Positions 1 through 45,257 of a stretch of 45,257 nucleotides of DNA are shown piece after piece. Source of the stretch: an uncultured Flavobacteriaceae bacterium (GTDB lineage: Bacteria; Bacteroidota; Bacteroidia; Flavobacteriales; Flavobacteriaceae); the NCBI GenBank assembly GCA_937937185.1, contig CALDCO010000178.1, positions 1-45,257 of the forward strand, read 5' to 3'. Within the stretch, counting starts at the first letter, position 1, and each line of letters starts with the position of its first letter. The notes beneath the pieces were generated by a model. The model saw only the letters and a program-made list of their open reading frames with translations. It was not told the origin of the DNA and did not search any database. The translations under genes and the position numbers were made by a program.

Positions 1-456
1 GGTAGTACAAGAAAGATAAAGAAGCAAAAAGGAACTGGTACAGCGAGAGCAGGTAGTATTAAATCTCCTATCTTCAAAGGTGGAGGTAGAATTTTTGGTC
101 CTAGACCACGTAACTATTCTTTTAAATTGAATAAGAATTTAAAAAGATTAGCACGTAAATCTGCACTAAGTATTAAGGCTAATGACAAAGCTATTACAGT
201 TGTTGAAGACTTTACTTTTGATACAATTAAAACAAAGAATTTTACTGCAGTTTTAAAGTCTTTAGGACTGGAGGATAAAAAATCTTTATTTGTGTTGGGA
301 GAGTCAAATAAAAATGTATATTTGTCGTCACGCAATTTAAAAAGTTCTGAAGTCATAACTTCCTCAGAATTAAGTACTTATAAAATACTTAATGCTAAGA
401 ATGTTGTGCTTTTAGAAGGTTCTTTGAAAGGAATTGAAACGAATTTAAGTAAATAG
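1..456 (+). CDS. rplD: 50S ribosomal protein L4, 5'-truncated
   Basis: C-terminal 151 codons of L4, an early-assembly 23S rRNA-binding protein that lines the peptide exit tunnel. Frame 1 is open from base 1; the ORF track starts at 127 only because it found an internal start-like codon there. The visible N-terminal part is the basic tunnel loop ([17 protein letters not shown]), followed by the globular domain. The family is usually about 200-210 residues, so roughly 55 residues lie outside the window. It ends 6 bp before rplW, the S10-operon order. The identification is secure. Confidence 0.95.
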
Positions 457-462
457 AAAACA

Positions 463-753
463 ATGAGTATCTTAATTAAACCGATAATCACAGAAAAAGC
501 CACTCTAAATAGTGAGTTAAATAACTGTTTTAGTTTTTTCGTGAATACGAAGGCGAACAAGGTAGAAATTAAAAAAGCAGTAGAAGCTGCTTATGGTGTT
601 TCTGTTGAAAAAGTTCGAACTATAAATGTCCGTCCAGATCGTAGTACTAAGTACACAAAAACTGGTATTCAACATGGTAAAACAAATGCTCGCAAAAAAG
701 CAATTGTACAACTGGCGGAAGGTGAGATAATTGATTTATACACTAACATGTAA
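463..753 (+). CDS. rplW: 50S ribosomal protein L23
   Basis: L23 (96 aa, normal length) sits at the rim of the exit tunnel and is the docking site for trigger factor and SRP. It starts with [14 protein letters not shown] and carries the family's [10 protein letters not shown] and [15 protein letters not shown] segments. It lies between rplD and rplB with 6 and 11 bp spacers, so it is co-transcribed. No Shine-Dalgarno is evident, as is usual in this phylum. Confidence 0.97.
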
Positions 754-764
754 TTAAAAGACAA

Positions 765-1589
765 ATGTCAGTAAGAAAATTAAAACCAATCACACCAGGA
801 CAGCGATTTAGAGTTGTAAATGGATTTGACGCCATTACAACTGATAAGCCGGAGAAAAGTTTACTTGCTCCGAAAAAACGTTCAGGTGGTAGAAACAGTC
901 AAGGTCGTATGACGATGCGCTACAAAGGCGGTGGTCATAAGAAAAGGTATCGTATTATCGATTTTAAAAGAAGTAAGACAGGAATCCCTGCAGAAGTAAA
1001 ATCGATTGAGTATGATCCAAACAGAACAGCATTTATCGCTTTACTTAACTATCAAGATGGTGAGAAAGCTTATATTATTGCTCAAAATGGATTAAAAGTT
1101 GGCCAAAAAGTAGTGTCTGGAGATCAAGTAGATCCAGAGATAGGAAATGCAATGAAATTGGCAAATATTCCACTAGGTACTATAATTTCATGTTTAGAAT
1201 TGCGCCCAGGACAAGGTGCTGTGATGGCTCGTAGTGCAGGAGCATTTGCTCAATTAATGGCAAGAGATGGTAAATTTGCAACCATTAAATTACCATCGGG
1301 TGAAACAAGATTGTTATTAGCAGAATGTATGGCGACCATTGGAGTAGTATCTAATTCAGACCACCAATTATTAGTTGGCGGTAAGGCCGGGAGAACAAGA
1401 TGGTTAGGAAGAAGACCAAGAACAAGACCAGTAGTCATGAATCCAGTAGATCACCCAATGGGAGGTGGTGAAGGAAAATCTTCCGGTGGACATCCTCGTT
1501 CTAGAAATGGTATACCAGCTAAAGGTTATAGAACCCGTTCTAAAACAAAAGCAAGTAATAAATATATTGTAGAACGTAGAAAGAAATAA
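765..1589 (+). CDS. rplB: 50S ribosomal protein L2
   Basis: L2 (274 aa) is needed for subunit association and peptidyl-transferase integrity. The N-terminal OB-like part ([21 protein letters not shown]) and the C-terminal basic tail are present. The conserved C-terminal signature, DHPHGGGEG in many bacteria, reads DHPMGGGEG here. That is a His-to-Met change which I believe is usual in Flavobacteriia. The gene lies 11 bp after rplW and 3 bp before rpsS. Confidence 0.97.
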
Positions 1590-1592
1590 AAC

Positions 1593-1871
1593 ATGGCAAG
1601 ATCATTAAAAAAAGGACCTTACGTTCATTATAAATTAGAAAGAAAAGTAGCTGCTAATGTAGAGGCTAATAAAAAAACAGTAATCAAAACTTGGTCTAGA
1701 GCAAGTATGATTACTCCAGATTTTGTTGGGCAAACTATAGCCGTTCACAATGGCCGCCAATTTGTGCCAGTTTATGTAACTGAAAACATGGTTGGGCATA
1801 AATTAGGAGAATTTTCACCAACGCGATCTTTTAGAGGTCATGCAGGTGCTAAAAATAAAGGTAAAAAGTAG
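1593..1871 (+). CDS. rpsS: 30S ribosomal protein S19
   Basis: S19 (92 aa) binds 16S rRNA in the 30S head near the A-site finger. It begins [11 protein letters not shown] and contains the [23 protein letters not shown] and [16 protein letters not shown] motifs of the family. It is tightly packed with rplB (3 bp) and rplV (5 bp) in the operon. Confidence 0.97.
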
Positions 1872-1876
1872 TAGCT

Positions 1877-2284
1877 ATGGGAAGTCGTAAAAAACAAATG
1901 GCAGACGCTATTAAGGAAAGTAAAAAACAAATTGCTTTTGCTAAACTTAATAACTGTCCTACATCACCAAGAAAAATGCGTATAGTAGCTGATTTGGTTA
2001 GGGGAGAACGCGTAGAAAAAGCACTTAACATTTTAAAGTTTAATTCAAAAGAAGCTTCAAAACGTTTAGAAACATTGTTAGTCTCTGCAATTGCAAACTG
2101 GCAAGCGAAAAACGAAGAGGCAAGTATCGAAGAAGCTGAACTTTTTGTTAAAGAAATTAGAGTTGACGGAGGATCTATGTTAAAAAGATTACGTCCTGCA
2201 CCTCAAGGCCGTGCACACAGAATAAGAAAACGTTCAAACCATGTTACAATAGTGGTTGGAGCAAACAATAATACACAAAGCTAA
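1877..2284 (+). CDS. rplV: 50S ribosomal protein L22
   Basis: L22 (135 aa) reaches into the exit tunnel with its beta-hairpin. The core reads [14 protein letters not shown] and the hairpin/C-terminus reads [21 protein letters not shown]. About 20 lysine-rich residues precede the core, longer than E. coli L22 (110 aa). A start at the internal Met 8 is possible, but the upstream ATG is 5 bp after rpsS and fits operon spacing. Confidence 0.96.
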
Positions 2285-2293
2285 GATAGATAT

Positions 2294-3019
2294 ATGGGAC
2301 AAAAAACAAATCCAATCGGGAATCGCTTAGGAATTATCAGAGGATGGGAATCTAACTGGTATGGAGGAAACGATTATGGTGATAAACTTGCCGAAGACGA
2401 TAAGGTTAGAAAATACGTTCATGCGCGTTTGTCTAAAGCGAGTGTAAGTAGAGTAATTATTGAAAGAACTTTAAAACTTGTAACCGTTACTATCACTACG
2501 GCACGCCCAGGTATCATTATTGGTAAAGGCGGGCAAGAGGTAGACAAGTTAAAAGAAGAGCTTAAAAAAATTACTAGTAAAGAAGTTCAGATTAATATTT
2601 TTGAAATTAAAAGACCTGAACTTGATGCGTTTTTAGTAGGATCAAGTATAGCACGCCAAATAGAAAATAGAATTTCGTACAGGCGAGCTATAAAAATGGC
2701 AATTGCTGCTACGATGCGTATGAATGCTGAAGGAATTAAAATTCAAATTAGTGGTCGTTTAAATGGTGCTGAAATGGCACGTAGCGAGCACTATAAAGAA
2801 GGACGAATTCCTTTATCAACATTTAGAGCCGATATTGATTATGCTTTAGTTGAGGCACATACTACTTATGGTAGATTAGGTGTTAAGGTGTGGATCATGA
2901 AAGGTGAAGTATATGGTAAAAGAGAACTTTCTCCTCTTGTTGGATTATCTAAGAAGCAAGGAAAAGGTGGACGCGGAAGTGGTGGAAATAATAAGAATCA
3001 ATCTCGTCGTAGAAAGTAA
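2294..3019 (+). CDS. rpsC: 30S ribosomal protein S3
   Basis: S3 (241 aa) lies in the 30S head at the mRNA entry tunnel. The N-terminal KH domain with [11 protein letters not shown] and the C-terminal S3 domain ([24 protein letters not shown]) are complete. A basic Gly/Lys/Arg-rich tail ([21 protein letters not shown]) ends the protein. It is followed 20 bp later by rplP. Confidence 0.97.
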
Positions 3020-3039
3020 TTTTTTAAAGAAAAAGGAAA

Positions 3040-3459
3040 ATGTTACAGCCTAAAAGAACAAAATTTCGTAAACAGCAGAAAGGTCGTATGAAGGGGATCT
3101 CTGGTAGAGGTCACCAACTTTCAAATGGCACTTTCGGGATAAAATCATTAGATTCGAATTTTTTAACTTCGCGTCAAATTGAAGCCGCTCGTATTGCCGC
3201 TACACGTTACATGAAAAGAGAAGGTCAACTTTGGATTAAAATATTTCCAGACAAGCCCATCACAAAGAAACCTCTAGAAGTACGTATGGGTAAAGGTAAA
3301 GGAGCTGTCGAATATTGGGCTGCGGTAGTAAAGCCAGGTAGAATTCTTTTTGAAGTTGGAGGAGTGCCTTTAGCTGTTGCTAAAGAAGCATTACGCCTTG
3401 CGGCACAAAAATTACCTGTAAAAACTAAGTTTATAATTGCTAGAGATTACCAAGCATAA
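3040..3459 (+). CDS. rplP: 50S ribosomal protein L16
   Basis: L16 (139 aa) contacts the A-site tRNA elbow in the large subunit. It starts [19 protein letters not shown] and has the GRILFEVGG segment and the C-terminal helix typical of the family. An A-rich stretch (aaagaaaaaggaaa) before the ATG may serve as a weak ribosome-binding site. A 94 bp spacer with a nested hairpin separates it from rpmC. Confidence 0.97.
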
Positions 3460-3479
3460 TTTATTTGATATGAAATGAG

Positions 3480-3512
3480 CTAACTTAATATTTCAAAGAA
3501 ATGAGGAGTTAG
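3480..3512 (+). promoter_or_regulatory. nested hairpin between rplP and rpmC
   Basis: CTAACT-taat-ATTTC-aaa-GAAAT-gagg-AGTTAG forms two perfectly paired stems (6 bp and 5 bp) separated by a symmetric 4x4 internal loop. There is no T-run, so it is not an intrinsic terminator. It sits in an unusually long spacer within a tightly packed operon. An mRNA processing or translational control site is possible, but that is inference. Confidence 0.5.
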
Positions 3513-3553
3513 TGAATGACATCTGACAAATTTAAAAAAGTAAGAGATTACAG

Positions 3554-3745
3554 ATGAAACAATCAGAGATTAAAGAATTATCAATAGCTGAGTTACAAGA
3601 GAAACTTAGTGAGACAAAGAAGAGTTATTCAGATTTAAAAATGGCTCATGCAGTATCTCCTTTAGAGAACCCAATTCAATTGCGTGCAGCAAGAAGAACA
3701 GTGGCTAGAATTGCTACTGAATTAACTAAAAGAGATTTACAATAA
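3554..3745 (+). CDS. rpmC: 50S ribosomal protein L29
   Basis: L29 (63 aa) is a small two-helix protein at the exit-tunnel rim near L23. The sequence MKQSEIKELSIAELQEKL and the C-terminal NPIQLRAARRTVARI match the family. It lies 94 bp after rplP and 12 bp before rpsQ, consistent with the canonical L16-L29-S17 order. Confidence 0.96.
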   Translation: MKQSEIKELSIAELQEKLSETKKSYSDLKMAHAVSPLENPIQLRAARRTVARIATELTKRDLQ

Positions 3746-3757
3746 TTCTGCAAAGAC

Positions 3758-4015
3758 ATGGAAAAAAGAAACTTAAGAAAAGAACGTATAGGTGTTGTTA
3801 CTAGTAACAAAATGCAGAAATCAATTGTGGTATCTGAGGTTAAAAAAGTAAAACACCCTATGTATGGTAAATTCGTTTTGAAAACAAAGAAATATGTTGC
3901 TCATGACGAAACAAACGATTGTAACATTGGAGATACAGTAAAGATTATGGAAACAAGACCTTTAAGTAAATCTAAATGTTGGAGATTAGTTGAAATAATT
4001 GAAAGAGCGAAATAA
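3758..4015 (+). CDS. rpsQ: 30S ribosomal protein S17
   Basis: S17 (85 aa) is a primary 16S rRNA-binding OB-fold protein. It carries [25 protein letters not shown] and the [23 protein letters not shown] signature. The stop is 2 bp from the rplN start, so the two are probably translationally coupled. Confidence 0.97.
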
Positions 4016-4017
4016 TT

Positions 4018-4386
4018 ATGGTACAACAAGAATCAAGGTTAAGAGTAGCAGATAACACTGGAGCAAAAGAAGTATTAACAATACGTGTTCTAGGTGGTAC
4101 TAAAAGAAGATATGCTTCTGTAGGGGACAAAATAGTGATTACAGTTAAAGATGCAACACCTAATGGAAACATTAAAAAAGGTGCAGTTTCTACAGCGGTT
4201 GTTGTGCGTACCAAAAAAGAAGTAAGACGTCCAGACGGATCTTATATAAGATTCGACGATAATGCTTGCGTTCTTTTAAATCCAACTGGTGAAATGAGAG
4301 GCACTCGTGTTTTTGGACCAGTGGCTAGAGAACTTCGTGATAAACAATTCATGAAAATTGTATCATTGGCACCTGAAGTGCTTTAA
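4018..4386 (+). CDS. rplN: 50S ribosomal protein L14
   Basis: L14 (122 aa, exact family length) forms an intersubunit bridge and contacts 16S rRNA. It starts [18 protein letters not shown] and contains the [28 protein letters not shown] signature region. It is the classical first gene of the spc operon. Here it follows rpsQ by 2 bp with no promoter, so the S10 and spc operons are fused. Confidence 0.97.
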
Positions 4387-4398
4387 TGAATTAGTAAG

Positions 4399-4710
4399 AT
4401 GACAAAGTTTAAAATTAAATCAGGAGATACTGTAAGAGTAATAGCTGGAGATCACAAAGGATTAGAAGGTAAAATATTAAAGGTATTAACCGATAAGAAT
4501 AAAGCGATCGTTGAGGGTGTAAACATGGTTAAGAAACATACAAAACCAAGTGCACAGAGTCCTCAGGGCGGTATCGTAGAAAAAGAAGCGCCAATTCAAA
4601 TGTCTAATCTTTCTTTGTTAACCGCTAAAGGGGAAACAACAAGAGTAGGGTACAGAATGGAAGGCGATAAGAAAGTAAGATTTTCAAAAAAATCTAATGA
4701 AGTAATATAG
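4399..4710 (+). CDS. rplX: 50S ribosomal protein L24
   Basis: L24 (103 aa) is an assembly-initiator protein with a KOW motif near residues 8-30 ([21 protein letters not shown]). The segment [26 protein letters not shown] is typical. It is separated by 12 bp from rplN and 2 bp from rplE. Confidence 0.97.
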
Positions 4711-4712
4711 TT

Positions 4713-5264
4713 ATGGCATATTCACCTAGACTTAAAGAAGAGTATAAAAGCAAAGTAATTGCAGCTCTTACAGAAGAATTTGGTTATAAAAATGTAATGC
4801 AGGTCCCTAAACTTGAAAAGATCGTTGTATCTAAAGGAGTTGGTGCTGCTGTTGCAGATAAAAAGTTAATAGACTATGCAGTAGACGAATTAACTACGAT
4901 AACAGGACAAAAGGCGATAGCAACACTATCTAAAAAAGATGTTGCCTCCTTTAAATTACGTAAAGGCATGCCAATAGGCACTAAGGTTACGTTAAGAGGC
5001 GAAAGAATGTACGAGTTTTTAGATCGTCTTATCACAACTGCTTTGCCTCGCGTAAGAGATTTTAATGGAATTAAAGCAAAAGGTTTTGATGGAAGAGGTA
5101 ACTATAATTTAGGCGTTACTGAGCAAATTATCTTTCCAGAGATAGATATCGATAAAATTAATAAAATCTCAGGAATGGATATTACCTTTGTAACCTCTGC
5201 TAAAACAGATAAAGAAGCAAAATCATTATTAACCGAATTAGGATTACCTTTTCAAAAAAACTAA
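4713..5264 (+). CDS. rplE: 50S ribosomal protein L5
   Basis: L5 (183 aa) binds 5S rRNA and contacts the P-site tRNA. Recognisable segments are the N-terminal [15 protein letters not shown]-like stretch, [18 protein letters not shown] and the C-terminal [19 protein letters not shown]. Its stop is 3 bp before rpsN. Confidence 0.97.
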
Positions 5265-5267
5265 GTT

Positions 5268-5537
5268 ATGGCTAAAGAATCAATGAAAGCCCGCGAGGTG
5301 AAAAGAGCTAAAACAGTAGCTAAATATGCTGAAAAAAGAAAGGCTTTAAAAGAAGCTGGAGATTACGAGGCATTACAAAAGCTACCAAAAAACGCATCAC
5401 CAGTGCGCATGCACAATCGTTGCAAACTAACGGGAAGACCTAAAGGGTATATGCGTAATTTTGGTATTTCTCGTGTGACGTTTAGAGAAATGGCAAATAA
5501 AGGCTTAATACCTGGTGTTAAAAAAGCGAGTTGGTAA
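5268..5537 (+). CDS. rpsN: 30S ribosomal protein S14, zinc-free type
   Basis: S14 (89 aa) of the 30S head. The C-terminal [20 protein letters not shown] and [11 protein letters not shown] are family signatures. It is the long form without zinc ligands: only one Cys remains where the short zinc form has two CxxC pairs. A 71 bp spacer with weak inverted symmetry separates it from rpsH. Confidence 0.96.
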
Positions 5538-5608
5538 AATTATAAATTGGTCTAAGGTTCGGTTACATTATATGTGAAATCGAAAACCAAGTCCGCAAAT
5601 TAATAGAT

Positions 5609-6007
5609 ATGTATACAGATCCAATTGCAGATTATTTAACTCGTATTAGAAACGCAGTGCGTGCTAATCATAGAGTTGTAGAAATACCTGCATCAAATTT
5701 AAAAAAGAACATCACAAAAATATTATTCGATCAAGGATATATTTTAAGTTATAAGTTCGATGACTCAACTGTTCAAGGCACTATTAAAATAGCGCTGAAG
5801 TACAATAAAGAAACTAAAGAACCAGTAATTCACAAGATTCAAAGAATAAGTAAGCCTGGTTTACGTAAATATTCTAATTCTAAAGAATTACCTAGAATTC
5901 TTAATGGTCTTGGAATTGCTATTGTTTCAACCTCTCATGGTGTCATGACTGGCAAACAAGCGCAAAGAGAAAATGTGGGTGGCGAAGTTTTATGTTACGT
6001 TTACTAA
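5609..6007 (+). CDS. rpsH: 30S ribosomal protein S8
   Basis: S8 (132 aa) is a primary binder of 16S rRNA and, in E. coli, the translational repressor of the spc operon. It starts MYTDPIADYLTRIRNA. The C-terminal GIAIVSTSHGVMTGKQAQRENVGGEVLCYVY is diagnostic. Whether it also represses this operon cannot be told from the sequence. Confidence 0.97.
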   Translation: MYTDPIADYLTRIRNAVRANHRVVEIPASNLKKNITKILFDQGYILSYKFDDSTVQGTIKIALKYNKETKEPVIHKIQRISKPGLRKYSNSKELPRILNGLGIAIVSTSHGVMTGKQAQRENVGGEVLCYVY

Positions 6008-6025
6008 TCAAAAAGGGAGAAAGAG

Positions 6026-6568
6026 ATGTCAAGAATAGGAAATAACCCAGTTGCAATTCCAGAAGGAGTTACAGTAGAAGTAAAAGATAACATTATTACA
6101 GTAAAAGGTAAAAAGGGTGAGCTGTCTCAGCCTTACGATACTGTTGAAGTTAAAGTTGAAGATGCTAATGTGTTAGTGACGCGCTCATCTGAAAACAAAG
6201 AAAGTAAAGCCAAGCATGGTTTATACAGATCATTAGTAAACAACATGATTAATGGTGTTTCTAAGGGATGGACCAAAGAGCTTGAGCTTGTAGGAGTAGG
6301 GTATAGAGCCAGTAACCAAGGAAATAGATTAGAATTAGCATTAGGTTTCTCTCACAACATCGTGATGAGTATTGCACCTGAAGTAAAAGTCGAAACGGTT
6401 TCAGATAAAGGTAAAAACCCTATCATTAAGTTAACCTCACACGACAAACAACTTGTAGGGCAAGTCGCTGCGAAAATACGTGGCTTTAGAAGACCAGAAC
6501 CTTACAAAGGAAAAGGAATTAAGTTTGTTGGTGAAGAAATAAGAAGAAAAGCAGGTAAATCAGCTTAA
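6026..6568 (+). CDS. rplF: 50S ribosomal protein L6
   Basis: L6 (180 aa) lies near the factor-binding site. Two similar domains are visible ([17 protein letters not shown] at the start), and the C-terminal [22 protein letters not shown] is the family signature. The start is preceded by aaagggagaaagag, one of the few Shine-Dalgarno-like purine runs in this operon. Confidence 0.97.
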
Positions 6569-6578
6569 TAAGTTAGTT

Positions 6579-6935
6579 ATGGCGTTAACAAAGAACCAAA
6601 GAAGAAAAAGAATTAAAAGCAGAATTCGCAAGGTTGTTTCTGGAACAGAAGCAAGACCAAGGCTAACTGTTTTTAGAAGTAATAAAGAAATTTATGCTCA
6701 AGTAGTAGATGATGTTACGGGTAAAACTTTAGCAGCAGCCTCTTCTAGAGATAAAGAGATTAGTTCTGCAAAAGGAAATAAATCAGAAGTAGCGACATTA
6801 GTAGGTAAATCTATTGGAGATAGAGCCCTTAAAGCAGGTGTGAAAATGATTGCTTTTGATAGAGGCGGTTATTTATATCACGGTAGAGTAAAATCGTTAG
6901 CTGAAGGAGCTAGAGAAGCAGGACTTAAATTCTAA
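6579..6935 (+). CDS. rplR: 50S ribosomal protein L18
   Basis: L18 (118 aa) binds 5S rRNA with L5. It has the basic N-terminus ([15 protein letters not shown]), [18 protein letters not shown] and the C-terminal [24 protein letters not shown] signature. It is 10 bp after rplF and 6 bp before rpsE. Confidence 0.97.
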
Positions 6936-6941
6936 GAAATT

Positions 6942-7466
6942 ATGTATCAAAAATACAAAAGCGCAGAGTTAGTAAAACCAAGTGGATTAGATCTTAAAGA
7001 TCGTTTAGTTGGTGTTCAAAGAGTTACTAAAGTAACAAAAGGAGGAAGAGCATTTGGTTTTTCTGCAATCGTAGTGGTTGGAGATGAAGCTGGTGTTGTA
7101 GGACATGGTTTAGGAAAATCTAAAGATGTGGCCAGTGCAATAGCAAAGGCCATTGAAGATGCAAAAAAGAACCTGGTACGAATTCCTATAATTAAAGGAA
7201 CATTACCTCATGAACAAAAAGGAAAATACGGAGGAGCAAGAGTAAATATTATTCCTGCAGCTCCTGGTACAGGAGTTATTGCTGGTGGTGCTGTAAGAAC
7301 AGTATTAGAAGCAGTAGGAGTACACGATGTACTTTCTAAATCTCAAGGATCTTCAAACCCTCACAATGTTGTTAAAGCAACCTTTGATGCATTATTGCAG
7401 CTAAGAAGTGCGCAAACAATAGCTGGTGAGAGAGGAATTTCTCTTGAAAAAGTTTTTAACGGTTAA
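6942..7466 (+). CDS. rpsE: 30S ribosomal protein S5
   Basis: S5 (174 aa) acts in the 30S shoulder in decoding fidelity and mRNA helicase activity. The N-terminal dsRBD-like part ([21 protein letters not shown]) and the C-terminal half ([28 protein letters not shown]) are intact. A 105 bp palindromic-type spacer follows. Confidence 0.97.
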
Positions 7467-7571
7467 ATTTAAGAGATTAGGCTATAGTTATACGAAGGCG
7501 GTAAATTATTTTAAATACTAATTTGCTTTTAAAACTCTAAGGACTAAGACTAAACACTGAAAACTAAAAAA
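7467..7571. repeat. intergenic palindrome-type spacer (rpsE-rpmD)
   Basis: A 105 bp non-coding spacer. Its right arm is rich in the CTAA/ACTAAA words seen in the secY-infA, rpmJ-rpsM and rpsM-rpsK spacers (ctaaggactaagactaaac). Its left arm (gattaggctatagtt) is weakly complementary. This is the most divergent member of the set, and membership is tentative. Confidence 0.45.
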
Positions 7572-7751
7572 ATGGCAAAGATAAAAGTAACGAAAGTTAA
7601 AAGCGCGATTAATCGTACTAAAAGACAAAAGCTAACTTTATTAGCATTGGGTCTAAAAAAGATTGGTCAAACAGTAGAACACGAAAACACTCCTAATATT
7701 TTAGGAATGGTTAGAAAAGTAAATCACTTAGTTTCTGTAGAAGAAGCTTAA
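7572..7751 (+). CDS. rpmD: 50S ribosomal protein L30 (below ORF-track cutoff)
   Basis: A 59-codon ORF missed by the track. It reads MAKIKVTKVKSAINRTKRQK, then GLKKIGQTVEHENTPNILGMVRKVNHLVSVEEA, the complete L30 fold with the family's KRQK-TL-ALGL-K and T-P-GM--KV-HLV positions. It sits between rpsE and rplO, the canonical spc position. L30 is a small 23S rRNA-binding protein. The start ATG follows actaaaaaa at the end of the spacer. Confidence 0.96.
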   Translation: MAKIKVTKVKSAINRTKRQKLTLLALGLKKIGQTVEHENTPNILGMVRKVNHLVSVEEA

Positions 7752-7768
7752 TAATATAATACTGAAAA

Positions 7769-8221
7769 ATGGATTTAAGTAATTTAAAACCCGCAGAAGG
7801 TTCAGTTAAAAACCAAGGTAAAAGAGTAGGTAGGGGGCAAGGTTCTGGTAAAGGAGGCACGGCAACACGTGGCCACAAAGGGGCAAAGTCTCGTTCTGGT
7901 TATTCTAAGAAAATTGGTTTTGAAGGAGGGCAAATGCCACTTCAAAGACGTGTGCCTAAGTTTGGCTTTACAAACATTAACCGTAAAGAATACCAAGGTA
8001 TTAACTTGGATACTATTCAAAAACTGGTTGATGAAAAGAAAATTAAAGATACTCTAGATTTAGAAACAATAATCACCTTAGGTTTAGCTGGCAAAAATGA
8101 GTTAGTTAAAATACTTGGAAGAGGAGAATTGAAATCTAAATTAAACATTACAGCTCATAAATATACTGCTACTGCAAAGTCTGCTATTGAGGCTGCAGGA
8201 GGAGAAGCTGGAACTTTATAA
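7769..8221 (+). CDS. rplO: 50S ribosomal protein L15
   Basis: L15 (150 aa) is a late-assembly protein with a long basic N-terminal extension into 23S rRNA. This is seen here as KRVGRGQGSGKGGTATRGHKG followed by FEGGQMPLQRRVPKFGF, both family hallmarks. The globular C-terminal domain ends in SAIEAAGGEAG. secY begins 15 bp downstream. Confidence 0.97.
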   Translation: MDLSNLKPAEGSVKNQGKRVGRGQGSGKGGTATRGHKGAKSRSGYSKKIGFEGGQMPLQRRVPKFGFTNINRKEYQGINLDTIQKLVDEKKIKDTLDLETIITLGLAGKNELVKILGRGELKSKLNITAHKYTATAKSAIEAAGGEAGTL

Positions 8222-8236
8222 GACGATACGAAGCAC

Positions 8237-9580
8237 ATGAAATTTATAGAAACCTTAAAAAATGTTTGGAAAATAGAGGAGTTAAGAAACAGAATTCTTG
8301 TTGCCCTTAGCTTACTTTTAGTTTACCGTTTTGGTGCTCAGGTAGTATTACCGGGTATTGATGCGGCTCAGCTTGGAGATTTGCAAAATAATGCAGAAGG
8401 GGGAATTTTGGGATTATTAAATGCGTTTACAGGAGGTGCATTTGCTAACGCCTCAGTATTTGCATTAGGCATTATGCCGTATATCTCTGCTTCTATTGTA
8501 GTGCAATTAATGGGAATAGCCATTCCTTATTTACAAAAACTACAAAAAGAAGGGGCTAGTGGCCAAAAGAAAATTACTCAAATTACGCGATGGTTAACCA
8601 TTGGTATTTGTTTAGTTCAGGCACCTGGATACTTAGCGAGTTTGCCTAGTTTAGGGATTCCGCAATCTGCTTTCTTATTAGGGAATGGTGGATTATTCTA
8701 TTTTTCATCAGTAATCATATTAGTAACAGGTTGTGTTTTTGCTATGTGGTTAGGAGAAAAAATCACAGACAAAGGTATTGGTAATGGTATTTCATTGTTA
8801 ATTATGGTAGGTATTATTGCGACCATGCCTCAAGCATTCATACAAAATGTTGCTTCAAGAATGGAAGGTAACAAAGTGATGTTAATCCTTTTTGAAGTAG
8901 TGATCTGGTTTGGTATTATTTTAGCGTCTGTCATGTTAGTTATGGCCGTAAGAAGAATTGCAGTGCAATATGCGCGTCGTTCGGCTACTGGTGGGTACGA
9001 AAAAAATGTATTTGGATCTCGACAATATATCCCTTTAAAATTAAATGCCTCTGGAGTGATGCCAATTATCTTTGCTCAAGCAATTATGTTTGTTCCTGGT
9101 CTAATTGGGAAAGCTTCTTTTTTAGAGAATACAACTGCAGGCCAGTGGTTACAGGCTAATTTTCAAGACATGTTTGGTTTATGGTATAATATCGTATTTG
9201 GGTTGTTAATTATCATATTTACCTATTTCTATACTGCGATTACTGTACCTACAAATAAAATGGCAGATGATTTAAAACGAAGTGGAGGGTTTATACCAGG
9301 GATTCGTCCTGGTTCAGAAACCTCAGAATACCTAGATAAAATCATGTCGCAAATAACATTACCAGGTTCTATATTCTTAGCACTCATTGCTGTGTTCCCA
9401 GCATTTGTAGTTAAGCTTTTAGATGTACAACAAGGCTGGGCATTGTTTTTTGGTGGAACTTCACTGTTAATTATGGTTGGAGTTGCCATTGATACGATGC
9501 AACAAGTAAATTCTTATTTGTTAAATAGACATTATGATGGCTTAATGAAAACAGGTAAAAATAGAAAAGCTGTCGCTTAA
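8237..9580 (+). CDS. secY: Sec translocase channel subunit SecY
   Basis: SecY (447 aa) forms the inner-membrane protein-conducting channel with SecE/SecG and is driven by SecA. About ten hydrophobic segments are visible. SecY landmarks include the ALGIMPYISASIVVQLM region, the ITDKGIGNGISLLIM segment and the cytosolic loop ending in GIRPGSET. T9SS substrates and lipoproteins in this window would first cross the inner membrane through it. The gene keeps its place after rplO, and no map or adk gene follows; infA does. Confidence 0.97.
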   Translation: MKFIETLKNVWKIEELRNRILVALSLLLVYRFGAQVVLPGIDAAQLGDLQNNAEGGILGLLNAFTGGAFANASVFALGIMPYISASIVVQLMGIAIPYLQKLQKEGASGQKKITQITRWLTIGICLVQAPGYLASLPSLGIPQSAFLLGNGGLFYFSSVIILVTGCVFAMWLGEKITDKGIGNGISLLIMVGIIATMPQAFIQNVASRMEGNKVMLILFEVVIWFGIILASVMLVMAVRRIAVQYARRSATGGYEKNVFGSRQYIPLKLNASGVMPIIFAQAIMFVPGLIGKASFLENTTAGQWLQANFQDMFGLWYNIVFGLLIIIFTYFYTAITVPTNKMADDLKRSGGFIPGIRPGSETSEYLDKIMSQITLPGSIFLALIAVFPAFVVKLLDVQQGWALFFGGTSLLIMVGVAIDTMQQVNSYLLNRHYDGLMKTGKNRKAVA

Positions 9581-9679
9581 ATTTAGACTATAGAGAATGG
9601 TCTTTAGACATTAGAAAAATAAAAATAGAATACCAAGTTAAGTTCTAATAACTATAGACTAAGAACTAAACACTAAAAT
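9581..9679. repeat. intergenic palindrome-type spacer (secY-infA)
   Basis: A 99 bp spacer with tagactatag...gtctttagac on the left and actatagactaagaacta on the right. The arms are imperfect reverse complements of each other (TAG/CTA-rich). It shares the TAGACnTTAGA word with the rpmJ-rpsM spacer. It is part of a family of four related spacers in this operon. Confidence 0.55.
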
Positions 9680-9895
9680 ATGGCAAAACAAGCAGCAATA
9701 GAACAAGACGGGACGATAATAGAGGCATTATCAAATGCGATGTTTCGTGTCGAATTAGAAAATGGTCACATAGTGACGGCACACATCTCTGGTAAAATGA
9801 GAATGCATTATATTAAACTTTTACCTGGAGATAAAGTAAAATTAGAAATGAGTCCTTACGATTTATCAAAGGCTCGAATAACTTATAGATACTAA
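9680..9895 (+). CDS. infA: Translation initiation factor IF-1
   Basis: IF-1 (71 aa, exact family length) is an OB-fold protein that occupies the 30S A site during initiation. It contains [30 protein letters not shown] and the C-terminal [22 protein letters not shown]. The tandem infA-rpmJ-rpsM order is canonical. rpmJ starts 4 bp after its stop. Confidence 0.97.
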
Positions 9896-9899
9896 TACG

Positions 9900-10016
9900 A
9901 TGAAGGTAAGAGCATCAGTAAAAAAGAGAAGTGCAGATTGTAAAATTGTACGAAGAAAAGGTAGACTTTACGTCATTAATAAAAAGAATCCTAGATTCAA
10001 ACAAAGACAAGGATAA
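9900..10016 (+). CDS. rpmJ: 50S ribosomal protein L36, zinc-free (below ORF-track cutoff)
   Basis: A 38-codon ORF missed by the track, starting [19 protein letters not shown] and ending NPRFKQRQG, which is L36. The zinc-binding form has a C-x2-C...C...H set. Here only one Cys remains (SADCK) and the other ligand positions are replaced (e.g. [10 protein letters not shown]), so this is the C-minus variant. It lies 4 bp after infA. Confidence 0.95.
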
Positions 10017-10121
10017 ACTAAGACATGAGTCATTAGAGTTTAGACGTTAGATGAATCTGATTGAAATAGAAATGTTTAGGATTCTAACAACTAAAAACTA
10101 ACAACTAGAAACTAAAAAAAT
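10017..10121. repeat. intergenic palindrome-type repeat (rpmJ-rpsM)
   Basis: A 105 bp spacer. The block from TAGACGTTAGA through GAATCTG, TTGAAAT and GTTTAGGATTCTAAC to the ACTAA-rich right arm is shared almost word for word with the rpsM-rpsK spacer. The left (gtcattagagtttagac) and right (ctaacaactaaaaac) arms are imperfect reverse complements. GAATC and GATTC pair in the core, so a long hairpin is expected in RNA. Confidence 0.65.
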
Positions 10122-10496
10122 ATGGCAAGAATTGCAGGTGTAGACATACCAAAACAAAAAAGAGGAGTAATTTCTTTAACCTATATCTACGGGATAGGTA
10201 GAAGTAGAGCAAAAGAAATTTTAGATTCAGCTAAAGTTGACGAAAGCATTAAAGTACAAGATTGGACAGATGATCAAATCGGAGCGATACGTGAAGCTGT
10301 AGGAACATATACTATCGAAGGAGAACTTCGTTCTGAAACACAATTAAACATTAAACGATTAATGGATATTGGCTGTTACAGAGGTATTCGTCACAGAGTA
10401 GGTCTTCCTCTAAGAGGGCAGCGCACTAAAAACAACTCTAGAACTAGAAAAGGAAGAAGAAAAACAGTTGCTAATAAAAAGAAAGCAACTAAATAA
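10122..10496 (+). CDS. rpsM: 30S ribosomal protein S13
   Basis: S13 (124 aa) lies in the 30S head and contacts tRNA and the L5 bridge. It starts [26 protein letters not shown]. The helix-two-turn-helix region follows, then the C-terminal [22 protein letters not shown] tail that reaches the tRNAs. It is flanked on both sides by the related palindromic spacers. Confidence 0.97.
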
Positions 10497-10604
10497 TTAT
10501 TAAATATTAGTCTTTGGTATTTAGACGTTGGAAGGAATCTGTTTGAAATTATAAAAGGTTTAGGATTCTAACGACTAACGACTACAAACTAAAAACTTAG
10601 AAAC
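10497..10604. repeat. intergenic palindrome-type repeat (rpsM-rpsK)
   Basis: A 108 bp spacer homologous to the rpmJ-rpsM spacer. It shares TAGACGTT, GAATCTG, TTGAAAT and GTTTAGGATTCTAAC in the same order, and then an ACTAA-rich arm. The left arm (tagtctttggtatttagacg) and the right arm (cgactaacgactacaaacta) are imperfect reverse complements. The next gene starts right at its edge. Confidence 0.65.
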
Positions 10605-10988
10605 ATGGCAAAAACAAGTACTAAAAAGCGTAAAGTTATAGTAGATTCTATAGGAGAAGCTCACGTTACTGCGTCTTTCAATAACATTATTATCTCTCTT
10701 ACCAATAAAAAAGGCGATGTTATATCATGGTCTTCTGCAGGTAAAATGGGATTTAGAGGCTCTAAGAAGAACACGCCTTATGCAGCGCAATTGGCAGCAG
10801 AAGATGCTTCAGGAGTGGCTAAAGAAGCAGGATTGAAAAAAGTAAAAGTATACGTTAAAGGACCTGGCAATGGTAGAGAGTCGGCGATCCGTTCAATACA
10901 CAATTCAGGCATTGAAGTCACTGAAATTATTGATGTGACACCACTACCTCACAATGGGTGTCGCCCTCCTAAACGTAGAAGAGTTTAA
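10605..10988 (+). CDS. rpsK: 30S ribosomal protein S11
   Basis: S11 (127 aa) lies on the 30S platform near the E site. It contains [44 protein letters not shown] and the C-terminal [18 protein letters not shown], all diagnostic. A 171 bp gap with a predicted internal promoter separates it from rpsD. Confidence 0.97.
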
Positions 10989-11031
10989 GACACTCATTTA
11001 ATAAAAATTAATGTCGGCTGTATATATAGAG

Positions 11032-11058
11032 TTGATGTTAATTTTTTGTGTAAATTTG
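11032..11058 (+). promoter_or_regulatory. predicted Bacteroidota promoter for rpsD-rpoA-rplQ
   Basis: TAAATTTG at 11051-11058 fits the Bacteroidota -7 consensus TAnnTTTG. A TTG lies 16 nt upstream (11032-11034) as a possible -33 element, slightly closer than usual. It is in the 171 bp gap before rpsD and would place a ~95 nt leader on an rpsD-rpoA-rplQ transcript. This is a prediction only. Confidence 0.5.
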
Positions 11059-11159
11059 CACACTAAAAAATAATTAACAAGTATCAAAGAGAGATTCGCG
11101 ATTATCGAAGGATAAGATTAAGACCTTAATTCATAATTACTCTCAAAAAACAATTTAAA

Positions 11160-11765
11160 ATGGCAAGATATACTGGTCCTAAAACTAAAATAGCTCGTAA
11201 ATTTGGCGAGGCTATATTTGGAGATGATAAAGCCTTTGAAAAAAGGAATTACCCTCCAGGTCAACACGGAAACAACAGAAGACGTGGTAAAAAATCTGAA
11301 TACGCAATCCAATTAATGGAGAAGCAAAAAGCAAAATACACCTATGGTATTTTAGAGCGTCAATTTAGAAACATGTTTAAAAAAGCAACAGCAGCACCTG
11401 GTATTACAGGTGAGGTTTTGTTACAATTGTGTGAATCGAGATTAGATAATGTGGTTTATAGAATGGGATTATCGCCTTCTCGTAGTGGGGCCAGACAATT
11501 GGTTTCGCACAGACACATTACCGTTAATGGAGAATTGGTAAATGTGCCTTCATATCAACTAAAAGCAGGAGATGTTGTTGCCGTAAGAGAAAAATCTAAA
11601 TCTCTTGAAGTTATAGATAGATCTTTATCTAACTCAAGCCAAATTTATGAATGGATTACATGGAATAATGATAAAAAAGAAGGAACGTATGTTTCTATTC
11701 CAGCTAGAATTCAGATCCCAGAAAAAATTAACGAGCAGTTCATCGTCGAATTATATTCTAAATAA
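11160..11765 (+). CDS. rpsD: 30S ribosomal protein S4
   Basis: S4 (201 aa) is a primary assembly protein of the 30S body. It has [17 protein letters not shown] and [22 protein letters not shown]. The S4 RNA-binding domain ([20 protein letters not shown]-like) spans roughly residues 95-155. The N-terminal zinc-type Cys cluster is absent. It lies 21 bp before rpoA, the alpha-operon arrangement. Confidence 0.97.
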
Positions 11766-11786
11766 TAACTGATACAAATCACAAAT

Positions 11787-12779
11787 ATGGCAGTATTTAA
11801 TTTTCAAAAGCCCGACAAAGTAATCATGATCGATTCAACCGATTTTGAAGGTAAGTTTGAATTTAGACCTTTAGAACCTGGTTATGGTTTAACCGTTGGA
11901 AATGCTCTTAGGAGAGTTTTATTATCTTCTTTAGAAGGGTTTGCAATAACATCAATAAGAATTGAAGGCGTAGATCATGAATTTTCTACAATTGCGGGTG
12001 TGGTAGAAGATGTCACTGAAATGATTCTTAATTTAAAACAAATGCGTTTCAAACGTCAAATAGAAGACGTAGACAATGAATCTGTTTCTATTTCTATCTC
12101 AGGACAGGAACAAATAACAGCAGGAGACTTTCAAAAATTTATTTCAGGGTTTCAAGTTTTAAATTCAGATTTAGTAATCTGTAACCTGGATCCTAAAGTA
12201 AATATAAATATGGAAATTTCTATTGAAAAAGGAAGAGGCTATGTTCCTGCAGAAGAGAATAAAAAGGCTTCAGCACCTATGGGAACCATCTTTACAGATT
12301 CAATTTATACGCCTATAAAGAATGTTAAATATCGTATTGAGAACTTTCGTGTAGAACAAAAAACAGATTACGAAAAATTAATTTTCGAAATTGTTTCAGA
12401 TGGTTCAATTACACCTCAAGATGCTTTAACAGAAGCAGCAAAAACATTAATTCATCACTTCATGCTATTCTCAGACGAGCGTATCACATTGGAAGCCGAT
12501 GAAATTGCACAAACTGAAACTTATGATGAAGAATCGCTTCATATGAGACAATTGCTTAAAACGAAGTTAGTAGATATGGATTTATCTGTACGTGCACTTA
12601 ATTGTTTAAAAGCAGCTGAAGTAGATACCTTAGGCGACTTGGTATCATTCAATAAAAACGATTTAATGAAGTTTCGTAATTTTGGTAAAAAATCTTTAAC
12701 AGAGCTTGAAGAGCTGGTTAATGTTAAAGGACTAAATTTCGGAATGGATTTATCAAAGTATAAATTAGATAAAGACTAA
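11787..12779 (+). CDS. rpoA: RNA polymerase alpha subunit
   Basis: The alpha subunit (330 aa) nucleates RNA polymerase assembly and contacts promoter DNA and activators. The N-terminal dimerisation domain contains [22 protein letters not shown]. The C-terminal domain (about residues 260-330) has [38 protein letters not shown], its helix-hairpin-helix. The gene lies between rpsD and rplQ as usual. A 141 bp hairpin-bearing gap follows. Confidence 0.98.
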
Positions 12780-12864
12780 TAAACTAAGATTGTATATTAA
12801 TGAATGATGACTTTTAAATTCATTCTAAAATTTACAGTCTTTTTTATTCCAAATAAAATTAACC

Positions 12865-12904
12865 CATCATATTTTGCTCCTTAAAAGAGTTGAGCAAGAT
12901 GATG
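12865..12904 (+). promoter_or_regulatory. hairpin in the rplQ leader
   Basis: CATCAT-att-TTGCTC...GAGCAA-g-ATGATG gives two paired 6 bp blocks around a ~13 nt loop. It ends 16 nt before the rplQ ATG. There is no T-run, so it is not a terminator; it could hinder ribosome access or mark a processing site. A second small hairpin (AATGAAT/ATTCATT) lies upstream near 12800. Confidence 0.5.
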
Positions 12905-12920
12905 ATTAAAACAAAATGTC

Positions 12921-13388
12921 ATGAGACACGGAAAGAAAGTAAACCATTTAGGGAGACAAACAGCGCATAGAAAAGCAATGTTAGCTAATATGGCATGTTC
13001 ATTAATAGAACATAAACGTATTAACACTACAGTAGCAAAAGCAAAAGCATTAAAACAGTTTGTTGAGCCAATGATTACAAAATCAAAAAGCGATACAACT
13101 CATAACAGGCGTATTGTTTTTAGTAAATTGAGACAAAAAGAAGCCGTTACTGAGTTATTTAGAGACATTGCATCAAAAGTAGGAGACCGTCCAGGAGGAT
13201 ACACTAGGATAATTAAATTAGGTAACCGTTTAGGTGATAATGCAGACATGGCAATGATAGAATTGGTTGATTATAACGAAATCTATAATGCAGATAAGGT
13301 TAAGAAGAAAACAACTCGTAGAAGTAGAAGAAGAGGAGGCTCTAAAACTGTAGTGACACCACCAGTAGCTTCCAATGAAGAAGAATAG
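12921..13388 (+). CDS. rplQ: 50S ribosomal protein L17
   Basis: L17 (155 aa) surrounds the exit tunnel. The core starts [25 protein letters not shown] and includes [31 protein letters not shown] basic-then-acidic C-terminal tail of about 30 residues ([11 protein letters not shown]...SNEEE) exceeds the E. coli length (127 aa). It is the last gene of the ribosomal operon, with an intrinsic terminator 30 bp downstream. Confidence 0.97.
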
Positions 13389-13417
13389 ATACTAGTTTAG
13401 TATTGATAATATTTAGA

Positions 13418-13447
13418 GGGTAAACTATTTTAGTTTACCCTTTTTTG
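13418..13447 (+). terminator. intrinsic terminator of the ribosomal operon
   Basis: GGGTAAACTA-ttt-TAGTTTACCC followed by TTTTTT forms a 10 bp stem with a U-tract, 30 bp after the rplQ stop. A close variant of this hairpin occurs again at 16355-16385, just before carA. Confidence 0.9.
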
Positions 13448-13462
13448 TTTATTAAACTTAAC

Positions 13463-13613
13463 TTAACGTGATTTCGACATAAGAAAATTTACGTCAGTCA
13501 GTGATTTTCTATAAAGCCCCTATTTCCGATACAATTTTTCTTCGTTTTCACTCTGAAAAATCACTCAATTTGACGGCTTTTCATTCTAAATCTTTAACTT
13601 GAACTCTCGTTAA
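13463..13613 (+). repeat. MITE-like element, copy 1 (inverted relative to copy 2)
   Basis: A 151 bp element running from TTAACGTGATTTCGAC to the reverse complement of a near-identical end (...TTGAACTCTCGTTAA). It thus has imperfect terminal inverted repeats. Internal blocks such as GAAAATTTACGTCAGTC, TTTTTCTTCGTTT and AAAAATCACTCAATTTGACG recur in reverse-complement orientation at 44847-45033. It has no coding capacity. Confidence 0.75.
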
Positions 13614-13873
13614 TTTATTAGAGCATAAAAGTGAATCTATTTTAACCTTTTTAAAAGGAAAAAATATTATTTTCAAATGCAGACAATGCTAAAAATAATG
13701 CCCTATTATAGTACACTATAAATGTTGATAAGGATTTGAAATATTTAATTATAAACATAATCTTTGTATTTTATCTAATTAATAGGGTTTTTTGTCAAAA
13801 AAAATATTCGAATTGTGAAATTATAGTTAATTTTATAAAAATTACTTAATTCAAAAAATAAATACCCTCAACA
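13614..13873 (+). other. remainder of the rplQ-protease gap (gap total 485 bp)
   Basis: Besides the terminator, the MITE-like element and the direct repeat (listed separately), this AT-rich region holds a short TTATTTTCAAA word also present upstream of carA. It also has the possible protease promoter around 13735-13766. I see no further gene. Confidence 0.6.
13712..13745. repeat. direct repeat, left copy, upstream of the T9SS metalloprotease
   Basis: A 34 bp stretch (TACACTATAAATGTTGATAA...) matches 16319-16352 with three mismatches in the same orientation. The pair brackets the metalloprotease gene. The left copy contains a TTTG (13735-13738) that may act as the -33 element of that gene's promoter, with an imperfect -7 (TAATCTTTG) at 13758-13766. 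Confidence 0.65.
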
Positions 13874-16081
13874 ATGAAGAACAATCAACCATTCGTAGCT
13901 CCAATTCTTGGAGTTTTGTTTACTTTTCTAGTAGGTATGATATCCGCTCAAAACGGAGTAACATACAATTTAGGCAATGAAGCCGATTTTTCTAAAACTC
14001 TACTGACTACTCAAAAAATAAGTTCTGATTTAGAGTTAAAAGTTTCCGAAAGTCAGAGTTATATGGCGAGAATAAACGTAAAAGACGTAATTTCTAATGA
14101 AGAGTACTTCGTTACAGGAGTACTAAAAAACGTAGAGAACGGTACGTTTTCTATTTCTAAAGCAAATGGCCTAATTGAAGGGCACATTTTACTTTCTGAC
14201 AAAGGATACCAATACACTCTAAATTCAAATCAAGAAGTGTTATTAAAACAAAAGGATCTTGGAGAATTAATATGCGTTGGTGTAGAAAAAGTTGGCGCAA
14301 ACAATGCAACTCCCGAAACTTCAGAACTTGTTATGGCTCCAATTCTTAACAGTTTGCCTGGTGCAACAGCTGTGGTTTATTTAGATTTTGATGGAGAAGT
14401 GGTTTCAGGCACCTCATGGGCAGGTGGAGCGACCATTAACGCAAGACCAGAAGGATATAGCGAGAATGAAATGAGAAGAATATGGGAATATGTAGCAGAA
14501 GATTTTAGTCCTTTTCAAGTAAACGTTACTACAGATAGAGCCGTATATAATAAGGCTCCTAAAAATAAAAGAATGATGACCATATTTACGACCACGACTA
14601 CCGCAGCTCCTGGTTCGGGAGGGGTAGCCTTTCTAAATTCTTTTTCTAGTAATAGAGATGATCCTTGTTGGGTATTTAATGGTCGGCCAGGAAGTATTAA
14701 AGCGGCAGGAGAAACGGCATCCCATGAAGTAGGTCACACAGTTGGACTAAGACACGATGGTCAAGGTTCTAATACCTACTATCAAGGTAACGGCGTATTT
14801 TGTCCAATAATGGGAGGTAATTTCAGAAACCCTGTTGGACATTGGAGTAAAGGAGAATATACCAATGCTAACCTGTTTGAAGATGATTTAGCGATTATTA
14901 CTAGAAGTAGAAATTTTGGTTACAAAAATGACGACCACGGGAATTCAAGAAATAACGCTACAAAATTGGTGATAAAAAATAATGGTTCTGTAGATGCTAG
15001 GGATAATAAGGGAGTTATTGAAAAAAGTAATGATAAAGACCTGTTTTCTTTCAACACAGAAGGCGGAGAAATTGATCTTAAATTCAAGCCAGCCTCTGCT
15101 CAGCCCAACTTGAATATTCAAGCTAGAATACTTGACTCTTCTGGGAAAGAAATAGCTAAAAATAACCCTAGAGGAGGGGATCTTAGTGCGGCTATTAAAA
15201 TGGATTTAAAACCCGGGACTTATTATGTTGAAATTGATGGAAAAGGTGAAGGAAATCAATCTAATGGGTATGCCGAGTATGGCTCGTTAGGGGTGTTTTC
15301 TATATCTGGCAAAATCGTATCTTCCTCCTCCTGCGGATCTGGGAATACTGCGACAGTAGATGCATCTAAAACAAAATATGACTATGATGTTGGGACGCCT
15401 TGTTCTCCTATAATGAACAATTGGGCTCAAATATCCGATAAAACTACTGGTGATATTAAATGGAATGTGGCTGTTAAATCTGGAGACAGAGGCGAATCTC
15501 AGGGCGTTAACAAAAATAATCAGGACTTTGTTTTTAGTGGTCGTAAAGCGGTACTTAGTCATAAACTAAGAAAAGGTTCTTGGGAAATTGTTATGAATAT
15601 GGGAGATGCTGGATTTCCTCATGACAATATGCGAGTTACTGCAGAAGGAATTATTATTGGAGACAACATTAACAGTGCTCGTGGAGAATTTCCTTATGTA
15701 ACAGGTACTGTAGACGTATCAGATGGAGAATTAAACATTGAGATTGAAGACCGAGGTGGGAACGATCCTAACTGGGTTTTAAATCGTTTGTCTATAGAGT
15801 ATAAAGGCGTATTAAGCGCAGAAACCAATGAGATTAATGACAAGTTTGTTTTATATCCTAACCCTGTAAAGGACATACTTAATCTTAACTTCTTAAGCTC
15901 TAAAACCAATACTAATAGGCTAGTTTACATATACGATACTATTGGAAAGCAATTGATGAAAAAAGAATTGTCTGCAGACAAAAATAGTATAGATGCTTCT
16001 GCACTACAGTCTGGTGTTTACTATTTAAAAGTAGTCGAGACAAATCGAGTTGTACAAACCGTACCATTTGTTAAGGATTAA
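13874..16081 (+). CDS. secreted metzincin-type zinc metalloprotease with T9SS sorting domain
   Basis: 735 aa. A signal peptide (hydrophobic PILGVLFTFLVGMISAQ) ends near residue 26. The catalytic motif HEVGHTVGLRHD (His284, Glu285, His288, Asp/His after the Gly) matches HExxHxxGxxH/D metzincins, followed by a Met-turn-like CPIMGG. Residues ~375-480 resemble a bacterial pre-peptidase C-terminal domain (NDKDLFSF...GTYYVEIDG). A Cys-containing beta region follows. The last ~75 residues are a type A T9SS sorting domain (LYPNPVKDILNL...YIYDTIGKQL...SGVYYLKV). The predicted product is an extracellular protease exported by Sec and then T9SS, whose PorU/PorV components are encoded in this window. It sits alone between rplQ and carA, bracketed by 34 bp direct repeats, which suggests insertion. 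The substrate is unknown. Confidence 0.88.
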   Translation: MKNNQPFVAPILGVLFTFLVGMISAQNGVTYNLGNEADFSKTLLTTQKISSDLELKVSESQSYMARINVKDVISNEEYFVTGVLKNVENGTFSISKANGLIEGHILLSDKGYQYTLNSNQEVLLKQKDLGELICVGVEKVGANNATPETSELVMAPILNSLPGATAVVYLDFDGEVVSGTSWAGGATINARPEGYSENEMRRIWEYVAEDFSPFQVNVTTDRAVYNKAPKNKRMMTIFTTTTTAAPGSGGVAFLNSFSSNRDDPCWVFNGRPGSIKAAGETASHEVGHTVGLRHDGQGSNTYYQGNGVFCPIMGGNFRNPVGHWSKGEYTNANLFEDDLAIITRSRNFGYKNDDHGNSRNNATKLVIKNNGSVDARDNKGVIEKSNDKDLFSFNTEGGEIDLKFKPASAQPNLNIQARILDSSGKEIAKNNPRGGDLSAAIKMDLKPGTYYVEIDGKGEGNQSNGYAEYGSLGVFSISGKIVSSSSCGSGNTATVDASKTKYDYDVGTPCSPIMNNWAQISDKTTGDIKWNVAVKSGDRGESQGVNKNNQDFVFSGRKAVLSHKLRKGSWEIVMNMGDAGFPHDNMRVTAEGIIIGDNINSARGEFPYVTGTVDVSDGELNIEIEDRGGNDPNWVLNRLSIEYKGVLSAETNEINDKFVLYPNPVKDILNLNFLSSKTNTNRLVYIYDTIGKQLMKKELSADKNSIDASALQSGVYYLKVVETNRVVQTVPFVKD

Positions 16082-16144
16082 TCTTAAACAGGTTAGTTGT
16101 AATAGTTCATATTTTTCTTATATATATTCTATTCGACCTCAAAT

Positions 16145-16177
16145 AAAAAACCTCTGTGATTACAGGGGTTTTTTTAT
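16145..16177 (+). terminator. intrinsic terminator after the metalloprotease
   Basis: AACCTCTG-tgatta-CAGGGGTT followed by TTTTT, an 8 bp stem with one G-U pair, 64 bp after the stop codon. Confidence 0.8.
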
Positions 16178-16318
16178 TTGACTAACCAAAAAGTATATGG
16201 ATAATGATATATTTTCCTCAAAAAATAGTCACTTCAACCTTAAATTTCTGAAGATTCTATTTTTACATTTAGTTTCAATAATATTTCAAAATTCATAGCT
16301 AAAGGAAAATCGAATAGA

Positions 16319-16352
16319 TACATTATAAATGTTAATAAGGATTTGAAACATT
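16319..16352. repeat. direct repeat, right copy, downstream of the T9SS metalloprotease
   Basis: TACATTATAAATGTTAATAA... matches 13712-13745 at 31 of 34 positions and runs directly into the second terminator-like hairpin. The rest of the 374 bp gap (16178-16318) is AT-rich with no ORF or clear motif. Confidence 0.65.
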
Positions 16353-16354
16353 AA

Positions 16355-16385
16355 GGATAAACTATTTTACTTTATCCTTTTTTTT
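16355..16385 (+). terminator. terminator-like hairpin upstream of carA, similar to the rplQ terminator
   Basis: GGATAAA-ctattttac-TTTATCC plus an eight-base T run. The loop and stem words (TAAACTATTTTA) match the rplQ terminator at 13418. It lies 71 bp before the carA start although no gene precedes it closely. It may be the ancestral rplQ-carA spacer duplicated when the protease gene was acquired. Confidence 0.7.
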
Positions 16386-16455
16386 ATAGAAATTTGCAAA
16401 ACTTTTATTTTCAAAATTTGTTTGCAACAATATTAGGAAGACTTACATAACATAA

Positions 16456-17565
16456 ATGATGAAATACCAAAAACTTAAAAAAGCAGTAATTTTATTAGCC
16501 GATGGCACTATTTTTCACGGCAAAGCTGTTGCTAAATCCGGAACTGCTTTTGGTGAAATTTGTTTTAATACGGGAATGACTGGTTATCAAGAGATTTTCA
16601 CAGACCCTTCCTATTATGGCCAGTTAATGGTAACAACAAATGCGCATATAGGTAATTATGGAGCTAATAATGAAGAAATAGAATCAGACTCTATTAAAAT
16701 TGCGGGTTTAATTTGTAAAAATTTTAGTTATGACTATTCTAGAGTAGATGCGGATGAATCGTTATTGTCTTTTTTAGAAAAAAGTAATTTATTCGCAATC
16801 TCTGATGTCGACACAAGAGCTTTAGTAAGTTATATTAGAGACAATGGCGCTATGAATGCTGTAATATCTACCGAAGTAGATCGTATAGAAAGCCTTAAAG
16901 AACAATTGGCTAAAGTGCCTAATATGGACGGCTTAGAATTGGCTTCTAAAGTCTCTACTAAAGCACCTTATTATGTTGGTAATGAAAAATCCTCCATTAA
17001 AATAGCGGCTTTAGATATTGGCATAAAAAAGAATATCCTTCGTAATTTAGCCAAGCGAGATGCCTATATAAAAGTGTTCCCTTATAATTCTACTTTCGAA
17101 GAATTAAACGAATGGAAACCAGATGGTTATTTTTTATCTAATGGTCCTGGAGATCCAGAACCTTTAGAAGCGGCTCAAAAATTAGCAAAACAAGTGATCT
17201 CTAAAGATTTACCGCTTTTTGGTATTTGTTTAGGGCATCAAGTTATTGCCTTGGCCAATGGCGTTTCAACTTACAAAATGCATAATGGACACCGCGGGAT
17301 TAATCACCCGGTAAAGAATCTAATAACAGGGAAAGGAGAAATTACTTCTCAAAATCATGGGTTTGCCGTTAATAGAGAAGAAACAGAAGCACATCCAGAT
17401 TTAGAAATAACTCATGTGCATTTAAATGATAATACTGTGGCAGGGATAAAGATGAAGACTAAAAATTGTTTTTCTGTTCAGTACCATCCAGAAGCAAGCC
17501 CGGGACCTCACGATTCCTCTTATTTGTTTGATGAGTTTATAAACAACATTAAAGCGAATAAATAG
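16456..17565 (+). CDS. carA: carbamoyl-phosphate synthase small (glutaminase) subunit
   Basis: 369 aa, family length. CarA hydrolyses glutamine and channels ammonia to CarB for carbamoyl phosphate, the precursor of arginine and pyrimidines. The N-terminal CPSase domain includes ADGTIFHGKAV and NTGMTGYQEIFTDPSYYGQ. The class I glutamine amidotransferase domain has the nucleophile motif LFGICLGHQ and the His/Glu pair in VQYHPEASPGPHD. carB is not adjacent. The start has two consecutive ATGs (16456 and 16459), and either may be used. Confidence 0.96.
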   Translation: MMKYQKLKKAVILLADGTIFHGKAVAKSGTAFGEICFNTGMTGYQEIFTDPSYYGQLMVTTNAHIGNYGANNEEIESDSIKIAGLICKNFSYDYSRVDADESLLSFLEKSNLFAISDVDTRALVSYIRDNGAMNAVISTEVDRIESLKEQLAKVPNMDGLELASKVSTKAPYYVGNEKSSIKIAALDIGIKKNILRNLAKRDAYIKVFPYNSTFEELNEWKPDGYFLSNGPGDPEPLEAAQKLAKQVISKDLPLFGICLGHQVIALANGVSTYKMHNGHRGINHPVKNLITGKGEITSQNHGFAVNREETEAHPDLEITHVHLNDNTVAGIKMKTKNCFSVQYHPEASPGPHDSSYLFDEFINNIKANK

Positions 17566-17706
17566 TTGAAATATATGTAATAAAGTGCTTGTTTTTTTGC
17601 CTTTATGCATTTACTATAACGTTATCGAAATTATTATGTTTAATTTTTCGAGGTATCATTACACAAAAGGGAATTAAACAGTAAATTTACAAATCTTAAA
17701 ATATAG

Positions 17707-19008
<1,302 letters not shown>

Positions 19009-19034
19009 TAAACTACTTAGGTATTAAATCATTT

Positions 19035-19070
19035 AAAATCTTGTCATAATTATATGTGGCAAGATTTTTT
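19035..19070 (+). terminator. intrinsic terminator after present eno
   Basis: AAAATCTTG...CAAGATTTT with a following T run (9 bp stem, ~16 nt loop, extendable by G-U). It lies 27 bp after the eno stop and inside the segment bracketed by the 25 bp repeats. It therefore probably arrived with the cassette. Confidence 0.8.
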
Positions 19071-19084
19071 GTTACTTTTATTTT

Positions 19085-20164
19085 GTGAATATAAAAGTTG
19101 CCTTTAATACATTCCTTCAATTAATCTATAAGACTTTAGCAGGTTTGTTATCTGTTGCTTCTGTTTTTTTAATTGCAGCTGTATTAATTGCTTATGGTTT
19201 TAATTTAGATGTCAATAAATATATTTTATTATTTTTTTTCAGTATTGCTTTAGTTCTACTGTTTTACATATGGAAAAATTATGATAAAATAAGTGATAAC
19301 GAAAATAAAAATAGTTCTTCTCATCTCATTAGAGAAATCATCAAATTAACAGTAAGCATAGTGATATTTTCCCTTATAGTGATGATCACAAATAATAATA
19401 CTAAAATACAGAATCATAATGATTTTGAGCAAACCGATGAGATGGTAACTCTAATGATTGACAGCTCTCAAACAACATCTAGAAAATATTATATTAGCAA
19501 TCAAGTTTGGAAGAGTTTTGATGGAGAAACTCACCGATTGCCATTTAAAGTGAATTATGATGACGTAATTAAGTCAAAAAAAAATAAAGAAGATTTTAAA
19601 ATAACTTATCGATTTTCTTGGGAAAATTTCTATAAAAATATAGCGGATAATGATCGTCCATTATTAGAAGATTTGGCAAAAACTTTCTTTAATTACCAAA
19701 AAAAAGAGAATATGAATAGAAGAGATTTTGCTGAATTAATGATCTCTGCTATTCAAGATATACCTTATAATTTGATATTAAGTGTTCCTTGTGAAAAAAC
19801 AGATGTAAAACCATGTTTTGGTAATGTGAAGTTAGGTATATATACTCCTGCAGAATTTATATCAACATTAAGCGGAGATTGCGATACAAGAACAGTTATA
19901 CTTTTTACGTTACTATCTAGATTTAATTATGATGTTGCTATTTTAAATAGCAAAAAATATAAACATTCAGTTTTAGGATTAAATATTCACTCTACAGGGA
20001 AATTCAAAACCCATAATAACAAGAAGTACTATTTTATTGAAACTACAGCAAAAGGCTGTCCTATTGGTTACCTTCATCAAGATGTATCAAATGTTAATTA
20101 TTGGGGTTTTGCCTTAATATATAATACAAAAATAAAACAATGGAACTATTCTACCTTGCATTAA
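19085..20164 (+). CDS. membrane-anchored transglutaminase-like protein
   Basis: 359 aa, GTG start (no in-frame ATG until beyond the third membrane segment). Three transmembrane segments lie at about residues 13-35, 40-60 and 85-105. The C-terminal part has a transglutaminase/cysteine-protease-like arrangement: Cys266 in SGDCDTRTV, His294 in KYKHSVLGL and an acidic Glu319 in YYFIETTA. The usual triad is Cys-His-Asp; here the third position looks like Glu. The topology after three segments should place the catalytic part on one side of the inner membrane, but the side is uncertain. It overlaps the next gene by 25 bp, so the two are co-translated. It is AT-rich and bracketed with its partner by a repeated eno 3' end, suggesting acquisition. 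I do not recognise a named family; the substrate is unknown. Confidence 0.7.
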   Translation: MNIKVAFNTFLQLIYKTLAGLLSVASVFLIAAVLIAYGFNLDVNKYILLFFFSIALVLLFYIWKNYDKISDNENKNSSSHLIREIIKLTVSIVIFSLIVMITNNNTKIQNHNDFEQTDEMVTLMIDSSQTTSRKYYISNQVWKSFDGETHRLPFKVNYDDVIKSKKNKEDFKITYRFSWENFYKNIADNDRPLLEDLAKTFFNYQKKENMNRRDFAELMISAIQDIPYNLILSVPCEKTDVKPCFGNVKLGIYTPAEFISTLSGDCDTRTVILFTLLSRFNYDVAILNSKKYKHSVLGLNIHSTGKFKTHNNKKYYFIETTAKGCPIGYLHQDVSNVNYWGFALIYNTKIKQWNYSTLH

Positions 20165-20652
20165 GTCAAATAATCATTTCAATTATTTTAGCAATTATTA
20201 TATTTTTTATTTCATATAAAGTTTTAATCAAAGTATTTAGACTTGAAGAAAATAAATTTGATAATGAAAACTTAGCACTAAGTATATTTTTTTCAGGAGT
20301 TATTTTTAGTATTGGTTATTTATTAAGCGGCATCATTCCGTCAATTATAAATGCTATTCAACTTATAGAAATTAATATAGAAGGGTATTTGTTTTTTGAA
20401 GTTTTTAAATATTCTTCAATTTGTTTGTTAGTAGGTTTTATAGCAGCTTCTACTATTCAGTTTTCTTCTTTCTTTTTAGTAAAAGTGCTTACAAAATATA
20501 TAAGAGAAGTTGAAGAATTAAAAAAGAATAATTTAGCAGTTTCAATACTATTAGTAAGTATTCTTATTTCAATTACTTTAATATGTAAAGATAGTTTGGT
20601 ATTTTTATTAGAAACTTTTTTACCTCAACCAGATATTATTCAATTCAATTAA
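20140..20652 (+). CDS. four-helix integral membrane protein, DUF350-like
   Basis: 170 aa with four hydrophobic segments (about residues 5-28, 48-68, 85-112, 130-152). Two internally related halves each contain the motif NLA-SI before a helix (DNENLALSIFFSGV and KNNLAVSILLVSI). This resembles the duplicated DUF350/YjfL (UPF0719) membrane fold. DUF350 function is not established. Its start lies inside the preceding transglutaminase-like gene, implying a paired function such as a membrane complex. Assignment to DUF350 is by pattern memory only. Confidence 0.6.
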   Translation: MELFYLALSQIIISIILAIIIFFISYKVLIKVFRLEENKFDNENLALSIFFSGVIFSIGYLLSGIIPSIINAIQLIEINIEGYLFFEVFKYSSICLLVGFIAASTIQFSSFFLVKVLTKYIREVEELKKNNLAVSILLVSILISITLICKDSLVFLLETFLPQPDIIQFN

Positions 20653-20668
20653 TTCGTAAATGAATACT

Positions 20669-20693
20669 TTACCCTAAAGAAAGAGCCTTTAAA
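20669..20693. repeat. att-like repeat: displaced eno 3' end (right)
   Basis: Matches the eno 3' end (18972-18996) at 24 of 25 positions. Read in the corresponding frame it encodes [10 protein letters not shown] and a stop, a plausible original enolase C-terminus. A strong terminator follows 33 bp later. This fits a remnant of the eno gene end pushed downstream by insertion of the cassette. Confidence 0.78.
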
Positions 20694-20725
20694 ATAGAAT
20701 AAAGAAAGGATTAGTATAAGCTTTT

Positions 20726-20761
20726 GGGGATCATTATCTTAATAATGATCCCTCTTTTTTT
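20726..20761 (+). terminator. intrinsic terminator, probably the ancestral eno terminator
   Basis: GGGATCATTAT-ctta-ATAATGATCCC, an 11 bp perfect stem with a 4 nt loop, followed by TCTTTTTTTT. It lies just after the displaced eno 3' end and would now terminate the two-gene cassette. Confidence 0.9.
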
Positions 20762-20865
20762 AAATCATTTTTCAAATTTTTACTTTGTTAAATCCAATGT
20801 TAACAAGCTTTATATATCGTTAGATATTTTGTAATTTAGCTATCCAAAAATTAAACACCATATAT

Positions 20866-22152
20866 ATGTCAGATACAGCTATTTTAGAGATTAAAGGCGA
20901 AAAACACGAGTTTCCTTTAATAGTAGGAACAGAGAATGAAATAGGAATAGATATAAAAACACTCAGAGGGGCTACCTTAGGAGTAACAACCATTGATCCA
21001 GGTTATAAAAACACAGGCTCTTGCCAAAGTGGGATCACATTTTTGGATGGAGAAAAAGGCATTTTGAGATATAGAGGTTATGCTATTGAAGATTTGGCAG
21101 ATAAAGCAGATTTTTTAGAGGTCGCTTATTTATTAATTTTTGGGGACTTACCATCGAAGGACCAACTCATTAAGTTTCATGCAGATATTAAAACGGAATC
21201 TGTTGTCGACGACGATGTAAAAAAGATATTAGACGCGTTTCCTAAATCGGCTCATCCTATGGGGGTTTTATCCTCTCTTACAAGTGCTTTAACGGCATTT
21301 AACCCAACTTCGGTAAATGTAGATTCAGAAGAAGACATGTATAAGTCTGTCGTAAAAATATTAGGAAAATTCCCCGTTTTAGTTGCTTGGACCATGCGTA
21401 AGAAAAAGGGTTTGCCATTAAACTATGGTAGTAATTCTTTAAATTATGTAGAGAATGTATTAAAAATGATGTTTGAAAAACCCAATGAAGAATACGTTCA
21501 AAACCCCATTTTAGTAAATGCGTTAGATAAATTATTAATTCTTCATGCAGACCACGAACAAAACTGTTCCACGTCTACGGTACGAATTGTAGGCTCATCG
21601 CACGCGGGCTTGTTTGCTTCACTTTCTGCTGGAATTTCAGCACTATGGGGCCCACTTCATGGTGGCGCTAACCAAGCTGTTTTAGAAATGCTTGAAGCGA
21701 TAAAAGACGATGGTGGAGATACTAAAAAATATATGGGTAAGGCTAAAGATAAGCAAGACCCTTTCCGTTTAATGGGTTTTGGGCATAGAGTTTACAAAAA
21801 TTTCGATCCTAGAGCAAAAATTATTAAAGTGGCGGCAGATGAAGTATTATCAGATTTAGGAGTTGAAGATCCAATTTTAGATATTGCTAAAGGATTAGAA
21901 AAAGAGGCATTACAAGATGAGTATTTTGTAAAACGTAAGCTGTATCCTAACGTCGATTTTTATTCGGGGATCATATACAGAGCTATGGGAATTCCTACTG
22001 AAATGTTTACCGTAATGTTTGCTTTAGGTCGCCTTCCTGGTTGGATTGCCCAATGGCGAGAAATGCGTTTACGAAAAGAGCCTATTGGTCGTCCAAGACA
22101 AATTTATACCGGAGAAAATTATAGAGCATTTAAAACCATTGATAAGCGATAA
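20866..22152 (+). CDS. gltA: citrate synthase
   Basis: 428 aa, type II length. It condenses acetyl-CoA and oxaloacetate to start the TCA cycle. Motifs seen are LHADHEQNCSTSTVRIVGSS (active-site His region), GPLHGGANQAVLEML and the signature GFGHRVYKNFDPRA. A C-terminal Arg-rich GRLPGWIAQWREM follows. It stands downstream of eno and its inserted cassette. PdhA/PdhC in the same window produce its substrate. Confidence 0.97.
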   Translation: MSDTAILEIKGEKHEFPLIVGTENEIGIDIKTLRGATLGVTTIDPGYKNTGSCQSGITFLDGEKGILRYRGYAIEDLADKADFLEVAYLLIFGDLPSKDQLIKFHADIKTESVVDDDVKKILDAFPKSAHPMGVLSSLTSALTAFNPTSVNVDSEEDMYKSVVKILGKFPVLVAWTMRKKKGLPLNYGSNSLNYVENVLKMMFEKPNEEYVQNPILVNALDKLLILHADHEQNCSTSTVRIVGSSHAGLFASLSAGISALWGPLHGGANQAVLEMLEAIKDDGGDTKKYMGKAKDKQDPFRLMGFGHRVYKNFDPRAKIIKVAADEVLSDLGVEDPILDIAKGLEKEALQDEYFVKRKLYPNVDFYSGIIYRAMGIPTEMFTVMFALGRLPGWIAQWREMRLRKEPIGRPRQIYTGENYRAFKTIDKR

Positions 22153-22174
22153 CACCAATAAATAAATTTAATAA

Positions 22175-22205
22175 GAAGCTTCATAAACCATTATGGAGCT
22201 TTTTT
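22175..22205 (+). terminator. intrinsic terminator after gltA
   Basis: AAGCTTCATAA-acca-TTATGGAGCTT followed by TTTTT, an 11 bp stem with one T-G pair. It lies 23 bp after the gltA stop and 29 bp before the next gene. Confidence 0.85.
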
Positions 22206-22233
22206 ATATCTGAAAAAAATATGATTATTTAAG

Positions 22234-23148
22234 ATGCTAAAGCTAAATGTTAAAAATGAAACGTCACGTTTACGAGCTGTAGTTTTAGGAACGGCAGTGA
22301 GTAATGGTCCAACACCAAAAGCTGAAGACTGTTACGATCCTAAAAGTAAATTACATGTATTAGCTGGTACTTATCCTCTAGAGAAGGATATGGTAAAAGA
22401 AATGGAAGCATTAGCAAACGTTTTTAAGAAGTATGGCGTAAGCGTCTTTAGACCAAAAATAATTAAAAATTACAATCAAATATTTTCTAGAGACATTGCT
22501 TTTGTTGTCGATAATAAATTCGTGAAAGCAAATATTTTACCAGATCGAAAACGTGAATATAATGCGATACAACATGTTATTGATGAAATAGACCCGATTA
22601 ATATTCTTACACTTCCTGAAGAATGTCATATAGAAGGTGGCGATGTGATGCCTTGGAACGACTATGTATTTGTAGGAACCTACTCCGGGAAAGACTATCC
22701 CGATTTTATTACCGCAAGAACAAACAAAGCCGCTGTAATTGCCCTGCAAGATCATTTTCCTAACAAAATAGTTAAATCTTTCGAACTAAGAAAGTCTAAT
22801 ACCAACCCTAAAGAAAATGCCTTGCATTTAGATTGTTGTTTTCAGCCAATAGGAACTCATAAAGCCATACTTCATAAAAATGGATTTTTATTAGAAGAGG
22901 ATTACAATTGGTTGGTTAATTATTTTGGAAAGGCGAATGTTTTTGAAATTAATAAAGAAGAAATGTACCATATGAATAGTAATATTTTTTCTATCTCAGA
23001 AAATATTATTATTTCAGAACGAAATTTTACAAGATTAAACACCTGGTTAAAAGCGCAAGGCTTTATTGTTGAAGAAGTGCCTTATGCCGAAATAGCGAAG
23101 CAAGAGGGTTTATTACGCTGTAGTACCTTACCGTTAATTCGAGATTAA
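22234..23148 (+). CDS. DDAH/arginine deiminase-like amidinohydrolase
   Basis: 304 aa of the guanidino-group-modifying (pentein) superfamily. Landmarks are FSRDIAFVVDNKF, EGGD at about residues 132-135, the catalytic-type His198 in HLDCCFQPIG and the nucleophile-type Cys296 in LLRCSTLPL. Members hydrolyse methylated arginines or arginine to citrulline, or transfer amidino groups; the exact substrate is not evident. It follows gltA after a terminator, so it probably has its own promoter. Its stop codon overlaps that of the convergent TonB receptor gene, with no terminator between them. Confidence 0.82.
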   Translation: MLKLNVKNETSRLRAVVLGTAVSNGPTPKAEDCYDPKSKLHVLAGTYPLEKDMVKEMEALANVFKKYGVSVFRPKIIKNYNQIFSRDIAFVVDNKFVKANILPDRKREYNAIQHVIDEIDPINILTLPEECHIEGGDVMPWNDYVFVGTYSGKDYPDFITARTNKAAVIALQDHFPNKIVKSFELRKSNTNPKENALHLDCCFQPIGTHKAILHKNGFLLEEDYNWLVNYFGKANVFEINKEEMYHMNSNIFSISENIIISERNFTRLNTWLKAQGFIVEEVPYAEIAKQEGLLRCSTLPLIRD

Positions 23149-25448
23149 AAACGAAGCTTATAACTTAAATTAGGCGTTATTCCTAAAGAATTATTATCAA
23201 TCTTAGAAATGGAATTGTCTTCGTTTAATAGATAATAGGTGTTAATTGTATTTTTTTGGTTTAGTAAGTTCCATACAGAGAGACCAATAGTGCTATTTAT
23301 AGATTTATTTAGTTTGAGTGAGTAGGTTGTTGAAAAATCGGCTCTAAGGTAATCTCTTAAATTTCTGCTATTGGGTAATTCAAAATTAATTTCATTATTT
23401 ACAACAGGATTTCTTTCATTAGGAATAGTTACCGGAATTCCCGAGTGCCAATTAATTCCTAAGGCAAATTTAAAATTATTTATAGAATAGGTGTTTGCGA
23501 AAGTTATGGCATGATTTATATTTAAAGAGTTTGGAAAACGATTGCCATTATTTAAAGCATTAAAAGTGTAATTGTTATTACTAAAAGAATAGCTTAACCA
23601 AGTAGTGGTGTTTTTAAACTGTTTGTTAATTAAAAAATCTATTCCTTTTACATCATATCTCCCTATTGCATTAACAAATTGAAATTGATTCTGAAAGCCT
23701 TGATTTCTTGTAGTAATCCCATTAACTTGTTTAAAGTAACCTTCTGCACTAATTAAGAGTTTGTTTTTATTATAATGAATACCAATTGAGGCTTGTTTAC
23801 TTTTTATAATGGGGTTTTGTGTGTTATCGGCCAATACCCAACGTCGCTTTTCAACCCCTAAAAAATCGTTTTGACGATCAATAATTTGAGAAGTCGTTTG
23901 GCTTTTAATTTCGGCTAAAACTTCTACTTTAAAATAATCTAAAAACCGCTGGTTAAAACTTAATCTAGGCTCTGTAAGGAAGGTGTTAAATTTAGGGATG
24001 TAGTTGCCTCTTAAGCCTGCTCTTAAATAACTATTTTTATTTTTCGAATGCCATTTAATTTCAGTGTAGGCAGAGTGATTTCTAAGTACTCTTTTTATAT
24101 TACTTCTAAAAACAGGGTTATTAACATCTTCCAGATTAGTAATACCCACCTCAAAAAACTGATAGCCACTTATCCAATTTAAAGCCTCTCCTAATTTATA
24201 ATTGGTTTGAAATTTAATTCCGGTATCTAATACTTCATTTTTTTGGATTAATCGTTGGTCATTAATCACATCGAAATTAATAGCGTCAAGTCGGTAATTA
24301 GATAAATAGAGTTGAAAATTAGTTTTAAAAGCATTAGACCATTCCCTGTTATATGATAATCCGGTAACTAAATTTTGCTGTTCAATACCACTATTTAAAG
24401 TGCTTGTGGTATTGGCGTTTTCATCACTTTCGGTATAATTAAGGGTGTTAAAGGTGTTTAAGAAATTAAATCTTATCTTATCTTTATTAGAAATATCGTA
24501 CAATAGTTTTCCGCCTAAATCGTAAAAATAAAAGGCTTCGTTTGTTGCAATCGTTCTATTATTTCTTGAACTATTGTTAATATCGGTGTCTTGAAAAACA
24601 CGTTTAAAGTATTGGTTATAAGTTGGGGTTTCAATAAAATCTGTCATCGAACGGCGAGCGGTTAATTGCAGTTCTAATTTTTTATTTAACGGTAATTTCG
24701 TGAACGCATCAAAATAAATAAGATTTAAGCCCGCACCAGTCGATATCGAATCATTTAAAGTACGATCAAGTTCGATATCTATAGTGCTAGATACACTTTC
24801 ACCATGCGATGCACTAGTGCCATTTTTAGACAATACCACTCTATTGGTTAAATAAGTACTAAAAGCAGAGATTAGACCAAAAAAATGACCGGATTGATAA
24901 ATTTTTATACCATCCCATAGAATTAAATTTTGGTCGTGTGTGCCCCCTCTAACATTAATATTAGAAATGGTTTCATTAGCACTTAAAACCCCTGGTACAG
25001 CCTGAATGGTTTGTAAAATATCGGGTTCGGTAAGTCCTGGAAGAATATTAAATTTTTCTGGCTTAATAATAATATTCCCATTGCTGTCTTTTAAGACACT
25101 TTGAGTTAAATAGTTAGACACTATAATTTCATCAAGTAGCTGAATGCTTGGTTGCGATTTTTTTTTTCTAATGGGTTTTATAGAAATGTAACGTTTGTCT
25201 AATATTTTAAATTCAACCTGTGTTTGCGTTTCTATATAACTAAGCTTATCTTTTAAGGAAAGATTGTTTGAAGGTGCTAGGCATTTTAAATCATTAATAG
25301 TACTATTCGCATAAGAAAAACGAACACGATGTTGTTCTTCTATGGCGTTTATTATTGAAATTAAAGATTGCTTTTCTTTTATCTGTGCATAGGTTGTGGT
25401 GCAAAAACTAAAAATTAATAGAAAAGCAACAACCTGCCTTTTAATCAC
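23145..25448 (-). CDS. TonB-dependent outer-membrane transducer with STN domain
   Basis: 767 aa. The signal peptide (VVAFLLIFSFCTTTYA) is followed by a secretin/TonB N-terminal short (STN) domain at about residues 22-92 (ISIINAIEEQHRVRFSY...). The STN domain is the signalling extension of FecA-type receptors. A plug domain then follows (INVRGGTHDQNLILWDG...), and the beta-barrel ends in the usual terminal Phe (SYKLRF). There is no carboxypeptidase-like domain and no adjacent SusD. It overlaps the upstream fecR-like gene by 8 bp and is therefore co-expressed with it. Together with the ECF sigma factor it forms a cell-surface signalling system. The ligand is unknown; iron chelate or another polyvalent ligand is possible. 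Confidence 0.88.
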   Translation of the reverse strand: MIKRQVVAFLLIFSFCTTTYAQIKEKQSLISIINAIEEQHRVRFSYANSTINDLKCLAPSNNLSLKDKLSYIETQTQVEFKILDKRYISIKPIRKKKSQPSIQLLDEIIVSNYLTQSVLKDSNGNIIIKPEKFNILPGLTEPDILQTIQAVPGVLSANETISNINVRGGTHDQNLILWDGIKIYQSGHFFGLISAFSTYLTNRVVLSKNGTSASHGESVSSTIDIELDRTLNDSISTGAGLNLIYFDAFTKLPLNKKLELQLTARRSMTDFIETPTYNQYFKRVFQDTDINNSSRNNRTIATNEAFYFYDLGGKLLYDISNKDKIRFNFLNTFNTLNYTESDENANTTSTLNSGIEQQNLVTGLSYNREWSNAFKTNFQLYLSNYRLDAINFDVINDQRLIQKNEVLDTGIKFQTNYKLGEALNWISGYQFFEVGITNLEDVNNPVFRSNIKRVLRNHSAYTEIKWHSKNKNSYLRAGLRGNYIPKFNTFLTEPRLSFNQRFLDYFKVEVLAEIKSQTTSQIIDRQNDFLGVEKRRWVLADNTQNPIIKSKQASIGIHYNKNKLLISAEGYFKQVNGITTRNQGFQNQFQFVNAIGRYDVKGIDFLINKQFKNTTTWLSYSFSNNNYTFNALNNGNRFPNSLNINHAITFANTYSINNFKFALGINWHSGIPVTIPNERNPVVNNEINFELPNSRNLRDYLRADFSTTYSLKLNKSINSTIGLSVWNLLNQKNTINTYYLLNEDNSISKIDNNSLGITPNLSYKLRF

Positions 25449-26355
25449 GCTTTAAAATTATTGTATTGCCTTTTTTTACGTAGGTTAATTGCAAGGGAGC
25501 AGTTATAGACTTTAAAGAAGTTTCGAGATTTGTATGAGAAAAACCACCAGTAAATAATTGATCTTTATCTACATTTATAGTAGCGATTTTAATATTGTAT
25601 TGCCTTTCCAATTCAGCAATAACTTCGCGGTAAGGAATACTATTAAAAATACTTTCGTTTTCTAACCAAAGCGGGCTTTTATAGTTCGTTTTATTTTGAG
25701 GGCTAATCTCATCTTTTAATACTAAAAAACGATTGCCAGGTTTAAGTTTTACCTCATTACCCTTATAAGTAACACCTACGAGACCTTCGTAGCAAACTAC
25801 TTCAAAATAATTTTCGCGCGTTTTTACATTAAACTCGGTACCATAAACAGTAATGATGCCGTGACTGGTATTCACGTTAAATGTTGCGCCTTTGGCCACA
25901 TTAAAAAACGCTTCGCCTTTAAGTGATACGTTACGATTGGTATCCCACTTTTTTTCACTAAAGGTTAGAGAAGATAAACTATTAAGATTAACGATAGAAT
26001 GATCGGGTAATTTTATTTCATCCTTTTGGGCAACCATAGTAGTAAAAGAAGATTCTGGATTATATGTAAATTTATAAATACCAAAGCAAATCACAAAGAT
26101 GGCCGCGGTTTTCGACAAAATGCTTAACCAGTTTTTAGAAATTTGACGTTTCTTAGATTGGATGGCTTTTTTAAGTGCTTTGAATTCAGCTTCACTACTA
26201 AATACAGGCGTTTCTAATGTTTCGGTATGCTTAGAAATTTTTGTTAGCGTTTCATAATCATCAAGCAATTTAAATGCTTCCAATTCTTCAGCATTTAAAT
26301 CATGATCTAACCATTTTTTTACTAAGTATTCTTTTTCCATTGTTTCCATAATCAA
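25441..26355 (-). CDS. FecR-type anti-sigma factor
   Basis: 304 aa as given; Met at residue 6 (MEKEYLVKKWLD) is an equally good start. An N-terminal cytoplasmic sigma-binding part has acidic/helical character. One membrane span lies at about residues 77-98 (ILSKTAAIFVICFGIYKFTY). A periplasmic FecR domain follows (VNLNSLSSLTFSEK...GTEFNVKTRENYFEVVCYEGLVGV), then a C-terminal STN-like domain (YREVIAELERQYNIKIATI) that should contact the TonB receptor. It would hold the ECF sigma factor inactive until the receptor signals. A motif shared with the poly-Asp gene lies immediately upstream, suggesting autoregulation. Confidence 0.9.
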   Translation of the reverse strand: MIMETMEKEYLVKKWLDHDLNAEELEAFKLLDDYETLTKISKHTETLETPVFSSEAEFKALKKAIQSKKRQISKNWLSILSKTAAIFVICFGIYKFTYNPESSFTTMVAQKDEIKLPDHSIVNLNSLSSLTFSEKKWDTNRNVSLKGEAFFNVAKGATFNVNTSHGIITVYGTEFNVKTRENYFEVVCYEGLVGVTYKGNEVKLKPGNRFLVLKDEISPQNKTNYKSPLWLENESIFNSIPYREVIAELERQYNIKIATINVDKDQLFTGGFSHTNLETSLKSITAPLQLTYVKKGNTIILKRD

Positions 26356-26388
26356 CTATATAACAACTAAAGGTCTAAAAAACCTACC
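26356..26388 (-). promoter_or_regulatory. predicted ECF sigma-dependent promoter for fecR-tonB
   Basis: On the minus strand GGTAGG (26388-26383), 16 nt, then TTGTTATAT. The same arrangement, GGTAGG-N16-TTGTTCTAT, precedes the divergent poly-Asp lipoprotein gene. Both motifs face their gene. Identical spacing between two different loci of one signalling cluster supports a shared ECF promoter; this is not tested. Confidence 0.6.
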
Positions 26389-26499
26389 TTTTGTAATCAT
26401 AAATTATATGATAAGATGTTATAAAAATAGGATTTCTAGAGTAATAAGCCGAATTAATGCTGCTCTTTTTAACATAATACTAAGATTTAAACCGTTAAT

Positions 26500-26536
26500 G
26501 CCATGTTATTTAGCTTAATATTGGCTAAACAATGGC
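26500..26536. promoter_or_regulatory. hairpin in the sigma-fecR spacer
   Basis: GCCATGTTATTTAGC-ttaatattg-GCTAAACAATGGC forms an imperfect ~13 bp stem in the 283 bp gap between the sigma gene and fecR. It is T-rich on the + side (CTTTTCTTTTTC). On the minus strand, where the operon is read, there is no U-tract, so it may be a processing site or a terminator for opposite-strand RNA. Confidence 0.4.
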
Positions 26537-26638
26537 TTTTCTTTTTCTTAAAAAACAGAAAAAAATAATGTTTAGTTGTAGGAGTTTAACCGTTTTAGTA
26601 TTGAAAAAAGTTTAAACCACTTCTTAAAAATAGTAATA

Positions 26639-27154
26639 CTATAGTTCATCAATGGTCTCTCTTAATTTTTTAAGCGCACCGTAAATTCGTTTTTCTACAG
26701 CTTTAGTGCTAATGCCTAATAACTCGCTAATTTCTTTAAATCGTTTGCCTTCAACTCGATTCATTAAAAAAGCTACCCGCTGTGCTTCAGTTAAATTACG
26801 AATAGCTGTATTTATTTTTAATTGATACTCTTTTTCTTCCATTAAAAATTCAGGGCTTTCAAAAGTATGAGATTTGGGCTTAGTTTCTTTAAATTTTAAA
26901 ACCACTTTTTGATGCTTCGTTTCATTTAGCATCATATTGTTAGCAGTAGTAAATAAAAAAGATTTTGCTTTTTGGGGGCTTATTTTTTCACAGTTTTCCC
27001 AGAGTTTAATAAAAGCATCTTGAACTTTGTCTCTAGGGTTCAAAGCATTTCCAAATTTATAATATAAAAAGTTATTTAAATCTTTTGAGTATTTTTTGAA
27101 AAGCGAAGCAAATAGGTGATCTTCACAAATGTTATCATGCAATGATTTGCTCAT
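26639..27154 (-). CDS. ECF-type RNA polymerase sigma factor (FecI-like)
   Basis: 171 aa, typical ECF length. Region 2 is seen as KDLNNFLYYKFGNALNPRDKVQDAFIKLWENC. Region 4 is seen as LTEAQRVAFLMNRVEGKRFKEISELLGISTKAVEKRIYGALKKLRETI, the usual helix-turn-helix in FecI-like factors of Bacteroidota. It lies upstream of the FecR and TonB receptor genes, and divergent from the poly-Asp lipoprotein gene. It is expected to be released by FecR on receptor signalling and to transcribe the GGTAGG-N16-TTGTT promoters. Confidence 0.93.
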   Translation of the reverse strand: MSKSLHDNICEDHLFASLFKKYSKDLNNFLYYKFGNALNPRDKVQDAFIKLWENCEKISPQKAKSFLFTTANNMMLNETKHQKVVLKFKETKPKSHTFESPEFLMEEKEYQLKINTAIRNLTEAQRVAFLMNRVEGKRFKEISELLGISTKAVEKRIYGALKKLRETIDEL

Positions 27155-27199
27155 AAAATAAAATTAATATCTGTTAAAACTAAAAAAATTAAATTTAAT

Positions 27200-27230
27200 G
27201 GTAGGAGTTTTTAGTTTGTAATTGTTCTAT
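27200..27230 (+). promoter_or_regulatory. predicted ECF sigma-dependent promoter of the poly-Asp lipoprotein gene
   Basis: GGTAGG (27200-27205), 16 nt, then TTGTTCTAT (27222-27230), facing the lipoprotein gene 71 bp downstream. It is equal in spacing and nearly equal in sequence to the motif before fecR on the opposite strand. It links the lipoprotein to the sigma/FecR/TonB system. Confidence 0.6.
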
Positions 27231-27301
27231 TTATAGGAACGCATCATAAACGATTGTTGTGCTCTAAAGAATATTATTTATTAATCCAAAAATAGTTTAA
27301 A

Positions 27302-28789
<1,488 letters not shown>

Positions 28790-28898
28790 ATTATGCTAGT
28801 CCCCTTATATTAATGCTAAATAAAAAGCAAAATAGATTAATTAACGGTTTTAATTTTTAGTCATTTTACAAACCAGAGTATTGTTGCTTTTATTTGCT

Positions 28899-28932
28899 AA
28901 AAACGCTATCAAAATTTGATAGCGTTTTTTTT
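28899..28932 (+). terminator. intrinsic terminator after the poly-Asp lipoprotein gene
   Basis: AAAACGCTATCAAA-ATTTGATAGCGTTTT plus further T residues, a strong perfect stem with minimal loop, 110 bp after the stop. The rest of the 310 bp gap before ffh is AT-rich with one promoter-like site. Confidence 0.9.
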
Positions 28933-29066
28933 ATGCTATTATTTTTAGAATGGTACTTTTAAAGTTAAAATGCTACAAGCTACTTAGTATTAATAATGCC
29001 ATGCAAAACCTACAAGAGAAGCATTTTAAACATTGTATTTAAGTACAGAAAAACAAAATATTTCTT

Positions 29067-29074
29067 TACTTTTG
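29067..29074 (+). promoter_or_regulatory. predicted -7 promoter element of ffh
   Basis: TACTTTTG matches the Bacteroidota -7 consensus TAnnTTTG, 25 bp before the ffh ATG, giving a very short leader. No clear -33 TTG is at the right distance. Confidence 0.45.
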
Positions 29075-29099
29075 TGTCCTTAAAAATGCACAAAGAGCC

Positions 29100-30428
29100 A
29101 TGTTCAATAATTTAAGTGATAAATTAGATAAAGCGTTTCATGTTTTAAAAGGACATGGAAGTATTACAGAAGTAAATGTTGCTGAAACATTAAAAGAAGT
29201 TCGTAGGGCCTTACTAGATGCCGATGTCAACTTTAAAATAGCCAAAGAATTTACCAATCGCGTCAAAGAAAAGGCATTAGGGCAAAATGTATTAACGACC
29301 CTACAGCCTGGGCAGTTAATGGTTAAAATTGTTAAAGACGAGTTAACCGAGTTAATGGGCGGCGATGCAGCAGGTATTAATTTATCTGGCACGCCAAGTG
29401 TTATTTTAATGTCTGGTTTACAAGGGTCTGGTAAAACAACATTTTCTGGTAAGCTGGCTAATTTTTTAAAGAATAAAAAAACAAAGAAACCCTTATTAGT
29501 AGCTTGTGATGTGTATCGTCCTGCTGCAATAGATCAATTACATGTGGTAGGCGATCAAATAGGAGTAGAAGTCTTTAGCGATCGAGGAAATAACGATCCA
29601 GTGGCCATTTCTCAAGCCGGCATTGCTCATGCTAAGGCAAATGGTCATAATGTTGTTATTATAGATACCGCAGGACGTTTAGCCGTAGATGAGGCTATGA
29701 TGACCGAAATCTCCAATATACACAAGGCGATTCAACCTCAAGAAACCTTATTTGTTGTCGATTCTATGACTGGGCAAGATGCTGTAAATACCGCTAAAGC
29801 ATTTAATGATGTTTTGAATTTTGATGGCGTTATTCTTACAAAATTAGATGGCGATACTCGAGGAGGAGCTGCCATAACAATTAAATCGGTGGTAAATAAA
29901 CCAATCAAGTTTATTGGTACTGGAGAAAAAATGGAGGCCATCGATGTGTTTTATCCTTCTCGTATGGCAGATCGAATCTTGGGAATGGGAGATGTGGTTT
30001 CTCTTGTAGAAAGAGCTCAAGAACAGTTTGATGAAGAAGAGGCAAGAAAACTTCAAAAGAAAATTGCAAAAAATCAATTTGGATTTGATGATTTTCTAAA
30101 ACAGATTCAGCAAATCAAGAAAATGGGGAATATGAAAGACCTTATTGGAATGATTCCCGGTGCAGGAAAAATGATGAAAGATATCGATATCGATGATGAT
30201 GCTTTTAAGCACATAGAAGCAATCATTCACTCCATGACGGTAAAAGAACGTACTAATCCTTCTATAATAAATGCAAGTCGAAAGAAAAGAATAGGTAAGG
30301 GGTCGGGAACTTCTGTACAACAAGTGAACCAATTGTTAAAGCAGTTCGACCAAATGAGCAAGATGATGAAAATGATGCAAGGTGGTGGCGGTAAAAGAAT
30401 GATGAATGCTATGAGAGGCATGCGTTAA
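29100..30428 (+). CDS. ffh: signal recognition particle protein Ffh (SRP54)
   Basis: 442 aa. The SRP GTPase binds signal sequences at the ribosome with 4.5S RNA and delivers them to FtsY/SecYEG. The N domain is at residues 1-90. The G domain carries the P-loop GLQGSGKTTFSGKL, DTAGRLAVDEAMM and the TKLDGDTRGGAA motif. The methionine-rich M domain ends FDQMSKMMKMMQGGGGKRMM. It is preceded by its own promoter-like site and followed by folD after 153 bp. Confidence 0.97.
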   Translation: MFNNLSDKLDKAFHVLKGHGSITEVNVAETLKEVRRALLDADVNFKIAKEFTNRVKEKALGQNVLTTLQPGQLMVKIVKDELTELMGGDAAGINLSGTPSVILMSGLQGSGKTTFSGKLANFLKNKKTKKPLLVACDVYRPAAIDQLHVVGDQIGVEVFSDRGNNDPVAISQAGIAHAKANGHNVVIIDTAGRLAVDEAMMTEISNIHKAIQPQETLFVVDSMTGQDAVNTAKAFNDVLNFDGVILTKLDGDTRGGAAITIKSVVNKPIKFIGTGEKMEAIDVFYPSRMADRILGMGDVVSLVERAQEQFDEEEARKLQKKIAKNQFGFDDFLKQIQQIKKMGNMKDLIGMIPGAGKMMKDIDIDDDAFKHIEAIIHSMTVKERTNPSIINASRKKRIGKGSGTSVQQVNQLLKQFDQMSKMMKMMQGGGGKRMMNAMRGMR

Positions 30429-30581
30429 GATTAAAAACTAAAAAAATGAAGCCTCATCGAGCCTTTCGACTGTCGCTCAAGACTAGCTAAATTCGAGAAG
30501 GATTAAATATTAAGACGATTCAAAATAGGTCTCGTTTCGAGACTTTGGGAGCGTCGACCAGACATAAAACACACTCTAAGA
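30429..30581. repeat. palindromic intergenic sequence between ffh and folD
   Basis: This gap contains GTCTCG-ttt-CGAGAC (30529-30543), a perfect 6 bp hairpin. It also contains TTTCGACTGTCGCTC and GGAGCGTCGACC, which are partly complementary. GC content is clearly above the surroundings. It resembles short dispersed TCGA-rich intergenic repeats of flavobacterial genomes; only one copy is in the window. Confidence 0.45.
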
Positions 30582-31469
30582 ATGACTATACTAGACGGGA
30601 AAAAAGTAAGCAACGACATTAAGGATGAAATTACTATTGAGGTAAAGAAAATGAAAGAGAATGGGGAAAAAGTACCTCATTTGGCAGCAGTAATTGTAGG
30701 TAATGATGGTGCTAGTTTAACTTATGTGGGTAGTAAAGTGAGATCTTGTGAACGCGTGGGGTTTGAGTCTACCATGGTGAGACTCTCTAATACCACTAGT
30801 GAAGTAGAGTTATTAGATAAAATAGAAGAACTTAACAATAATGACGATATCGATGGTTTTATTATTCAATTGCCATTGCCCCCACAAATTAATACTCAAA
30901 AAGTATTAATGGCTGTACATCCCGATAAAGATGTAGATGGGTTTCATCCAATGAATTTTGGTAAAATGGCTCTAGATATGTCTACATTTATTCCTGCCAC
31001 TCCTTTTGGTATTTTAGAACTATTAGATCGTTATGGGGTAGAAACAAAAGGAAAGCATACGGTTGTTATTGGGCGTTCTCATATTGTTGGGCGTCCTATG
31101 AGTATATTAATGGGAAGAAAAGGGTTTCCTGGAAATTCTACAGTCACTCTAACACATAGTCATACTAAAAATATTACTCAAATAACTTCTCAGGCAGACA
31201 TTATCATTTCGGCTTTGGGTGTGCCAAATTTCTTAAAAGCTGAAATGATTAAAGACGATGCCGTTATTATAGATGTTGGAATAACCAGAGTTCCTGATGA
31301 CAGTGCAGCTAGGGGCTATATTATAACTGGTGATGTAGATTTTGATAATGTGAGTAAAAAGGCAAGTTATATTACTCCAGTACCAGGAGGTGTTGGCCCT
31401 ATGACTATTGCTATGCTGCTTAAAAACACATTATTAGCAAGAGAGCGACATAGAGCTTATTCTAAATAA
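30582..31469 (+). CDS. folD: methylene-tetrahydrofolate dehydrogenase/cyclohydrolase FolD
   Basis: 295 aa, bifunctional cytosolic enzyme interconverting 5,10-methylene-, methenyl- and 10-formyl-THF for purine and formyl-Met synthesis. The catalytic Tyr/Lys pair is in SLTYVGSKVRSCERVG. The segment GFIIQLPLPPQI is present. The NADP-binding part has VVIGRSHIVGRPMSILM, and the C-terminal PVPGGVGPMTIAML is the family signature. ATG at 30582 gives the normal N-terminus (MTILDGKKVS). Confidence 0.97.
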   Translation: MTILDGKKVSNDIKDEITIEVKKMKENGEKVPHLAAVIVGNDGASLTYVGSKVRSCERVGFESTMVRLSNTTSEVELLDKIEELNNNDDIDGFIIQLPLPPQINTQKVLMAVHPDKDVDGFHPMNFGKMALDMSTFIPATPFGILELLDRYGVETKGKHTVVIGRSHIVGRPMSILMGRKGFPGNSTVTLTHSHTKNITQITSQADIIISALGVPNFLKAEMIKDDAVIIDVGITRVPDDSAARGYIITGDVDFDNVSKKASYITPVPGGVGPMTIAMLLKNTLLARERHRAYSK

Positions 31470-31696
31470 GAGTTAAAGACAACTAGGTTTTTAATAAGTA
31501 TTTTATGATGATGTTAGCAAGCGCTGTTTTTTGTCTAACACGTTGATATTTTATGTTAATTTAGCTACAAACCCTCAGATCTAACTCAGGGATTAAATTT
31601 AAAAAACCAAGACATTTTAAAATTAACCTTAAGAATGATATCCCCTTTAAAATCAAAATAATAACATATTTGTAGTGTATATCTACTTAAAAAAGA

Positions 31697-31704
31697 TATA
31701 TTTG
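31697..31704 (+). promoter_or_regulatory. predicted -7 element upstream of the YwaF-like gene
   Basis: TATATTTG fits TAnnTTTG. A TTTG lies 24 nt upstream, longer than the usual spacing, so the -33 assignment is doubtful. The start codon is 59 bp downstream. Confidence 0.4.
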
Positions 31705-31734
31705 TTCTATCTCTCCTTGTTGTGTAATTTAAAA

Positions 31735-31751
31735 TGAAGTTCATGACTTCA
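31735..31751. promoter_or_regulatory. operator-like inverted repeat before the YwaF-like gene
   Basis: TGAAGT-tcatg-ACTTCA is a perfect 6 bp dyad with a 5 nt spacer. It lies between the predicted -7 element and the start codon of the membrane protein gene. It could bind a dimeric repressor or form a small RNA hairpin. Confidence 0.4.
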
Positions 31752-31762
31752 ACCTATTTGAA

Positions 31763-32545
31763 ATGTGTTTTCAATTAAGCTTGCCTAATGGTGTGCTGCA
31801 AATAAGTATGTTTAGTTTAGAGCATATTATACCAGTTATATTGTGTGTTGTGTTGGGAGCTACACTCATTGCTTATGCCAATTTAAGATTGGATATTGAC
31901 CAACAGAAAAAACTGTTTAGTCGCTTAGGCTGGTTTGTCTGTCTTAGTGTTGTAGCGTTTCACATCAATTTATTAATGTCTGGACGTTATGATATTAAAG
32001 TAGATTTACCACTCTTTTTGTGTAGTTTTATGGCCATTTTTATTCCTGTTTTTACTTCAACTAGAAAGTACTGGCTTTATGAAATATTTGTGTTTTGGAT
32101 TATAGCAGGAACCACTCAAGGTATTATTACTCCAGATGTTGGCGGCGTGTTTCCGGATTTTGAATATTTTAGATATTGGATTGTCCATTTAGGGCTTTAT
32201 ATAATAATATTTTATGCGATTATCGTTTTTAAAATGAGGCCCAAATTAACTAGTGTCTTTAAAGCTGTTGTAGGTATACAATTTTACATTATATTGATGG
32301 CTTTTATCAACTACTTTTTAGATTCAAATTATTCGTATTTAAGTCGTAAACCTGTATCGGCTTCGATTTTAGATTATTTTGGAGAATGGCCCACATATCT
32401 TGTTGTGGTAGAATTATTGGTTATTCCTTATTTTTTATTAATTTATTTTTTCTTTCAAATCACCAATAAAAAAAAGAATCATAAAGGAATTAAATCAAAA
32501 AAAAACCTTAATATGTTTCTGTTTTTTAACAGCTTATCAAAGTAG
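31763..32545 (+). CDS. YwaF/TIGR02206-like integral membrane protein
   Basis: 260 aa with about six to seven hydrophobic segments. A conserved pattern of this family of unknown function is visible: FSLEH near the start of helix 1, LPLFLCS in the middle, and KPVSASILDYFGEWPTYLVVVE near the C-terminus. It ends in a Lys-rich cytosolic tail. A start at the internal Met (31808) cannot be excluded. It runs convergently into murF with only 3 bp between stops. Its function is not known to me. Confidence 0.75.
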   Translation: MCFQLSLPNGVLQISMFSLEHIIPVILCVVLGATLIAYANLRLDIDQQKKLFSRLGWFVCLSVVAFHINLLMSGRYDIKVDLPLFLCSFMAIFIPVFTSTRKYWLYEIFVFWIIAGTTQGIITPDVGGVFPDFEYFRYWIVHLGLYIIIFYAIIVFKMRPKLTSVFKAVVGIQFYIILMAFINYFLDSNYSYLSRKPVSASILDYFGEWPTYLVVVELLVIPYFLLIYFFFQITNKKKNHKGIKSKKNLNMFLFFNSLSK

Positions 32546-32548
32546 AGA

Positions 32549-33820
32549 TTATAAGTGTTCTAAAATTCGTTCTAGAGCCATCCCTCTGGAACCTTTAATT
32601 AATACAGTAGCATTATTAATAGGTTTCATTTTTGTGATGCAATCATTAAAAGTTTTAAACGTCGACGTTTTTTCAGAATTGCTGGTTGTGGCACTAAAAT
32701 TTTCGCCCACTAATATAATTCGACTTATTTTCAATGATAGTGCATAATTTACAATATTTTGGTGTTCAGCTTTAGCCTCTTTTCCTAGTTCAAACATGTC
32801 TCCTAAAATAGCTATTTTGTTTTCACGGTCTAGCTTATCGAGGTTTAATAAAGCGGCAGACATACTCGTTGGGTTAGCATTATAAGCGTCTAATATGATT
32901 TGATTGGTCTCTTTTTGAATTATTTGAGACCTGTTATTGCTAGGTGAATAATTTTCTATAGCCTTCTTAATTTTGGAGTGCGCCACTTTAAAATAGGAAG
33001 CCATACATATTGCAGCCGCTATATTATTGTAATTGTAGCTTCCAATTAAACGACTTGATATTATCGCGTTATTAAAGGATACACTTACAAATGGTTGGCT
33101 ATTAGTGTCGCTAATAAGAACATCGGCTTCTTTGTGACCAAAAGTATAACTCATGCCGCCAAGAGCGTGTTTAACTTGTAGCTCGTCTGCTTTATTTATA
33201 AATAGTAATTTGCCGTGCTTCATCACATAATTATAAAGCTCTGTTTTTCCTTTAATGACGCCTTCTATACTGCCAAATCCTTCTAAATGCGCTTTGCCAA
33301 AGTTGGTGATATACCCAAAATTAGGCATGGCAATAGTGCATAAAAAACCAATTTCACCTAAATGGTTTGCGCCCATTTCTACAATGCCTATCTCAGTATC
33401 TTTATCCATAGAAAGAAGCGTTAATGGGACACCTATGTGGTTATTTAAATTGCCTTTAGTCGCCGTTGTTTTATATTTTTGAGACAATACAGCATTAATT
33501 AGTTCTTTGGTTGTTGTTTTGCCATTGCTCCCTGTTAATGCTATGATTGGGATGTTTAGATAAGTACGATGAAAACGAGACAAATCTTGTAAAGTTTTTA
33601 AAACATCTTTAACCAATATCATTTTATTTGATGTCTTGTATTTTGGATCGTCTATAACAGCATATTTAGCCCCTTTTGTGAGTGCATTTTCGGCAAATAA
33701 ATTGGCATTAAACTGATCTCCTTTTAAGGCGAAAAAAAGATCGTCTTTCATTATTTTCCTTGTATCAGTAGAGATTTTGGTGCACTTTAAAAAAAGCGCA
33801 TGAAGAGATTTAATTGTCAT
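32549..33820 (-). CDS. murF: UDP-MurNAc-tripeptide-D-Ala-D-Ala ligase
   Basis: 423 aa from the ATG at 33820. The enzyme adds D-Ala-D-Ala to the UDP-MurNAc tripeptide in the cytosol, the last soluble step of peptidoglycan precursor synthesis. It has an N-terminal MurF domain (ISTDTRKIMKDDLFFALKG), the ATP-binding ALTGSNGKTTTKELI and the Mur ligase EMGANHLGEI motif. LDAYNANPTSM is also present. The track start at 33850 is a TTG inside the gldJ terminator hairpin and adds ten unlikely residues, so I use the downstream ATG. It is read after gldJ. Confidence 0.95.
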   Translation of the reverse strand: MTIKSLHALFLKCTKISTDTRKIMKDDLFFALKGDQFNANLFAENALTKGAKYAVIDDPKYKTSNKMILVKDVLKTLQDLSRFHRTYLNIPIIALTGSNGKTTTKELINAVLSQKYKTTATKGNLNNHIGVPLTLLSMDKDTEIGIVEMGANHLGEIGFLCTIAMPNFGYITNFGKAHLEGFGSIEGVIKGKTELYNYVMKHGKLLFINKADELQVKHALGGMSYTFGHKEADVLISDTNSQPFVSVSFNNAIISSRLIGSYNYNNIAAAICMASYFKVAHSKIKKAIENYSPSNNRSQIIQKETNQIILDAYNANPTSMSAALLNLDKLDRENKIAILGDMFELGKEAKAEHQNIVNYALSLKISRIILVGENFSATTSNSEKTSTFKTFNDCITKMKPINNATVLIKGSRGMALERILEHL

Positions 33821-33832
33821 AAAATAAAAGTA

Positions 33833-33865
33833 TAAAAAAAGTCCTAACAACAGGTGTTAGGACTT
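33833..33865 (-). terminator. intrinsic terminator between gldJ and murF
   Basis: On the minus strand AAGTCCTAACA-cctgt-TGTTAGGACTT followed by TTTTT. It lies 22 bp after the gldJ stop, and its T-run ends 13 nt before the murF ATG. Such closeness suggests partial read-through or attenuation rather than fully separate transcription. Confidence 0.85.
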
Positions 33866-33886
33866 GTAATTTATATAGAATAAATA

Positions 33887-35557
33887 TTAATCACTTTTTT
33901 TCTTTTTCTTTCCTTTAGATTTAGAACCTACTCTAGACATTGCGCATCTAAAGCCAATGTAATCCGTTGCTCTATTTTGAGAATAATAGCGTCTTTGCGC
34001 TGGGTCTAACCAGTATTCTCTATCTTTCCAAGAACCTCCTTTAAAAACTCTTACTTCATCATTAATTAAAGATGTTCTCCTACCAGATTTATCCCACTGT
34101 CTTATTAGATTCCCTAAAGAATCGGTTTGTACGTTATGTTTAGGAGAATTGTACATTTTGCTAGTTACATCTTGCTCGCCTTCTTCTTCTTCATCGTCAA
34201 AACCATCATCATAGTGACGAGAAGAACGTTTGTCTCCATCTCTAAAGTTTCTGTTATCACTGGTATCGAAGTTTGTTCTTAAGTAAGTCTCATTTTCGTC
34301 AACAGGAACTGTAGAAATTTCACCTGGTAAATCCCTAGCAATAAGTTTTCCGTTAGGAAGCGTGTCATAGACAATCTCATCGGCCGTTACAATTTTTACT
34401 GTACCATCATCATTAATGGCATTCTTGGTATAAACATTTCCACGGTAGTAATTAAAATCGTTAAACTCATCATCTACTATTGGCCTGTAAACATCAGCTA
34501 CCCATTCAGCAACATTTCCAGCCATGTCATATAAACCAAATGAGTTTGGCTCATAAGATTTTACTTGGTTAGTAATATCGGCACCATCATCAGACCATCC
34601 AGCAATACCTCCATAATCTCCTTTTCCTTGCTTAAAGTTAGCCAATTGGTCACCACGCACTTTACGGTTTCCAGAACGGGTATATTGACCTTCCCATGGG
34701 TATTTTTTTCTACCTCTGTAAACGTTATAGCTTCTTAATTCAGATAAACCCAAAGCAGCATATTCCCACTCGGTTTCCGTTGGTAGTCTGTAGTTAGGAG
34801 AAATAACACCAGACTCGCGTCTTGCATAAACATTGGATTCGTTACCTTCAGCATCTACAGTTGGCTTTACCTTACCGCCTCTAATAATTTCTTCATTACC
34901 ACCAAAAGTTTCTGTTGGAGAGTTAATATATGTTGCCGTGCTGAAATTAGAATCAGAAGTAGCTTCTAAGTGTGAACCTTGTTTAAGATATCCTCCTTTT
35001 TGTAAATACATTTCGTTAACACGGTCTGTTCTCCAGTTAGAGAATTCAACAGCTTGAATCCAACTCACACCAACTACAGGATATTCACCATAACCTGGGT
35101 GGCGTAGATAGTTTTCTGTCATAACCTCATTGTATCCTAAACGATTTCTCCAAACTAGAGTGTCTGGCACGACACCGTTGTATATTAATCTAAAATCTTC
35201 TTCAGTTGGCGGAAACGTTCTTTTTGTCCAATCTAAAAATTCGAGATACATTTTATTGGTTACCTCAGTTTCGTCCATATAAAAAGATTGAACATGCTGC
35301 TGATTAGGATTGTTATTCCAATCATGCATCACATCATCTTGAACTTTACCTTTTGTGAAAGTACCACCCTCTACAAAAGACATGCCTGGAGGTGTTTCTT
35401 GTTCTTTAAATTTCGTATTGTACTGGAAACCACCATCTTTAGAATTAATGTCCCATCCTGTTGCTCTAGAAGTGTTAGAATCTCCCTTTTTACAACCAAC
35501 CAAGGTTAATGTCACTGCTGCTGCTAGCAAAACCCTTGATATTAATACTTTTCTCAT
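33887..35557 (-). CDS. gldJ: gliding motility / T9SS lipoprotein GldJ
   Basis: 556 aa. The lipoprotein signal ends LTLVGC (Cys22). Most of the protein is a formylglycine-generating-enzyme (FGE-sulfatase)-like fold: SFYMDETEVTNKMYLEFLDW, YPVVGVSWIQAVEFSNWR, LPTETEWEYAALG, NSFGLYDMAGNVAEWVADVYR and GGSWKDREYWLDPAQRRYY. In gliding Bacteroidota GldJ is essential for gliding and stabilises other Gld components and the T9SS. Divergent porU and the downstream murF fit the gldJ neighbourhood that I recall from flavobacteria. A Lys-rich tail ends the protein. Confidence 0.94.
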   Translation of the reverse strand: MRKVLISRVLLAAAVTLTLVGCKKGDSNTSRATGWDINSKDGGFQYNTKFKEQETPPGMSFVEGGTFTKGKVQDDVMHDWNNNPNQQHVQSFYMDETEVTNKMYLEFLDWTKRTFPPTEEDFRLIYNGVVPDTLVWRNRLGYNEVMTENYLRHPGYGEYPVVGVSWIQAVEFSNWRTDRVNEMYLQKGGYLKQGSHLEATSDSNFSTATYINSPTETFGGNEEIIRGGKVKPTVDAEGNESNVYARRESGVISPNYRLPTETEWEYAALGLSELRSYNVYRGRKKYPWEGQYTRSGNRKVRGDQLANFKQGKGDYGGIAGWSDDGADITNQVKSYEPNSFGLYDMAGNVAEWVADVYRPIVDDEFNDFNYYRGNVYTKNAINDDGTVKIVTADEIVYDTLPNGKLIARDLPGEISTVPVDENETYLRTNFDTSDNRNFRDGDKRSSRHYDDGFDDEEEEGEQDVTSKMYNSPKHNVQTDSLGNLIRQWDKSGRRTSLINDEVRVFKGGSWKDREYWLDPAQRRYYSQNRATDYIGFRCAMSRVGSKSKGKKKKKSD

Positions 35558-35742
35558 ATTTTTATATGTTTAAGTAAGCTACTATTATTTTTTTTGGAAA
35601 CGCAATATAAGAATTATACCCAACTTTACAAGTGAATTTGTAAGTTTTGATACAAAAAACAAGTGCTTCATCCATGTTATTTTACTTCCCAGCACTATTT
35701 TTTCACAATAAACTGCTGTTAAGAAATTACATAACGTGCCAT

Positions 35743-35826
35743 ATTGAAATTTATTATCTTAAAATTATGAAAGCTTAAGATTAATTTAACGCACAAATCA
35801 ATAATAACATTTGAATAATGACGTTA
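35743..35826 (+). repeat. decayed duplicate of the porU promoter/leader
   Basis: This stretch aligns with 36252-36331, immediately upstream of porU. Shared words in order are TTATTATC, GAAAG, TTTAACG and CAATAATAACATTT, then a final GACGTTA. The last 28 bp (35799-35826 versus 36304-36331) differ at only two positions. The -7-like TAATTTTG of the porU copy is degraded here. Confidence 0.78.
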
Positions 35827-36251
35827 ATTTGTGTAATTTTATAAGGGATATTTAGCTTTGATTGTTGCTATATAGATTGTTTTTTTATGATAACGGAACG
35901 TATTTCTTAATCTCTAATGCCTCAATGACATTACAGAAAAGGCATTAAAGAAAAGGAGTATCAAAAATATCAAATTCATTAACCTTAATTATAGTCCTTT
36001 AAAATAAAAATTCAAGATTAAAGAATCTTCAAAAGCGGAAGTAAGCCGTGTTACTTAATTCCGACAGTATATAAAGAAAACAATTATTAGTAATTTGGAA
36101 TGGGTTGCTGCAATTATTAAAACAGCAAAACAGTTCAGGAGGTGTTAGAGTCCAAAATAATGGTATATTTTTAGTATTAAATACAATCGCATAGGTGTTT
36201 TTTACTTATCAAAACAGTTTCTGATTATTGAGAAACTTTCCTGCTAGTGGT
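35827..36251 (+). pseudogene. decayed duplicate of the porU 5' region
   Basis: The gldJ-porU gap is 783 bp (35558-36340). Within it GTATTAAATACA (36172-36183) is followed by AGGTGTTTTTT and TCAAAACAGTTTCTG (ending near 36222). The same words occur in the same order in porU codons near 36821-36895, where a ~27 bp segment between them is retained. With the duplicated leader upstream this indicates an old tandem duplication of the porU 5' end, now with deletions and no reading frame. The part between 35827 and 36160 is only faintly alignable. Nothing clear was found in 35558-35742 except presumably the gldJ promoter. Confidence 0.6.
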
Positions 36252-36268
36252 ATTAAAATATATTATCG

Positions 36269-36276
36269 TAATTTTG
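36269..36276 (+). promoter_or_regulatory. predicted -7 promoter element of porU
   Basis: TAATTTTG fits the Bacteroidota -7 consensus, 65 bp before the porU ATG. The conserved CAATAATAACATTT leader lies downstream of it. No good -33 TTG is visible at 19-20 nt. Confidence 0.45.
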
Positions 36277-36340
36277 AAAGGTTTTGTTAAATTATTTAAC
36301 GACCAATAATAACATTTAAATAGTGACGTTATTCTAGATA

Positions 36341-39300
36341 ATGAAAAAGATAGTATTAGCCTTATTTACATTAGTTAGCACATTGCTTTATTCACAGCAA
36401 AAGAAAGTGCTTATTAACTGGAATGGCTCCAAAACAATAGCAACAGATCATAATCAATTTGTTGTGCCTTCGTTTACGCCAACTGAAAATTATGTTTACA
36501 GCTTTGATAAAGGTTTAGAGTATGTCGAGCAATGGGAGATGTCTAATTACATCAAAGAAGGATCGGCAAGGATTACAAATTTGGTTTATTCGCCAATATC
36601 AAAACAAGAATTAAAAGCTATTGATGTTAACAAAATACCTTCAAAGCAGAAATTTAGCATAAAAAATTCCCAAGCGCGGAAAAAGATTTATGGTATTTTA
36701 TCAGTGTCTGCCATATTAAAAGACGGTGATACCTACAAGAAGTTAGAATCGTTTACCGTAAATTACCAAAAAACAAATCAATTTAATAATAGAAGATCTA
36801 AACAAAACATTGTTAATTCGGTATTAAATACAGGGTCATGGTTTAAGTTTGCCATAGACCGATCGGGTGTTTTTAAGTTGTCAAAACAGTTTCTGGATGA
36901 TTTAGGAATAAACACTGATGAATTAAATCCTAAAACGATACGGATTTTTGGTAATGGCGGGCATATTTTACCTTATGCTAATGAAATGCTTGTGCCTATA
37001 GACCCTACAGAGAATGCTATTAAGGTAATAGGAGAGGAAGATGGTGTTTTTAATGAAGGCGATTATGTGTTATTTTATGGAGAAGGACCAAATGGATTTG
37101 ATCAGGTAAGTAATACCAACATTAATTTATATACCAATATTACTCATTATTACATTAATGTAAATGGCGATGAAGGTAAGCGTATTGGTACTTTTGTACA
37201 GCCAACAGGGGCGACGACCCTTAGCATTAATACCTTTCAAGATTATCAGTATCATGAATTGGATGAGTTTAGCTTAAAATTTGTAGGAAGACGATGGTTT
37301 GGGGACGAGTTTGATACAGAGGTTTCTAAAGTTTTCGAATTTAATTTTCCAAATTTAATAAACGCAATTCCTATTGATCTAAAAATAGTACTGGCTTCCA
37401 CTTCAAGTACCTCGTCGAGAATGCGAGTGCGATTAAATAATACTGAAATTACAAGTATTAGTATTCCATCAAACTCAGATTCTAGCTTTTCAGATTTGGT
37501 GACTTCAAATTCTGACAATGTAACTCTTAATTTGGATTATGATAAATCTGGAGTGCCTAGCGCCAAAGGTTATATCGATTTTATAGCCTTAGAAGCGACG
37601 CGGGCTTTGAGTTTTGTCGGAAATCAGTTTCAGTTTTACAATAATGAGGCAACGACTTCAACAGGAATAGGAGAGTATACATTATCAAATGCTTCTGCAG
37701 TAAGCGAAATATGGGATATAAGTGATAAATTTAATGTGAGTTCAATTGAAAATACTACAGGAGCATCTATTGTATTTAAAGCGCCTTTAGGCGAATTAAA
37801 AACCTTTGTAACAGTTACAGACGCTAATTTTTATGAGCCAATACAGCCTTCTTCAAGTTTTGTGAGTAATCAAAATATAAAAGGAACCGTTTTTCAAAAT
37901 AGTGAAGGCGAATTTGAAGATGTAGACTATTTAATGCTCACACCTGCTTCCCATTTAGCCCAGGCAGAACGTTTAGCAGAGATCAATAGAAAACGTTACA
38001 ATCTTAACGTGAAAGTATACACTACAGAAGCCATTTATTCTGAATTTAATTCAGGAAACGACGATATATCTGCAATACGAAATTTTGTAAAGTATGTTTA
38101 TGAAAATGCGAGTACAGAAGATAATCGCATAAAATATTTATGTTTGTTTGGCGATAATAGTTTTGATTATAAAGAAGGAAGAATTAGAGGAACAACTAAC
38201 AAATATTATTTTCCAACATGGAATGCTTATAATAGCTTTGATTTAACCAGTTCTTTTATCTCTGATGATTTTTTTGGAATAATGGACCCCAATGAAGGAA
38301 ATTTAGATGTTTCAGATAAATTAGATATCGCTGTTGGGCGTATTTTAGCAGATTCGCCATTGCGGGCCAAACAAATGGTAGATAAAATAGAGCGCTATTA
38401 CAGCAAAGAAGCTTTGGGGAGTTGGCGTAATAATTTTATGGTAATTTCTGATGATGTGGATGAGAATTGGGAAAGGGTAATTCAAGAAACTACAGACCTC
38501 ATTGCTGATACTGTTGAAGAAGAACGACCTTTTACAAATGTAGTTAAAATTCATACCGATTCTTTCCAGCAAGAATCATCTTCAGGAGGAGAACGTTATC
38601 CTGAAGCTTCCGAAGCCATTAATAACGAGATAGAAAACGGCGCACTGGTTATTAACTATTTTGGTCATGGTGGTGAAAATGGTTTTGCTAGCGAGCGGAT
38701 TTTTAGAAATCCAGATGCGATAGCACTTCGTAATGTGTGTAGAATGAGTTGCTTAGTTACAGTAACCTGTGAATATAGCCGATTCGATAACCCTCTGCGT
38801 GTAACTGGCGGTGAATTAATGTATTGGAATGCTGATGGAGGTGCCATTGCTCTAGTGACTACAACACGTGAAATTTTTGTTAATGTAGGCGTTACTTTTA
38901 ATAAAGTAATAAGTGAATATTTGTATTCGTATAACGATGATGATCCATTTGGAGAATTCGAATACCCAACAATGGCAGAGGCTTTACGCTTATCAAAAAT
39001 AGACCCTTCAATAACTAACATTAATCAAAAACGCTTGGTGTTTTATATTGGAGATCCCGCTATGAAACTAGCAATACCAGGACCTAACGTTAGATTAACA
39101 AAAGTTAACGATGCACCCATAACAGGACCAACCGATGTTTTGGAAGGCTTAAGTTATGCGAAATTGAGTGGAGAAGTTACAGATGAATTAGGAAATGTGT
39201 TAACTAATTATAATGGAAAAATAGTCACTACCATTTACGATAAAGACATACAAAGAGAAACGCTAGCCAATGATGGTGTTAGAGATGGATCTGGAGCACC

Positions 39301-40201
39301 AATAAAACTTGAATTTAAGACGCTAGGTGAGGTGATTTTTAGAGGTCAGGCAACGGTAACCAATGGTTTGTTTGATATAGATTTTATAGTGCCTAAAGAT
39401 GTAGGTATACCAGTAGGGACAGGGAAAGCTAGTTTTTACGCTTTCGATGAAACGACAGTAACCGATAGAACAGGAGCGGATACAAACACTTTGCAAATTG
39501 GAGGAATTAATGAAAATGCAGAAGAAGACAATGTAGGGCCAGTAATAAATTTATTTTTAAACGATGAAAATTTTGTTTCAGGAGGCATTACAAACACGTC
39601 TCCCACGCTTTTGGCAAAATTGGAAGATAGTAATGGCATAAATACAGCCAGTGGTATTGGTCATGATATTGTTGCAATAATTGATGGCGATGAGGTTAAC
39701 CCTATAGTTCTTAATGACTATTACGTTACCGATCTGGATGTTTACACTTCTGGAAGTTTGAGTTTCCCTTTTAGAGACTTGGAGCCTGGATTACATACAC
39801 TTTCTCTAAAAGCATGGGATGTGTACAATAATTCTTCAACATCAGAGTTACAGTTTATGGTTTTTGATGAAAATGAATCTTTAGTTATAGATAATGTTCT
39901 TAATTACCCTAATCCGTTTGTAAATTATACAGAATTCTGGTTTAACCATAATAGCTCTGAATTATTAGATATCTCAGTGCAAATATTTACAGTAACAGGT
40001 AAACTAGTGCGAACATTAAATGGCCAAACTACTGGTGTAGGTAGCAAATCTTCAGCTTCAGTTTCAAGAGATATTGTTTGGGATGGTCGAGATGATTTTG
40101 GTGATAGAATAGGTAAAGGAGTTTATGTCTATAAGCTAAAAGTGCGTTCCGAAACAACGAATAAAACGGTAGAAAAAATTGAGAAACTTGTTATACTCTA
40201 A
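36341..40201 (+). CDS. porU: type IX secretion system sortase PorU
   Basis: 1286 aa. The signal peptide (KKIVLALFTLVSTLLYSQ) is followed by a long N-terminal region. A C25 gingipain-like peptidase domain contains the catalytic-type His776 in INYFGHGGENGF and Cys810 in TVTCEYSR. Ig-like segments and a C-terminal T9SS-type region follow (NYPNPFVNYTEFWF...GKGVYVYKLKV). PorU removes C-terminal sorting domains of T9SS cargo at the cell surface and attaches the proteins to lipopolysaccharide or releases them, held by PorV. It is divergent from gldJ and 118 bp upstream of porV. The metalloprotease at 13.9 kb is an expected substrate. Confidence 0.94.
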   Translation: MKKIVLALFTLVSTLLYSQQKKVLINWNGSKTIATDHNQFVVPSFTPTENYVYSFDKGLEYVEQWEMSNYIKEGSARITNLVYSPISKQELKAIDVNKIPSKQKFSIKNSQARKKIYGILSVSAILKDGDTYKKLESFTVNYQKTNQFNNRRSKQNIVNSVLNTGSWFKFAIDRSGVFKLSKQFLDDLGINTDELNPKTIRIFGNGGHILPYANEMLVPIDPTENAIKVIGEEDGVFNEGDYVLFYGEGPNGFDQVSNTNINLYTNITHYYINVNGDEGKRIGTFVQPTGATTLSINTFQDYQYHELDEFSLKFVGRRWFGDEFDTEVSKVFEFNFPNLINAIPIDLKIVLASTSSTSSRMRVRLNNTEITSISIPSNSDSSFSDLVTSNSDNVTLNLDYDKSGVPSAKGYIDFIALEATRALSFVGNQFQFYNNEATTSTGIGEYTLSNASAVSEIWDISDKFNVSSIENTTGASIVFKAPLGELKTFVTVTDANFYEPIQPSSSFVSNQNIKGTVFQNSEGEFEDVDYLMLTPASHLAQAERLAEINRKRYNLNVKVYTTEAIYSEFNSGNDDISAIRNFVKYVYENASTEDNRIKYLCLFGDNSFDYKEGRIRGTTNKYYFPTWNAYNSFDLTSSFISDDFFGIMDPNEGNLDVSDKLDIAVGRILADSPLRAKQMVDKIERYYSKEALGSWRNNFMVISDDVDENWERVIQETTDLIADTVEEERPFTNVVKIHTDSFQQESSSGGERYPEASEAINNEIENGALVINYFGHGGENGFASERIFRNPDAIALRNVCRMSCLVTVTCEYSRFDNPLRVTGGELMYWNADGGAIALVTTTREIFVNVGVTFNKVISEYLYSYNDDDPFGEFEYPTMAEALRLSKIDPSITNINQKRLVFYIGDPAMKLAIPGPNVRLTKVNDAPITGPTDVLEGLSYAKLSGEVTDELGNVLTNYNGKIVTTIYDKDIQRETLANDGVRDGSGAPIKLEFKTLGEVIFRGQATVTNGLFDIDFIVPKDVGIPVGTGKASFYAFDETTVTDRTGADTNTLQIGGINENAEEDNVGPVINLFLNDENFVSGGITNTSPTLLAKLEDSNGINTASGIGHDIVAIIDGDEVNPIVLNDYYVTDLDVYTSGSLSFPFRDLEPGLHTLSLKAWDVYNNSSTSELQFMVFDENESLVIDNVLNYPNPFVNYTEFWFNHNSSELLDISVQIFTVTGKLVRTLNGQTTGVGSKSSASVSRDIVWDGRDDFGDRIGKGVYVYKLKVRSETTNKTVEKIEKLVIL

Positions 40202-40319
40202 ATAAAAATTATATTTGTTAAAAATAATAAATAGAACAAACGTTAACTATTTAGCTTAAATAATTAAAAATAGTATAGGCGAATTACTTTTAACTCAAAA
40301 TAAAAATCACACGTTACGT

Positions 40320-41570
40320 ATGAAATATAAAATTCTTATGGCATTTATTTTTCTTTTTTCATTAGCTTTAAGTCATAAAGCTAAGGCTCAAACAGAAGTA
40401 ATTAGACCATTTCAAGATTCCAGAGTAATTACAACTGGAGTTCCATTTTTATTAATAGCACCAGATGCCAGAGCGGCCTCTTTAGGCGATATGGGAGTTG
40501 CAACCTCTACTGATGCTTTTTCTCAACAATGGAATTCATCAAAATATGTAATGTCTACAACCAAATCAGGGGTAGCAGTAAGTTACACGCCTTATTTAAG
40601 TCAATTAGTGAGAGATATTTTTCTTGGAAGTGTTACGTATTTTAATCGTATAAACGAACAAAGTGCTGTTGGTGCCAGTTTTAAATATTTTTCTTTAGGA
40701 GATATCGAGTTTGTACAAGATGAATTTTCTGAAGCCTTGGTTCAAAGACCTAATGAATTCACTTTCGATGTTTCTTATGGTTTGAGATTGAGCGACGAAT
40801 TCGCATTGTCTGTGGCTATGCGTTATTTAAGTTCCGATTTAAAGTTACAAATAGGGGATACAGATGCTTCTGCAGCAAGTACCTTTGGTGTAGATATAAG
40901 TGGGTTTTACCAAACTGAAGAAAAAGCATACAACACTTTCAACGGACGTTGGAGAGGAGGGTTTGCGATTCAAAATTTAGGGCCTAAATTTAGATATGAT
41001 GAAGGAGGCGTTGAAAACTTTCAACCTACAAATTTACGTTTAGGTGGTGGCTTTGATTTTATATTTGATGATTTTAATAAATTAGGAGTAACAGCTGAAT
41101 TAAATAAGTTACTTGTGCCTACTCCTCCCGTTAGAGGAGAAAGAATAGTATTCGACGATCTTGATAATAATGGCACATTCGATCCTGGGGTTGATAATTT
41201 AATTAGTCGCGATCAGGATTACATCATAGAAGGAAAAGAAAATAGAGATGTTAATTTCATATCTGGGGTTTTTCAATCATTTGGTGATGCACCAGGTGGC
41301 GGGAGCGAAGAATTACAAGAATTTACTTATGCTTTAGGGGCAGAGTATTTGTATCAAGATTCATTTGCTTTTAGATTGGGTTATTTTAATGAACATGAAA
41401 CTAAAGGGGCGAGAAAGTTTTTTGCTTTAGGCGCAGGCTTTAAGTATAATGTACTTAACATCGATTTGTCCTATTTATTCTCTGCTTCACAAGTTCAAAG
41501 CCCTTTAGAGAGTACTTTGCGCTTTTCTTTGACATTTAATTTAGGTGCTGGAACTTATGAAGAATATTAG
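40320..41570 (+). CDS. porV: T9SS outer-membrane protein PorV
   Basis: 416 aa. A signal peptide (MAFIFLFSLALSHKAKAQ) precedes a FadL-like outer-membrane barrel. The PorV family start LIAPDARAASLGDMGVATSTDAFSQQWNSSKYV is clear, and the C-terminus has alternating beta-strands (RLGYFNEHETKGARKFFALGAGF). PorV carries T9SS cargo from the translocon to the PorU attachment complex. It is co-directional with porU and likely co-transcribed; an intrinsic terminator follows. Confidence 0.95.
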   Translation: MKYKILMAFIFLFSLALSHKAKAQTEVIRPFQDSRVITTGVPFLLIAPDARAASLGDMGVATSTDAFSQQWNSSKYVMSTTKSGVAVSYTPYLSQLVRDIFLGSVTYFNRINEQSAVGASFKYFSLGDIEFVQDEFSEALVQRPNEFTFDVSYGLRLSDEFALSVAMRYLSSDLKLQIGDTDASAASTFGVDISGFYQTEEKAYNTFNGRWRGGFAIQNLGPKFRYDEGGVENFQPTNLRLGGGFDFIFDDFNKLGVTAELNKLLVPTPPVRGERIVFDDLDNNGTFDPGVDNLISRDQDYIIEGKENRDVNFISGVFQSFGDAPGGGSEELQEFTYALGAEYLYQDSFAFRLGYFNEHETKGARKFFALGAGFKYNVLNIDLSYLFSASQVQSPLESTLRFSLTFNLGAGTYEEY

Positions 41571-41594
41571 AAAACATATCAAATAAAGAATACA

Positions 41595-41623
41595 AAAAAC
41601 TATTGCAGCGCAATAGTTTTTTT
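41595..41623 (+). terminator. intrinsic terminator after porV
   Basis: AAAAACTATTG-cagc-GCAATAGTTTTT plus T residues, an 11 bp stem, 25 bp after the porV stop. The remaining ~250 bp to the pdhA promoter-like site is AT-rich with no ORF or motif that I can support. Confidence 0.9.
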
Positions 41624-41874
41624 GTTTATAATGAAGTGGTTTAAACACTTTTTAATTGTGATGCTAATGCAAGTTCTGATTTAAAATGGGATGATTAACA
41701 AAATAAAACAAAAGTTTAAATATCGGAATTTGTTTTACAAGGACCAGAATTGAAGGATTCTATCTTAATTCTCTACTAACTTTTTTAGAATTAACTCAAT
41801 CGTTTTCGTTAAAAATTAAATGATTTTAAATGGTATTTAACGAATTTCAATTTTATAGTTACTAACTAATGTAT

Positions 41875-41882
41875 TACTTTTG
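41875..41882 (+). promoter_or_regulatory. predicted -7 promoter element of pdhA
   Basis: TACTTTTG fits TAnnTTTG, 27 bp before the ATG at 41910. The track's TTG start at 41880 overlaps this element and would lie upstream of the transcript start, supporting the ATG. Confidence 0.5.
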
Positions 41883-41909
41883 TTATTCGTTTTTAAAAGT
41901 AATTTGTTA

Positions 41910-42908
41910 ATGCAGAAAGTAACAAAAGAAGTATATTTAAAATGGTATGAAGACATGCTATTTTGGAGAAAGTTTGAAGACAAACTCGCAGCGGTATATA
42001 TTCAACAAAAAGTAAGAGGGTTTCTACACTTATACAATGGACAAGAAGCAGTTCTTGCTGGCGCTTTACATGCGATGGATTTAACAAAAGATAAAATGAT
42101 TACTGCTTATCGTAATCATGTACAGCCCATAGGAATGGGAGTTGATCCTAAACGTGTTATGGCTGAGTTATATGGAAAAGCAACAGGAACTTCCCAAGGC
42201 TTAGGTGGTTCGATGCATATTTTTTCTAAAGAGCATCGTTTTTATGGTGGGCACGGTATTGTTGGTGGGCAAATCCCTTTAGGTGCAGGCATTGCATTTG
42301 GCGATAAATATCATGGCAAAGACGCCGTTACCATTTGCTGTTTTGGCGATGGTGCAGCAAGGCAAGGTTCACTTCATGAAACTTTTAATTTAGCAATGCT
42401 CTGGAATTTACCAGTGGTATTTGTTTGTGAAAACAATGGCTATGCCATGGGGACATCTGTAGAAAGAACAGCGAATCACACAGACATTTGGAAATTAGGC
42501 TTAGGATATGAAATGCCTTGTGGCCCTGTAGATGGAATGAACCCTGTTAAAGTAGCTGAAGCTTTTGATGAAGCTATAAAACGCGCTCGCAAAGGAGGAG
42601 GACCAACGTTTCTAGAATTGAAAACCTACAGATATAGAGGGCATTCAATGAGTGACGCCCAACATTACAGGACAAAAGACGAAGTAAAAGAATACAAAAA
42701 AATAGACCCTATAAAACAGGTGAAGGATATTATTCTAGATAAAAAATACGCAACTGAGGATGAACTTAAAATTGTAGATAAGCGTGTTAAAGCATTAGTT
42801 GCAGAATGTGAAAAATTTGCTGAAGAATCACCATACCCAGAAAAGCGTTCGATGTATGATGTCGTATACGAACAAGAAGATTACCCATTTATTCAGCACA
42901 AATTATAA
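41910..42908 (+). CDS. pdhA: pyruvate dehydrogenase E1 component alpha subunit
   Basis: 332 aa from the ATG (MQKVTKEVYLKWYEDMLFWRKFE); the track's longer TTG version is rejected because it overlaps the promoter. The E1 alpha subunit binds thiamine diphosphate and decarboxylates pyruvate. The TPP motif is GDGAARQGSLHETFNLAMLWNLPVVFVCENN, with further signature YRYRGHSMSDAQHYRTKDE. pdhC follows 3 bp later; the E1 beta gene is not adjacent, so the complex is encoded at separate loci. Confidence 0.94.
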   Translation: MQKVTKEVYLKWYEDMLFWRKFEDKLAAVYIQQKVRGFLHLYNGQEAVLAGALHAMDLTKDKMITAYRNHVQPIGMGVDPKRVMAELYGKATGTSQGLGGSMHIFSKEHRFYGGHGIVGGQIPLGAGIAFGDKYHGKDAVTICCFGDGAARQGSLHETFNLAMLWNLPVVFVCENNGYAMGTSVERTANHTDIWKLGLGYEMPCGPVDGMNPVKVAEAFDEAIKRARKGGGPTFLELKTYRYRGHSMSDAQHYRTKDEVKEYKKIDPIKQVKDIILDKKYATEDELKIVDKRVKALVAECEKFAEESPYPEKRSMYDVVYEQEDYPFIQHKL

Positions 42909-42911
42909 GCT

Positions 42912-44537
42912 ATGGCAGAAGTAATTAATATGCCGCGTTTAAGCGACACCATGGAAGAAGGTACAGTAGCCACTTGGTTGAAAAAAGTAGGGGATAAAAT
43001 TGAAGAGGGCGATATTTTAGCAGAAATCGAAACCGATAAAGCGACTATGGAGTTTGAGTCTTTTAATGAAGGGACGCTACTTCACATAGGCGTTAAAGAA
43101 GGTGAAACCACAAAGGTCGACGAGCTACTAGCTATTATTGGCGAAGAAGGAGAAGATATTTCGAGCTTTTTAAAAGAAAAAAACACCTCAAAAGAGAATA
43201 AAGATAACACGCCTACTGCGGATACAAGTAGTAAAGAGAATAAAAATGATTCTGCTGGTGAAGTTGAACTACCCGAAGGCGTAATTATTGTTACAATGCC
43301 TCGATTAAGTGATACTATGGAGGAAGGTACGGTAGCTACTTGGTTAAAAAAAGTAGGGGATACAGTTGAGGAAGGCGACATTTTAGCAGAGATTGAAACC
43401 GATAAAGCCACCATGGAATTCGAATCTTTTAATGCAGGTACTTTGTTGTATGTAGGGTTAAAAGAAGGAGATTCTGCTAAAGTAGATGATTTATTAGCTG
43501 TTATTGGTCCTAAAGGGACAGAGGTTTCTCATATTGTAAAAAATTTCTCGGTGAATGCTAATCCGGTTCCCGAAGTGGCGCTTGAGCCTGATCAACCACA
43601 GCAAGTGCCATCTAAGTCTGTTGCTAATAATTCAACTAAACAAACTCCAGAAGTTATTGCTTCTAACACTACAGGGCGAGTATTTGTTTCGCCTTTAGCA
43701 AAGAAAATGGCTGAAGAAAAAGGGCTAGACTTATCTCAAATTAAAGGATCTGGAGAAAACGGCCGGGTTATTAAAAGAGATATAGAAAGTTTTGTGCCTG
43801 GAAAATCGGAAGGAAAATCACTAGCGCCAGTCGCAAAGTTTATTCCTTCAGGGCAAGAAGATATCGATGAGGTTAAACATTCTCAAATGAGAAAAGTAAT
43901 TGCTAAACGTTTAGCCGAATCGAAGTTCTCTGCACCACATTATTATTTGAATGTAGAATTTGATATGGAAAATGCTATGGCATTTAGAGCACAATTTAAT
44001 TCTATTCCTGAGGTTAAAATCTCTTATAACGATATGATTGTTAAGGCTTGTGCTTTAGCGTTACGTCAACATCCGCAGGTAAACTCCAGATGGTTTGCCG
44101 ATAAAATGCAATTAAATAATCACGTACACATAGGCGTTGCGGTTGCTGTAGATGATGGTTTAGTAGTTCCTGTTGTTCGTTTTGCTAACGAGCAAACATT
44201 ACCTCAAATAGGGGCTGCGGTTAAAGATTATGCTGGAAGGGCAAGACAAAGAAAACTAACCCCTCAAGAAATGGAAGGGAGTACATTTACCGTTTCTAAT
44301 TTAGGGATGTTTGGTATAGAAAGTTTTACATCGATTATTAACCAGCCTAATTCAGCTATATTATCTGTAGGCGCTATTGTTCAAAAACCCGTTGTTAAAA
44401 ATGGGGAAATCGTTGTTGGGAATACCATGAAACTTACATTAGCATGCGATCATAGAACTGTCGATGGCGCTTCTGGCTCTCAGTTTTTACAAACCTTAAA
44501 GGGCTATATAGAAAATCCAGTAACCATGTTAGTTTAG
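42912..44537 (+). CDS. pdhC: pyruvate dehydrogenase E2, dihydrolipoamide acetyltransferase
   Basis: 541 aa core subunit of the pyruvate dehydrogenase complex. Two lipoyl domains (lipoyl-lysines K43 and K165, both in ETDKATMEFES) are nearly identical. Acidic/Ser-rich linkers lead to an E3/E1-binding domain (FVSPLAKKMAEEKGLDLSQIKGSGENGRVIKRDI). The catalytic acyltransferase domain ends with His514 and Asp518 in CDHRTVDGA. It transfers acetyl groups to CoA, supplying citrate synthase. The close similarity of the two lipoyl domains suggests internal duplication or gene conversion. Confidence 0.95.
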   Translation: MAEVINMPRLSDTMEEGTVATWLKKVGDKIEEGDILAEIETDKATMEFESFNEGTLLHIGVKEGETTKVDELLAIIGEEGEDISSFLKEKNTSKENKDNTPTADTSSKENKNDSAGEVELPEGVIIVTMPRLSDTMEEGTVATWLKKVGDTVEEGDILAEIETDKATMEFESFNAGTLLYVGLKEGDSAKVDDLLAVIGPKGTEVSHIVKNFSVNANPVPEVALEPDQPQQVPSKSVANNSTKQTPEVIASNTTGRVFVSPLAKKMAEEKGLDLSQIKGSGENGRVIKRDIESFVPGKSEGKSLAPVAKFIPSGQEDIDEVKHSQMRKVIAKRLAESKFSAPHYYLNVEFDMENAMAFRAQFNSIPEVKISYNDMIVKACALALRQHPQVNSRWFADKMQLNNHVHIGVAVAVDDGLVVPVVRFANEQTLPQIGAAVKDYAGRARQRKLTPQEMEGSTFTVSNLGMFGIESFTSIINQPNSAILSVGAIVQKPVVKNGEIVVGNTMKLTLACDHRTVDGASGSQFLQTLKGYIENPVTMLV

Positions 44538-44688
44538 CTCTGTTTTTTTTAAAGAAGTTTAAACCACAAAGTAGTTTCTTATTCAGAATAGATAAGCTTA
44601 ATAAATACTCTAGTAAATGGTACAGCTAAATGAATATGAAACAAAACCAATATTCATAGAAAAAAGCTCGGTGTAACAAAGGCTATAC

Positions 44689-44722
44689 TAGTGTTTTTTG
44701 CTTTAAACACTATCTTTTTTTT
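44689..44722 (+). terminator. intrinsic terminator downstream of pdhC
   Basis: TAGTGTTT-tttgcttt-AAACACTA followed by TCTTTTTTTT, an 8 bp stem, about 150 bp after the pdhC stop. Confidence 0.75.
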
Positions 44723-44793
44723 ATTAATCTTAAGTACCATTTTATATAGGTTTAGCTATAGAGTCTTATCTAAATGGGTATAAATAAAAATTC

Positions 44794-44829
44794 ACAATCC
44801 CAATTCATTCATTTGACTTGGGATTTTTC
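44794..44829 (+). terminator. second terminator-like hairpin downstream of pdhC
   Basis: AATCCCAA...TTGGGATT plus TTTT, an 8 bp stem with a 14 nt loop. It lies just before MITE-like copy 2, 257 bp after the pdhC stop. It could be a backup terminator. Confidence 0.6.
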
Positions 44830-44846
44830 TATCTTTAGAGTCTAAA

Positions 44847-45033
44847 TTACCGTGAGTTCGACCTAAGGATTTAGAATGAAAAAGCCGTCAAATTGAGTGA
44901 TTTTTCAAAGAGAAACGAAGAAAAATGGTATCGAAATTAGGCTTTTGATTGAAAATTTATTGGTCTTCGATACAATTTTGTATCGAAAATCACTCGGACT
45001 GACGTAAATTTTCCTGTGTCGAACTCACGTTAA
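44847..45033 (-). repeat. MITE-like element, copy 2 (inverted relative to copy 1)
   Basis: 187 bp. It runs from TTACCGTGAGTTCGAC to GTCGAACTCACGTTAA, giving near-perfect 16 bp terminal inverted repeats. Its reverse complement aligns with 13463-13613 along the whole length apart from an extra internal segment. That segment includes TTCGATACAA-tt-TTGTATCGAA (44966-44987), a perfect 10 bp dyad. It has no coding capacity and ends 26 bp before the next gene, so it must lie within that gene's promoter region. Confidence 0.78.
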
Positions 45034-45059
45034 ATTAAGAGATTTAAAACAACTTACCA

Positions 45060-45257
45060 ATGAGGAAATTATCAACACTTATGCTGCTCACCTTCCTATT
45101 AACATGCAAATCTTCCCAAAGAGAAAATTCTAAAGAAATAACGATTACAAGCGATGAAGTTAGAGAGATGGTCTCTTATTTAGCTTCGGATGATTTAAAA
45201 GGTAGGGATACAGGTAGTAAAGAAATAGATGCTGCTGCGGCCTACATAGAAAAGCAA
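45060..45257 (+). CDS. M28-like aminopeptidase lipoprotein, 3'-truncated
   Basis: 66 codons to the window edge, starting MRKLSTLMLLTFLLTC. This is a lipoprotein signal peptide with LLTC lipobox (Cys16). The following VREMVSYLASDDLKGRDTGSKEIDAAAAYIEKQ is typical of the N-terminal region of M28 zinc aminopeptidases of Bacteroidota (YLASD-L-GRxxGS). The catalytic metal-binding residues lie outside the window. MITE-like copy 2 abuts the gene. Confidence 0.75.
   Translation, partial: MRKLSTLMLLTFLLTCKSSQRENSKEITITSDEVREMVSYLASDDLKGRDTGSKEIDAAAAYIEKQ

Follow-up and report, generated by a model that had tools for sequence, protein, structure and literature searches.

An uncultured member of the Flavobacteriaceae carries, in a stretch of 45,257 bp (the window), two similar segments that lie in opposite orientation about 31 kb apart. 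What kind of element they belong to, what agent moved them, and whether the pair has inverted the DNA between them are the questions that this locus raises. An earlier note on the sequence had placed the segments at 13463-13613 and 44847-45033, and had read them as a MITE or other non-autonomous palindromic element. It is very probable that the two are copies of a new IS982-type MITE family, apparently orphaned, with a REP-like interior nested between its ends, and that the family was moved by IS982 in the past.

The window copies and their family in the genome

The two segments, one inverted relative to the other, can be aligned over their whole length with a likeness of about 80% and a large gap, and the local alignment score of 69 (at most 12.5 across 300 shuffles) bears out the inverted pair that had been noted. 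Their positions stand, except that 3 bp at either extremity are target-site duplication and lie outside the element. The ends, ACGTGAG...CTCACGT, were set by a profile of 181 positions built from 20 copies, and the terminal inverted repeats that had been described are present, 19 bp each. The features are as follows.

13459..13465, no strand: decayed target-site duplication of copy 1, TAACTTA, one mismatch to 13611-13617
13466..13610 (+): MITE copy 1, 145 bp, with an internal deletion; profile match 95.8 bits
13611..13617, no strand: decayed target-site duplication of copy 1, TAATTTA
13618..13745 (+): remnant of a 3' gene end beside copy 1, the 5' part missing; the gene is intact at this site in the congeners G001 and G002 (sequences read by eye)
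44843..44849, no strand: target-site duplication of copy 2, low-coordinate side, TAAATTA, identical to 45031-45037
44850..45030 (-): MITE copy 2, 181 bp, full length; 181-position profile match at 44851-45030, 205.9 bits
44850..44868 (+): the other terminal inverted repeat of copy 2, CCGTGAGTTCGACCTAAGG
44887..44904 (+): second core unit of copy 2, inverted arm A, 3 mismatches
44922..44938 (+): second core unit of copy 2, inverted arm B, 24 bp past the first arm B and with 4 mismatches
44963..44979 (-): core unit arm B of copy 2, AAAATTGTATCGAAGAC, 2 mismatches
44986..45003 (-): core unit arm A of copy 2, GTCAGTCCGAGTGATTTT, 1 mismatch to the family-wide arm
45012..45030 (-): terminal inverted repeat of copy 2, ACGTGAGTTCGACACAGGA, matching IS982 ends
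45031..45037, no strand: target-site duplication of copy 2, high-coordinate side, TAAATTA, identical to 44843-44849

Copy 1 is a decayed copy. The element is non-coding, as had been held: there is no transposase ORF, and the longest ORF wholly within a window copy is 36 aa. Copy 1 has the gene for ribosomal protein L17 on one side and, on the other, a gene for a secreted metallopeptidase that is reprolysin-like; copy 2 is flanked by a gene for a 2-oxoacid dehydrogenase E2 and by the first part of a gene that is cut off at the edge of the window, whose 66 visible residues have no Pfam match. The description of both copies as next to peptidase genes is therefore right for copy 1 and wrong for copy 2. 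The suspicion that such neighbours are a coincidence was sound, because the genome has about 100 copies. Elsewhere in the window, the sole Rfam match is an S4-Flavobacteria ribosomal protein leader at 11100-11138 (+) (RF03141, 46.8 bits), and imperfect direct repeats spaced about 345-372 bp apart occupy 27492-28537, inside the ORF at 27302-28789.

A search of the source genome for a 27-mer core with up to three mismatches gives 52 forward and 48 reverse matches, and none with the reversed control. A whole-genome search gives at least 42 matches at E<=1e-3, with the best 40 of 184 candidates scored. The window pair is thus two of about 100 copies, not the only two. This count is a lower bound, because many contigs of the source assembly (G000, a draft of 362 contigs and 96% completeness from which repeats may have been lost) stop inside or just past a copy. 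Most copies are 145-184 bp long, and their identity to the consensus is 86-97% (median 94%). The target-site duplications that the earlier note had suggested looking for are found, 6-8 bp long and of the TAAATTA type. They are exact over at least 6 bp in 30 of the 63 copies with both ends, against an expected mean of 4.3 and maximum of 12 from 2000 re-pairings of left and right flanks, a control that retains the shared TAAATTA/TAATTTA target preference. When the flanks are joined, one of 42 copies is seen to interrupt an ORF, as against 80% of random positions. The element has no match in plasmid and phage collections.

Six variants are longer, at about 360-690 bp; they have one end region and the opposite terminus in common. 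They are on G000 contigs C245, C317, C46, C79, C64, and C243 (L098, L150, L140, L079, L075, and L096), and an extra internal stretch, AGTTTGACGTAAAATTTGAAGTGAAG, is common to several of them.

Empty sites are found in relatives. At the site of copy 2, the flanking terminator and the start of the downstream gene are both present in G001 and the element is absent; because the intergenic flank has diverged, the empty site is not base-precise. Copy 1 is absent at its site in G001 and G002, both of which, read by eye, carry a gene intact there; in the window only the 3' end of that gene is left, adjoining the element. The outcome that the earlier note had set against its own reading, two copies only and no empty sites, did not occur. 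The element family of G001 has a mean identity of 87% within that genome and of only about 70% to copy 2, which indicates that each species amplified its own version. From these identities we infer that amplification took place separately once the species had split, with no activity in the very recent past.

IS982-type ends and the candidate mover

Elements of the IS982 family are about 1 kb long, their ends begin with AC, and their target duplications are variable, often about 7 bp (PMC7335449). The window element agrees with the family data in its duplications of 6-8 bp and its AC-starting ends (ACGTGAG), and the IS982 transposase of other genera matches the family model NF033520. Having no transposase gene, however, it is a passenger and not a member of the family, and the element as an IS982 insertion sequence proper was rejected for lack of a transposase ORF.

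A transposase with matching ends, another search that had been suggested, exists in other genera. Intact IS982 elements of about 1020 bp in G061, G169, G296, and G323 have the MITE's end on both sides and duplications of 6-8 bp of the TA...TA type (TAAATA in G061, TAATTA twice in G296, TAAATA and TAGATTTA in G323, TAAATA in G169). Two complete IS982 transposases of 298-301 aa score 259 and 267 bits against NF033520 (cut-off 130). The likeness between MITE and IS982 is confined to the terminal 13-17 bp of each end. In the congener G002, the identical 21-bp end, TTAACGTGAGTTCGACATAAG, is found at exactly two places, one of them next to a transposase fragment (PF13612, 8.9e-66; NF033520 IS982, 211 bits, cut-off 130). 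A close homologue is present in 17 of 400 genomes sampled from Flavobacteriaceae, several of these being the complete elements of about 1020 bp. In the source genome, protein and PF13612 searches of the draft assembly find no IS982 transposase, and the control genomes are positive. The MITE family thus appears to be immobile and orphaned.

The same IS982-type ends also enclose unrelated interiors in gene-less elements of 248 bp (G412), 214 bp (G205), 500 bp (G274), and 241 bp (G375). The ends are therefore the mobile unit and suffice for mobility. Same-ended MITE families are seen in several genera: G412 (L286, L288), G205 (L289-L291), G274 (L226), G375 (L224, L245), and G378 (L293).

The MITE reading, in sum, is supported by copy number, duplications, an empty site, and a transposase family with matching ends. 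An IS982-family transposase, acting in trans, would recognize the two 19-bp terminal inverted repeats and cut out or copy the element, which would then be inserted at AT-rich, TAAATTA/TAATTTA-like intergenic targets with duplication of 6-8 bp. Such a transposase probably moved these very copies. The rise to about 100 copies would have followed the split from the sequenced congener, and the family would now be immobile and decaying. The interior does not derive from the insertion sequence; it is a dispersed REP-like inverted pair, which would have been taken up between IS982 ends.

A close parallel is MITECca01 of Cardinium cOegib, an IS982-derived MITE of about 240 bp and 169 copies (PMC9769881). 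It too is gene-less and mostly intergenic, has IS982-like ends, and represents a lineage-specific burst within Bacteroidota. The genome of cOegib, however, contains its parental ISCca4 in intact form, and parent and MITE have a short sequence inside the ends in common (PMC9769881), whereas here no IS982 gene is detected. The ends and interior also differ, the window interior being the dispersed REP-like pair.

The interior and the GIY-YIG genes of some related pairs

The interior is an inverted pair of units, each with an arm A (GTCAGTTCGAGTGATTTT) and an arm B (AAAATTGTATCGAGAAC), in the order A-B-24 bp-B'-A'. In copy 2 the arms A, B, B', and A' have 1, 2, 4, and 3 mismatches. Shuffled copies reach 5 mismatches for A and 2-4 for B at best, so it is the A arms and the order that carry the evidence. 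With at most one mismatch, the A arm is present in 139 of 400 related genomes, the IS982-type ends being absent in most cases, and the reversed control is never found. Sufficient flank is available for 58 distinct pairs. Of these, 11 (some from the source genome) have IS982-type ends on both sides, 10 have another end, CCCGTTGTGCATTT, on both sides and 5 on one side, and 32 have neither; the chance per side is about 1% for the IS982-type end and about 0.4% for the CCCGTTGTGCATTT end. In Aquimarina records the IS982 end is followed by the core. The second, unrelated inverted-repeat shell around the core is seen in L042, L051, L052, L296, L319, L330, L342, L347, L358, and others.

The unit begins with (C)GTCAG and ends with CGAGAAC. 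It recalls the CGTC-tagged REPs described from Bacteroidetes among other phyla, which are defined by a CGTC tag, a stem of 8-9 bp, a short loop, and a CCA tail, and which are reported without a dedicated transposase (PMC3733652). The likeness lies in short palindromic units, mostly in inverted dimers, in intergenic DNA, and in an arm that is often preceded by C to give CGTC; the tag is present in copies of the source genome, G001, and Aquimarina, but not in all genera. Unlike those REPs (PMC3733652), some pairs here enclose a GIY-YIG gene, and the pairs of the source genome ride inside IS982-type ends. REPINs with their RAYTs resemble the core in their inverted short units, short spacer, and many copies, a few of which have a nuclease gene between or beside them. 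They differ in that the GTAG tag is absent here and the adjacent gene that is found is GIY-YIG; the core as a RAYT-type REPIN is not supported by the tag. When the core arm strings were searched as DNA text in the literature, the matches listed, 15 of 71, look like chance.

In 66 of 69 A-B-B'-A' pairs that were read, the spacer is 4-44 bp. In the other three it is 309, 316, and 339 bp, and all three enclose a GIY-YIG gene of 97-98 aa (PF01541, 1e-13 to 1e-15) between the units (L294:1547-1997, L305:1501-1899, and L315:1545-1965, from genomes G280, G189, and G028). Three more cores, in L300, L309, and L326, have an adjoining GIY-YIG gene, that of L309 split over two frames. Of about 870 kb, every stretch of which was chosen for holding the core, about 10% lies no more than 300 bp from a core, and this fraction contains six of the seven GIY-YIG genes (binomial p ~5e-6). 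Only one more adjacent gene was found in 40 further 20-kb windows, which means that most core sites are without one. None was seen in the stretches examined from the source genome. A search of one literature library found no paper linking CGTC-type REPs to GIY-YIG genes.

These observations make it possible, though we stop somewhat short of calling it probable, that the interior belongs, as a form without a gene, to a mobile system of its own, and that the autonomous form of this system has the 97-98 aa GIY-YIG gene between its units. The window element would then be a nested chimera, and GIY-YIG would be the missing partner of the flavobacterial CGTC-type REPs.

Alternative explanations and the 31-kb interval

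The wide dispersal of the core raises the question of whether it spreads by its own means, in a REP- or REPIN-like manner and perhaps with a GIY-YIG nuclease, the IS982-like ends being incidental. Such a course would fit the presence of the arm in 139 of 400 related genomes, where these ends are mostly lacking, and the GIY-YIG gene that replaces the spacer in three core pairs. In the source genome, however, the repeat unit stops at the IS982-type repeats, with the duplications directly outside; the same ends are found on unrelated interiors (G412, G205, and G274), and the source-genome stretches examined show no GIY-YIG gene. We consider this explanation improbable. A structured RNA or a shared regulatory element (leader, terminator, or sRNA) kept by selection is less probable still. 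No Rfam family matches the element, 65 aligned copies yield next to no consensus structure (one pair position is changed on both sides), the strands are near-equal (52 vs 48) with unrelated gene neighbours, and the element is absent at the same sites in congeners. The intergenic location of the copies and the single-strand fold of copy 2 (z = -5.9) are what such an RNA would predict, but the fold of copy 1 is not better than chance (z = -1.5), and a terminator-like site was not found at copy 2.

The earlier note had also suggested that the two copies could mediate inversion of the 31 kb between them, and this is not supported. The flanking genes of copy 1 are adjacent and in the same order in G001 contig C67 (window 11160-30430), as are those of copy 2 in contig C16 (window 40200-45257). 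As both junctions are collinear with G001, neither is an inversion breakpoint relative to it. The copies are indeed inverted, but their likeness is only about 80%, their alignment contains a large gap, and about 100 other copies are equally available. A role of this pair as a site of inversion is therefore very unlikely. Recombination inside the element would fit what is seen at other copies, where one flank is shared. G000:C290:4386-4789 matches window 44850-45257 with 99% identity over 200 bp of the right flank of copy 2, its left flank differs, and its element looks chimeric. Four more contig pairs share one flank, the identity decaying across the element (L135/L143, L097/L130, L131/L134, and L138/L142). 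The sharing in the five pairs, read from the contigs, may reflect ectopic recombination, strain mixture, or misassembly.

With the IS982-type MITE preferred over these alternatives, the family is a clear case of such a MITE reaching about 100 copies and then apparently losing its partner, and the genome concerned is free-standing rather than that of an endosymbiont. The capture of a single dispersed palindrome by two unrelated shells of terminal inverted repeats, in different genera, suggests that the palindrome makes some contribution of its own. With GIY-YIG genes present in some palindromes, the published question of whether an enzyme moves CGTC-type REPs, and which one, becomes directly testable.
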